A stretch of 64,000 nt of DNA from Tubulanus polymorphus (taxonomy: Eukaryota; Nemertea; Palaeonemertea; Tubulaniformes; Tubulanidae), in assembly GCF_964204645.1 (NCBI RefSeq), contig NC_134034.1:14141962-14205961 (forward strand), read 5' to 3'. The position numbers and the translations under genes are program-made. The number at the start of each line of letters is the position of its first letter. The first letter of the stretch is position 1. This document shows positions 1-64,000 of this stretch, piece after piece. The notes beneath the pieces were generated by a model, which was not told the DNA's origin, did not search any database, and was given only the letters and a program-made list of their open reading frames with translations.

Positions 1-60
1 AGCCATATGAAAAAATGTAAAGCGAATGCGTGAATAAAATAAAACAGCATGAAATGCTGA

Positions 61-345
61 TATAAAGAGTGGGGTCCGAGAGCAATTCGAAGGTTTAGTG
101 TCCTGCACGCTTAGCGAGCGGGCAGGGGTCTATTCCTACCTCGACTCAAAAAAGATGAAATATAAAGAGAAGGGTCGAGAGCAATTCGAAGGTTTAGTGT
201 CCTGCACGCTTAGAGGGCGGGCAGGGGTCTATTCCTACCTCGACTCAAAAAAGATGAAATATAAATAGAAGGGTCGAGAGCAATTCGAAGGTTAAGTGTC
301 CTGCACGCTTAGCGAGCTCGCAGGGGTCTATTCCTACCTCAACTC
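61..345. repeat. ~100-bp tandem repeat (3 copies)
   Basis: Three consecutive copies of a unit of about 100 bp contain 'gtcctgcacgcttag' and 'ctattcctacctcgactca'. Units 2 and 3 of the big duplication carry only two copies each (22700-22880 and 34870-35050), so the array varies in copy number between paralogous units. No coding role is seen. Confidence 0.85.
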
Positions 346-1200
346 ATGCGCTAAAAATCAGAGAAAAGAGTAAAAACGAAAAATGGCAAATGAAGGAAAA
401 ATGGCTGGAGTTTGATTTGTTCCACTGGGTTCAAGTGTTAACTTGAAAAGACAATCAAACAGATTATTTATGACGTATATATTTTGCATCAAAACATTGA
501 TTAATAACTTTTATGAATAGGATTCCATAAACTACTTGCTTATATGAAACCTCTAGTAGAGAGTATTGAAATAGTCCACAATGGTTTCATTTAGTGACGT
601 CATGTTGAATTGGTGAAGCAACATCAATAGCATTAATTGTTTTGATCTCAGCCATCATTCTTGTCCTTGGTTTGTGTTTGCCTTTCTCACAATATTTTGT
701 GAGTGTGGAGGTTTGGTTCGGGCTTATTTCCTCGGTTCGCGTGAACCCTCCGTATACCTCCCCCTCCCTTACAACATTAAGTTCCTCGGGTTTGGTTTGA
801 TGTTTTGTAGATGAAACCTCTACAACTCAAACTCGCATCATTTGATGAAATGAAATCTGTTTACAGACGACTGCTGCAACTTGTCGTGAAACTGAGATAT
901 ATTGTGAATACTTATTAGAGGGAGTAGAAATAATAGGAATAATGTGATGAAATTGATAAAGAAATCATCTGTAAAAATGAAGCCATGTGATTTTCAAGAC
1001 CAACCCAGGCATATGATCATTTGAGGTCATCTGAATGCCTCCAAAATGTGTAGAGAAAGTATCTGTGAGTCCCATCAATGATGCAATTGATTAAGGATTT
1101 TGATTTATAAATGAAATTGATATGATCGTGAAAAATGGCAAATCGTTTTGTAGTTATTGTACAGATGAGTGGTGTGTGAAGAGGAGACAAGAGAGTTAAG
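346..1200. other. Unit head, non-coding stretch
   Basis: No convincing gene. The stretch is AT-rich and is shared with 22890-23740 and 35060-35880. It includes a GGTTCGGG-containing segment at 710-790 with imperfect self-complementarity. The only ORF here, 67 codons on the minus strand at 1017-1220, has no recognisable features. Confidence 0.6.
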
Positions 1201-1208
1201 GAGGCATG

Positions 1209-1310
1209 ATGGGAGGGCATTGAGGGAGGGCTAGGTGGGAGGGCTTTGAGGGTGGGCCAGGTGGGAGGGCGGGAGGGAAGGGGTCTGGGAGGGGAGGGTC
1301 GGGTCGGGAG
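1209..1310 (+). repeat. G-rich array (GGGAGGG/GGGCGGGAGGG)
   Basis: Degenerate tandem runs of gggagggc and gggaagggg lie on the plus strand. Matching arrays occur at 23745-23885 and 35880-36120 in units 2 and 3 with different lengths. The runs of three or more G at short spacing fit G-quadruplex motifs. Only the sequence pattern is shown; no structure was tested. Confidence 0.8.
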
Positions 1311-1508
1311 GTTAGATGAGTTAAAATGTTCTGATGTTTTAGTTAGATGGATGGGAATCTAATGAAGATGAGAGAACATTAAATCACTGTTCAATCACAG
1401 GATGAAGTAATGCAGTGATCTGTACTCTGTATCTGTACACAATGTTACATGTATCTGTAACTGTACAATCAGTATGAAATAAGTACAGCAGTTTAATCTA
1501 CAGAAATC
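1310..1508 (+). repeat. Arm of ~200-bp inverted repeat (right-type)
   Basis: This segment (ggttagatgagttaaaatg to ctacagaaat) is the reverse complement, with mismatches, of 20053-20250. The same arm occurs at 23885-24078 and 36119-36312. Between a beta arm and the next unit's head arm lie about 3.6 kb, so each such stretch is flanked by inverted arms (20053 with 24078; 32393 with 36312). Confidence 0.8.
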
Positions 1509-1594
1509 CTGTACTGTTTCTGTCTGATTGATTGATAATTTGAGATGTTACATTCTGCTCTATTGTCACTGATTATTGTTTCTTTTTCTTTTCA

Positions 1595-1642
1595 GAATGA
1601 AATGAATGCAATAGAATTTACTATTTAAACAGGCTCATTTAA
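1595..1642 (+). other. Splice-bounded small exon upstream of the VNTR exon
   Basis: The sequence tttcttttcag|aatgaaatg... ends in ttaag|gtaagta. Both consensus splice signals are preserved in unit 2 (acceptor ~24168, donor ~24215) and unit 3 (~36406, ~36455). The short insert contains in-frame stops in the ATG frame, so if it is used it is probably 5' UTR. Confidence 0.35.
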
Positions 1643-1742
1643 GGTAAGTATAAAACTGGTAATGAATTTCTCCACAGAATTCTTCACAGTCTCTGTTGAT
1701 ATTTTGAATTATTTTTGAACTAAAAATTACTGTTTTACTCTC

Positions 1743-2248
1743 AGTTACAGGATGAGATACACACCGCAGCAGCAGCAGCAACAGCAGCACTGGCAGTACC
1801 CGCAGTACCAGCACCATGCAGCAACAGCGCCACCACCAGCTGCAACAGCAGCACTGGCAGTACCTGCAGTACCAGCACCATGCAGCAACAGCGCCACCAC
1901 CAGCTGCAACAGCAGCACTGGCAGTACCCGCAGTACCAGCACCATGCAGCAACAGCGCCACCAGCAGCTGCAACAGCAGCACTGGCAGTACCCGCAGTAC
2001 CAGCACCATGCAGCAACAGCGCCACCACCAGCTGCAACAGCAGCACTGGCAGTACCTGCAGTACCAGCACCATGCAGCTACGTACAGAGCCACCACCAGC
2101 TGCAACAGCAGCACTGGCAGTACTCGCAGTACCAGCACCATGCAGCAACAGCGCCACCACCAGCTGCAACAGCAGCACTGGCAGTACCCGCAGTAACAGC
2201 ACCATGCAGCAACAGCGCCACCAGCAGCTGCAACAGCATCAGTAGCAG
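1743..2248 (+). CDS. VNTR exon, Gln/His-rich, frame-rotating 64-bp repeat (hypothetical)
   Basis: An acceptor-like tttactctcag precedes an ATG at 1752 and a donor-like AG|GTAAAA ends the exon near 2248. The body is about 7 copies of a 64-bp unit (agctgcaacagcagcactgg...). Because 64 is not a multiple of 3, the frame changes with each copy. The product cycles through a QQQ-HWQYPQYQ phase, an Ala/Pro phase and a Ser/Thr phase, giving a 64-residue super-period, and all plus-strand frames stay largely open. Unit 2 has the same exon with about 4 copies and a retained ATG. Unit 3 has a shortened exon whose ATG is ATA. Coding status is inferred from splice sites and openness only; it could equally be a non-coding VNTR. 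Confidence 0.4.
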
Positions 2249-2319
2249 GTAAAACCTGTTTGGAAATTCATTATTTTTAGAGAACTGTTCTATATAAATT
2301 ATTCTATCTGTTTATGTTT

Positions 2320-3800
2320 CCAGCATTCAATCACTCAAAGATCACGGCTTAGTTTGATTTTGGTGTGAAACTGCTCTTATTTCATAACAACTTAACTGAC
2401 AATTCTAAAATTTGTATTTAGGAGCTGAAATAACTGGAACCCTTGATAGAATCTGTGAACAGTAAACATTGGGAATTCACTTCACATTTGTTTAAGATGG
2501 ACATCGCTTTAGATCCTCAAAACCAATACGGTACCGGTAAATATCTTTACAGATTCTAGTCTCTGTTTGACTGTACATTTATAAACTCATTTCCTGATTA
2601 GAAGCTACATTAATCAGTGAAGGCGAATTTTCAATCACTTCTATTCTGGTCAAAGTTCGAATCATCAAAATTATACAACTGTTGTATTCTGGGGTCTAAA
2701 ATAAAGCTGAACTTGCAGTAAACATTGCGCTCTACAAATCAAACAAGTCAGAAGCGGTGAGTTTTATATCGATTTATTGCAGTAATTTGTGGTGATCTTC
2801 AAATCAAGTCCAGAAAATGATGTTTTGATCGGTCAATGTTGGCAGGTATCAACGTTTTACTTGAGGACGCAGTCTAAAGCTACCATCAAACCTCTCAGAA
2901 ATCTGCATATACTCGACACATTGTGATAAACTACTCATTAACCTGGTAGGTTTTCTGTCAATCGAACAGTTGCAGTTTCTATCTATTTCATTAACCATTT
3001 TCTGGCATAATTTTCTCTTTCCAGAATGCAATACGCCCAACACTTATTGGAACTGGAGAAATTAAAAATATTCACCTTCAAAGAGTAAAGAAGCTCTAGT
3101 TGCTGAAGCTGCTGCTATCGTTTTAAGAATTTATTTTCTCAGAAAATCATCAGTTCTCTTAACTTCATGACATTACCGTATTACTGTTGGAAGTGAAATC
3201 CTGCTAGATGGCACTGAACTTATCTGATATGAGTTTAGAAATGGTGAGTCTTTCATCACTCCACTGTGCTCTAATTTCATTATATTCTAACATTTAATTA
3301 TTCTGTACAGGATTTTTATGCGTGATTCTCCGGGAAGCAGTGTGGCTGATGCTGCTGCAGCTGATGCTGCTTAATTCTGCTCAACACAAGTTTGAAAATG
3401 ATTGATTTTCTAATAGAATTTAGCCCCAATTTCAGACTGCTATAAATACGTTACTTTTTCATAGTATGATGATTTTTTGCAGCATGAAATTTGTCCAATC
3501 GAACAGTTTGAAAATTGACCAAAGATTGAATAATGTTGTTGAATTATCTAGAATTATAAGGTAATGATAAATTCTAGTTTCCGAAATATTTCATGAAAAC
3601 AATAATTCCCACTTGACTGTTAATTCAATCGAACATTTTCAATGTAATATTTGCTGACACAGGTTTTCTCTATTCTAGGACGAAGTAGGGATCGGGACCA
3701 ATTTGCCATTTGACAGGGACAGGAACCAGCCATCTACCTGGAGATTGATATGCTGCCACTTATTTCAGATCTGCAATTTTTAAGTTTAAAGCCAAATGAA
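2320..3800 (+). other. Splice-rich stretch with short exon candidates (unit head)
   Basis: Several short islands sit between consensus splice signals and are conserved across units. At 2497 an ATG starts MDIALDPQNQYGTG and runs to a donor gtaccg|gtaaat. At ~3209 an ATG starts MALNLSDMSLEM and runs to a donor |gtgagt. At ~3679 a ...tctag|gacgaag exon reads DEVGIGTNLPFDRDRNQPS. The matching positions in unit 2 and unit 3 keep these reading frames. No family is recognised. It may be a small spliced gene repeated with the unit, or chance ORFs. Confidence 0.3.
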
Positions 3801-5330
3801 TATTGTTTATCTGTGCCGACCGGCACGGGCAGCCTACTGTTTGTGATGGTTTGATAGACTGTGTATCACGTATACATAAAAACAATAGAGTCATCCCCTG
3901 ATTCGTCTCTCAAAGCTGTGGTGTCATTTTTGCTAATAGAATAATAGCCTGACTCGGGCATAGAATATATAATTTAAACCCTGCTATATGCAAATTTAAG
4001 GCAAAATTCATTTATCAAGAATCAAAGTAATAAAAGTATAATGAAGAAATAACTAGAACAACCTATACGAACAAAATAACAAAACCTCTCGACCTTAGCA
4101 CTGAACACTCGCTTTACTTTCCTAATTAACTTGTTTTTCCCTGTTTTAGTTATTCTTCAGACTTGATAATGGTCTCTACAGAGACTCCAAAATGTTGTGT
4201 CTTTTACTTCTATTAAGTTTCTATATAGTGGGTTTTAAAGTTTTAGTGAAAATTGAAATTGAAGATTAAATGTAGCTGTAAAGCAGCGATAACTGGTTGC
4301 ATTAGTTTGTAATTGTTTGTACCCCACGACCCAGTTTTATTGGTCTGGTTTTGTAAAAAAAATTGTATGATACACATATTGTATAATGATGTAATATGGA
4401 CATGTTTTAAGTAACTCAATCAATGAAACCATAAAGTTGAAATATCGACAGGTTTTCTTTATTATGGGACTATAATATTTCGTGTGAACTGTTGTTCTGT
4501 TTTATTTGAAATAAAGATGAATTTTCTGTGTTGTTTTAGTTGTGATAACAGACGCCAGCAGTTTCACACACACTCAGTGCGTCACACGTAAATCCCACGG
4601 GTTCAGTTTCATAGAAATAATTAACTCAAAAAACTTTACTCAATTCGACTTTACCGTCTCAATAAATGAATATTTTTGAAGAAACTGAGCCTAGGGTACA
4701 GTTTCACGAACCAATTGCGTTCAAACATTTTATTTTGAAGAAAAAATTAAATCCAAGTTGAAATTGATTCATCCTTTCTCTGTGAAACTGGACTCGACGG
4801 GATTAAATACTCGCTATTCAGTGTGCGAAACTGCAGCATCTAAATCTGATTGAAACCCGCATCATAAACCAAATCCTACCGACGGATTAATTATCATCAA
4901 AGATTTGTGAGATTTGATCAATTTCTTCGCAAATTCATTTAAAAAATGGATCGTTTTTTGTGAAACTGCGACCCCTGGTGTCCACTCGAGGGATTCATTT
5001 ATTCTTTTTCACCCTGGTATGCGAGGGTTTCAATTCGATGGTCCAACTACTATTCTTAAAAAGGCAGGTGCATTACATGACAATGAGGAATAAATGTAGA
5101 TAAATTTTGCTGTAAGTCGTGTGTGCGTTATTTTATCATTTTTCGAGAAACTGGGTCATTCATTTATTACGTACGCATTAGGGGAGGGCGAGGGGGTCAG
5201 TGCAATTGCGTACGTAATCCTTAATGTATATGAGAAAATGGCCGATTTTGCGTACAGAGGGGGGGGGGGGTTGAAAATTTCAAATTTTATGCGTACGTAA
5301 TAAATGAATGATCCCAACAACCTAGAATAA
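3800..5330. other. Unit head, 3'-UTR-like and non-coding sequence
   Basis: No ORF of note. It contains several AATAAA motifs (for example in 'gaaataaagatgaa' near 4508). Recurrent 'gtgaaactg' motifs lie between 4560 and 5150, as often seen in decayed interspersed repeats. Shared with 26100-27760 and 38150-39560. A 160-bp insertion at about 27450-27665 is present only in unit 2 and carries GGGCCCAGTTTCAC-type inverted motifs. Confidence 0.5.
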
Positions 5331-5960
5331 TGCTGGGTTCGAACCCGGGTCACCCCTGTACATCATCTAATCAGCATCAGGACCTCTCTGAACCAGTATC
5401 AGTAATTACTGAGTTCGAACCCGGGATACCCCTGTACATCCTCCATTCAGCATCAGGACCAATCAGAATCAGTACCAATAGACCGGATTTGAACCCGGGA
5501 TGCCCCTCTACATCCTCTATTCAGCATCAGGACCACTCTGAATCAGTTATCAGTAATTACTTTTGTTAAGATATCAACATTTTACCGTACGGTGCTGCCT
5601 CTATGCTTATCGGTAGCGGGATTTTCATACACTAACGTTAGTCAACTCTGGCAAGCAAGGGTTACGGAGTATAACTGGACAGCACGACGATTGCCAGAGT
5701 TGACTTCAGTTAGTGTACGGAAATCCCGCTAACGATGAGCATAGCGGCAGCACCGTACGGTCGGGACACCCCTGTACATCCTCTATCCAGCATCAGGACA
5801 ACTTGGACCACTACTGAGTTCGAACCCGGGACACCCCTGTACATCATCTGATCAGCATCGGGACCTCTCTGAATCAGTATCAGTAATTACTGGGTTCGAA
5901 CTGGGGTCACCCCTGTACATCCTCTTCTCAGTATCAAGACCACTCTGAACCAGTATCAGT
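5330..5960 (+). repeat. ~75-bp minisatellite carrying pol III B-box-like motifs
   Basis: Copies begin with GGTTCGAACCCGGGA and continue with 'acccctgtacatcctctattcagcatcaggacc' and 'cagtatcagtaattact', with a period of about 74-76 bp. The array is interrupted by the 176-bp palindromic MITE. Related arrays are at 27750-28230, 39580-40110 and 52755-53235. Each unit carries a near-perfect B box (GGTTCGAACCC), but no paired A box at tRNA spacing is seen, so these are not tRNA genes. Confidence 0.8.
5585..5760. mobile_element. 176-bp palindromic MITE, copy in unit 1
   Basis: The left arm starts CCGTACGGTGCTGCC and the right arm ends GGCAGCACCGTACGG. Each arm is about 70 nt with roughly 90% complementarity, and about 35 nt of loop lies between them. 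The whole element would fold into one long hairpin. No ORF is present. No clear target-site duplication can be seen, partly because the flanks are tandem repeats. Confidence 0.85.
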
Positions 5961-6055
5961 AATTACTTGGTTCGAACGCGGGACACCCCGTACCCATTAT
6001 GATGCGATTAGACACGTGATCGATGGTCGTCCTCATTTAGAAGAAGAATTTAATT

Positions 6056-6367
6056 GTGAAACATGGTCATATCCAGGAATGTTTAAACCCGGCGATCAAT
6101 GTCTCGACTAAAACCGTGTCTATATCGATATTTGTACTGTTAATCGTCGTATTCATCTTCTTTACGATAACCTACAACGATACGATTTCAAACTGTGTTC
6201 TACCCGTACTCGTAGTAGGCCTAACTACCAATTTCACGTTGTTTGGAGCCAATTTAGGACAGTTTAACTTCAACCTAGAGCGATTTCACCCACCCCGAGT
6301 GCTACTTGATAAAAGTTCCTGTGTATCAAGTTTAATCGTAATCGGTCCATTGGGTCAAGAGATATAG
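6056..6367 (+). pseudogene. Two-TM membrane protein terminal-exon fragment (unit 1)
   Basis: The frame from 6056 gives about 103 residues with a hydrophobic stretch (SISIFVLLIVVFIFFTITYN), an Asn-rich loop, and a second hydrophobic stretch (VLPVLVVGLTTNFTLFGA). A good-looking acidic, Cys-containing segment (DGRPHLEEEFNCETWSYPGM) lies just upstream in a different frame (about 6020-6110). The joint is therefore frameshifted in every copy. A poly(A) signal follows about 120 bp after the stop. I read this as the end of a captured gene, broken before it was amplified. Family not recognised; this copy lacks 15 bp present in the fourth unit. Confidence 0.45.
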
Positions 6368-6676
6368 ACATTTATCCAAAGCGACACCTATATGGAAAAG
6401 AGTGGAAATTGTTGCATACCAACCGTAAAGTAGATATTGTGGTTTTTATATATATTGAATAATGTCACCAACTCTTTTATTCATTTAGAAATAAACTACT
6501 GTATTGAGCGAAGTATCTTTTAAATAAAGTGGCCTCTAAGGATAAAGCAAATATATGTGTTCAAAATATATAAGTTAGTATAGAATCTATTGACCAAAAA
6601 ATAACCCGAGTCAAACAGATGATCATCGTACTACAAATACCTCGCTGGGCCAAAAATTAGCCCCAACCTGAGGCAC

Positions 6677-6716
6677 TAGCCCTAACCCTAGATCGACGGT
6701 AACCCTAACCCTAGCA
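6677..6716. repeat. Short telomere-like CCCTAA motifs
   Basis: Two short blocks of ccctaaccctag are separated by 'atcgacggtaa'. The same doublet is found in every module copy (for example 14270-14308, 28920-28958, 29870-29910, 40800-40843, 53935-53970, 54864-54900). With only about two repeats per block, these belong to the SINE body rather than to an old telomere fusion. Confidence 0.7.
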
Positions 6717-6776
6717 GGACTCGAACCTGCGAACTCCAGCATGCCAGCCGAGCACGCTAACCACTAGACCGGTGAG
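6713..6776 (-). mobile_element. tRNA-derived SINE head (unit 1)
   Basis: On the minus strand it reads a tRNA-like 5' part with the A-box-like TCTAGTGGTTAGCGTGCTC and, at correct spacing, the B box GCAGGTTCGAGTCCTGC. There is no matching acceptor stem, so it is not a functional tRNA gene. The SINE body would run on toward lower coordinates through the CTAGGGTTAGGG motifs. Equivalent heads are at ~14307-14366, ~28957-29015, ~29907-29965, ~40845-40905, ~53968-54025 and ~54900-54960. Confidence 0.7.
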
Positions 6777-7329
6777 TTCTGGTGGCTAACTTAGTTTGTG
6801 AATACGTGTGGTCAGTGTGGTACAAGGCCAACACTTGGGTTTCTGCGTTTATTAATCAGGCCAACACTCGCGTCAGTGTTTGTTTCTTGGTAATAGCCTT
6901 TTTAGTGCCCTGGGGCCAGTTCCATGGGTGATGGCTTAGGAGGTGAATCTAAGCTTTTCTCATATCGGTATTTGTACATAACTCAATCGTGAACGTCTTT
7001 CTGTATTCCAAGACTGATTCTATTGGCTGATACAGTCAAAGTAAATCGCTTAATCCGCATCGGCTTAATCCGAATTTTGGTCTAATCCGGATAATATTTA
7101 CTGTCAATTTAATCATTTAATTTAATCATTTAATCATTAATTATACACGAAAATCCGGATTTGCCGCAAAACGGATGAATTTTGTTGGTCCCAATGATCG
7201 GAATTAGGGAGATTCTATCATACCATTTACTCTCCTTAAAGCTCTAATGATGGTACAGTTATTAATTTCTAACAAACTAGTGTTGAGTGATGAATGAAAT
7301 TTGACTTACGAAAAATCTGTATTCCTCAG

Positions 7330-7960
7330 ACGAGGTATTTCATAGCCGTCGCAGGATTCTTACTAGAGTGGGATGCGACGGCTGACATAGCCGCAACTTA
7401 TATTTTGAAAGCCCTGCTGCTCAACATCATCACGTTCAAGTGACTTAAGAAAAATAAGTTTCATGCAAGAGTCACGTATAAAAACAAAATATAAATGTTA
7501 TATCTAGCCCATTTGAAAAGGAGGGGTATTTAGAATCGGTAAGAAAAATAAACGGCTGAAAGTTTTGATAACGTATTAACGAACTATATACTAGATTACG
7601 TATATAATTCGGGTAGTGAAGTTCTATGTCCTGCGTTCTGAATGTTTAAGATATTTGTAAACTTCCTATAATGATAATAATATATTTCCCTATAAAAACC
7701 CAAATAACATGATTACAGTCGTTGATATTAAGAAATTTTTCCTACCTACAAAACTGCAACTTTTCACCAGTTTCCGACCTGATCCAGTTATTTCATAGTT
7801 AATCCAATCCTGAGTCAATTTGATTCCGTGTCCAAGTCTTTAAACGTTCACAAAATCTAGTTTTCAGGCGAAATTTTCTATCGAAGTTCGGTTGAAAATG
7901 TTCCAATTTTTTCCGTTCATACAATCTTAAAACTTTCCAAAAACAATTTCTCCGTAATGA
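7330..7960. other. Alpha segment, left part
   Basis: AT-rich sequence with no supported gene, shared with 41446-42010 and in part with 55690-56210. A 20-nt imperfect palindrome (tagccgtcgc...gcgacggct) lies at 7342-7386. The minus-strand ORF at 7799-8044 is frame-disrupted in unit 3 and has no recognisable domain. Confidence 0.4.
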
Positions 7961-7994
7961 ACATACGATTCCCGATTGGATTAATTCCTTTCCG

Positions 7995-8215
7995 AGTAAA
8001 ATCCAATCAGAATAGCGAAAGATGGCGCACGATTCGACTGACATTACGATTTATTCGATGAAATCGAATTTCCCGGCGCCTGCGACAAGCCCAGGCACGC
8101 TCCAGTACGCGGCCGCTGATTGGCTAATCTATCTCAATTGGGGGATATCGTCTATTGCTAGTGCGCGGGATATTTCAATTGTGGCGTGTTCTATTGTGTT
8201 GCAACAATAGGGGGA
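7995..8215. promoter_or_regulatory. CpG/CCAAT promoter-like segment of alpha
   Basis: In a locally GC-richer, CpG-containing stretch there is CCAATCA (8003), then GAAAGATGGCGCAC at 8016 resembling a YY1-type ATGGCG initiator, and an inverted CCAAT box (CTGATTGGCTAAT, ~8116). It recurs at 42045-42260 and 56235-56450, where the first CCAAT has become ACAGT. An ATG at 8022 opens 62 codons, of equal length in the three copies. Promoter function is inferred from motifs only. Confidence 0.4.
8022..8210 (+). CDS. 62-codon conserved ORF in alpha (hypothetical)
   Basis: It opens with MAHDSTDITIYSMKSNFPAP and ends at a stop after VLQQ. Copies at 42068-42256 and 56260-56448 have exactly the same length. 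The differences I can see between copies are amino-acid changing (H/R, G/D, Y/D, I/V, Q/L), which argues against strong protein constraint. No domain is recognised. It overlaps the promoter-like motifs, so it may be a chance ORF in a 5' region. Confidence 0.25.
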   Translation: MAHDSTDITIYSMKSNFPAPATSPGTLQYAAADWLIYLNWGISSIASARDISIVACSIVLQQ

Positions 8216-8229
8216 TGAGCTATTGCGAC

Positions 8230-11100
8230 AGCGGGATGCGGGATCGGTCCATTTGTTACATACATCTTGAAATATCGAGCCGGGGATAGTTCCATCCTCG
8301 ATACTTTACTGATTGAGGTTATAGGGGTGTTTATAAAGGTTTATCGCCGTTTTTAATGATATCTGTAAAAAAAGAACTTGAAGATGCGACTACCCTCTCA
8401 CTAGACGGGTCTATGTTTGTGATATCATAGACGGCGTCGCGCACGAGACAATATGATACATGTGACTGCAGCATATCATTATGTAGAAATCATATGGAGG
8501 GCAAAATTCTCTCAATTCTATCGGACGACGAACGTACAACGAACAGGTTCGTTGATGAGACTCCTTTGATATACGATTAGGCGCCATGTACTGGTCGGGG
8601 ATGGGGGCAAGAGAAGCGAAATAAAGGCTCAAAGTTACTGATCGAATAAGTGTCCAAACTCAGTCAAACATGTCAACTTGAACCCAGGTAGCGATTAATG
8701 TAGTCCGAGGTTTGACTTATACCACATGTGGACGCGCGTCTGGGGACGGGGGTGTTTGGGATATGACAAATGATTATTCCAGTTTTCCTGCTGTTCGTCC
8801 GCTATCCTAAGCAGGGAAAAGAAGGGGACCAAAAGACCATGCATCATCAATCAGACCATAATATAAAGAAATAATCGTCTATTTATAAATATATTTCTAT
8901 TTATTTCCATTAACACTACATAGACCTATATAAGATTGATTCTATAGTAAAAATGAGTTAGTTTTTGTTTGGAAAGAAAATTTGGTGAAATTTGGTGTCA
9001 AATATGTGGACGCTGGAACCCGGGAAAAATCCTCTCTTTCAACATCCAATGGCAAGTTACAGGGTTCGAATCACGGACACAGAGTTTAATTCATTGAATA
9101 AATTTCATTCTATATTTCCCATAGATGATGCATAAGAAATAAGGTGCATTGAAACTCCATTGATTATCAATTCAGAAAATAGATAAGGTTCCTCTAGGGG
9201 CACATAGGCTTATAGATATTGATATTGATGAAAGCAGAATGTAGCCTAAGCAATAATGACACTTTTAAGTAAATAATGCAAATATCTTTTCTTAATTTAT
9301 AGCTTGATTCTGAAGAAGGGGAGAACACAGTTTTCATGACAGTTTTCATCATCATCTGTGCGGTCTGAAGTATCTAGGGGTCACCCGGACTCAACATTAC
9401 GGCCTCCAGTATCATCATTCGAGGTTAATTTTATATTTCTATGAAATATTTTGCTCAAATAAATTCATTTTGTTATCATATCAATGAAAATTAGTGTAGT
9501 TATTCATTTCAGTTTGAAATTTGGCTCTGTTTTGAGGAATTACTAATTTTCCAGAAATCGGATCCAGAAATTCACCTTGCCATCACCAGGACAACGCATC
9601 AGTCAAAACAAACAACAATCATTCAGAAATGAAGCCCTGTAGATTCTTATATTTGGTTAAAAGTTTGTTTATATTGGTTGAGTAGATTTTGAATGATGCA
9701 AAGTTAGAGTTTCAGTACTGATGGTTAATTTCACTGTCCTATCCCTGAAGGGCTTTTAGTCACTCAGATTTTGTGATAAAATGTGTTCAGATCAAAAGTT
9801 CACAACTCAAATTTCCGATAGATGGCGCCTGCGATATATAACTCATTTTGCCAACCGTCGCAATTAGCTTTTCCAGTAATTTAGTGGTTCAGCAAAATTC
9901 CAAGAGGTGGCGAACATGTAACTAATGTATGTGAAGTAATAAGACACCTTGGTTCATCATCTGATCAGAATCACTGGGTTTGAACCTGGGACATCGCAAC
10001 ACAGTCATTGGGTTCGAACCTGAGACATTCCTCCAAATCCTCCAATCAGCATGAAACATCACAGTCATTTAGATTCAATAATTCATTCATTTGACGCGCA
10101 GTCAATTTCAGGTGTAGACGTGTCGCAGGTTTCAGTTATTGAGATCCTCCTCCATTAGACTGAAAATAAATCAAACAACGTTCATTATAACATCATTAGA
10201 GCAATTCACAAAAATCATATCAAATATTCGACATGAATAAGAGTAACTAAACAAACCTGATCTAAACATCATCTTCTTTTGAGTAGAATAAACAAAACTC
10301 TAGCGTTAGGCCTACATCTGAAATAATACAAAACAAAGAAAATCATTATTTCTTCATCAGATAAAAAATGAAAACAGATTAAAAATGCTTTTAATGTCAA
10401 GAATTTTCAGTGTTACAATCTTTTTTTCATACAAGACTTAACGGTAAATTGGTTCAGACTTAGAGCAGGGAACACTATAAGAATCATATTACAGATTTCG
10501 AATCGAAATTTGCAGCATGTTCGTTGCTCAGCAGCAGGTGAATCGCACCATTCAAACATGTTTGATATTTCCACAGTAAATTTCATCGCAGCAAAATTTT
10601 TGTTTAGTCCCAAACACAGTAAATTGAGCCGCAATCTTTGACAAGCTTTCAAATCATGATGGCATCAATGATTTGAGAACGGCGCTGAAAACCTGCTTGG
10701 ATTTTGGTTAACTCTGTTTTAAAACACCACTGAAACTATTTAGTTTCTAGAGGTCTGTGATTAGGGCCTAAGATATATCAACCTGAATCGAGGGATCACT
10801 TGTTCACTTCATTGCAAACAGTTATTTCTTGAACTTCCTGATGACTGCAGTTAATTAGTAGAGCATCACCCTGAAATAAACATAGAAACCTGTCAGAGAA
10901 AGCACTATAAAATCAAGGGTATCGGCGGGGTCAAATTCTTTATCTGTGTTGATAGCAATTACAGGGACTTGACACAAAAGGATTTTGACCCCAGTATCCT
11001 CAGTCTTTTTATATATAGTACCTAGGATACTGCGGTCGAAATGCTCAAATGCTCTGTATTGATAGTAATAGTTTATATTAGGCCTCAATCCACACTAGAT
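8230..11100. other. Alpha segment, right part
   Basis: No supported gene. Shared with 42270-44760 up to increasing divergence after 10330 / 44400. Notable items are GGTTCGAA-type motifs at 9062, 9977 and 10012 and a dispersed-repeat block 9430-9720. There are many ORFs under 80 codons, none with features of coding sequence that hold across both copies. Confidence 0.5.
9430..9720 (+). repeat. Dispersed repeat, copy in alpha
   Basis: The block 'atgaaatattttgctcaaat ... gatgcaaagtt' recurs at 11950-12245 (same unit, 2.5 kb downstream) and at 43470-43755 (unit 3). It is therefore present twice within unit 1. No ORF and no obvious terminal repeats. Confidence 0.75.
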
Positions 11101-11227
11101 ATACATTTTACTAATTGAATCTTGAATGTCGGCCGACAGTTTTACACGCATTAGCTCGACATGGCGGTTTTATGTCCAACACACAGGAGCTTATCACCAT
11201 TTGATGGAGGATGGACCACACCAGTAT

Positions 11228-11365
11228 CCTTATATAGATAGGGGGGCTAACTGCAGTTTGGGTCACCTATCCACTGGGTGGCGCTAGTGTTATTAAAGAA
11301 TAGTGTTATTGTAAGGTTAGGTACATACCATTAGGGACACCTAAACTGCAGTCATACCTAGATAG
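11228..11365 (+). mobile_element. MITE-like element with CTGCAGTTTGGGTCACC end
   Basis: It begins 'ctaactgcagtttgggtcac' and ends with the complement of a related sequence (cctaaactgcagtc), giving imperfect terminal inverted repeats of about 15-18 bp. A longer relative lies in opposite orientation at 49926-50232, sharing both ends, the 'ccactgggtggcgctag' block and the 'gtaaggttaggtacataccattagggacac' block. No ORF. Confidence 0.65.
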
Positions 11366-12745
11366 GGATACTGGCAACTGGTGTCATCCATCCGTCCATC
11401 AAATTGTGACGGAATTCATTGTGACAAGCCCCTGTGTTCCGACACCTTCCATCTCGAATCACCTTCAACCGTACAACAAAAGTATTCGATTCATAAGTAA
11501 ATTTACTTACTGTTTTTCAATGTTGAAATGGTTTGAAGACATTCACTTCTGCGTTGAAAGAGAAGCTTCTAAATATTTCAAGTGTAAATTTCGATTGATT
11601 CGTCCGCCATCATTCTTAAATGGGACATACTCCACTTGGGAGGGCTAGTTCTGTAGTCCGCGCAGATCGAGGTCGACTAGGGCTCAGGGGCATTAGCGCT
11701 CCGGGCACCAACTAAAGAGTTCACGATAGTGCCCGCGGTAGACTTTACATGCCGCTCCGAATTGATAGTTGCGGGAAATAAAACCACGAAATTAGGAATT
11801 TGTTGCGATTTCCGTGCAATAGTTCACTGAAGAATTATGTGAAAAATATTCCCAATAAAATACCGGTATTTCAAACAAAGAAACTTAATAACTTAAATCG
11901 GAGAGGTATTTCACCTAGTTTATCAGCGGGGCGCGGCCGACATCGACAAGTTCTATATTTCTGTGATAAATTTCTATAACATATTTTGCTCAAATAAACT
12001 CATTTCATTATCATATCGATGAAAATAAGTGTAGTTATTGATTTCAGTATGAAATTTGGCTCTGTTTTGAGGAATTACTATTTTTCCAGACATCGGATCC
12101 AGAATATCACCTTGCCATCACCATGACAACGCACCAGTCAAAACAAACGACAATCATTCAGAAATGAAGCCCAGTAGATTCTAAAATTTGGTTTCAAGTT
12201 TATTTATTTTGGTTGAGTAGATTCTGAATGATGCAAAGTTTACCAGAGACACTGGTTTTACCAAAATCATCTCTGGGGGACAGTGCCAATCCTGGAAGGG
12301 TTTTAACAGTCACTCAGATATTGTGTTCCACTGCATTCAGATCAAACCAACAGTTCACACTCAACTTGAGAAATACATTGTGTTAATCTAAAATAAATTT
12401 CACGTTTTTTTTTACACTCAAGATATAAATTAGAATACAATACGTGGAGTTCCACTAATCATGGTCGATGTTTACGTACAAACTGACGATCAAAACCCGG
12501 CAAACTCGATACAATAGAAAAACCTTCCACACTCTGGAGCTCGTTCAGTCTATTCTGGACGCCGTCCTAAACCGTCTCCGGGTGTAAAACTGCAGAGCTT
12601 CATCACCCGTAACAGAACCTGTCTTCTTTACATAAATATCATCATAATGATATAAACTATCAATAACGTGTTTTATTCCTGATATAGCTATTTAAATCTA
12701 AAACTACATTTTAAATGTGAAATGTTCTTTAAAAGGTCAAAATCA
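11366..12745. other. Unit 1 private sequence and second dispersed-repeat copy
   Basis: No supported gene. 11950-12245 is the second copy of the dispersed repeat. The rest is not repeated elsewhere in the window as far as I can see. An 80-codon ORF at 11406-11648 lacks recognisable features. Confidence 0.4.
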
Positions 12746-12863
12746 AGATGGCGGCTTTTTCAAGTAAAACCTCGAAATTAAAAAACAATTTCTACAGTAA
12801 TAAACATCTGTATTAAGATAAAATCCCACTATTTTAATCTGTAAATAGTGGGATTTTATCTTA
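12746..12863 (+). promoter_or_regulatory. AAGATGGCGGC motif next to a perfect 21-bp hairpin
   Basis: CAAGATGGCGGCTTTTTC at 12746 matches the YY1-type AAGATGGCGGC motif common at animal transcription starts and start codons. It opens only 23 codons here. Downstream, 12814-12834 and 12843-12863 are perfect 21-bp inverted repeats separated by 8 nt. The stem is long enough for a stable RNA hairpin. A promoter plus hairpin RNA is possible, but a small MITE end pair is as likely. Confidence 0.35.
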
Positions 12864-12869
12864 TTATCC

Positions 12870-13840
12870 GTTCATCACGTTTGAGTGTGGTTATCGTTCT
12901 ACATCTGTATTGTCTATATGTGTGACGCGCGTTGTTGTACAAGGACAGCTGGTGACTGATAATAGTAACCGTTTTGTTGACAGACGACTGTATTATCTGT
13001 AATTGACTTGAATTAATGACACTGATCAAATTTGAATTTCTCCATCTTCACTAGTTGTATACGGTATCGACCGATTCACTGTTTGATTCACCGTAGATGA
13101 TGTTCGGGAATCCACGCTTTGAGAATACGAACATTTCCCCCTATCGCGTAGTTATGTGGTTCAATGTCAGTTAGAGCAAATTAAGATTACGAAAGTGACA
13201 CTTATAGGGCCCAGTTTTTGGACTACATGTTTATCAGATTTTGTTAAACTTTGAATATCAGACGGACTGTACATATAATCAGCCCACGATAAACCAGGTA
13301 CCACTATAATAAATACGTGTATTTTGAACATAAGATGTAGAACACCAGAAGATCTCAATCTCTCTAGTCAATCTGAAAATTATTTCATTTCATCTTCCAT
13401 TTCTCCTTTTCTATTAGTATTTTTTAAACCATCGAATTATTCAATATTGTAAAAAGTAAGTTCCGCCATTTATATTGAAAATTATAAATCCAACCATCAT
13501 TTTTTTTATACTAAGTTGTTTAATTGAAGAACTTAATTGTAACGTACAAAATAAACTCGATGATTTTTCGCTGAATAAAACTTAAGTGAATATTTTAATC
13601 GCTTGATGTTTACGTCATACGGTTTACTTCAGTAAAAGTCGAAAAAGTTTATCTTATTTGTAAACTGTCGAAACGCTATCATTTTTCTGATAACAACAAT
13701 TCTCTATTAAGACCCCATCGACGCCAATAATAAATTACCCTTTTTCCACCAAAATGGCATTTAGGGGACGACAGGAATCATGAAATAGCCTCAACAAAGG
13801 CAAAATAGGCCCAAACAATAGGTAATAGCACCTGGCTCGC
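12870..13840. other. AT-rich sequence without recognisable gene
   Basis: Only short ORFs; the longest is 63 codons on the minus strand at 13167-13358, opening with a hydrophobic stretch. No splice context or domain supports it, and no copy is found elsewhere in the window. Confidence 0.4.
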
Positions 13841-13842
13841 CA

Positions 13843-14370
13843 ACCCAATTTAGGACAGTGTAACTTCAACCTAGAGCGATTTCACCCACCCCGAGTGCTA
13901 CTAAGCTCCTGTGTATCAAGTTTAATCGTAATCGGTCCATTGGGTCAAGAGATATAGACATTTATCCAAAGCGACACCTATATGGAAAAGAGTGGAAATT
14001 GTTGCATACCAACCGTAAAGTAGATATTGTGGTTTTTATATATATATTGAATAATGTCACCAACTCTTTTATTCATTTAGAAATAAACTACTGTATTGAG
14101 CGAAGTATCTTTTAAATAAAGTGGCCTCCACTAGATAAAGCAAATATATGTGTTCAAAATATATAAGTTAGTACAGAATCTATTGACCAAAAAACAACCC
14201 GAGTCAAACAGATGATCATCGTACTACAAATACCTCGCTGGGCCAAAAATTAGCCCCAACCTGAGGCACTAACCCTAACCCTAGATCGACCGTAACCCTA
14301 ACCCTAGCAGGACTCGAACCTGCGACCAACAGCATGCCAGACGAGCGTGTTAACCACTAGACCATACACC
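13843..14370. repeat. Truncated module copy
   Basis: It begins inside the membrane-protein ORF ('aacccaatttaggacagtgtaac') and runs through AATAAA, telomere-like motifs and the antisense SINE head. It is then cut by private sequence and the pentanucleotide satellite. A 10-bp loss (ttgataaaag) breaks the ORF further. The missing 3' part of a module reappears at 17697-18090, so the satellites at 14444-17692 sit inside one former module. Confidence 0.75.
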
Positions 14371-14443
14371 AGTGACGATTAACGCAGTTTGTTAGTTTGT
14401 CTGGTCATTGTGTTAACCAGTGACCGGTCAGGTGTGGTGACCA

Positions 14444-14592
14444 GTATCGTATCGTATCGTATCGTATCGTATCGTATCGTATCGTATCGTATCGTATCGT
14501 ATCGTATCGTATCGTATCGTATCGTATCGTATCGTATCGTATCGTATCGTATCGTATCGTATCGTATCGTATCGTATCGTATCGTATCGTAT
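14444..14592. repeat. (TATCG)n pentanucleotide satellite
   Basis: About 30 perfect copies of a 5-bp unit (atcgt). The apparent 84-codon VSYRI repeat ORF here is only a reading of this satellite. Confidence 0.97.
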
Positions 14593-14599
14593 CAATATT

Positions 14600-15530
14600 T
14601 ATTCCTACCTTACAGATTCTGCGACTCCTGTGTGTGTGTATGAATTCAGTGAGGATCCTTAAAGTAAATTTAAACCCTTCAGTTTCAGAAACGTTTTATA
14701 TTAATCCTGAATGCGATTCCAATTCGAATGATTCCTGAAAAAAACAATTAGAAATTGAAAAGATCAGACGCCAATATTAAAGATAAAATACCTTTTTGAA
14801 TTCATGTTAAATGAGCCTACCGAAGATTCATACTATTCAGATATATGATAAATTGATTTTGTTTAATATTTGAGAAAGAATACAGAGTTTTCACCGACTG
14901 AATCTAAACATCGTCGGTAAAAGTTTTGACAAAACGTCTAAATTTATCGACGTCAGTAAATTGTAAGATGGGTGGTAAATACCGGAATAACTACCACACT
15001 GAAACGTGGAGAATTAAATTAGAGGATAAAGAAATCATAAGTGATCTTGACGGCAATTTATGCTAAAACTGAGAACATAGTTAAACATTGACCAGTCAGG
15101 TGTGGTGACTCTATTCACTAAGAATATCCGCTATCATTATCTGACTATAACAGTTTCTAATCGGACCCCTGATTGCCGCCAGTAATAAATTAAACCTTTC
15201 TCATCCACCTAACGCTAGTGAAAGTGACCAGAATTCGTTCAACTTTTTCAGTACTATATTTCACTGATACCCGTTTGTTTTGGATCGAGCTTGCAAAACA
15301 GAACTGTCAAAATATATTCGGTTTAAAAACCTATGCGTGAAGTATGGTGAAATATCAGAATTTTCGGTGTTGAAATATTTGAATAAGTATGGAAGCCCTG
15401 AGAAGGCATCTTGGGTTTAGAGTTAATGCTCCTAACGTGTGGAATATTTTACCAAGTTCTCTTAGTTCAATTGAAAAGGTTGAATGTTTTAAAAGATCAT
15501 TGAATACACACTTTTTTAAGCAGGCTTTTA
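14600..15530. other. Unit 1 private AT-rich sequence
   Basis: No supported gene. 15385-15540 reads, in part, like a decayed retroelement reverse-transcriptase C-terminus (plus-strand phrases such as RVNAPNVWNILPSSLSSI and FKRSLNTHFFKQAF). This phrase pattern is typical of the end of non-LTR retrotransposon ORF2 proteins. No longer RT homology is present around it. Confidence 0.35.
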
Positions 15531-15540
15531 GTTGTTAATT
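15385..15540 (+). pseudogene. Possible 3' end of a non-LTR retrotransposon ORF2
   Basis: One plus-strand frame reads through LRVNAPNVWNILPSS, then SLSSIEKVECFKRSLN and THFFKQAFSC, followed by a stop. An 'R...N.WN.LP..(V)......FK..L...' ending is characteristic of LINE reverse-transcriptase proteins in animals. Only about 45 codons remain and no RT core motif is visible. Recognition rests on the motif pattern alone. Confidence 0.4.
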
Positions 15541-15544
15541 TTAC

Positions 15545-15665
15545 TATGTCGTTAATTCATAACATTGTCATTACTTGTTATGACAATGTTATGACTTGTT
15601 ATGACAATGTCATAATGTCATAACATTGTACGATGACAAGTCATAACACGGCATTCGTTATTACA
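15545..15665. repeat. Short palindromic repeats (CATAACATTGTCAT)
   Basis: Several overlapping direct and inverted copies of cataacattgtcat / atgacaatgttatg occur here, with a further copy at 15885-15908. They can fold into alternative hairpins. No ORF. Confidence 0.7.
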
Positions 15666-15916
15666 CGTATCGATGACACCCAGTCCCAGAATTAACAATT
15701 AACTATTTAAAATGTTTCTATCTCCCTCATGGATTGTGAACTTAGGTAATTTATCTACATCTGTTGCAACGCTACGCAATAAAGCGGCGTGTACTGGATA
15801 AATAAACGAATTGTGTTATAAAAAAACAATTAAAGAGAATCATTGTCGATAAAATTGCGTCGTCGTCATTACCTGTCATGAAAATTTCATAACATTGTCA
15901 TTACTTGTTAGAAATT

Positions 15917-16348
15917 AGGCGTCCCCTGCTCAAACCACGAAAATCAGTGTCAAATAATTCGCGAAAATGAACTAAGTTGAGACCTGAAAAGCGACCTTTT
16001 TCTAACTTCCTGCACGACCCTAATAGTGGCCTAGGGCTCTGAAACTTCTCGGGTATTTAGAAGGGGTCATATAGTTGATATAGAACCATTAAAATCCTGG
16101 TCGCGGGGCTCCGTTGAGCCTAGGCGTCCCCTGCTCAAACCGCGAAAATCAGTGTCAAATAATTCGCGAAAATGCATTAAGTTAAGACCTGAAAAACGAC
16201 CTTTTTCTAACTTCCGGCACGACCTTGATAGTGGCCCTAGGGCTCCGAAACTTCTCGGGTATTAAGAAGGGGTCATGAAGTTGATATAGAACCATTAAAA
16301 ATCCTGGACGCGGGGCTCCGTTGAGCCTAGGCGTCCCCTGCTCAAACC
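15917..16348 (+). repeat. ~206-bp tandem duplication leading into the 18-bp array
   Basis: Two full copies (15917-16121, 16122-16328) start 'aggcgtcccctgctcaaacc'. A third copy begins at 16329 but after 20 bp gives way to the 18-bp minisatellite at 16349. Copies differ by a few substitutions and small indels. Confidence 0.85.
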
Positions 16349-16949
16349 AGTACTCTGTCGGTGCACAGTACTCCGTCGGTACACAGTACTCTATCGGTAC
16401 ACAGTACTCTGTCGGTACACAGTACTCTGTCGGGAAACAGTACTCCGTCGGTACACAGTACTCCGTCGGGACACAGTACTCCGTCGGTACACAGTACTCT
16501 GTCGGTACACAGTACTCCGTCGGGACACAGTACTCCGTCGGGACACAGTACTCCGTCGGTACACAGTACTCAGTCGGTACACAGTACTCCGTCGATACAC
16601 AGTACTCCGTCGGGACACAGTACTCCGTCGGGACAAAGTACTCTGTCGGTACACAGTACTCCGCCGATACACAGTACTCCGTCGGGACACAGTACTCCGT
16701 CGGGACACAGTACTCCGTCGGTACACAGTACTCCGTCGGGACACAGTACTCTGTCGGTACACAGTACTCCGTCTGTACACAGTACTCCGTCGGGACACAG
16801 TACTCCGTCGGGACACAGTACTCTGTCGGTACACAGTACTCCGTCTGTACACAGTACTCCGTCGGTACACAGTACTCTGTCGGGACACAGTACTCCGTCG
16901 ATACACAGTACTCTGTCGGTACACAGTACTCTGTCGGTACACAGTACTC
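16349..16949. repeat. 18-bp minisatellite array A (AGTACTCCGTCGGTACAC)
   Basis: About 33 copies of an 18-bp unit with a few variable positions (ctccgtcgg / ctctgtcgg / gggac / ggtac). The period is a multiple of 3, so several frames on both strands stay open across the array (YCVPTE, YSVGTQ, HSTPSV repeats). These are artefacts of the period, not evidence of a protein. Confidence 0.95.
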
Positions 16950-17344
16950 GCAATTTTTGCCGATTGTTAACAATGAAGGGGCATTTAGCCGTATTCTGTA
17001 TAATTGTTAAGGGGCACTTTTAAAGATTATAGGGGCACTAGGCGAAGTTGGCGACAACCATTCTTTCATGGGTTCGCCAGCTTCATTTTTTATCCGCATG
17101 TGTTGAAATCTTGTCTCGGATTCGTTTATTCTGGATTGCTCTGCTAGCCTCTAGAAGCCCTCTAAAAGCCTTTAAATGGTACCATATTTTCAAAATTTTC
17201 CGGGGGTGGGCCCCCAGACCCCCCTCTAAGGACTTCGCGCCTTCGGCGCTCGCATTGAACTGGATACTGGGTGTGCCCTAAGATCAGAAAGGTGCCCTTA
17301 AATTTCCTTCCAATACTGTCTACCCATCCCCCTGGATCCGCCCC
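16950..17344. mobile_element. Sequence between the two 18-bp arrays, TE-like
   Basis: It contains the phrases 'gggtgggcccccagacccccct', 'cttcgcgccttcggcgctcgc' and an end 'ccccctggatccgcccct'. This resembles a class of animal DNA elements whose ends are G/C-rich with GGATC. A second fragment with similar phrases lies at 63105-63298. No intact terminal repeats are seen. Confidence 0.45.
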
Positions 17345-17692
17345 TGGGTACTATGTCGGGTCACGGTACTCTGTCGGTACACAGTACTCCGTCGGGACAC
17401 AGTACTCCGTCGTCGGTACACAGTACTCCGTCGGGACACAATACTCGTCGGGACACAGTACTCCGTCGGGACACAGAACTCCGTCGGTACACAGTACTCC
17501 GTCGGGACACAGTACTCGTCGGGACACAGTACTCCGTCCGGTACACAGTACTCCGTCGGGACACAGAACTCCGTCGGGACACAGTACTCCGTCGGGACAC
17601 AGTACTCCGTCGGTACACAGTACTCTGTCGGTACACAGTACTCTGTCGGTACACAGTACTCTGTCGGTACACAGTACTCTGTCGGGACACTA
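17345..17692. repeat. 18-bp minisatellite array B
   Basis: Same unit as array A but less regular, with units of 15-21 bp (cgtcgtcgg, ctcgtcggg, gtccgg variants), about 19 copies. The indels break the long frames that stay open in array A. It ends abruptly where module tail sequence resumes at about 17697. Confidence 0.93.
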
Positions 17693-17696
17693 GGGT

Positions 17697-18090
17697 TTCT
17701 GCGTTCATTAAACAGGCCAACACTCGTCAGTGTTTGTTTCTTGGTAATTTTAGTGCCCTGGGGCCAGTTCGATGGGTGAAGACTGATTCTATTGGCTAAT
17801 ACAGTCAAACTAAATCGTTTAATCCGCATCGGCTTAATCCGAATTTTGGTCTAATCCGGATAATATTTACAGTCAATTTAATCATTAATATACACGAAAA
17901 TGACTTTTAAATCCGGATTTGCCGTAAAACGAATGAATTTTGTTGGTCCCAATGATCGGAATTAGGGAGATTCTATCATACCATTAATTTACTCTCCTTA
18001 TATAAAGCTCTAATGTTGGTACAGTTATTAATTTCTAACAAACTAGTGTTGAGTGATGAATGAAATTTGACTTAAGAAAAATCTGTATTC
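17697..18090. repeat. Module tail copy joining the satellites to beta
   Basis: It matches the 3' third of the module (ggtttctgcgttcattaaac through gacttaagaaaaatctgtattcctca), as at 30020-30423 and 55025-55538. In unit 2 the same tail is joined directly to a complete upstream module, which marks the recombination site that shortened unit 2. Confidence 0.8.
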
Positions 18091-18825
18091 CTCACATGCC
18101 GCAGTAAAATAGCAAGACTGCATCAAATTACAACCGTTCAGTGCTGCCCCTATGAATAACGATAGCGGAATTTCTGTGAACTAAAGTAGTAATTACGGAA
18201 ACCTCGGAACGAATGATTAGATTGGTAAAGAGCGTGGTTTTCATTAGAATAAATTCTTTGAATATTGCGTAGAATACAAAACCTAATCTAATCGAAAAGA
18301 AGCCGAGACCTGCAATCGACTGGTTGCCATTTCTACTTGCGAATGCAGGTGGCGGTGACCAGTCTACCGGCGGGAATCCCAATCTGAGGTACACTATGAC
18401 GCAATATCAAAATGGCGTGCTTTACCGAATTACCATAACACGAAATTAAGCAAAAACCTCACCTAAACATTGCCACCCTCCTTCCCGACCCCTGAAATCA
18501 GTATTTCAATATATGGTAAGTGTTTGTAACATTGGTTTAAATGGCGAAAAATATTCCATCTCAGATATTGTGGGAAATCATATTATTTCAGAGTCACATC
18601 CTGCAAACAGTGCACATATGGTGGCGCTCAGTCGAGCATATCGACGTCATTCCATCCTGATATATCTGGACCACGATGGGCTTCACCTCGCTGTTTTGTG
18701 ATGAATTTGTTCTAAAATGATTCCATCGACTGATTACATCAAACAGTGAAAACAGTGTAAGTTTATTTCATCTGTCGCTTAACCTATAGGCCTATTAATC
18801 GCACTCCAAACATGTCGGACACCAA
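18090..18825. other. Beta segment, left part
   Basis: Shared with 30423-31150 and briefly with 55540-55690. Contains an 88-codon minus-strand ORF at 18128-18394 (matching 30459-30725) without recognisable domain. It ends with CAAAATGGCGTGC motifs near 18410 on the plus strand. Confidence 0.4.
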
Positions 18826-19175
18826 CATCCTCCCATGGGAGGGATTTGAACCTGATGACATTGCTCGCTACACTCAGCCACGGTACGAACCCCTGCCACA
18901 CTAGACCGGGTGCGCAGGTACATGCGCAGCTTTACCGTGCGAAATCTTGCGGCACCAATCAGATTGCTCGTTAATCGCTGAGGTAAATTTCACGGAAGAA
19001 CTATAAATGGGAAAACCCGGGCTCAAATAAAACTGAATTTCTGATTGGCTATTAATGACATCAACTAAGCTGCGCGTGTAGCTGCTGCGCACTCGGTCTA
19101 GTGTGGCAGGGATTCGTACCGTGGCATTCTGGATGCCATCAGGTTCGAGTTCCTGCCGCGGGAGGATTGATGCCT
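18826..19175. mobile_element. Inverted SINE-like pair / ~350-bp foldback element (beta, unit 1)
   Basis: The left arm (18830-18920) and right arm (19084-19175) are imperfect inverse complements. For example, cggtacgaacccctgccacac pairs with gtgtggcagggattcgtaccg. Both arms hold B-box-like motifs (GGTTCGAGTTCC in the right arm). A GAT trinucleotide run follows at 19203-19220. The copy at 31157-31500 keeps both arms. It fits a foldback element or two SINE heads inserted in opposite orientation. Confidence 0.65.
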
Positions 19176-19220
19176 CTACTTGCCTCCATTCGTCTGTGAT
19201 ATTGATGATGATGATGATCA

Positions 19221-20052
19221 TCGGTTTCAGAAACAGATAATATTTAAACTGTTCGTTTTTTCATTACTTTCTTGTTTATATTTCATGTTGAACTCTAGAT
19301 GCAAAACCTAAACTGTTGATAGAAAAACCCCGTGAATAAACGAACTGCAGATTTGAGCGAACAATCTAATTTGTAAGTTTGAATTTTAGATTTGATATTT
19401 CTGCAGTTATTTCTAAGGAAAGAAAACAATCTTAGATTTGTCTATTATAGGTATCACTTCAACATGTTCAACGGGAATTTTGATTCAGCACCGGAAAACA
19501 AGAATCACTCTTAGATTCAGCACAGGACAACAAGGAATCAGTGTTTCACAATCAGACTTTTTTGGTTTTGCGCCGGACATCGGGAATCATTCTTGGATTC
19601 AGCACAGGACAACAAGGAATCAGTGTTTTACTACCAGACTTTTTTTTGATTTAGCACAGGACATCGGGAATCACTCTTGGATTCAGCATGACGTCAGGAA
19701 TCACTATAGCCTATGTGGAAATTCAAGATAAGTTACATTTATTTATCGGTGGTTGAATTGATTTTAAGGGACTAATTTTATATTGTTTGTTATAAACCAT
19801 GTTTTGAAATGAAATCTCAGAACCTGTTGCAGTTATTCAATCATTTCAAATTTCTTTTGGTGAATATTTGGCTATAATCAGTTCATGGTTGGAATTGTTA
19901 TTTCTGTAAGCGGGTTTACAGGTTTTCTAAATTGTGATCAACTCAAATGTTATTTCTAATCAATATGAAAGTGGTTCCTGATGTCAATAATACAACTGTT
20001 ATCAATCATGTTCCTTCTTGATAATCAGATCATGTGTATCTTGAGAGTTAGA
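19221..20052. other. Beta segment with 70-80-bp imperfect repeats
   Basis: 19450-19720 holds three or four imperfect copies of 'ttcagcacaggacaacaaggaatcagtgttt' / 'gacatcgggaatcattcttggattcagcac'. It is matched at 31790-32050. The ORF of 97 codons across it simply reads these repeats. The rest is AT-rich and featureless. Confidence 0.55.
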
Positions 20053-20250
20053 ATTTCTATAGATTAAACTGCTGTACTTATTTCGTACTGATTGTACAGT
20101 TACAGATACATGTAACATTGTGTACCGATACTGAGATACAGATCACTGCATTTCTTCATCCTGTGATTGAACAGTGATTTAATGTTCTTTCATCTTCATT
20201 AGATTCTCATCTGTCTAACTAAAACATCAGAACATTCAACTCACCTAACC
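20053..20250 (-). repeat. Arm of ~200-bp inverted repeat (left-type)
   Basis: Reverse complement of the 1310-1508 segment, with mismatches: it runs from 'atttctatagattaaactgctgtac' to 'catcagaacattcaactcacctaacc'. A second copy lies at 32393-32588. Paired with the next unit's head arm (23885-24078) it encloses about 3.6 kb containing the 123-codon ORF and the 40-bp array. Confidence 0.8.
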
Positions 20251-20259
20251 ACGGGATTT

Positions 20260-20560
20260 AGGGAGGGTGGGTAGGGTTGGGGGGAGGGAAGGGGTAGAGG
20301 GAGGGAGGGTTGGGGTGGGGGACGGTGGGAGGGAAGGGGTCTGGGAGGAAGGGTGGGAGAGATGGGGTGAGGGAGGGCGGGAGGGAAGGGGTGTGGGAGG
20401 GAGGGCGGGAGGGAAGGGGTCCGAGAGGGCAGGAGGGAAGGGGTCCGGGAGGGATGGGGTTTGGGAGGGTGGGAGGGATGTAGGGGTGGTGGTAGGACTT
20501 GGGAGGGTGGGAGGGATGTAGGGGTGGTGGTAGGACTTTGGAGGGAGGGATATAGGGTGG
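20260..20560 (+). repeat. G-rich array (beta, unit 1)
   Basis: GGGAGGG, GGGTGGG and GGGAAGGGG runs, with longer sub-repeats such as 'gggagggatgtaggggtggtggtaggact' twice. The counterpart is 32590-32870 in unit 2, with fewer sub-repeats. Glycine/arginine-rich ORFs across it are composition artefacts. Confidence 0.85.
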
Positions 20561-20918
20561 GGCTTTAGGGTTTAGGTACAGGTACAGGTACAGGTGGTTT
20601 AGTCGTAGTTTTAGTCTTGAAGTTCAGGATATTTCAGAAAATGTGTCCCATCTTTTTATTATTCTAAGAAAGGATTAATCATTATGAAACACGTGACTGC
20701 AACATGTCATGTTTCAGTTGTTATGCACGACAAGCTGTATAACCATCGGCCAATTGGACTCGTTCTATTTCACTGGTTGTTATTTCTATGAGACCCGGGT
20801 TTGATCCCCGGTGAGTGCGCACGTTATTTCACCGTCACTTCTCTCAATCGTTATGAGATAATTGCCCCAGATTTTTGAATTGGGACGTTTCAATTTTGAG
20901 GGCCATTATTTAATGTGG

Positions 20919-21290
20919 TCAGGAATGAGAGATATTTTTTGAATGATCACAAACTGCTCCTTGGCTCCGATCAAAACACGGCTTCATTAATAATTCAATG
21001 AAACAACAATCATACGTAATAATTACTGTTGATATCTGGCCGTTTACTGATACATTTCCAGCTGAAAGATGTATTTTCTTCTGTGCTATTTTAAAAACGG
21101 CTGTAAATACTGAGAACTGTATAGGACGACTTAGAAAATTGTTGACGAGAGTCGAGATGCAGTTCACATTCATCGCTGCCTCCTCTTTTTTCTGCAGATT
21201 CTTAGACAGAGACCTACTCTTCATTTTTGGAAGAAGAGTATAGAACTCATTAGAATAAGTGATATGTTTTGTTATCACTTTTATGGACAC
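20919..21290 (-). CDS. 123-codon ORF in beta, duplicated at 33225-33596 (hypothetical)
   Basis: The minus-strand ORF opens MSIKVITKHITYSNEFYTLL and contains a Lys-rich stretch followed by NCISTLVNNFLSRPIQFSVF. The paralogous frame at 33225-33596 has the same length, and only one residue (C/F near the C-terminus) differs. No domain, signal peptide or TM segment is clear. A plus-strand ORF of 81 codons overlaps it in both copies. Conservation between two recent copies does not prove selection. No splice-site or promoter support was found. Confidence 0.3.
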   Translation of the reverse strand: MSIKVITKHITYSNEFYTLLPKMKSRSLSKNLQKKEEAAMNVNCISTLVNNFLSRPIQFSVFTAVFKIAQKKIHLSAGNVSVNGQISTVIITYDCCFIELLMKPCFDRSQGAVCDHSKNISHS

Positions 21291-21299
21291 ACTTCTTCA

Positions 21300-22050
21300 T
21301 TTGCCTTCATGGCACAGTATATCACTATTCATAGATATCCTTAATAATTACTTATCCTTTTCAAAAAGATGGGACACAATTTCTGAAATAAACTGTACAA
21401 TTTCTAGGTGGGACAAAGATTGACACGGAGATACTATTGTTCTATTATTATATTCATTTTAGAATAGGATAATATTCTATTTCTACCTGTGACTTATAAT
21501 TCTATTCTAGACAGAATTTAAGGGGCTGCGAACTAATTATACTTCTATCAGGAAATATTTTACTGAATTTAAAAGCCATAAAAACAAATGATATTCAACC
21601 AGATGTAGTTGTAGTTTTTACAGTTAGGCTACGGCAATCTTCCTACTACAATGAGACTCTGATAAAGCGTGGGGGAGGTGTATCTAGTGTATTTTGCCAT
21701 TTTTCATGATCATATCAGTTTATGAAAGTTATTTCATCCTCCGCTGTTATTTAAAATATTATCAGTGCTCGATCAATTTGTCAGTTTATAGCTTTTAGAC
21801 TTCGATCAATGCATCATTTTCTGATAGACTCAAATTAGTCAGAATTATTTCAGACTTAATCAATTAGTCCAAGATTTTGAGCCCATTCAGTGTGAACATA
21901 ATTCTTCACTTTATTCTAGTGATGAGTGTTTAGTCCAATTCCCCTATTCAACATATGCAACGCTCAATTTCTCATGTTATTTGCTAATCAAACCAGAGCC
22001 ATAAAACTGACTTACCTTTAACGAGGGCCATGAGCTATATTTACCCTCCG
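21300..22050. other. Beta segment, AT-rich non-coding
   Basis: No ORF of note. The stretch after 21480 holds several tandem 'attctatt' motifs. Part of the segment around 21690-21720 (gccatttttcatgatcatatcagttt) is the inverse of the head sequence near 1115-1140. So the inverted arrangement between beta and head extends in pieces beyond the 200-bp arms. Confidence 0.45.
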
Positions 22051-22055
22051 TGGTC

Positions 22056-22395
22056 ACCAAATCAGAACCATAGACCAAACTTTGACTCTTTAGTCACCAA
22101 AACAGGGCTATGAACCAAACTTTGACTATTTGGTCACTAAACCTGAGCCATGAACCAAACTTTGACTCTTTGGTCACCAAAACAGGGCTATGAACCAAAA
22201 TTTGACTCTTTGGTCACCAAAACAGAGCTATGAACCAAACTTTGACTCTTTGGTCACCAAAACAGAGCTATGAACCAAACTTTGACTCTTTGGTCACTAA
22301 ACCCGAGCCATGAACCAAACTTTGACTCTTTGGTCACCAAACCTGGGCTATGAACCAAACTTCGACGCTTAGGTCACCAAACCAAGGCCATAAAT
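22056..22395. repeat. 40-bp minisatellite (unit 1)
   Basis: About 8 copies of a 40-bp unit (ctttggtcaccaaaacagag / ctatgaaccaaactttgact). The unit 2 counterpart (34345-34575) has about 5 copies. Copies are adjacent with no unique spacers, so this is a minisatellite. Confidence 0.92.
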
Positions 22396-22489
22396 GAAAG
22401 ATTTAACGTTTTTTAAAGTTATTTCTGTTGCCCTCATGACTCAATATTTGAGAATGGAACAAATGACGTAGTTAATGAAAGATTCATCT

Positions 22490-22548
22490 GTATCAGTGTT
22501 GCTGCTGGTGCTGCTGATGCTGCTGCAGCTGCTGGTGCAACTAACACA
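22490..22548. repeat. GCTGCT-rich trinucleotide tract
   Basis: An impure CTG/GCT run (gttgctgctggtgctgctgat...) matched at 34672-34716 in unit 2. Mirror-like CTG islands occur inside the heads near 3100 and 3341. Confidence 0.75.
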
Positions 22549-22889
22549 ACCTTTTGCTGTTTGTCTCTAAAAGATTAAACTTGATCCCAGTCGGAACGGA
22601 TGAGAATTTTAGTGAGACGACAAATAAGGAAAAGCCATATGAAAAAATGTAAAGCGAATGCGTGAATAAAATAAAACAGCATGAAATGCTGATATAAAGA
22701 GTGGGGTCCGAGAGCAATTCGAAGGTTTAGTGTCCTGCACGCTTAGCGAGCGGGCAGGGGTCTATTCCTACCTCGACTCAAAAAAGATGAAATATAAAGA
22801 GAAGGGTCCGAGAGCAATTCGAAGGTTTAGTGTCCTGCACGCTTAGCGAGCGCGCAGGGGTCTATTCCTACCTCGACTCATGTGCTAAA

Positions 22890-24160
22890 AGTCAGAGAAA
22901 AGAGTAAAAACGAAAAATGGCAAATGAAGGAAAAATGGCTGGAGTTTGATTTGTTCCACTGGGTTTAAGTGTTAACTTGAAAAGACAATCAAACAGATTA
23001 TTTAATGACGTATATATTTTGCATCAGCAGTTTAAAAACATTGATTAATAACTTTTATGAATAGGATTCCATAAACTACTTGCTTATATGAAACCTCTAG
23101 TAGAGAGTATTGAAATAGTCCACAATGGTTTCATTTAGTGACGTCATGTTGAATTGGTGAAGCAACATAAATAGCATTAATTGTTTTGATCTCAGCCATC
23201 ATTCTTGTCCTTGGTTTGTGTTTGCCTTTCTCACGACATTTTGTGAGTGTGGAGGTTTGGTTCGGGTTTATTTCCTTGGTTCGGGTGAACCCTCGGTATA
23301 CCTCCCCCTCCCTTACAACATTAGGTTCCTCAGGTTTGGTTTGATGTTTTGTAGATGAAACCTCTACAACTCAAACTCGCATCATTTGATGAAATGAAAT
23401 CTGTTTACAGACGACTGCTGCAACTTGTCGTGAAACTGAGATATATTGTGAATACTTATTAGAGGGAGTAGAAATAATAGGAATAATTTGATGAAATTGA
23501 TAAAGAAATCATCTGTAAAAATGAAGCCATGTGATTTTCAAGACCAACCCAGGCATATGATCATTTGAAGTCATCTGAATGCCTCCAAAATGTGTAGAGA
23601 AAGTATCTGTGAGTCCCATCAATGATGCAATTGATTAAGGATTTTGATTTATAAATGAAATTGATATGATCGTGAAAAATGGCAAATCGTTTTGTAGTTA
23701 TTGTACAGATGAGTGGTGTGTGAAGAGGAGACAACAGAGTTGAGGAGGCATTGAGGTAGGGCTAGGTGGGAGGGCATTGAGGGAGGGGTCCAGGAGGGCG
23801 GGAGGGAAGGGGTCAGGGAGGGCGGGAGGGAAGGGGTTTGGGAGGGCGGGAGGGAAGGGGTCTGGGAGGGGAGGGTCGGGAGGTTAGATGAGTTAAAATG
23901 TTCTGATGTTTTAGTTAGACGGATGAGAATCTAATGAAGATGAAAGAACATTAAATCACTGTTCAATCACAGGATGAAGTAATGCAGTGATCTGTACTCT
24001 GTATCTGTACACAATGTTACATGTATCTGTAACTGTACAATCAGTATGAAATAAGTACAGCTGTTTAATCTACAGAAATCCTGTACTGTTTCTGTCTGAT
24101 TGATTGATAATTTGAGATGTTACATTCTGCGCTATTGTCACTGATTATTGTTTCTTTTTC
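22890..24160. other. Unit 2 head, non-coding part
   Basis: Colinear with 346-1590. It contains the G-rich array 23745-23885 and the inverted-repeat arm 23885-24078. No additional feature is seen relative to unit 1. Confidence 0.6.
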
Positions 24161-24313
24161 TTTTCAGAATGAAATGAATGCAATAGAATTTACTATTTAA
24201 ACAGGCTCATTTAAGGTAAGTACAAAACTGGTAATGAATTTCTCCACAGAATTCTTCACAGTCTCTGTTGATATTTTGAATTATTTTTGAACTAAAAATT
24301 ACTGTTTTACTCT

Positions 24314-24653
24314 CAGTTACAGGATGAGATACACACCGCAGCAGCAGCAACAGCAGCACTGGCAGTACCTGCAGTACCAGCACCATGCAGCAACAGCGCC
24401 ACCAGCAACAGCAGCAGCACTGGCAGTACCAGCACCATGCAGCAACAGCAGCACCAGCAGCACTGGCAGTACCTGCAGTACCAGCACCATGCAGCAACAG
24501 CGCCACCAGCAGCTGCAACAGCAGCACTGGCAGTACCCGCAGTACCAGCACCATGCAGCCACAGCGCCACCAGCAGCTGCAGCAGCAGCACTGGCAGTAC
24601 CTGCAGTACTAGCACCATGCAGCAACAGCGCTACCAGCAGCGGCAGCAGCAGG
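24314..24653 (+). CDS. VNTR exon, unit 2 copy (hypothetical)
   Basis: Same acceptor (tttactctcag) and ATG as unit 1. The array is about 4 irregular copies of the 64-bp unit, some shortened. The frame from the ATG at 24324 stays open to SSGSSR and the donor-like CAG|GTAAAA. Length difference from unit 1 is due to repeat number. Coding status is unproven for the same reasons as in unit 1. Confidence 0.4.
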
Positions 24654-24659
24654 TAAAAT

Positions 24660-27600
24660 CTGTTTGGAAATTCATTATTTTTAGAGAACTGTTCTATATA
24701 AATTATTCTATCTGTTTATGTTTCCAGCATTCAATCACTCAAAGATCATGGCTTAGTTTGATTTGGTGTGAAACTGCTCTTATTTCATAACAACTTAACT
24801 GACAATTTCTAAAATTTGTATTTAGGAGCTGAAATAACTGGAACCCTTGATAGAATCTGTGAACAGTAATCATTGGGAATTCACTTCACATTTGTTTAAG
24901 ATGGACATCGCTTTAGATCCTCAAAACCGATACGGTACCGGTAAATATCTCTACAGATTCTAGTCTCTGTTTGACTGAATATTTATAAACTCATTTTCTG
25001 ATTAGAAGCTACATTAATCAGTGAAGGCGAATTTTCAATCACTTCTATTCTGGTCAAAGTTCGAATCATCAAAATTATGCAACTGTTGTATTCTAGGGTC
25101 TAAAATAAAGCTGAACTTGCAGTAAACATTGCGCTCCACAAATCAATCAAGTCAGAAGCGGTGAGTTTTATATCGATTTATTGCAGTAATTTGTGGTGAT
25201 CTTCAAATCAAGTCCAGAAAATGATGTTTTGATCGGTCAATGTTGGCAGGTATCAACGTTTTACTTGAGGACGCAGTCTAAAGCTACCATCAAACCTCTC
25301 AGAAATCTGCATATACTCGACACATTGTGATAAACTACTCATTAACCTGGTAGGTTTTCTGTCAATCGAACAGTTGCAGTTTCTATCTATTTCATTAACC
25401 ATTTTCTGGCATAATTTTCTCTTTCCAGAATGCAATACGCCCAACACAAATTGGAACTGGAGAAATTAAAAATATTCACCTTCAAAGAGTAAAGAAGCTC
25501 TAGTTGCTGAAGCTGCTGCTATCGTTTTAAGAATTTATTTTCTCAGAAAATCATCAGTTCTCTTAACTTCATGACATTATGACTGTTGGAAGTGAAATCC
25601 TGCTAGATGGCACTGAACTTATCTGATATGAGTTTAGAAATGGTGAGTATTTCATCACTCCACTGTGCTCTAATTTCATAATATTCTAACATTTAATTAT
25701 TCTGTACAGGATTTTTATGTGTGATTCTTAATTCTGCTAAACACAAGTTTGAAAATGATTGATTTTCTAATAGAATTTAGCCCCAATTTCAGACTGCTAT
25801 AAATACATTACTTGGTATTTTCATAGTATAATGATTTTTTGCAGCATGAAATTTGTCCAATAGAACAGTTTGAAAAGTGATCAAAGATTGAATAATGGTG
25901 TTGAATTATCTAGAATTATAAGGTAATTATAAATTCTAGTTACCGAATTATGTCATGAAAACAATTCCCATTTGACTGTTAATTCAATCGAACATTTTCT
26001 ATGTAATATTTGCTGATGCAAGTTTTCTCTATTCTAGGACGAAGTGGGGATCGGGACCAATTTGCCATTTGACAGGGATAGTGACCAACCATCTACCTGG
26101 AGCCAAATGAATATTGTTTATCTGTGCCGACCGGCACGGGCAGCCTACTGTTGTTCTGTTTGTGATGGTTTGATGATAGACTGTGTATCACATATCCATA
26201 AAAACAATAGAGTCATCCCCTGATTCGTCTCTCAAAGCTATGGTGTCATTTTTGCTAATAGAAAAATAGCCTGACTCGGGCATAGAATATATAATTTAAA
26301 CCCTGCTATATGCAAATTTAAAAGGCAAAATTCATTTATCAAGAATCAGAATCAAAATAATAAAAGTATAATGAAGAAATAACTAGAACAACCTATACGC
26401 ACAAAATAACAAAACCTCTCAACCTTAGCACTGAACACTCGCTTTACTTTCCTAATTAACTTGTTTTTCCCTGTTTTAGTTTTTCTTCAGACTTGATAAT
26501 GGTCTCTACAGAGACTCCAAAATGTTGTGTCTTTTACTTCTATTAAGTTTCTATATAGTGGGTTTTAAAGTTTTAATGAAAATTGAAATTGAAGATTAAA
26601 TGTAGCTGTAAAGCAGCGATAACTGGTTGCAATAGTTTGTAATTGTTTGTACCCCACGACCCAGTTTTATTGGTCTGGTTTTGTAAAAAATTGTATGATA
26701 CACATATTGTATAATGATGTAATATGGACATGTTTTAAGTAACTCAATCAATGAAACCATAAAGTTGAAATATCGACAGGTTTTCTTTATTATGGGACTA
26801 TAATATTTCGTGTGAACTGTTGTTCTGTTTTATTTGAAATAAAGATGAATTTTCTGTGTTGTTTTAGTTGTGATTACAGACGCCAGCAGTTTCACACACA
26901 CTCAGTGCGTCACACGTAAATCCCACGGGTTCAGTTTCATAGAAATAATTTACTCATAAAACTTTACTCAATTCGACTTCACCGCCTCAATGAATGAATA
27001 TTTTTGAAGAAACTGAGCCTAGGGTATAGAGTTTCACAAACCAATTGCGTTCAAACATTTTATTTTGAAGAAAAAAGTAAATCCCTAGTTGAAATTGATT
27101 CATACTTTCTCTGTGAAACTGGACTCGACGGGATTAAATACTCGCTATTCAGTGTGCGAAACTGCAGCATCTAAATCTGATTGAAACTCCGCATCATAAA
27201 CCAAATCCTACCGATTGTACGGTTTCACATATACGGATTAGTTATCAAAGATCAACAAAAAAGAAAAACTGAGTTCATGAAGTTCATCTGTTTTTGTGAG
27301 ATGTGATCCAGATAAAATTTCTTCACAAATTCAGTTAATGCATCCTTTTTTGTGAAACTGCGACCCCTGGTGTCTACTCGAGGGATTCATTTTTTCTTTC
27401 TTACCCTGGTATGCGAGGGATTCAATTCGATGGTCCAACTACTATTCTTAAAAGGGCAGGGTCCAGTTCCACAGTTGTTGAGTTAAGATTTAACCCTGGG
27501 CCCAGTTTCACAAAAAGGATTAAGGCCTAAATCGATTTAAGATAAACTGAATTAATGAAGAAATTAAATCGATTTAAGAGTTAAACCATTTTGTGAAACT

Positions 27601-27750
27601 GGGCCCTGGGGTAACTCATTGAAAGTGAATTAACTTTAACTCTAACTCACAACTGTGGAACTAGGCCGGGTGTGTTACATGACAATGAGGAATAAATATA
27701 GATAATTGTTGCTGTAAGTCGTGTGTGCGTTATTTAATCATTTTTCGTGG
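24660..27750. other. Unit 2 head, splice-rich and UTR-like part
   Basis: Colinear with 2260-5330. The short exon candidates keep their frames: MDIALDPQN at ~24901, MALNLSDMS at ~25608 and DEVGIGTNLPFDRD at ~26039. The last continues in a different frame after a ~55-bp deletion relative to unit 1. Confidence 0.4.
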
Positions 27751-27915
27751 CGGGGTCGAACCCAGGACACCTGTACATCCTCTATTCAGTATCAAGACCA
27801 CTCTGAACCAGTATCAGTAATTACTGGTTCGAACCCGGGATACCCCTGTACATCCTCCATTCAGCATCAGGACCAATCAGTTATCAGTAATTACTTTTAA
27901 GATATCAACATTTCA

Positions 27916-28091
27916 CCGTACGGTGCTGCCTCTATGCTCATCGGTAGCGGGATTTTCATACACTAACGTTAGTCAACTCTGGCAAGCAAGGGTTACGGAG
28001 TATAGCTGGACAGCACGACGATTGCCAGAGTTGACTTCAGTTAGTGTATGGAAATCCCGCTAACGATGAGCATAGCGGCAGCACCGTACGG
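27916..28091. mobile_element. 176-bp palindromic MITE, copy in unit 2
   Basis: Same length and same arms as the unit 1 element, within the same B-box array. It moved with the segmental duplication rather than by independent insertion. Confidence 0.85.
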
Positions 28092-29365
28092 TCGGGACAC
28101 CCCTGTACATCCTCCATTCAGCATCAGGACAACTTGGACCACTACTGAGTTCGAACCCGGGACACCCCTGTACAAAGACCACTCTGAACCAGTATCAGTA
28201 ATTACTTGGTTCGAACGCGGGACACCCCGTACCCATTATGACGCGATTAGACACGTGTTCGATAGTCGTCCTCATTCAGAAGATGAATTTAATTGTGAAA
28301 CATGGTCATATCCAGGAATAGTTAAACCCGGCCATCAATGTCTCGACTAAAACCGTGTCTATAACGATATTTTTATACTGTTAATCGTCATATTCATCTT
28401 CTTTACGATAACCTACAACGATACGATTTCAAACTGTGTTCTACCCGTACTCGTAGTAGGCCTAACTACCAATTTCACGTTGTTTGGACCCATTTTAGGA
28501 CAGTGTAACTTCAACCTAGAGCGATTTCACCCACCCCGAGTGCTACTTGATAAAAGTTCCTGTGTATCAAGTTAAATCGTAATCGGTCCATTGGGTCAAG
28601 AGATATAGACATTTATCCAAAGCGACACCTATATGGAAAAGAGTGGAAATTGTTGCATACCAACCGTAAAGTAGATATTGTGGTTTTTATATATATTGAA
28701 TAATGTCACCAACTCTTTTATTCATTTAGAAATAATCTACTGTATTGAGCGAAGTATCTTTTAAATAAATTGGCCTCCACTAGATAAAGCAAATATATGT
28801 GTTCAAAATATATAAGTTAGTATAGAATCAGTTGACCAAAAAATAACCCGAGTCAAACAGATGATCATCGTACTACAAAAACCTCGCTGGGCCAAAAATT
28901 AACCCCAACCTGAGGAACTAACCCTAACCCTAGATCGACCGTAACCCTAACCCTAGCAGGACTCGAACCATCGACCTCCAGCATGCCAGCCGAGCACGCT
29001 AACCACTAGACCGCTGAGTTCTGGTGGCTGTCCTAGTTTGTGAATACGTGTAGTCAGTGTGGTACAAGGCCAACACTAGGGTTACTGAGTTTATCAAACA
29101 GGCCAACACTAGGGTTACTGCGTTTATTAAACAGGCCAACACTCGCGTCAGTGTTTGTTTCTTGGTAATAGCCTTTTTAGTGCCCTGGGGCCAGTTCCAT
29201 GGGTGATGGCTTAGGAGGTGAATCTAAGCTTTTCTCATATCGGTATTTGTACATAACTCAATCGTGAACGTCTTTCTGTATTCCAAGACTGATTCTATTG
29301 GCTAATACAGTCAAACTAAATCGTTTAATCCGCATCGGCTTAATCCGAATTTTGGTCTAATCCGG
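28048..29365. repeat. Module copy, unit 2 first
   Basis: Carries the DGRPH-type segment with a change to DSRPHSEDEFNCETW, then the membrane ORF. A base change (agttaaatcg) creates an early stop, so the two-TM frame is also broken. AATAAT replaces the first AATAAA (28733). The SINE head is at ~28957-29015. Confidence 0.75.
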
Positions 29366-30423
29366 ATAATACTGTGTTCTACCCTGTGTTCTACCCGTAC
29401 TCGTAGTAGGCCTAACTACCAATTTCACGTTGTTTGGAGCCATTTTAGGACAGTGTAACTTCAACCTAGAGCGATTTCACCCACCCCGAGTGCTACTTGA
29501 TAAAAGCTCCTGTGTATCAAGTTTAATCGTAATCGGTCCATTGGGTCAAGAGATATAGACATTTATCCAAAGCGACACCTATATGGAAAAGAGTGGAAAT
29601 TGTTGCATACCAACCGTAAAATAGATATTGTGGTTTTTATATATATTGAATGATGTCACCAACTCTTTCATTCATTCAGAAATAAACTACTGTATTGAGC
29701 GAAGTATCTTTTAAATAAAGTGGCCTCCACTAGATAAAGCAAATATATGTGTTCAAAATATGTAAGTTAGTATAGAATCTATTGACCAAAAAATAACCCG
29801 AGTCAAACAGATGATCATCGTACTACAAATTCCTCGCTGGGCCAAAAATTAGCCCCAACCTGAGGCACTAACCCTAACCCTAGATCGATCGTAACCCTAA
29901 CCCTAACAGGACTCGAACCTGCGACCTCCAGCATGCCGGCCGAGCACGCTAACCACTAGACCACTGAGTTCTGATGGCTGCCCTGGTTTGTGAATATGGT
30001 TGGTCAGTGTGGTAACAGGCCAACACTAGGGTTTCTGCGTTTATTAAACAGGCCAACACTCGTCAGTGTTTGTTTCTTGGTAATTTTAGTGCCCTGGGGC
30101 CAGTTCGATGGGCGAAGACTGATTCTATTGGCTAATACAGTCAAACTAAATCGTTTAATCCGCATCGGCATAATCCGATTTTTGGTGTAATCCGGATAAT
30201 ATTTACAGTCAATTTAATCATTAATATACACGAAAATGACTTTTAATCCGGATTTGCCGTAAAACGGATGAATTTTGTTGGTCCCAATGATCGGAATTAG
30301 TGAGATTCTATCATACCATTTACTCTCCTTATATAAAGCTCTAATGTTGGTCGAGTTATTAATTTCTAACAAACTAGTGTTGAGTGATGAATGAAATTTG
30401 ACTTAAGAAAAATCTGTATTCCT
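29366..30423. repeat. Module copy, unit 2 second (5'-truncated)
   Basis: It starts inside the membrane ORF at 'tgtgttctacc', immediately after the tail of the previous module, so two modules abut head to tail. It then runs through poly(A) signals, telomere-like motifs and the SINE head (~29907-29965) into beta. Confidence 0.8.
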
Positions 30424-32392
30424 CACATGCCGCAGTAAAATAGCAAGACTGCATCAAATTACAACCGTTCAGTGCTGCCCCATTGAATAACGATAGCGGA
30501 ATTTCTGTGAACTAAAGTAGTAATTCCCGAAACCTCGAAACGAATGATTAGATTGGTAAAGAGCGTGGGTTTCATTAGAATAAATTCTTTGAATATTGCG
30601 TAGAATATAAAACCTAATCTAATCGAAAAGAAGCCGAGACCTGCACTAGACTGGTTGCCATTTCTACCTGCTAGTACAGGTGGCGGTGACCAGTCTAGCG
30701 GCGGGAATCCCAATCTGAGGTACACTATGACGCAATATCAAAATGGCGTGCTTTACCATATAACACGAAATTAAGCAAAAACCTCACCTAATACAAACAT
30801 TGCCACCCTCCTTCCCGACCCCTGAAATCAGTATTTCAATATATGGTAAGTGTTTGTAACATTGGTTTAAATGGCGAAAAATATTCCATCTCAGATATTG
30901 TGGGAAACCAAATTATTTCAGAGTCACATCCTACAAACAAACGATGCACTTGGTGGCGCTCAGTCAAGCATAACGTCATTCCATCCTGATATATCTAGAC
31001 CACGATGGGCTTCACCTCGCTGTTTTGTGATGAATTTGTTCTAAAATGATTCCATCGACTGATTACATCAAACAGTGAAAACAGTGTAAGTTTATTTCAT
31101 CTGTAGCTTAACCTATAGGCCTATTAATCGCAGTCAAACATGTAGGACACCAACATCCTCCCATGGGAGGGATTTGAACCTGATGACATTGCTTGCTACA
31201 CTCAGCCACGGCACGAACCCCTGCCACACTAGACCGGGTGCGCAGGTACATGCGCAGCTTTACCGCGCGAAATCTTGCGGCACCAAACAGATTGCTCGTT
31301 AATCGCTGAGGTAAATTTCATGGAAGAACTATAAATGGGAAAACCCGGGCTAAAATAAAACTGAATTTCTGATTGGCTATTAATGACATCATCTAAGATG
31401 CGCGTGTAGCTGCTGCGCACTCGGTCTAGTGTGGCAGGGTTTCGTACCGTGGCAATCTGGATGCCATCAGGTTCGAGTCCCTGCCGTGGGAGGATGGATG
31501 CCTCTACTTGCCTCCATTCGTCTGTGATATTGATGATGATGATGATGATCATCATCGGTTTCAGAAACAGATAATATTTAAACTGTTCGTTTTTTCATTA
31601 CTTTCTTGTTTATATTTCATGTTGAACTCTAGATGCAAAACCTAAACTGTGGATAGAAAAACCCCGTGAATAAATGAACTGCAGATTGGAGCGAACAATC
31701 TAATTTGTAAGTTTGAATTTTAGATTTGATATTTCTGCAGTTATTTCTAAGGAAAGAAAACAATCTTAGATTTGTCTATTATAGGTATCACTTCAACATG
31801 TTCAACGGGAATTTTGATTCAGCACAGGAAAACAAGAATCACTCTTGGATTCAGCACAGGACAACAAGGAATCAGTGTTTCACAATCAGACTTTTGGTTT
31901 TGCGCCGGACATCGGGAATCATTCTTTGATTCAGCACAGGACAACAAGGAATCAGTGTTTTACTACCAGACTTTTTTTGATTTAGCACAGGACATCGGGA
32001 ATCACTCTTGGATTCAGCATGACATCAGGAATCACTATAGCCTATGTGGAAATTCAAGATAAGTAACATTAATCTTTATTTATCGGTTGTTGAATTGATT
32101 TTAAGGGACCAATTTTATATTGTTTGTTATAAACCATGTTTTGAAATGAAATCTCAGAACCTGTTGCAGTTATTCAATCATTTCAAATTTCTTTTGGTGA
32201 ATATTTGACTATAATCAGTTCATGATTGGGATTGTTATTTCTGTAAGCGGGTTTACAGGTTTTCTAAATTGTGATCAACTAAAATGTTATTTCTAATCAA
32301 TATGAAACTGGTTCCTGATGTCAATAATACATCTGTTATCAATCATGTTCCTTCGTAATAATCAGATCATGTGTATCTTAAGAGTTAGAATT
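30423..32392. other. Beta segment, unit 2
   Basis: Colinear with 18090-20052, including the foldback element (31157-31500), a GAT microsatellite (31531-31553) and the imperfect ttcagcacagg repeats (31800-32050). No further gene evidence. Confidence 0.6.
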
Positions 32393-33224
32393 TCTATAGA
32401 TTAAACTGCTGTACTAATTTCATACTGATTGAACATTTACAGATACATGTAACATTGTGTACAGATACAGAGTACAGATCACTGCATTACTTCATCCTGT
32501 GATTGAACAGTGATTTAATGTTCTCTCATCTTCATTAGATTCCCATCGGTCTAACTAAAACATCAGAACATTTCAACTCATCTAACCGTGGGGTTCGGGA
32601 AGGGTGGGTAGGGTTGGGGGAGGGAAGGGGTAGAGGGAGGGAGGGTTGGGGTGGGGGACGGTGGGAGGGAAGGGGTCTGGGAGGAAGGGTGGGAGAGATG
32701 GGGTGAGGGAGGGCGGGAGGGAAGGGGTGTGGGAGGGAGGGCGGGAGGGAAGGGGTCCGGGAGGGATGGGGTCCCGGAGGGTGGGAGGGATGTAGGGGTG
32801 GTGGTTGGACTTGGGAGGGTGGGAGGGATGTAGGGGTGGTGGTAGGACTTTGGAGGGAGCGATATAGGGTGGGGGTTTAGGGTTTAGGTACAGGTACAGG
32901 TGGTTTAGTCGTAGTTTTAGTCTTGAAGTTCAGGATATTTCAGAAAATGTGTCCCATCTTTTTATTATTCTAAGAAAGGATTAATCATTATGAAACACGT
33001 GACTGCAACATGTCATGTTTCAGTTGTTATGCATGACAAGCTGTATAACCATCGGCCAATTGGACTCGTTCTATTTTACTAGTTGTTATTTCTATGAGAC
33101 CCGGGTTTGATCCCCGGTGAGTGCGCACGTTATTTCACCGTCACTTCTCTCAATCGTTATGAGATAATTGCCCCAGATTTCTGAATTGGGACGTTTCAAT
33201 TATGAGGGCCATTATTTAATGATG

Positions 33225-33596
33225 TCAGGAATGAGAGATATTTTTTGAATGATCACAAACTGCTCCTTGGCTCCGATCAAAAAACGGTTTCATTAATAAT
33301 TCAATGAAACAACAATCATACGTAATAATTACTGTTGATATCTGGCCGTTTACTGATACATTTCCAGCTGAAAGATGTATTTTCTTCTGTGCTATTTTAA
33401 AAACGGCTGTAAATACTGAGAACTGTATAGGACGACTTAGAAAATTGTTGACGAGAGTCGAGATGCAGTTCACATTCATCGCTGCTTCCTCTTTTTTCTG
33501 CAGATTCTTAGACAGAGACCTACTCTTCATTTTTGGAAGAAGAGTATAGAACTCATTAGAATAAGTGATATGTTTTGTAATCACTTTTATTGACAC
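33225..33596 (-). CDS. 123-codon ORF in beta, unit 2 copy (hypothetical)
   Basis: Near-identical to the 20919-21290 ORF in unit 1, including length and start. A synonymous change (gctgcc/gctgct) and one replacement near the C-terminus are visible. It has the same lack of recognisable domain. Confidence 0.3.
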   Translation of the reverse strand: MSIKVITKHITYSNEFYTLLPKMKSRSLSKNLQKKEEAAMNVNCISTLVNNFLSRPIQFSVFTAVFKIAQKKIHLSAGNVSVNGQISTVIITYDCCFIELLMKPFFDRSQGAVCDHSKNISHS

Positions 33597-34344
33597 AATT
33601 CTTCATTTGCCTTCATGGCACAGTATATCACTATTCATAGATATCTTTAATAATTAGTTATCCTTTTTTAAGATGGGACACAATTTCTGAAATAAACTGT
33701 ACAATTTTTAGGTGGGACAAAGATTGACACGGAGATACTATTGTTCTATTATTATATTCATTTTAGAATAGGATGATATTCTATTTCTACCTGTGACTTA
33801 TAATTCTATTCTAGACAGAATTTAAGGGGCTGCGAACTAATTATACTTCTATCAGGAAATATTTTACTGAATTTAAAAGCCGTAAAAACAGATGATCTTC
33901 AACCAGATGTAGTTTTTACAGTTAGGCTACGGCAATCTTCCTACTACAATGAGACTCTGATAAAGCGTGGGGGAGGTGTATCTAGTGTATTTTGCCATTT
34001 TTCACGATCATATCAGTTTATGAAAGTTATTTCATCCTCCGCTGTTATTTAAAATATTATCAGCGCTCGATCAATTTGTTAGTTTATAGCTTTTAGACTT
34101 CGATCAATGCATCATTTTCTGGTAGACTCAAATTAGTCAGAATTATTTCAGATTTTATCAATTAGTCCAAGATTTTGAGCCCATTCAGTGTGAACATAAT
34201 TCTTCACTTTATTCTAGTGATGAGTGTTTAGTTCAATTCCCCTATTCAACATATGCAACGCTCAATTTCTCATGTTATTTGCTAATCAAACCAGAGCCAT
34301 AAAACTGACTTACCTTTAACGAGGGCCATGAGCTATATCTACCC

Positions 34345-34575
34345 TCCGTGGTCACCAAATCAGAATCATAGACCAAACTTTGACTCTGGTCATCAAAACA
34401 GGGCTATGAACCAAACTTTGACTCTTTGGTCACCAAAACAGGGCTATGAACCAAAGTTTGACTCTTTGGTCACTAAACCTGAGCTATGAACCAAACTTTG
34501 ACTCTTTGGTCACCAAACCTGGGCTATGAACCAAACTTTGACGCTTAGGTCACAAAACAAAGGCCATGAATGAAA
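34345..34575. repeat. 40-bp minisatellite, unit 2
   Basis: About 5 copies of the same 40-bp unit as at 22056-22395, one shortened (gactctggtcatc). It shows copy-number change since the duplication. Confidence 0.9.
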
Positions 34576-36556
34576 GATCTAACGTTTTTTAAAGTTATTT
34601 CTGTTGCCTTCATGACTCAATATTTGAGAATGGAACAAATGACGTAGTTAATGAAAGATTCATCTGTATCAGTGTTGCTGCTGGTGCTGCTGCAGCTGCT
34701 GCTGCTGGTGCAACTAACACAACCTTTTGCTGTTTGTCTCTAAAAGATTAAACTTGATCCCAGTCGGAACGGATGAGAATTTTAGTGAGACGACAAATAA
34801 GGAAAAGCCATATGAAAAAATGTAAAGCGAATGCGTGAATAAAATAAAACAGCATGAAATGCTGATATAAAGAGTGGGGTCCGAGAGCAATTCGAAGGTT
34901 TAGTGTCCTGCACGCTGAGCGAGTGGGCAGGGGTCTATTCCTACCTCGACTCAAAAAAGATAAAATATAAAGAGAAGGGTCGAGAGCAATTCGAAGGTTT
35001 AGTGTCCTGCACGCTTAGCGAGCGGGCAGGGGTCTATTCCTACCTCGACTCATGTGCTAAAAGTCAGAGAAAAGAGTAAAAACGAAAAATGGCAAATGAA
35101 GGAAAAATGGCTGGAGTTTGATTTGTTCCACTGGGTTTAAGTGTTAACTTGAAAAGACAATCAAACAGATTATTTAATGACGTATATATTTTGCATCAGC
35201 AGTTTAAAAACATTGATTAATAACTTTTATGAATAGGATTCCATAAACTACTTGCTTATATGAAACCTCTAGTAGAGAGTATTGAAATAGTCCACAATGG
35301 TTTCATTTAGTGACGTCATGTTGAATTGGTGAAGCAACATAAATAGCATTAATTGTTTTGATCTCAGCCATCATTCTTGTCCTTGGTTTGTGTTTGCCTT
35401 TCTCACAATATTTTGTGAGTGTGGAGGTTTGGTTCGGGTTTATTTCCTCGGTTCGGGTGAACCCTCCGTATACCTCCCCCTACCTTACAACATTAGGTTC
35501 CTCAGGTTTGGTTTGATGTTTTGTAGATGAAACCTCTACAACTCAAACTCGCATCATTTGATGAAATGAAATCTGTTTACAGACGACTGCTGCAACTTGT
35601 CGTGAAACTGAGATGTATTGTGAATACTTATTAGAGGGAGTAGAAATAATAGGAATAATTTGAATAATTCAATGAAATTGATGTGATTTTCAAGACTGCA
35701 CTAGGCAAATGATCATTTGAATGCCTACGAAATTGTAGAAAAGTATCTGTGAGTTCCATCAATGATGCAATTGATTAAGGATTTCAATTTATATATGAAA
35801 TTGATATGATCATGAAAAATGGCAAATCGTTTTGTAGTTATTGTACAGATGTGTGGTGTGTGAAGAGGAGACAAGAGTGTTGAGGAGGCATTGAGGGAGG
35901 GCATTGAGGGAGGGCTATGATGGGAGGGCATTGAGGGAGGGCTATGATGGGAGGGCATTGAGGGAGGGAATTGGGGTGGGAATGGGGTGTGGGAGGGAAG
36001 GGGTAAGGGAGGGCAGGAGGGAAGGGGCGATGGAGGGCGGGAGGGAAGGGGTCGGGGAGGGTGGGATGGTAGGGGTCTGGGAGGGCGGGAGGGAAGGGGT
36101 CCGGGAGGGTCGGGTCGGGAGGTTAGATGAGTTAAAATGTTCTGATGTTTTAGTTAGACGGATGGGAATCTAATGAAGATGAGAGAACATTAAATCACTG
36201 TTCAATCACAGGATGAAGTAATGCAGTGATCTGTACTCTGTATCTGTACACAATGTTACATGTATCTGTAACTGTACAATCAGTATGAAATAAGTACAGC
36301 AGTTTAATCTACAGAAATCATGTACTGTTTCTGTCTGATTGATTGATAATTTGAGATGTTACATTCTGCTCTATTGTCACTGATTATTGTTTCTTTTTCT
36401 TTTCAGAATGAAATGAATGCAATAGAATTTACTATTTAAACAGGCTCATTTAAAGGTAAGTACAAAACTGTTAATGAATTTCTCCACAGAATTCTTCACA
36501 GTCTCTGTTGATATTTTGAATTATTTTTGAACTAACAATTACTGTTTTACTCTCAG

Positions 36557-36668
36557 TTACAGGATAAGATACACACCGCAGCAGCAGCAGCAACAGCAGC
36601 ACTGGCAGTACCTGCAGTACCAGCACCATGCAGCAACAGCGCCACCAGCTGCAACAGCAGCTGTAGCA
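36557..36668 (+). pseudogene. VNTR exon, unit 3 copy, contracted, start lost
   Basis: The counterpart of the VNTR exon has only about one and a half 64-bp units, and the ATG is changed to ATA (caggataagatacac). The splice-like sites remain. If the unit 1 exon codes for a protein, this copy no longer starts at the same place. Confidence 0.45.
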
Positions 36669-37664
36669 GGTAAAACCTGTTTGGAAATTCATTATTTTTA
36701 GAGAACTGTTCTATATAAATTATTCGTTTCCAGCATTCAATCACTCAAAGATCACGGCTTAGTTTGATTTGGTGTGAAACTGCTCTTATTTCATAACAGC
36801 TTCACTGACAATTTCTAAAAATTTTAAACATTGGGAATTCACTTCACATTTGTTTAAGATGGACATCGCTTTAGATCCTAAAAACCAATACGGTACCGGT
36901 AAATATCTCTACAGATTCTAGTCTCTGTTTGACTGTACATTTATAAACTCATTTCCTGATTAGAAGCTACATTAATCAGTGAAGGCGAATTTTCAATCAC
37001 TTCTATTCTGGTCAAAGTTCGAATCATCAAAATTATACAACTGTTGTATTCTAGGGTCTAAAATAAAGCTGAACTTGCAGTAAACATTGCGCTCCACAAA
37101 TCAAACAAGTCAGAAGCGGTGAGTTTTATATCGATTTATTGCAGTAATTTGTGGTGATCTTCAAATCAAGTCCAGAAAATGATGTTTTGATCGGTCAATG
37201 TTGGCAGGTATCAACGTTTTACTAGAGGACGCAGTCTAAAGCTACCATCAAACCTCTCAGAAATCTGCATATACTCGACACATTGTGATAAACTACTCAT
37301 TAACCTGGTAGGTTTTCTGTCAATCGAACACAAACAAGTTGCAGTTTCTATCTATTTCATTAACCATTTTCTGGCATAATTTTCTCTTTCCAGAATGCAA
37401 TACGCCCAACACTTATTGGAACTGGAGAAATTAAAAATATTCACCAAGCTCTAGTTGCTGAAGCTGCTGCTATCGTTTTAAGAATTCATTTTCTCAGAAA
37501 ATCATCAGTTCTCTTAACTTCATGACATTATGACTGTTGGAAGTGAAATCCTGCTAGATGGCACTGAACTAATCTGATATGAGTTTAGATATGGTGAGTA
37601 TTTCATCACTCCACTGTGCTCTAATATTCTGTACAGAATTTTTATGTGTTATTCTCAGGAAAGC

Positions 37665-37730
37665 AGCTGCTGCCGCCGCTGCTGCCGCCGCCGCTGCTGC
37701 CGCCGCCGCCGCAGCCCCCGCCGCCGCTTA
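37665..37730. repeat. (GCTGCCGCC)n tract in unit 3
   Basis: It replaces the 'gctgatgctgctgcagctgat' of unit 1 (3341-3371) with about 65 bp of GCT/GCC triplets. Unit 2 has lost the tract altogether. A fast-changing trinucleotide site inside a splice-bounded candidate exon. Confidence 0.8.
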
Positions 37731-39665
37731 ATTCTGCTCAACACAAGTTTGAAAATGATTGATTTTCTAATAGAATTTAGCCCCAATTTCAGACTGCTAT
37801 GAATACATTACTTAGTATTTTCATAGTATAATGATTTTTTGCAGCATGAAATTTGTCCAATAGAACAGTTTGAAAAGTGATCTAAGATTGAATAATGGTG
37901 TTGAATTATCTAGAATTATAAGGTAATTATAAATTCTAGTTACCGAATTATGTCATGAAAACAATTCCCATTTGACTGTTAATTCAATCAAACATTTTCA
38001 ATGTAATATTTGCTGACGCAAGTTTTCTCTATTCTAGGACGAAGTGGGGATCGGGACCAATTTGCCATTTGACAGGGACAGGAACCAGCCATCTACCTGG
38101 AGATTGATATGCTGCCACTTGTTTCAGATCTGCAATTTTTAAGTTTAAAGCCAAATAGATATTGTTCATATGTGCCGACCGGCATGGGCAGCCTACTGTT
38201 GTTCTGTTTGTGATGGTTCACATATACATAAAAACAATAGAGTCATCCCCTGATCCCCTGATCTCTCAAAGCTGTGGTGTCATTTTTGCTAATAGAATAA
38301 TAGCCTGACTCAGGCATAGAATATATAATTTAAACCCTGCTATATGCAAATTTAAAAGGCATAATTCAATTATCAAGAATCAGAATTAAAATAATAAAAG
38401 TATAATGAAGAAATAACTAGAACAACCTATACGAACAAAATAACAAAACCTCTCGACCTTAGCACTGAACACTCGCTTTACTTTCCTAATTAACTTGTTT
38501 TTCCCTGTTTTAGTTATTCTTCAGACTTGATGATGGTCTCTACAGAGACTCCAAAATGTTGTGTCTTTTACTTCTATTAAGTTTCTATATAGTAGGTTTT
38601 AAAGTTTTAGTGAAAATTGAAATTGAAGATTAAATGTAGCTGTAAAGCAGCGATAACTGGTTGCAATAGTTTGTAATTGTTTGTACCCCACGACCCAGTT
38701 TTATTGGTTTGGTTTTGTAAAAAATTGTATGATACACATATTGTATAATGATGTAATATGGACATGTTTTAAGTAACTCAATCAATGAAACCATAAAGTT
38801 GAAATATCGACAGGTTTTCTTTATTATGGGACTATAATATTTCGTGTGAACTGTTGTTCGGTTTTATTTGAAATAAAGATGAATTTTCTGTGTTGTTTTA
38901 GTTGTGATTACAGACGTCAGCAGTTTCACACACACTCAGTGCGTCACACGTAAATCCCACGGGTTCAGTTTCATAGAAATACGTAATTTACTCAAAAACT
39001 TTACTCAATTCGACTTTACCGTCTCAATGAATGAATATTTTTGAAGAAATTGGACCTAGGATACAGTTTCACGAACCAATTGCGTTCAAACATTTTATTT
39101 TGAAGAAAAAATTAAATCCAAGTTGAAATTGATTCATCCTTTTTTTGTGAAACTGGACTCGACGGTATTAAATACTCGCTATTCAGTGTGCGAAACTGCA
39201 GCATCTAAATCTGATTGAAACCCTTGAATCATAAACCAAATCCTACCGAGGGTACGGTTTCACATATACGGATTAATTATCATCAAAGATTAACAAAAAA
39301 GAAGAGTTCATCTGTTTTGTCATTTCGTGAGATTTGATCCAGATTAAATTTCTTCACAAATTCGGTTAAAAATGCATCGTAACTGCGACCCCTGGTGTCC
39401 ACTCGAGGGATTCATTTATTCTTTTTTACCCTGGTATGCGAGGGTTTCAATTCGATGGACCAACTACTATTCTTAAAAAGGCAGGTGCGTTACATGACAA
39501 TGAGGAATAAATATAGATAAATGTTGCTGTAAGTCGTGTGTGCGTTATTTAATCATTTTTTGAGAAACAACCTAGAATAGACACCCCTGTACATCCTCTA
39601 TTCAGCATCAGGACCTCTCTGAATCAGTTATCAGTAATTACTTTTGTTAAGATATCAACATTTTA

Positions 39666-39841
39666 CCGTACGGTGCTGCCTCTATGCTCATCGGTAGCGG
39701 GATTTTCATACACTAACGTTAGTCAACTCTGGCATGCAAGGGTTACGGAGTATAACTGGACAGCACGACGATTGCCAGAGTTGACTTCAATTAGTGTATA
39801 GAAATCCCGCTAACGATGAGCATAGCGACAGCACCGTACGG
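39666..39841. mobile_element. 176-bp palindromic MITE, copy in unit 3
   Basis: Same length and position in the unit as the other copies. The right arm has accumulated changes (tgtatagaaatc; catagcgacag) that weaken pairing slightly. Confidence 0.85.
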
Positions 39842-40168
39842 TCGGGACATCCTCTATCCAGCATCAGGACAACTTGGACCACTACTGGGTTCGAACCCGG
39901 GACACCCTTGTACATCATGATCACTCTGAATCAGTATCAGTAATTACTAGGTTCGAACCCGGGACACCTCTGTACATCCTCTATTCAGCATCAGGACAAC
40001 TTGGACCACTACTGGGTTCGAAACCGGGACACCCCTGTACATCCTCTATTCAGTATCAAGACCACTCTGAACCAGTATCAGTAATTACTGGGTTAATACC
40101 CGGGACACCCCGTACCCATTATGATGCGATTTATAGACACATGATCGATGGTCGTCCTCATTTAGAAG

Positions 40169-40492
40169 ATGAATTTAATTGTGAAACATGGTCATATCCA
40201 GGAATGTTTAAACCCAGCGATCAATGTGTCGACTAAAACCGTGTCTATATCGATATTTGTACTGTTAATCGTCGTATTCATCTTCTTTACGATAACCTAC
40301 AACGATACGATTTCAAACTGTGTTCTACCCGTACTCGTAGTAGGCCTAACTACCAATTTCACGTTGTTTGGAGCCATTTTAGGACAGTGTAACTTCAACC
40401 TAGAGCGATTTCACCCACCCCGAGTGCTACTTGATAAAAGTTCCTGTGTATCAGGTTTAATCGTAATCGGTCCATTGGGCCAAGAGATATAG
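40169..40492 (+). pseudogene. Two-TM membrane protein fragment, unit 3
   Basis: Same arrangement as unit 1: the DGRPHLEDEFNCETW segment in one frame ending at a stop after DQCVD, and the two-hydrophobic-stretch frame overlapping it. The 15-bp deletion relative to the fourth copy is shared with units 1 and 2. Confidence 0.45.
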
Positions 40493-42044
40493 ACATTTAT
40501 CCAAAGCGACACCTATATGGAAAAGAGTGGAAATTGTTGCATACCAACCTTAAAGTAGATATTGTGGTTTTTATATATATTGAATAATGTCACCAACTCT
40601 TTTATTCATTCAGAAATAAACTACTGTATTGAGCGAAGTATCTTTTAAATAAAGTGGCCTCCACGAGATAAAGCAAATATCTGTGTTCAAAATATATAAG
40701 TTAGTATAGAATCTATTGAAAAAAAATAACCCGAGTCAAACAGATGATCATCGTACTACAAAAACCTCGCTGGGCCAAAAATTAGCCCCAACCTGAGGCA
40801 CTAACCCTAACCCTAGATCGACGGTAACCCTAACCCTAGCAGGACTCGAACCTGCGAACTCCAGCATGCCAGCCGAGCACGCTAACCACTAGACCGCTGA
40901 GTTCTGGTGGCTGTCCTAGTTTGTGAATACGTGTGGTCAGTGTGGTACAAGGCCAACACTAGGGTTTCTGCGTTTATTAAACAGGCCAACACTCGCATCA
41001 GTGTTTGTTTCTTGGTAATTGCCTTTTTAGTGCCCTGGGGCCAGTTCCATGGGTGATGGCTTAGGAGGTGAATCTAAGCTTTTCTCATATCGGTATTTGT
41101 ACATAACTCAATCGTGAACGTCTTTCTGTATTCCAAGACTGATTCTATTAGCTGATACAGTCAAACTAAATCGTTTAATCCGCATCGGCTTAATCCGAAT
41201 TTTGGTCTAATCCGGATAATATTTACAGTCAATTTCATCATTAATATAGACGAAAATGACTTTTAATCCGGATTTGCCGTAAAACGGATGAATTTTGTTG
41301 GTCCCAATGATCGGAATTAGGGAGATTCTATCATACCATTTACTCTCCTTATATAAAGCTCTAATTTTGTTACAATTATTAATTTCTAACAAACTAGTGT
41401 TGAGTGATGAATGAAATTTGACTTAAGAAAAATCTGTATTCCTCAGACGAGGTATTTCATAGCCGTCGCGGGATTCTTTCTAGAGTAGGATGCGACGGCT
41501 GACATAGCCGACGACTTATATTTTGAAAGCCCTGCTGCTCAACATCATCACGTTCAAGTGACTTAAGAAAAAATAAGTTTCATGCAAAAGTCACGCATAA
41601 AAACAAAATATAGATATTATATCTAGCCCATTTGAAAAGGAGGGGTATTTAGAATCGGTAAGAAAAATAAACGGCTGAAAGTTTTGATAACGTATCAACG
41701 AACTATATACTAGATATTTGTAAACTTCCTATAATGATAATAATATATTTCCCTATAAAAACCTAAATAACATGATTACATTCGTTGATATTAAGAAATT
41801 TTTCCTACCTACAAAACTGCAACTTTTCACCAGTTTCCGACCTGATCCAGTTATTTCATAGTTAATCCCATCCTGAGTCAATTTAATTCCGTGTCCAAGT
41901 CTTTAAACGTCAGGCGAAATTTTCTATCAAAATTCGGTTGAAAATGTTCCAATTTTTTCAGTTCATACAATCTTAAAACTTTCCAAAAACAATTTCTCCG
42001 TAATGAACATACGATTCCCGATTGGATTAATTCCTTTCCGAGTA

Positions 42045-42260
42045 AAATCCAATCAGAATAGCGAAAGATGGCGCGCGATTCGACTGACATTACGATTTAT
42101 TCGATGAAATCGAATTTCCCGGCGCCTGCGACAAGCCCAGGCACGCTTCAGTACGCGGCCGCTGATTGGCTAATCTATCTCAATTGGGGGATATCGTCTA
42201 TTGCTAGTGCGCGGGATATTTCAATTGTGGCGTGTTCTATTGTGTTGCAACAATAGGGGG
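42045..42260. promoter_or_regulatory. CpG/CCAAT promoter-like segment, unit 3
   Basis: Keeps CCAATCAG (42049), GAAAGATGGCGCGC with the ATG at 42068, and the inverted CCAAT (gctgattggctaat). The 62-codon ORF keeps its length. Confidence 0.35.
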
Positions 42261-45200
42261 ATGAGCTATTGCGACAGCGGGATGCGGGATGGGTCCATTT
42301 GTTACATATATCTTGAAATATCGAGCCGGGGATAGTTCCATCCTCGATACTTTACTGATTGAGGTTTTAGGGGTGTTTATAAAGGTTTATCGCCGTTTTT
42401 AATGATATCTGTAAAAAAAGAACTTGAAGATGCGACTACCCTCTCACTGGACGGGTCTATGTTTGTGATATCATTATAGAGACGGCGTCGCGCACGAGAT
42501 AATATGATACATGTGACTGCAGCATATCATTATGTAGAAATCATATGGAGGGCAAAATTCTCTCGATTCTATCGGGCGACGAACGTACAACGAACAGGTT
42601 CGTAGATGAGACTCCTTTGATATACGATTAGGCGCCATGTACCGGTCGGGGATGGGGGCAAGAGAAGCGAAATAAAGGCTCAAAGTTACTGATCAAATAA
42701 GTGTCCGAACTCAATCAAACATGTCAACTTGAACCCAGGTAGCGATTAATGTAGTCCGAGGTTTGACTTATACCACATGCGGACGCGCGTCTGGGGACGG
42801 GGGTATTTGGGATGTGACAAATGATTATTCCAGTTTTCCTGCTGTTCGTCCGCTATCCTAAGAAGGGAAAAGAAGGGCACCAAAAGACCATGCATCATCA
42901 ATCAGACCATAGTATAAAGAAATAATTAATATATTTCTATTTATTTCCATTAACACTACATAGACCTATATAAAATTGATTCTATAGTAAAAATGAGTTA
43001 GTTTTTGTATGGAAAGAAAATTTTGTGAAATTTGGTGTCAAATATGCGGACGCTGGAACCTGGGAAAAATCCTCTCCTTCAACAGCCAATGGCAAGTTAC
43101 AGAGTTCAAATCACGGACACAGAGTTTAATTCATTGAATAAATTTCATTCTATATTTCCCATAGATGATGCATAAGAAATAAGGTGCATTGAAACTCCAT
43201 TGATTATCAATTCAGAAAATAGATAAGGTTCCTCTAGGGGCACATAGGCCTATAGATATTGATATTGATGAAAGCAGAATGTAGCCTAAGCAATAATGAC
43301 ACTTTTAAGTAAATAATGCAAATATCTTTTCTTAATTTATAGCTTGATTCTGAAGAAAGGGGAGAACACAGTTATCATGACGGTTTTCATCATCATCTGT
43401 GCGGTCTGAAGTATCTAGGCGTCACCCGGGCTCAACATTACAGCCTCCAGTATCATCATTCGAGGTTAATTTTATATTTCTATGAAATATTTTGCTCAAA
43501 TAAATTCATTTCATTATCATATCAATGAAAATAAGTGTAGTTATTCATTTCAGTATGAAATTTGGCTCTGTTTTGAGGAATTACTATTTTTCCAGACATC
43601 GGATCCAAAAAGTCACCTTGCCATCACCATGACAACGCACCAGTCAAAACAAACAACAATCATTCAGAAATGAAGCCCTGTAGATTCTCAAATTTGGTTT
43701 GTAGTTTGTTTTTATTGGTTGAGTAGATTTTGAATGATGCAAAGTTTACTGGAGACACTGGTTCTACCCCAAAATCATCTCAGTACTGATGGTAAACTTC
43801 ACTGCCCCATCCCTGGAAGGTTTTTAGTCGCTCAGATTTTGTGATACAATGTGTTCAGATCAAAAAGAAGTTCACAATTCAAATTTCCGATAGATGGCGC
43901 CTGCGATATATAACTCATTGCCAATCGTCGCTATTAGCTTTTCCAGTAATTTAGTGGTTCAGCAAAATTCCAATAGGTGGCGAACATGTAACTAATGTAT
44001 GTGAAGTAAGACACCTTGGTTCATCATCTGATCAGAATCACTGGGTTTGAACCTGGGACATCGCAACACAGTCATTGGGTTCGAACCTGAGACATTCCTC
44101 CAAATCCTCCAATCAGCATGAAACATCACAGTCATTTAGAATCAATAATTCATTCATTTGACGCGCAGTCAATTTCAGGTGTAGACGTGTCGCAGGTTTC
44201 AGTTATTGAGATCCTCCTCCATTAGACTGAAAATAAATCAAACAACGTTCATTATAACATCATTAGAGCAATTCACAAAAATCATATCAAATATTCGATA
44301 TAAATAAGAGTAACTAAACAAACCTGATCTAAACATCACCTTCTTTTGAGTAGAATAAACAAAACTCTAGCGTTACGCCTACATCTGAAATAATACAAAA
44401 CACTGAAAATCATTATTTCTGCATTGGATACAAAATTGAAAAACAGGATTCAACAGGATTCAAAATGTTTTGAGTTCCAAGAATTTCCATGTTACCATTC
44501 TTTCCATGCAGGACTTTAAGGTAAATTTGCTATAGTGAAACTGGTTTGTAGAGGTCTGTATAGGAGATTAGGACCTTAAGAAATATCTACCTGAATTGAA
44601 GGATCTCTTGTTCACTTCATCGCCAAACAGTTATTCCGGCTTGAACTTCCTGGAACGGGGTTGAATGCTCCATCTGCATCGATAGTAATGGTTTATATTA
44701 GGGTTTGATATATTTTTACCGATTGTTTCTTTAATGATGACGGTTTTACTAGACGTCTATCAGTGATTGCTGCTGCTCGTCGTGGTTAAACCTGGTCGCC
44801 AGGAATGATCCACTAGTGCCATCCACTAGTGCACACCCCAAGGTGGCAAACAGTTATTCGATTTATCACAAATTGTCACTGCCTAGATATTTGTTTAATA
44901 TATTTCTTTGCTTGCACATGAACACGATTGGAAGGGGGCATGCATAAACCTGTCACGTTAGGGAAATCTGTGACTTAAGGCTTGTTTATGTCGACAAGCA
45001 ACGCGACACCTACCGACTCCTCCCGACGCAACTGGGTTTATCGCACATTAGCGGCAACTATAGCGGCCTACGAGAGGCCACCAGTTGCTGCTCTATCGGT
45101 TCGACCTAAGCCGGCTTGCGACGGCAACCCGGCGCCTACCGACTCGTCGCAAGCCGTATCCGGCTAGTTGCCCGTGTTCTACTCCGGCCTACGGTAGGCC

Positions 45201-45388
45201 AACAGTTGTTTTCGATCGCAGCCGAAATAAGCTCATCTGCGACGTGACGGAACTGAGCGCAAGGGTTCCAGCCAATAAGAGACCGCATATACATAGTACA
45301 AATTATCACCGCTAGTTAGCGTCATTCGTAATTAGTCATAAACTTTCAAAATTCAAGAATTTCGAAACGTAAACCAAACCTTCAGCAC

Positions 45389-45530
45389 GGCAGATGACTG
45401 GACCGAAGATTTAGAAGCGAATTGGTAGAATTATGGTGTGAGCGGCCATCTTATAATGATGTTGCTAGCACATTGTATTCAAAACAGAATCAGAGAGATA
45501 AAGATCTTAAAGGAATAGCGTTTCTAATAG
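45389..45530 (+). pseudogene. MADF / Myb-SANT-like domain remnant in the Harbinger-like element
   Basis: One frame reads DDWTEDLEA and then, after an apparent one-base loss at about 45420, the next frame continues as LVELWCERPSYNDVAST and LYSKQNQRDKDLKGIAF. This matches the usual opening of MADF/Myb-SANT-like DNA-binding domains: a Trp, an acidic helix, (L)IELW-x-ERPxxYDV, a Y-x-n-r-x-k-R spacing and an xxW/GIA end. Harbinger elements commonly encode such an accessory DNA-binding protein. About 45 residues remain and it is frameshifted, so non-functional here. Confidence 0.6.
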
Positions 45531-45742
45531 ATATATATTTCCCAATAATTCAAAATAAATCCAATTTATTCTCAAAATGCTTATCACGTGACCATTTGAG
45601 CAGTTGCAGTTGCTAGTAATCGCTACCGACATAAGCAGGGAAGCAACTGGGAGGATCTCATATCCCGCTAGTCGGCCTCAGTTGCTGCGAATCGGAGCGC
45701 AGTCGACATAAGCTGGGCTGCAATCGCGGTTGCTCTCAGTTG

Positions 45743-45914
45743 CGTCGGTAGGAGTCGGTAGGCGTCGGTAGGAGTCGGTAGGAGTCGGTAGGAGTCGGTA
45801 GGCGTCGGTAGGAGTCGGTAGGAGTCGGTGGGCGTCGGTAGGAGTTGGTAGGAGTCGGTAGGCGTCGGTAGGAGTCGGTAGGCGTCGGTAGGAGTCGGTA
45901 GGAGTCAGTAGGCG
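45743..45914. repeat. GGAGTCGGTA/GGCGTCGGTA minisatellite
   Basis: About 17 copies of a 10-bp unit, ggMgtcggta. The unit is the complement of the inner TIR phrase tacc-gactcc, so the array grew out of the element's own right terminal region. Confidence 0.9.
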
Positions 45915-45949
45915 TCGCGTTGCTTGTCGACATAAGCCAGCCTTTAGGG

Positions 45950-46815
45950 TTAGAGTTGGGGACCCCCCCTTAGCATTGGGGCTATAGTTACGGTACCGTT
46001 TTTGGTGCTATTTCGAATTTTTTAAATAATTTTAGGAATATTTTCTGGGAACTAATACCGCTGTGATGTTGTGCTCGAACCCGGGATCCAAACATAAATC
46101 ATATGATATGTATTGGTCGAATTGCAGCTGTTGTCACCGGTATCAGCGCAACTATTGATGCTTGATCTTATTGTTTATTTACTGTTAATAGTTATTTCAC
46201 AGATCGAATCGATCCCGCTGATCCGTTGTTGCATTAGCCGCCTCAACCCCCCCCCCTCCCCCACATAAGAAAGGTTAGGGTTAAAACCCCAGATAGGGTT
46301 CAACCCCCCACATAAGAAACTATAGTTAGTAAGTTTTAATGAATACGGCTGCAGGTTGACAGTAAGATCGGCGACCAATAACTGATCCCTAGCCGACGGG
46401 TGGTAAGGGCGAGTCAATATTTATATCCTGTGTCTAACAGTTTGTATATTAAGAATTTCCATTAAATTGCTAGGAAAACACTTTATTCTTTGGAATTTCT
46501 AAGAACGAGAACAGTTTTCACCGTTTTGTATCGAAATTGTCCTTAATGTCATGTATCACGTGATATAACAATGTTCATCGATGATCAAACCTGTTACTAT
46601 CAACAGCAACAGCAGCAGCAGCAGCAGCAGCAGCTGTCATACTGTTATTATTCGTTAATCAGGATGCAATAATTATTTACAGTAAATAAACAATATTATA
46701 TGGCGTCAATGATGACAACACTCTCTCGGGTAACAGCTGGAAGCATTGAATTCATGAATGTATAAATAAGTAAATAACTTTCAGACAATTCAAATGATTG
46801 TAGATCGAGATTACA
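45950..46815. other. Intergenic region between the transposon and the secreted-protein gene
   Basis: No supported ORF. Holds a short GGGTTAGGGTT-like imperfect inverted pair (46250-46320), a CAG run at 46601-46634 and a poly-C tract (46249-46262). It is the presumed promoter region of the next gene; no clear TATA box is assigned. Confidence 0.45.
46601..46634 (+). repeat. CAG trinucleotide tract
   Basis: Caacagcaacag followed by about eight CAG triplets. Not in a supported reading frame. Confidence 0.9.
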
Positions 46816-46818
46816 AAC

Positions 46819-48179
46819 ATGTCGTTCCTTGTCGGGTAAGTGATGGATATAGATTAAATAATGATAACATTTCAAATTGAACATGATTATTATTATTATT
46901 ATTCTAATATTACAATAGGAGATGCTTGTTAGTATTATTGACCGTATTCCTAATGATCCATTCTTCATCGCAGACGTATGAGTTGGAGGTTCCTGCTAAC
47001 AGTAAGTAGTTCAACTTTTATCATGTATATGTCAGGAGGAGAGGAGAGTGAAGAGGGGGAGAGGAGAGGAGGGAGGGAATGAGGAAAGGGAGAGAGGATT
47101 GGGAGAGATTTATTTCTATATAACAGTGTGGTTTAATTATATTTACAGCTCCATACAGTTACTGTTCAGTGAAAAGTGCAACCGGACCTGGCAAACAGAT
47201 ACTATACACATCTAATGATACCGACTTCACTTATTTCTATGATTTACGAGTTGGAAAGCTACCCGGATTGAGATATCAGGTGACTATTTTTGGTCGCTTT
47301 AATATAAACTCAGAAACGGGAAATCCTCAAGTTGATGCAGTTTATATAGTAGTATATCCACCATCATCCTACCGTGGTTATCGCTATGCTTGGTATTATA
47401 TCATTCACAACGATGGCGAAGTTAGATTCGTAAGTAAAGCTATAAATATCTACGCCGCCTCAACCCCTTCCCATCTCCTCCTCCCTTCTCCCCTCTCCCT
47501 CCCCTCTCCCCCACCCTTCTCCCCTCCCCTCTCCTCCGCCCCTCTCTCTCTCCCCTCTTCTCCATCCCTCCCCTCTCCTCCGCCCTTCCCCTCCCCTCTC
47601 CCTCCCCTCTCCCCCACCCTTCTCCCCTCCCCTCCCCTCCGCCCTTCTCCCCTCTCCCTCCCCTCTCCCCCACCCTTCTCCCCTCCCCTCCCCTCCGCCC
47701 TTCTCCCCTCTCCCTCCCCTCTCCCCCACCCTTCTCCCCTCCCCTCTCCTCCGCCCCTCTCTCTCCCCTCTTCTCCATCCCTCCCCTCTCCTCCGCCCTT
47801 CCCCTCCCCTCTCCTCCTCCCCTCTCCTCCATCCCTCTCCTCCGCGCCGCCCATCTCCTCCATCCCTCCCCTCTCCTCCGCCCCTCTTTATCCACGTTCG
47901 GTTAAGTATTGCATATGTATTTATTTTTAGAATCAGATACATTTATCGATGATATCACTGTCTGATTTAATAGAAACAGCTGAACCGAGAAATAGATTCA
48001 AGGAACGCCATCAAGCACCATTAAAGATGATATATGGATTAAGTACTGGTCAATACGGTATAATGAGCAAAAAGGGACATTTCCGTGTAATATTCGATAC
48101 GAATAAACGAATTATAAAATTAAAAATGGCTGCTATTAGTGGATTTACGGGCACAGCTGAAGGTACAGCCAGTAACTAA
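46819..48179 (+). CDS. Small secreted protein, four exons, family unknown
   Basis: Exons by splice consensus and phase: 46819-46835 (ATG, MSFLVG), 46919-47001, 47149-47429, 47931-48179 (stop). All junctions keep one frame, giving 209 residues. The split N-terminus joins into a signal peptide, MSFLVGRCLLVLLTVFLMI, with a likely cut after HSSSQ. The mature part has one Cys near its start (SYC), many Tyr and aromatic residues (YFYDLRVGKLPG; YRGYRYAWYYI) and alternating hydrophobics suggesting a beta-rich fold. The last exon holds a basic stretch (FDTNKRIIKLKM). AATAAA occurs at 48196 and 48307. Intron 3 carries a CT-rich minisatellite. I do not recognise the family. Confidence 0.7.
47459..47890. 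repeat. CT-rich minisatellite in intron 3 of the secreted-protein gene
   Basis: Irregular copies of 'cccctctccctcccctctcccccacccttct' and 'ccatccctcccctctcctccgcc'. It starts about 29 bp after the donor at 47430 and ends about 40 bp before the acceptor at 47930. Long Glu/Gly/Arg-rich minus-strand ORFs and Pro/Ser-rich plus-strand ORFs here are artefacts of purine/pyrimidine asymmetry. Confidence 0.9.
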
Positions 48180-48199
48180 ACAATATTCGGTGTCTAATA

Positions 48200-48590
48200 A
48201 ATTTCTATTGTATTTTCGATTACAGATTCATTTGTTTCTATTTAACAGGTGCTTGTGTTACGGGAACACACCATCCAATGTTCTAAATTGTGAAGATCAC
48301 GTGATCAATAAAATTAATCATATTGATCAAAATAAATTGTGGTGATTTTTCTAGTTTTTAGTCATTATTTGTCAGGGCTAACTCTCTCAATTCCTGTGGT
48401 GTAGTCGATTCGGGTCTATTGAATATCTTCTATGACTTGGGTGTGAAACGAGCTCAGCTGAGGAGGAAGCGTAGTTCGACCTTGATGGACTTGGACGGGG
48501 ACAGGCTGGATCTGGGTCGAGTTTAACAAGGAAGGATTTGTGGTGAACGTGAACCATGGAGAACCGGAGTGGCACTCCCCCAACCCCCAA
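48200..48590. other. 3' region of the secreted-protein gene and a fragment of unknown origin
   Basis: 48200-48350 holds the 3' UTR candidates. 48400-48560 is GC-richer, and one plus-strand frame reads DSGLLNIFYDLGVKRAQLRR without an obvious match I can name. It could be a short decayed coding or transposon fragment. Confidence 0.35.
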
Positions 48591-48593
48591 GGG

Positions 48594-49216
48594 GGCGGAT
48601 CTAGGATTTTTCAAATGGGGTGGCTAACAAAACGTAATGAAGAGACTGCGACTAGCGAGCCGCCTAGCGGCGAAGTCCGAGCGACCGAAGGTCACAAGAC
48701 GTGGGGAGCTCGAGGGGGTGTCCCTCTGGACATTTAGAAAGTTTTGAAAAATCCTCGGAAAAATAGTGCAATTTGAGCATTTGTGGGATGGTTTCAGTGA
48801 AAATTATGACACCCTGCTGAGCCGTGGCCAGGATGAGGTGTCGATTATTTTAATGAGATGATTGGGGGAAGCTTAGCAGGTCATTTTTCAAACATTTGTC
48901 ATCATAATTTACAATTTGTCATGGTCTGGTGTTGGAGATTTTTTTGACACAGATCGGGAAAAAGTCAATTTTGATTGGGAAAATGACCGTTTATCGGATA
49001 CAGATACGGCCAAGCGGAATGGCTGGAGTACGAGCATACGGCGTCAATACAAAGTCACAACGCTACTGTTAGTTCTGATTCTGAGGCAGCTAACATTCTT
49101 ATTTCATCTTCTTAGATATATACTATTTACCCGAAAAAGCCCCCTATGAAAATTTTTTGGAAGGCATTTGAGGGGCTGACTAGCCACCCTATTCACCCCC
49201 CCCCCTTAGATCCCCC
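48594..49216. mobile_element. Non-autonomous TIR element, ~620 bp
   Basis: The left end reads GGCGGATCTAGGATTTTTCA, then AATGGGGTGGCTAACAAAA. The complement of the right end reads GGGGGATCTAAGGGGG, then TGAATAGGGTGGCTAGTC. So the termini are imperfect inverted repeats of about 38 bp sharing GGATCTA and GGGTGGCTA. No transposase ORF is inside. Confidence 0.65.
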
Positions 49217-49560
49217 GGAGGTAGCATGCCTGGGGCAGCCCTATGAAGACACGCCACAGTAAATAAAAAAATTCCTCCCTTAATAAAAAATTACAAAAAA
49301 TCATATTTTCAATCTTTTTCGCTCCTTTCAATTTAGTCACGAGTTTTTATCATAGGCCCAGGCCCGAGTGACATCAGTGGGTCGGTGTGAAAGAGCCACA
49401 GACATTTTAAGAAAATGAGGAAACCCTTCTAAACTGTAATGAGATTATCGGTGGATCAGCGGTAGCCGTGCGCTAGTGAATGGCGTACAAGTCACTTATT
49501 CAGGGTTCGAACCTACATAACCTGTGCTGGCGCTGCATGTCAGTCAGGTGACTGGTCAAA
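49217..49560. other. Intergenic region upstream of the MRH gene with tRNA-like segment
   Basis: 49449-49515 on the plus strand reads GTGGATCAGCGGTAGCCGTG ... CAGGGTTCGAACCTAC, which has A-box-like and B-box-like motifs at roughly tRNA spacing. No acceptor stem pairing is seen, so it is probably a SINE head. The region also holds the likely promoter of the MRH gene. Confidence 0.4.
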
Positions 49561-51717
49561 ATGGCGGCTCCCATCGTGAACTGTTATATATTGTATACTT
49601 TGCTGAATATTTTGTTGTTTGTGACGTGTAACAAGGCTCCTGTTCCTGTTATTTGTGCTCCATTAGGATACGATGTGAAAAATCTATCAGCGTTAGTTTC
49701 AATGCCCTCACTTTCTAATAAACAACAGTATCAGGCCTTAAACCATATAGTCATTAAGTTTAGTTACCTACCCGTAGACGTAGTTGGTGGTAAGCTTTTT
49801 ATAATCGGATGGGCTTATGTGGTTTGTGAAAATATCCGATCGTGAAACTAAATCACGGACAGGTTACTGACTAGCCTAAGCCAGTAACTGCGCAATATGA
49901 TTCTAATTGATTGATCGGTATGACTGCACTTAAGGTGTCCCTAATGGTTATGTACCTAACCTTACCATAACACTATTCGGTAAAAGTGCAGATGCGCACC
50001 TCTCGTGGTTGACGCAATCCGCTGAATGACAGAATCCAGGCTTAAATCTTTCTACTCTCTCTAGTGTAGATATCTTAAAATTAGCCAATGGCAATGTACT
50101 GAATTGCTGATGACATTTTGAACCTGAAACAATGATATTTCATGTAATTGATTGAACCGTTTAAGCGGAGAGGTGCAGATCTGCACTAGCGCCACCCAGT
50201 GGATAGGTGACCCAAACTGCAGTTAGACCGATTGATCTATGCCGCCGGGGACGAGATGCAAAATCATTAACTGCGATCAATAAATTATGAGTACGTGATA
50301 AAACAAGCAGCAGCAGCAGCAGCAGCAGCAGCTAGGGTTAGCTCCTGCGTCGTTGGTGAATTAAATTGATTATTTAATTCTCGACATCTTGTACTTAACA
50401 ATCATGTTTTGTTGAGGTATTATCCCCTAATAACAAATTGTATTGGAAATATAAATGACCTCTTGCAGTAATTTGTTGGTATATTTTTGCAGGGTCCGTT
50501 ATTGGTATTTTGATTCACCTGGAGATAAATGTGTTACGAATAGCAGTAAAACATGTCGATTTTATACTGCGTTCTGTAAACAATTACCCAATCAATTGTC
50601 TACAAACTGTACTGACTCAAGCGTCTGTCTTCAACAAACAGCTCCACCAAATACAGCTTATAAAATAGCTACTTATAAATACAATCCATTCAATCATTTA
50701 GGTAAGTTTTCATCAAGACTGTGGGTTAGCTATACTGTGGGTTAGCTATTCTGTGGGTTAGCTAGACTGTGGGTTAGCCAGACTGTGGGTTAGCCAGACT
50801 GTGGGTTAGCCAGACTGTGGGTTAGCTAGACTGTGGGTTAGCTAGAATGTGGGTTAGCCAGACTGTGGGTTAGCCAGACTGTGGGTTAGCTATTCTGTGG
50901 GTTAGCTAGACTGTGGGTTAGCCAGACTGTGGGTTAGCCAGACTGTGGGTTAGCCAGACTGTGGGTTAGCCAGACTGTGGGTTAGCTAGAATGTGGGTTA
51001 GCCAGACTGTGGGTTAGCCAGACTGTGGGTTAGCCAGACTGTGGGTTAGCTAGAATGTGGGTTAGCCAGACTGTGGGTTAGCCAGACTGTGGGTTAGCCA
51101 GACTGTGGGTTAGCCAGACTGTGGGTTAGCTATTCTGTGGGTTAGCTAGACTGTGGGTTAGCTATACTGTGGGTTAGCTATACTGTGGGTTAGCTATTCT
51201 GTGGGTTAGCTAGACTGTGGGTTAGCCAGACTGTGGGTTAGCCAGACTGTGGGTTAGCTAGAATGTGGGTTAGCTAGAATGTGGACTAGCTAGAATGTGG
51301 GTTCGCCCTAGTTTACCCAGTCCTGGTAGTGGTTGTCTCTGCTGAGATCTACTACAATCCTAGTCTACATCAGACTCCCAGTTTTAGAGTCACATCGATT
51401 TAAAAGTATTGAGAAAATGTTGTTTCATGTCTTAGTGGTCTGTGGTACATCAGACAGTAAGGTTCTTGATGAAAACCCTGGTTGTGGATGATTAATTTTT
51501 ATTGATATTTTTCATTGTAGAAGTGAATGGATTTAATGCAGATTTCCAGAATGGACAGGAAATCTCATTGTCCGGACAGCAAAAATGTAATCTATCAATT
51601 CTATACAGATTTCATTGTAACTCGAAGGCTGAATGGAATCCTAAAATATCTGATGGAAAATCAGGAGCTTCGATTCCAGGTCCAATAGATATTCAATTCA
51701 ACAGAGCTGATTGTAAG
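49561..51717 (+). CDS. MRH (mannose-6-phosphate receptor homology) domain protein, partial
   Basis: Exon 1 (49561-49789) starts in an AAAATGGCGGCTCC context and encodes a signal peptide (MAAPIVNCYILYTLLNILLF). Then comes CAPLGYDVKNLSALVSMP, the C-x-YDL-xxL opening typical of MRH domains. Exon 2 (50493-50701) continues with YWYFDSPGDKCVT and CRFYTAFCK. Exon 3 (51521-51717) has GQEISLSGQQKCNLSILYRF followed by HCNSK, matching the MRH 'Y/L-xxG-xx-C-xxx-RST-xIxFxC' core, and ends DCK. The last Cys pair and any TM segment are not found in the window. Exon 2 to exon 3 phase fits (1 to 1). Exon 1 as drawn leaves 1 nt while exon 2 needs 2, so a small exon is missing or a junction is misplaced. Such proteins act in lysosomal sorting or the secretory pathway. 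Confidence 0.65.
49926..50232 (-). mobile_element. MITE-like element, relative of 11228-11365, inverted
   Basis: The left end is the complement of the 3' end of the 11228-11365 element (gactgcacttaaggtgtccctaatgg). The right end is the complement of its 5' end (ggataggtgacccaaactgcagtt). The interior is about 170 bp longer. It lies in intron 1 of the MRH gene. Confidence 0.65.
50305..50332 (+). repeat. CAG trinucleotide tract in MRH intron 1
   Basis: About nine GCA/CAG triplets, not within an exon. Confidence 0.9.
50718..51305 (+). repeat. 16-bp minisatellite in MRH intron 2 (GACTGTGGGTTAGCCA)
   Basis: About 36 copies starting 16 bp after the donor at 50702. Variants are gctaga, gccaga, gctata and gctatt. 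Each copy contains GGGTTAG, a telomere-like heptamer, but the period is 16 bp. Confidence 0.95.
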
Positions 51718-52290
51718 GTAAGTCAGCTGGCTGGTCGACTGGTCAGTGCGTACCGGTCCTACTGGTATAAGTCAGCTGGCTGGTCGACCGGTCAGTGCGT
51801 ACCGGTCCTACTGGTATAAGTCAGCTGGCTGGTCGACCGGTCAGTGCGTACCGGTCCTACTGGTATAAGTCAGCTGACTGGTCGACTGGTCAGTGCGTAC
51901 CGGTCCTACTGGTACAAGTCAGCTGACTGGTCGACCGGTCAGTGCGTACCGGTCCTACTGGTATAAGTCAGCTGACTGGTCGACTGGTCAGTGCGTACCG
52001 GTCCTACTGGTATAAGTCAGCTGGCTGGTCGACCGGTCAGTGCGTACCGGTCCTACTGGTATAAGTCAGCTGACTGGTCGACTGGTCAGTGCGTACCGGT
52101 CCTACTGGTATAAGTCAGCTGACTGGTCGACTGGTCAGTGCGTACCGGTCCTACTGGTATAAGTCAGCTGGCTGGTCGACCGGTCAGTGCGTACCGGTCC
52201 TACTGGTATAAGTCAGCTGACTGGTCGACTGGTCAGTGCGTACCGGTCCTACTGGTACAAGTCAGCTGACTGGTCGACTGGTCTGTGCTA
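51718..52290 (+). repeat. 49-bp minisatellite starting at the MRH exon 3 donor
   Basis: About 11.7 copies of a 49-bp unit (taagtcagctggctggtcga / ccggtcagtgcgtaccggtc / ctactggta). The first copy includes the splice donor itself (AAG|GTAAGTCAG). Later copies carry GGTATAAGTCAG or GGTACAAGTCAG in its place, so the donor sequence has been amplified in altered form. Confidence 0.93.
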
Positions 52291-52379
52291 CAGGAATGGA
52301 GGGGGTTCGTATGCGGCGTTTAACACATTCTAAATATTCTAGATTCAGATTCTGATTCTAATTTTGATTTTGATTTCAG

Positions 52380-52511
52380 GCGCGTTTTTAATCCCTTACA
52401 CGATTATGTTGGCGTTTGTTGGAATTCCATTGTTTTATATGGAATTAGCTCTGGGTCAGTTCGCGTCTGAGGGTCCAATTACTGTATGGAAAATGGCTCC
52501 ACTGTTAAAAG
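52380..52511 (+). CDS. SLC6 sodium/chloride-dependent neurotransmitter transporter, single exon
   Basis: A 132-bp open exon lies between ttttgatttcag and AAAAG|GTAAAG. Translation gives (G)[20 protein letters not shown], then [23 protein letters not shown](G). This is the TM2 region of SLC6 transporters, with the hallmark GIPLF-x-MEL-x-x-GQ, and the phase-1 start after the conserved Gly is usual for this family. No other SLC6 exon (for example the TM1 NVWRFPY exon upstream) is seen nearby. It may belong to a gene whose other exons are far away, or be a shuffled single exon. Confidence 0.8.
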
Positions 52512-52841
52512 GTAAAGTCACTAACAAATCAACATAATTTCAATCTTGATCTAAAGAACTGTAAGATTCCTTGAAACCGATGAAACTCAGGGTAAGGAGA
52601 GGACTGATCACCTCAGGTATGCGAGGTTTTCAATTCGATGGTCCAACTACTATTCTTAAAAAGGCAGGTGCGTTAAATGACAATGAGGAATAAATATAGA
52701 TAATGCTAAAAGTCGTTTGTGCGTTATTTAATCATTTTCCGAGAAAACCTAGAATAGACACCCCGTACATCCTATATTCAGCATCAGTACCTCTCTGAAT
52801 CAGTTATCAGTAATTACTTTTGTTAAGATATCAACATTTTA

Positions 52842-53017
52842 CCGTACGGTGCTGCCTCTATGCTCATCGGTAGCGGGATTTTCATACACTAACGTTAGTC
52901 AACTCTGGCAAGCAAGGGTAACGGAGTATAACTGGATAGTACCACGATTGCCAGAGTTGACTTCAGTTAGTGTACGGAAATCCCGCTAACGATGAGCATA
53001 GCGGCAGCACCGTACGG
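52842..53017. mobile_element. 176-bp palindromic MITE, copy in the partial fourth unit
   Basis: Same 176-bp length. The loop differs a little (aactggatagtacc), which fits an older or separately evolving copy in gene space. Confidence 0.85.
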
Positions 53018-53235
53018 TCGGGATACCTCTGTACATCCTATATTCAGCATCAGGACAACTTGGACCACTACTGGGTACACCCCTGTACATCATCTAATCA
53101 GCATCAGGACCTCTCTGAATCAGTATCAGTAATTAGTGGGTTCGAACCCGGGACACCCCTGTACATCCTCTATTCAGTATCAAGACCACTCTGAACCAGT
53201 ATCAGTAATTACTTGGTTCGAACGCGGGACACCCC

Positions 53236-54297
53236 GTACCCATTATGATGCGATTAGACACGTGATCGATGGTCGTCCTCATTTAGAAGATGAATTTAAT
53301 TGTGAAACATGGTCATATCCAGGAATGTTTAAACCCGGCGATCAATGTCTCGACTAAAACCGTGTCTATATTGGTACTGTTAATAGTCGTATTAGGTGCC
53401 TACGGATTCATCTTCTTTACGATAACCTACAACGATACGATTTCAAACTGTGTTCTACCCGTACTCGTAGTAGGCCTAACTACCAATTTCACGTTGTTTG
53501 GAGCCATTTTAGGACAGTGTAACTTCAACCTAGAGCGATTTCACCCACCCCGAGTGCTACTTGATAAAAGTTCCTGTGTATCAAGTTTAATCGTAATCAG
53601 TCCATTGGGTCAAAAGATATAGACATTTATCCAAAGCGACACCTATATGGAAAAGAGTGGAAATTGTTGCATACCAACCTTAAAATAGATATTGTGGTTT
53701 TTATATAAATTGAATGATGTCACCAACTCTTTCATTCATTCAGAAATAAACTACTGTATTGAGCGAAGTATCTTTTAAATAAAGTGGCCTCCACTAGATA
53801 AAGCAAATATATGTGTTCAAAATATGTAAGTTAGTATAGAATCTATTGACCAAAAAATAACCCGAGTCAAACAGATGATCATCGTACTACAAATTCCTCG
53901 CTGGGCCAAAAATTAGCCCCAACCTGAGGCACTAACCCTAACCCTAGTTTGACCGTAACCCTAACCCTAGCAGAACTCGAACCTGCGACCTCCAGCTCGC
54001 CAGCCGAGCACGCTAACCACTAGACCGCTGAGTTCTGGTGGCTGAACCAGTTTGCGAATACGACTGGTCAGTGTGGTACGAGGCCAACACTAGGGTTACT
54101 GCGTTTATCAAACAGGCCAACACTCGTCAATGTTTGTTTCTTGGTAATTGCCTTTTTAGTGCCCTGGGGCCAGTTCCATGGGTGATGGCTTAGGAGGTGA
54201 ATCTAAGCTTTTCTCATATCGGTATTTGTACATAACTCAATCGTGAACGTCTTTCTGTATTCCAAGACTGATTCTATTGGCTAATACAGTCAAACTA
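53236..54297. repeat. Module copy, fourth unit first
   Basis: Best-preserved version of the membrane ORF region. It retains 15 bp (aggtgcctacggatt) missing from units 1-3, giving the hydrophobic run SILVLLIVVLGAYGFIFFTI. The 5' segment DGRPHLEDEFNCETWSYPGM still ends at a stop after GDQCLD. SINE head at ~53968-54025. Confidence 0.8.
53290..53622 (+). pseudogene. Two-TM membrane protein fragment, fourth unit first copy
   Basis: 110 codons with two predicted TM segments (LVLLIVVLGAYGFIFFTI; VLPVLVVGLTTNFTLFGAIL) and a C-terminal ISPLGQKI. It overlaps, in another frame, the NCETWSYPGMFKPGDQC segment. Without a joint in one frame it cannot be an intact gene. Its residues TYND-IS-NC... are only faintly like SLC6 TM7-TM8, which I do not rely on. 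Confidence 0.45.
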
Positions 54298-55540
54298 ATA
54301 TTTGTACTGATGTTGATAGTCGTATTAGGTGCCTACGGATTCATCTTCTTTACGATAACCTACAACGATACGATTTCAAACTGTGTTCTACCCGTACTCG
54401 TAGTAGGCCTAACTACCAATTTCACGTTGTTTGGAGCCATTTTAGGACAGTGTAACTTCAACCTAGAGCGATTTCACCCACTCCGAGTGCTACTTGATAA
54501 AAGTTCCTGTGTATCAAGTTTAATCGTAATCAGTCCATTGGGTCAAGAGATATAGACATTTATCCAAAGCGAAACCTTTGGAAAAGAGTGGAAATTGTTG
54601 CATACCAACCGTAAAGTAGATATTGTGGTTTTTATATATATTGAATAATGTAACCAACTCTTTTATTCATTCAGAAATAAACTACTGTATTGAGCGAAGT
54701 ATCTTTTAAATAAAGTGGCCTCTAAGGATAAAGCAAATATATGTGTTCAAAATATATCAGTTAGTATAGAATCTATTGACCAAAAAATAACCCGAGTCAA
54801 ACAGATGATCATCGTACTACAAATACCTCGCTGGGCCAAAAATTAGCCCCAACCTGAGGCACTAACCCTAACCCTAGATCGACCGTAACCCTAACCCTAG
54901 CAGAACTCGAACCTGCGACCTCCAGCTCGCCAGCCGAGCACGCTAACCACTAGACCGCTGAGTTCTGGTGGCTGAACCAGTTTGCGAATACGACTGGTCA
55001 GTGTGGTACGAGGCCAACACTAGGGTTTCTGCGTTTATTAAACAGGCCAACACTAGGGTTACTGCGTTTATCAAACAGGCCAACACTCGTCAATGTTTGT
55101 TTCTTGGTAATTGCCTTTTAAGTGCCCTGGGGCCAGTTCCTTGGGTGATGGTTTAGGACGTGAATCTAAGCTTTTCTCATATCGGTATTTGTACATAACT
55201 CAATCGTGAACGTCTTTCTGTATTCCAAGACTGATTCTATTGGCTAATACAGTCAAACTAAATCGTTTAATCCGCATCGGCTTAATCCGAATTTTGGCTT
55301 AATCCGGATAATATTTACAGTCAATTTAATCAACAATATACACGAAAATGACTTTAATCCGGATTTGCCGTAAAACGGATGAATTTTGTTGGTCCCAATG
55401 ATCGGAATTAGGGAAATTTCATCATACCATTTACTCTCCTTATATAAAGCTCTAATGTTGGTACAGTTATTAATTTCTAACAAACTAGTGTTGAGTGATG
55501 AATGAAATTTGACTTAAGAAAAATCTGTATTCCTCACATG
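54298..55540. repeat. Module copy, fourth unit second (5'-truncated)
   Basis: It starts within the membrane ORF (aatatttgtactgatgttgatagtc) after the tail of the preceding module. It includes the ORF at 54277-54555, poly(A) signals, telomere-like motifs, SINE head (~54900-54960) and tail. It resembles the arrangement in unit 2 (29366), but the break point is different. Confidence 0.8.
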
Positions 55541-56234
55541 CCGCAGTAAAATAGCAAGACTGCATCAGATTACAACCGTTCAGTGCTGCCCCTATGAATA
55601 ACGTTGGCGGAATTTCTATGAACTAAAGTAGTTATCCACGGGCCTTTAATCCAAGAGCGTGGTTTTCATTAGAATAAATTCTTTGAATATTGCGTAGCGA
55701 CGGCCGACATAGCCGACGCTTATTTGGAAAGCCCTGCTCAAAATCATTTAGAATCGGTAACATAAATAAATGGCTGAAAGTTTTGATTTTGATAACGTAT
55801 TAATGAACTGTATATACCGGGTACTAGATAACGTATACAATTCGGGTATAGAAAATGTTTGTATCCTTTGTTCTGAATGTTCAAGATGTTTGTAAACTTC
55901 CTATAATAATACTAACATATTTCCCTAAATACTAAACCTAAAAACATAACATAATTACAGTCGTTGATATTAAGAAATTTTCCTACCTACAAAACTGCAA
56001 CTTTTCACCAGTTTCCGACCTGATCCAGTTATTTCATAGTTAATCCAATCCTGAGTCAATTTAATTCCGTGTCCAAGTCTTTAAACGTTCACAAAATCCA
56101 GTTTTCTGAGGAAATTTCTATCAAAGTTCGGTTGAAAATGTTCCAATTTTTTCAATTCATACAATCTGAAGACTCCATAAACAATTTCTCCGTAATGAAC
56201 ATACGATTCCCGATTGAATTAATTCCTTTCCGAT

Positions 56235-56450
56235 TAAAATACAGTCAGAATAGCGAAAGATGGCGCACGATTCGACTGACATTACGATTTATTCGATGAA
56301 ATCGAATTTCCCGGCGCCTGCGACAAGCCCAGACACGCTTCAGTACGCGGCCGCTGATTGGCTAATCGATCTCAATTGGGGGGTATCGTCTATTGCTAGT
56401 GCGCGGGATATTTCAATAGTGGCGTGTTCTATTGTGTTGTTACAATAGGG
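56235..56450. promoter_or_regulatory. CpG/CCAAT promoter-like segment, fourth copy
   Basis: Keeps GAAAGATGGCGCACG and the inverted CCAAT at ~56353 but has lost the upstream CCAAT (now ACAGTC). The 62-codon ORF (56260-56448) remains open. Confidence 0.3.
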
Positions 56451-56990
56451 GGATAAGCTATTGCGACAGCGGGATGCGGATGTGTCCATTTGATACGTAT
56501 CTCGTGAAATATCGAGCCGGGGATAGTTTCAGCCTTGATACTTTACTGATTGACGTTTTAGGGGTGTTTATAAAGGTTAATCGTCGTTTTTTGATGATAT
56601 TATGTAATTTGGAACTTGAAGATGCCCTGTACCCTCTCACTGGACGGGTCTATGTGTGCAGCTGATGATATATGTAGCGATGTCATTAGAGGCGGCGCCT
56701 ATGACACAAATCGTGACCGCATATCATTATATAGAAACCATGGAGTTCTCTATCGGACGACGTACAGGTTCGTAGATGAGACTCCTTTGATACGCCATGT
56801 ACTGGTCGGGGATGGGGCAAGAGAAAGGAAATAAAGGCTCAAAGTTACTGATTAAATAAGTGTCCAAACTCTATCAATCAAACATGTCAACTTGACCCAG
56901 GTAGCGATTGGATGTAATATATCACGTCCGGGGACGGGTGTATTTGGGAGGTGACAAATAATGTTTATTCCAGCTTCCTTGCTGTGTGTG

Positions 56991-58017
56991 CAAGGAAAGC
57001 GGTCGTTCGCCAACTCACATCGGCCACTTATTTATAGTTGATATTACTAGACGTTAAAAATGATCATCCAGAGATTGTTAAACGCACAATCTGCATATAG
57101 GGCCTATAATGAAATCGTGGAAATTTCCATCGAATCGATTTTCGTCGCCAAAAACACCAGAAACTCATCAATTATTTTCCCACTAATTACATAGTGGTTT
57201 CACCGATATTTTCTGTGTACCGTCAGAGTTCGGCGCAGAGTTGAGGAGAACATTGATTTGTTAGACTGTAGCGCGTATCGAGAACCACGTGGAAACGGAC
57301 GATGCTATTTTCGCAGGGTTGACTATCACTCATAATTTCTCAAGAAAAATATTTTAGTTGAAGTGACCATATCAATTTGACGGGTAACTACGCGATGATT
57401 TAATTCATTCCCCATATATATTATGCCCATATATGGTATTCGCCGGTTTGCTAAAAAAGACGGCGATTTCGATGGAATAATCATTTTCAAATGAAATTGC
57501 ATATTTGACGTTTCACCAGAAAACCAACGCGAATAGAATCTGTTTCTAAAAAGGTTTATCTATTTATCATATGAAGAGTCGAGATCATCTTCGATTTTAG
57601 CCTGGTGGCTTCACGTCAACCAGCTGCGGATCAATGGATCTGTCGGCGTTAAGGCTCAATAATGTCCTGCTTTCCTGAACGAATCTTACTGCTTTTTTAT
57701 TGGAATCTTATTGGACTTTTCTTGCACTGGTAGAATAAGAACAGGTTTTCCACTTTGAAATACTGTTAAGAATCTCACCCATCCACGCCTCCTTTTCACA
57801 TGATTAAAAAAATGTCCTTTAGCCTATGTGTCACTCGTTCCAGAGTGGGCCTTAGAGCCGCCCCTGTGTGATTCTGAAAGATGTCTTTAAAATACTTGTA
57901 CAGCGAAACAGCATGGGATTTCAAATATAGGACCTCGATTCAGACCTTTAACCAAATATAAAATAACGAAGCGCAAACAACGTTCTTAATTTTATCTTTC
58001 GATTCTTTTAATTTCAG
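56991..58017. other. Unique sequence between the fourth copy and the 58-kb exons
   Basis: No ORF or known element recognised. A poly-pyrimidine tract and acceptor (tttaatttcag) close it at 58017. Confidence 0.4.
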
Positions 58018-58261
58018 GAAGAAAAGGATAAAATACGATTCGGACAAAATGCACTGATTTACAGAATTAACAGCCGTTTAGATGTTGATCTACGATGTAT
58101 GTTGATTTTTATATGATTGTTCTGATGTAGAACAACACAATTTTCTAAATAATGAGAACTGTAGATTGCGTAGTGAAACGGGATAATAACGACATAAATA
58201 CTGATAATTATTTGTGTGTCGATGACTATGAAGTTTATAAATCATCTCTCACATCAGGAAC

Positions 58262-58292
<31 letters not shown>

Positions 58293-58385
58293 TATGTATT
58301 TCATACTGGAACAATAATTCCCATCTGGTTGAAAGACGCTGGAACAGAACTTCATCTGATGACGTTTAAAATGTTACAAAATAAG
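58018..58385 (+). CDS. Two unassigned exon candidates
   Basis: 58018-58096 follows a strong acceptor (ttttaatttcag) and reads EEKDKIRFGQNALIYRINSR then LDVDLRC, to a donor-like GAT|GTATGTTG. 58152-58385 is open up to a good donor (AATAAG|GTAAGT). It reads a Cys/Asp-rich start (MRTVDCVVKRDN), a poly-Ala run coded by GCC triplets (58262-58290) and TIIPIWLKDAGTELHLMTFK. The joint between them is not in frame as drawn. The first exon's phase-0 start would accept MRH exon 3, but no MRH-like Cys pattern supports that. Family unknown. Confidence 0.35.
58262..58291 (+). repeat. GCC trinucleotide tract (poly-Ala if translated)
   Basis: Nine perfect GCC triplets inside an open frame, flanked by ACC and TAT. 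Confidence 0.9.
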
Positions 58386-58831
58386 GTAAGTGGTCAAATT
58401 TCGTCCCTAGTTTCTGAACGTACAACACGCACAGCCATCACAACATTCAATGCCAGGCCCTAGTTTCACAAAAAAAGTTAAACTCAAATTTTTGGTGTTA
58501 TTGCCACTGGTTACTTCATGTTTTCAATGAGGACGACAATTCAACCTTAACCGTTTTAGGCTTCAACTTTTCATGAAACTGGGTCCTGACCTTTGTTTTT
58601 TAATGAATATACATATATATTATTGTTTACAGTCAAAGTTCGATTAGCCAAAGAGTGATTATAATGTTTCCATCGCAGTTGAGCTAAGATTAGGCGTTGT
58701 TCTAAGAATACTTATCGGCGTTAAGTGAGCACTGACATTAAAAAGTAAAGCGTTATAACGAACTTTGGCTGTATGTCTTCGTATGCTCCCGGAAGGAATT
58801 CCTTTTATCTGAAAAATGAAAATGAAAAACT

Positions 58832-58893
58832 CGAACCCGAAACCTACTGTAGGTAAGGGGCTATGTAAGTGAACCACTGCGCCACAACGCACG
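58832..58893 (-). mobile_element. tRNA-derived SINE head
   Basis: The minus strand reads GTTGTGGCGCAGTGGTTCAC ... GGTTTCGGGTTCGAGTTTTTC, with an A box (TGGCGCAGTGG) and B box (GGGTTCGAGTT) at tRNA spacing. Acceptor-stem pairing is absent. This is a different SINE family from the module heads. Confidence 0.6.
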
Positions 58894-59075
58894 GTGAAAA
58901 CAGCGTTCCATTATGAGACTAGTGGTCAGTGTGACGACCATTAGTGGTGACCAGACATGGTCTGATGACTGGAACCGTTTCTTCTCACCAATTAGGTCTT
59001 GTGCCTAACTGAAAGATTAACAAGATTCGAAAAGAATATATTCAACTTAAAAATTACTTTTTATGATTTTTGTAG

Positions 59076-61704
59076 TCGTGTATATTGTCAGTATGTGTGT
59101 TAGTGTTGGTGATACTGATACTGCAGGTGCAGCAGTCCTCAGCAGCTGGTAAATGTGGCTGTACTATGGACCAGTTTACGGCTTCCGCTACCGTCAATTA
59201 TACATTAGGAGAAAATGGAAAGTATGGAGTTTATCAGAATTGGGTTCGGTAAGGAGAACATTATCTGAGTATATATTACCAGGTGACGGATGTGGGTCCG
59301 AGGGGCGTGATAACAGAAAGTGTACCTGTGACACACGGTACCTGTGACACACGGTACCTGTAACACCGGGTACCTGTGACACACGGTACCTGTAACACAC
59401 GGTACCTGTGACATAAGGCGGACCCTTCAATCTGTCATTTTATGTAGCATATTTTTAAACTGCATAGTTCAACATACTGAAACTCTTAACGTATTTATTG
59501 AAAAACACTTAAATAGTATTTTATATCACCTCTTCATCAGTGAAACCAATTTACACTTTAAAGGCTCTTGATTTCAAACTAAGGAAGTAATTACATCTAT
59601 GTATAGGCTGCTTTTACTGCGTGGGTTCGATTCCCAGCCTCGTCACCAGAAAAAAAAAAACTCCAATCGATCATCTCCAAAAAGGAATTTCTGAGCACCA
59701 GAATCCGGTTGCGCAGAGAATATTTACTTACTGTCAAATTTCAACCGATATTTGTTGAACCTGAACTACTGTGGAACCTGAACTACTGTGGAACCTGAAC
59801 TACTGAGGAACCTGATCTACTGTGGAACCTGATCTACTGTGGAACCTGATCTACTGTGGAAACCTGACCTACTGTGGAACTTTGGATCGAGATCATTCTG
59901 ATAATTATGTATAGATATTGATAATTGTTTTCAGATATTCGATTGACAACAAAAACAAGAGAATGAGGGAAGATATTCGAACTATTTCCGGTAGAAAATT
60001 ATCCACTGTCGTCGTCGATTTAAAAAAAGTACGTCATAAAATATGAATTCATATGTATGTATATAAACTGATAGAAAAAAATTTCACATTTGGAATTAAA
60101 AATGAGATAAGGTTCTCCTTTAGTTGATGGTGTATTTTGACTATATCCTAATATATACACCATTTAAAAAATTTGAAAACTCAAACTTATTTTAAGTAGA
60201 AAAAAAATAATTTAAAAAAAAAGATAATTTTCTGTGATTTCTAGAAAGTTGGATGGGTGACAATTCCTGGTGTTTTCGATTGCGCTGTATTTGTACCATT
60301 GGGTGAGATGGATGACAGATGCTTGTTTCGTAAGTTTCATCTAGTCATCTGAATGGTCACCATTATATATCAACTAATGATCATAGTTTCAGAATTTAAC
60401 GGAATAAAGGTAATTTAGGGTTAAGGGGTTCCGTTAGGCGACGTCACACTCTCAAACGAACTAACTGTAGGCCTATCAGTGTGTTTAATGCAGTTACTGT
60501 TAATCTCATTAGATTAACGGAACCGCGATAGCCGTAGTACGGATAGATACATAACCAACTAATTAATCCTTTGATAAAAAAATCATTTGTCGATAAAAAC
60601 GTTGATTCTGGACGCAGGTATAATAGCGCCTGTAATTTGTTCATATCATATAATATGGTGTATTTATGTAACTCGAGTGGATAGAACGTGACGTCACTAC
60701 TATTCGTTTCAGGAAAAGGAGAAGAATTTGCATTGCACGATTTCGATGTTGAGAAATATGAAGTGAAATTGCCTCATTTCCCCGGAAAACTCATCGCTAC
60801 ATTTGATAAGAAGTCTTGTTATCCGACAGAATTTAAAATCACTTCAGCCTACACGTATTCGGGAAGTATGTTTAATTCTTTATGTACAATATCACAATTC
60901 ACACCGAACTCTCAACAACCGCCAAGTGTTTTTTACTGCATTCATTTTTGTGTTGGGATTTTCTCTCATCTCACGTCATTCGAGATATTGACCAAATCGT
61001 GTTGATATAATGTCTGGTTGCAGTTTAGTTTTTGTGTAGATTAAATTGCATTAGATGCTGTTCGACGGAAAACTACTGAAGTAGTTCACTTAGCGAAGAA
61101 ATCCTATACTCATTTGAGAGCACTCGAAAAAAGGATGAAACATGTTTTTCACTATATCCTTGTACTAAATGAATGTTATCGGTTTTTTATCAGATATTAA
61201 GATTTCTTGTAATGAGTTGATGAAGGGAGCTTCAATACAATTGAACTATTGGATCCAGTTCCGCAGTTGCCGGTTAAAATCAGTTCATTTCCGATGAGTC
61301 AAATCTGAACTCACAACCTGTGGAACCGTAGATATTTGAGAAACTACATTGTTCCCTCTCCAAATTCTTCATTTTCAGCTAAAGTAGAAATGCTCGCTAA
61401 ATTTGATTTCATTTCGCCGTACGTGTACGATGGAGCGTTTGACTCTTTGTGTGAAGGAGAACCAACTATGGTAATGCAGGTAGGATTTTACTTTCCATAT
61501 CAAAACGATATTAGAATTTCTCCAATACCAAATGATTTAGTACAAAATGAGACAAATTTTCATCCGATTTTGTAAATATTGGCACCTATTTTATATGAAG
61601 TAGATTTACAGTTTGAATTAATGTTTTGTTTTCAGACGCCCAGTATAAATGGTAAAAGTGCGGCTGATATAGCGCAGGTTATATCGTACTTCAGCCGTCG
61701 TTAG
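59076..61704 (+). CDS. Ependymin-related secreted protein (first coding exon not found)
   Basis: Six exons join in one frame: 59076-59248, 59935-60028, 60245-60329, 60713-60865, 61379-61479, 61636-61704 (stop), about 224 residues. The first listed exon opens with a hydrophobic signal-peptide core (SCILSVCVLVLVILILQVQQ) that has no ATG, so a short upstream exon must supply the start. Then come GKCGCTMDQF, YGVYQNWVRYSIDNKNKRMR (the ependymin 'Y-D-xxxx-R-x-R' core), VVVDLKK, IPGVFDCAVF, and a C-terminal half with KLIATFDKKSCYPTEF and FISPYVYDGAFDSLCEG. The Cys spacing and final 'i-xP-xxFd-xxC' ending fit ependymin-related proteins, as does the length. These are secreted or lysosomal lipid-binding-fold proteins. 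Family call from motif pattern only. Confidence 0.6.
59320..59413. repeat. 16-bp minisatellite in ependymin-related intron
   Basis: About five copies of acctgtgacacacggt, starting about 70 bp after the donor at 59249. The Thr/Val/Cys-rich minus-strand ORFs here are reading artefacts. Confidence 0.9.
59610..59662 (+). mobile_element. SINE-like 3' fragment with B box and A tail
   Basis: GCGTGGGTTCGATTCCCAGCC is a tRNA T-arm-like B box, followed by tcgtcaccag and ten A residues. The A-box half is not clear. Reads as the end of a tRNA-derived retroposon in an intron. Confidence 0.45.
59752..59880. repeat. 17-bp minisatellite in ependymin-related intron
   Basis: About seven copies of tgtggaacctgaactac / tgtggaacctgatctac with one copy carrying an extra A. 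It ends about 55 bp before the acceptor at 59934. Confidence 0.9.
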
Positions 61705-62309
61705 ATTCATGAAGATACCAAACACCCAGTGGATTAATATAGGTACTGGTTATTAAACTAGTTATTGGGCAACGAATGTATCAGAATGCTTCAATGACTG
61801 GAGTAAAAAACTATTGTTTTCCTATAATTGAATGGCACTTACCTCGCTACTAATGAGTTGCATATGTCCATCTTTGATAGTATTTGTCTATACCGGTACT
61901 TACCACAGCAGTCTCAATAACAATGTCGTATAACTATATCATTCACTATATATACATCGGTACAACCAGATAATATAGCTTTTATATGTATCTACCTTTA
62001 AATAGATTTGAATGTTGTGAATTTGGTACGTCTGATATATGGAAATTAAATTCCTTCCATTTTTGTCGTAATTCTTATGTGAATTGAGGCCGAGCTACTC
62101 GAAGCTTCATTTAAACGAAGGTTTTCACATATTGTAAATAGTAACTTTCGTTAGTTTAAAATGTCATTTCAAACTAGATATTATGTAACCTTTACAAATG
62201 AATCGAAATACATCGAGAATGGTTTGCAAGAAAACGTTTTTGATTTTTTTTCTTCTTTATGACGGGACTCAGTTCGACATTTCTGACGAAACTGGCTCCA
62301 AATTCTTAC
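61705..62309. other. Gap between two convergent genes
   Basis: Contains an ATTAAA at 61752, a possible poly(A) signal for the ependymin-related gene. No ORF is supported. A further 3' exon of the minus-strand kringle gene might lie here but I could not place one. Confidence 0.4.
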
Positions 62310-63006
62310 CGTAACACAGCGAGATATCACAGTATTCTTTGACGACTGATCCGTTTAAATCGACCAGGCAGTATAAACCTCTGACGTCACGAGTAGGATT
62401 TCTACAATAGTTAGCCGCGTCATATTCGGTCGGGTCTGGGAAATCTGAGGCGTTAAAATTAGTTGCGGATTGCCAGTTTAAACACTCTTTACCGCTGATA
62501 GATTTCCAAGTTCTACCCGTGTAATTACTACCGAGTTCATTCATTCTACACTCAATAGCCGGCTCTGAAATATTCAAATAATTCTAAATCAAAATCTAAA
62601 CAGTGCCCTGAAAATTAAATTCTTTAACAACGAAGTCAATTCTAAGAAGGAAGAGGTCCGTTTGCTTTTGATCCTTTTACTAAGGATCAACTGATCAGTA
62701 TTCAGACCTATTCGGATTTAGAGAAGTGAAGGATTGAGAATTGAGATGATTTACCGCAGAATGGTATATTACAAGTCTCCCAGTCACGTTCTCCGAGCCC
62801 GTAAGCACACCACGGTCCTGTAGAATCTAGATCTGGATTTCTGCAATAACTTGTATTCATCGTTTTATCAGAGAACTGATCGGCTTTATAATGTTCTTCG
62901 TGTGTTACCCACAATAGACACGTTAAACCGGACATAGTCTTGTTCTGATGACCGATATAATTAAACCCTGTTGCAGTTTGACGACAATCCATCGTCACAT
63001 CGACAT
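62310..63006 (-). CDS. Kringle-domain protein, two exons (partial gene)
   Basis: Minus strand. Exon 62755-63006 (252 bp) follows a ttttag acceptor and encodes a kringle with six Cys: DCRQ, TCLLW, YCRNPD, PWCAYG, ETCNIPFC. Exon 62310-62564 (255 bp) follows atttcag and encodes a second: ECRM, ECLNW, YCRNPTRD, LYCLV, EYCDISLC. Each kringle is one exon with donors CG|GTAA, as is usual for this domain. In the second, the usual PWC Trp is Tyr. If the last donor is not used, the frame ends in KNLEPVSSEMSN at 62269. Kringles are disulphide-stabilised extracellular modules for protein or ligand binding; the full architecture lies outside the window or is unplaced. Confidence 0.85.
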
Positions 63007-63104
63007 CTAAAACCACATAAAGTTGAAAATATCGTTTGTTATTGTTTTCGTACTAATGACTGGACACTGTCTCAGCTATCACCTTTACTACCACAGCAAG
63101 GCTA

Positions 63105-63298
63105 TATTTAGGGGACCAAGGTGCGCGAAGCCCCCTAGTTTTTGCCAAGTTGATAATATTGCTGTTCATTTTGTTTTAGAATCTATCAATACGCTCAGAC
63201 GTGAACAATTTGTTTTATTTTCTCGGTGGGAAGAGACTCCCAAACCCCCCTTAAATGCTTCGTACTTACGGCACTCTATTCTAAATAGGATCCACCCC
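63105..63298. mobile_element. Transposon fragment related to 17200-17344
   Basis: Phrases ggaccaaggtgcgcgaag, cccaaacccccctt, acttacggcactc and ggatccacccctg match in order the phrases at 17206-17344 with divergence. It lies in the presumed upstream intron of the minus-strand kringle gene. Confidence 0.45.
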
Positions 63299-63299
63299 T

Positions 63300-64000
63300 G
63301 ACAACTTCCGTCATCGGGAATAAAGTTATTCAAACATAACTCTGCACTGGAAGTTACTATGTGTGGTTAGTGATAGATTCTCTGACAGGGAAACACAATT
63401 ACAGAGAGAGAAAAATCTTATCTGAAGTCGATTAGAACGAATAATAACAGGAGGAATATATTTCGCTTGATATTGATTATTGTATAAATTCTGTAGAAAA
63501 AACACGTTTTATTTGTGACGAATGTTAATTTATTATCGATTCCATCCTCATGAATCTATAGATAATAGTTTGGACGCAGTTTATTTCTATGTTTTTTCAC
63601 TCGTGCGATAATGCATACGAGCAATTCTGCTGTTATTTGTAATATAGTATTAAATATTTCATTTGCCGCTTGTCAATACGGTACTGAGGCTGCGATGAGA
63701 GTTTTAGCGATAAACTGCGCTTACTGTAGTATGTTTTATTCTTTTAGTATAGTTCTGAATTCAATACGTTGATGGATTTCAAAGAGTTTCCCTTAATGAG
63801 AAAGTTATAATTGATGATCCTGTCTGATCGAATATCGGATATAGGAAATCAGCAAAGCTTTTAAAAGCATACATTTTAACGAGATGATTGTATCCGGGTG
63901 ATAGTTAGACAGCCGGAAACGTGATAGAAATTTTTTTAAATCTAAAATCTGAGTACTAGAAATTACTCGATGAATCTTTAGCCATTCTAAACTTGCAAAT
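63300..64000. other. Right edge, no recognisable feature
   Basis: AT-rich sequence with no long ORF, no repeat shared with the rest of the window and no clear exon of the kringle gene. Confidence 0.4.

Follow-up and report, generated by a model that had tools for sequence, protein, structure and literature searches.

The window, that is the whole stretch of 64,000 nucleotides analysed here, lies at 14.14-14.21 Mb of contig C10 (14.30 Mb long) in a eukaryotic assembly of 268 Mb and 77 contigs. Comparison of the window with itself using BLAST revealed three copies of a large duplicated unit holding a VNTR, at 160-5151 (plus strand), 22692-27460 and 34865-39568. In copy 1, the program TRF detected a 64-bp minisatellite of 7.2 units at 1773-2238 on the plus strand, with a match of 94%. 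Copy 2 gave two periods, one of 64 bp at 24446-24652 (3.2 copies) and one of 52 bp at 24362-24605 (4.4 copies), and the array of copy 3 comprises about 1.5 units at 36580-36669, as read from the sequence. The tandem repeat of about 7, 4 and 1.5 units described in the initial annotation is thus present. The same duplicated unit carries a G-rich tandem repeat at 1210-1270 and a second variable triplet tract (GCT/GCC/GCG) at 3321-3370 on the plus strand, which corresponds in copy 3 to a GCC-rich tract of 81 nt at 37648-37728 (plus strand, locus L014).

The minisatellite is framed by splice-like signals. A short exon A was predicted at 1596-1643 on the plus strand, with TTTTCTTTTCAG before it, GGTAAGT after it and stops in all three frames. 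The VNTR exon (exon B) was predicted at 1745-2248 on the plus strand, with a length of 504 nt and consensus-like borders, namely TTTACTCTCAG ahead of 1745 and GTAAAA at 2249. A second AG stands six bases further on (TTACAG), from which the exon would start at 1751 and measure 498 nt; it is the one kept, without the first AG, in 7 of 11 aligned members of a dispersed family of relatives described below. The exon had initially been taken to begin at 1743, bounded by consensus splice sites; the consensus character of the borders stands, and the predicted start becomes 1745 or 1751. From an ATG at 1752, a frame of 165 codons runs open to the donor, and the equivalent frame of copy 2 is open for 109 codons (predicted exon at 24317-24652, plus strand, 336 nt, locus L013), as had been claimed for these two units. 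In copy 3 (predicted exon at 36557-36669, plus strand, 113 nt), the start ATG is an ATA and the frame is not open. Downstream sequence was predicted at 2324-2440 on the plus strand.

Elsewhere in the window, two frames on the minus strand, at 62272-62583 and 62711-63052, encode kringle domains (Pfam PF00051, E-values of 3.9e-13 and 5.3e-15) and lie outside the compared repeat units. A frame at 52343-52534 matches a portion of Pfam PF00209 (sodium:neurotransmitter symporter family, E-value of 4.4e-18) and follows closely on an array of 49-bp tandem repeats (51719-52288). Four nearly unchanged occurrences of one open frame, about 100-110 codons long and hydrophobic on visual inspection, lie at 6041-6364, 40166-40489, 53287-53619 and 54247-54552; the two occurrences scanned against Pfam (6041-6364 and 53287-53619) gave no match. 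Finally, 18-bp tandem repeats at 16348-16949 (33 units) and 17355-17690 (19 units) leave several frames open on both strands.

Allowing up to 2 mismatches, the sequence at the start of the VNTR was detected at no fewer than 52 places of the genome, most of which belong to large tandem arrays close to the ends of contigs. Counts from these genome searches are lower bounds, scoring having been limited to the best candidates. At 3 mismatches, at least 7 more places were recovered, all of them dispersed relatives without the 64-bp repeat. Among the 52 places, 49 are on chromosome-size contigs and the other 3 on contigs of 68-69 kb. Of these 49, 45 are no more than 0.52 Mb from a contig end, the concentration near chromosome ends that characterizes a subtelomeric segmental repeat, contig ends being assumed to be chromosome ends. 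The remaining four comprise three copies at 9.5 Mb of C6 and one at 20.18 Mb of C7. Forty of the 45 near-end copies face inward, away from the nearest contig end, and the five facing outward form the right-hand cluster of C10, which includes this window. On C10 the direction of the array flips between 13.94 and 14.18 Mb, with six minus-strand copies at 13.94-14.01 Mb and five plus-strand copies at 14.09-14.18 Mb. Neighbouring copies are 10-14 kb apart in 27 cases out of 40, within a range of 6.8-24.6 kb.

The mean identity between copies is 97.98% within arrays and 97.58% between arrays, loci L025 and L026 being left out for too small an overlap. For 22 of 38 copies the closest relative sits in a different array, and in 5 of these 22 the two arrays are the two ends of C4. 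This pattern fits exchange between chromosome ends, and a recent spread could give the same one. Diversity among copies was calculated in 25-base bins of three non-repeat segments, s1-s3 (350-1195, 1315-1775 and 2239-3300), from the 36-40 rows per segment that passed a coverage filter. It ranges there from 0.000 to 0.077, and reaches 0.12 in 3300-4500 (26 rows). A low-diversity 33-mer at 2776-2808 (plus strand) served as a genome marker; with at most 3 mismatches, it was found at 74 places or more, some of them in relatives that lack the 64-bp repeat.

These more diverged relatives occur elsewhere on C1, C2, C3, C4, C5, C7 and C8. In the seven that were compared (L065-L071), the segments of at least 200 bases are about 78-94% identical to the window. 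At the site of the VNTR, plain triplet tracts of 34, 70 and 22 nt were found in L065, L066 and L072, respectively, and long CAG or GCA runs in L071 and L070, which suggests that a plain triplet tract may be the older state. Two 74% matches, C3:12176204 and C2:31727282, were considered as diverged paralogues and rejected as plain CTG/CAG arrays; among the matches listed, their similarity to the window is limited to the repeat and the second triplet tract. A parent protein gene of the dispersed family was also sought and discarded as a candidate: three peptides of one relative returned no Pfam family, and one relative-derived peptide gave no convincing solved structure (best E-value of 0.44). 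One of the peptides has at least 105 matches in the genome, and the four of these places examined were further copies of the dispersed family. The best exon-like block of the family bears no coding signature, its variants being distributed 8/9/8 over the three codon positions (10 ungapped of 12 matches).

The composition of the repeat accounts for its three phases. The 64-mer consists of 21 CAG-like triplets and one base. It matches a CAG register at 46 of 63 positions, or 47 at the best skip position, when 300 shuffles averaged 26 and never exceeded 32. The single base added to 21 triplets rotates the frame from unit to unit (64 mod 3 = 1) and yields the Gln, Ala and Ser phases, which are three readings of CAG. 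The rotation and the three phases observed in the translated frames (Gln/His/Trp/Tyr, Ala/Pro and Ser/Thr) agree with what had been described from the window. We fetched 56 loci, and in 51 of them the predicted exon could be measured between fixed anchors; of the other five, three show altered borders (L021, L022 and L026) and two are plain triplet arrays (L049 and L050). The 51 paralogous copies contain from 1 to 13 unit anchors, a variation in unit number among copies such as is expected of a VNTR, and 115 of the 147 distances between anchors are exactly 64, a head-to-tail arrangement within the range of roughly 10-100 bp expected of such units.

The predicted exon varies in length from 89 to 899 nt. 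Its length modulo 3 is spread evenly, with 17, 13 and 21 copies in classes 0, 1 and 2, and 16, 13 and 19 when only the 48 distinct sequences are counted (p = 0.57). Inside the array, 31 of the 32 distances other than 64 differ from it by a multiple of three. Among the distinct gap runs of the flanking segments s1-s3, 9 of 56 are multiples of three (9 of 32 without the one-base gaps), and 21 of 57 in segment s4, which contains the second triplet tract. The latter measures 8-119 nt between fixed anchors, both found in 35 of 40 copies, and its length falls into a single class modulo 3 in 30 of these 35. Selection on the reading frame could likewise give internal changes in multiples of three; we prefer triplet slippage, because gains and losses of whole units, each shifting the frame, occur freely, the total length modulo 3 is flat and the second tract keeps one class in 30 of 35 copies.

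The near absence of stops in all three frames had been pointed out, with a depletion beyond composition proposed as a check. The openness itself is seen in the array. Shuffling the 64-mer 20,000 times by each method left all three frames stop-free in 20.9% (dinucleotide) and 26.8% (mononucleotide) of cases, so that the openness does not exceed chance for this composition (P of about 0.21 and 0.27, respectively). Within the 115 exact 64-base units, 7 of 37 distinct substitutions create a stop on the plus strand, for 5.75 expected, and 6 do so on the minus strand, for 4.97 expected; stops are thus not depleted. The lack of stops is accordingly explained by composition, an outcome named beforehand as one that would refute the proposal. 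It had further been suggested that an open frame is preserved through changes in copy number. Besides the flat distribution of lengths, among the 48 copies that keep the ATG, 22 have its frame open as far as the donor, 21 are interrupted within the first 15 codons and 5 later. Summed over the 51 copies, 32 stops fall in the frame of the ATG position and 16 in each of the other two, these counts being drawn from related copies and hence from events that are not independent. They point away from selection for the ATG frame, the most interrupted of the three.

The gain or loss of one copy had also been said to swap the downstream frame; such a swap has no open frame to lead into. The analysis covered the three copies of the window. 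From the predicted acceptor at 2324, the first stops occur at codon indices 14, 10 and 8 in copy 1 and 20, 10 and 8 in the other two copies, every frame being closed by codon 21. An alternative downstream start at 2422 meets stops at indices 3, 1 and 13, and unspliced read-through past the donor meets them at 39, 0 and 9 in copy 1 and at 45, 0 and 9 in copy 2. With the predicted downstream exon closed in every frame, changes in copy number cannot switch between long C-termini. A frame preserved through and beyond the exon, as in a protein-coding VNTR, was consequently not found in these copies. Selection against amino-acid change, examined outside the repeat only, was not detected either: 25 flanking open frames gave omega-like values of 0.47-3.77, of which 7 were at or below 0.65, and these low values, based on small counts and with no significance computed, are taken as scatter. 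None of the tests indicated selection for a protein, whichever frame was considered.

Taken together, the 64-bp repeat is very probably a non-coding subtelomeric minisatellite, an ordinary fast-changing derivative of a CAG repeat. Its history would have started from a CAG/GCA triplet tract lying between splice-like signals in a dispersed repeat family. This tract may have gained a one-base shift, a route suggested by the 21 triplets and one base of the present unit, and the resulting 64-base block would then have been duplicated head to tail. The host sequence was presumably amplified as tandem arrays near contig ends, with a spacing of 10-14 kb in most cases. Gene conversion and unequal exchange, acting between chromosomes as well, could explain how the flanks remain about 98% alike when the units number from 1 to 13, and triplet slippage within the unit would produce the internal length changes in multiples of three.

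The alternative that survives best supposes that the region gives a spliced non-coding transcript in which the VNTR is one exon, so that copy number alters the length of the RNA and no protein is made. It is compatible with the minisatellite reading, and we consider it possible, with the odds somewhat against it. Among 40 long copies, the exact acceptors of exon A and exon B are kept in 39 and 38, respectively. The exon-A donor CATTTAAGGTAAGT is exact in 12 and found in 37 when extra A's are allowed (CATTTAA+GGTAAG), and the VNTR-exon donor CAGGTAAAA is exact in 31 and found in 37 when only GTAAAA and the downstream context are required. The measured set shows the acceptor TCTCAG in 51 of 51 copies and the donor GTAAAA in 50. 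Such near-intact borders could be held against the minisatellite reading, but are weak evidence, since the loci were picked by those borders and diverge by about 2%. The aligned dispersed relatives also keep an acceptor AG and, in 6 cases out of 11, the GTAAA donor after the tract; however, this donor is missing in the other 5, and exon A is missing in 4 of the 11 and truncated in a fifth. The predicted exons show no clear dip in diversity, with 0.016-0.023 in the bins of exon A, 0.020-0.043 in the following intron and values from 0.002 elsewhere. Searching the genome for a retrocopy of the spliced A-B junction, with either acceptor and up to 3 mismatches, returned none. No Rfam family reached its gathering score in the window, and the copy 1 RNA showed no folding advantage over shuffled sequences (z = 0.24). 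Within 1-6000, four weak matches to RNA families (E-values of 0.25-2.6) were regarded as fortuitous; two of these cover the CTG-rich array on the minus strand. No tRNA was found in the window using bacterial settings.

Maintenance of the repeat for a role as DNA, such as that of a recombination hot spot or a subtelomere spacer, is improbable. The position near contig ends, the variable unit number and the G-rich tandem repeat of the same unit would all suit such a role; against it, the host sequence persists in dispersed relatives devoid of the 64-mer and in the shortest copies of the arrays, which have a single unit, and nothing tested showed a benefit. Weaker still is a coding exon that deliberately gives varied Gln/Ala/Ser-rich peptides by frame rotation, which the open ATG frames of copies 1 and 2 and the 31 of 32 spacing changes in multiples of three would favour, and which we judge very unlikely given the early stops in 21 of 48 copies, the interruptions concentrated in the ATG frame, the undepleted stops and the frames closed upstream and downstream in the window copies.

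The minisatellite interpretation makes the locus a clear example of how a conspicuous repeat, open in three frames, can arise without coding, from a degenerate CAG tract that has an added base in each unit and is multiplied in subtelomeric arrays. The many paralogous copies provide a natural experiment beyond what a single window offers. In annotation, such three-frame open repeats should not be called genes. We see scarcely any chance that some of the 50-odd copies are transcribed and that the arrays yield mosaic Gln/Ala/Ser-rich peptides, the unit number setting the order of the phases; were it true, each chromosome end would supply different versions of these peptides.

A literature search of titles and abstract openings found no published description of this 64-bp repeat. 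One published account describes the minisatellite arrays that it terms subtelomeric as GC-rich. The present arrays resemble them as minisatellite arrays termed subtelomeric, and differ from them in that a degenerate CAG tract here forms part of a large tandemly repeated unit, and the VNTR start of this unit occurs at 52 or more places. CAG trinucleotide tracts read in three frames give poly-Gln, poly-Ser and poly-Ala. The likeness to these tracts is that three low-complexity phases follow from the triplet itself, whereas in the 64-mer the phase rotates within a single reading, through one base added to every 21 triplets. For CGG repeats and frameshifts, see PMC9410890. Finally, coding VNTRs like MUC1 (PMC5843638, PMC9379575) have a similar unit length and an exon-like place; the MUC1 unit of 60 bp is a multiple of three, in contrast with the 64 bp of the present repeat, for which no coding constraint was found.
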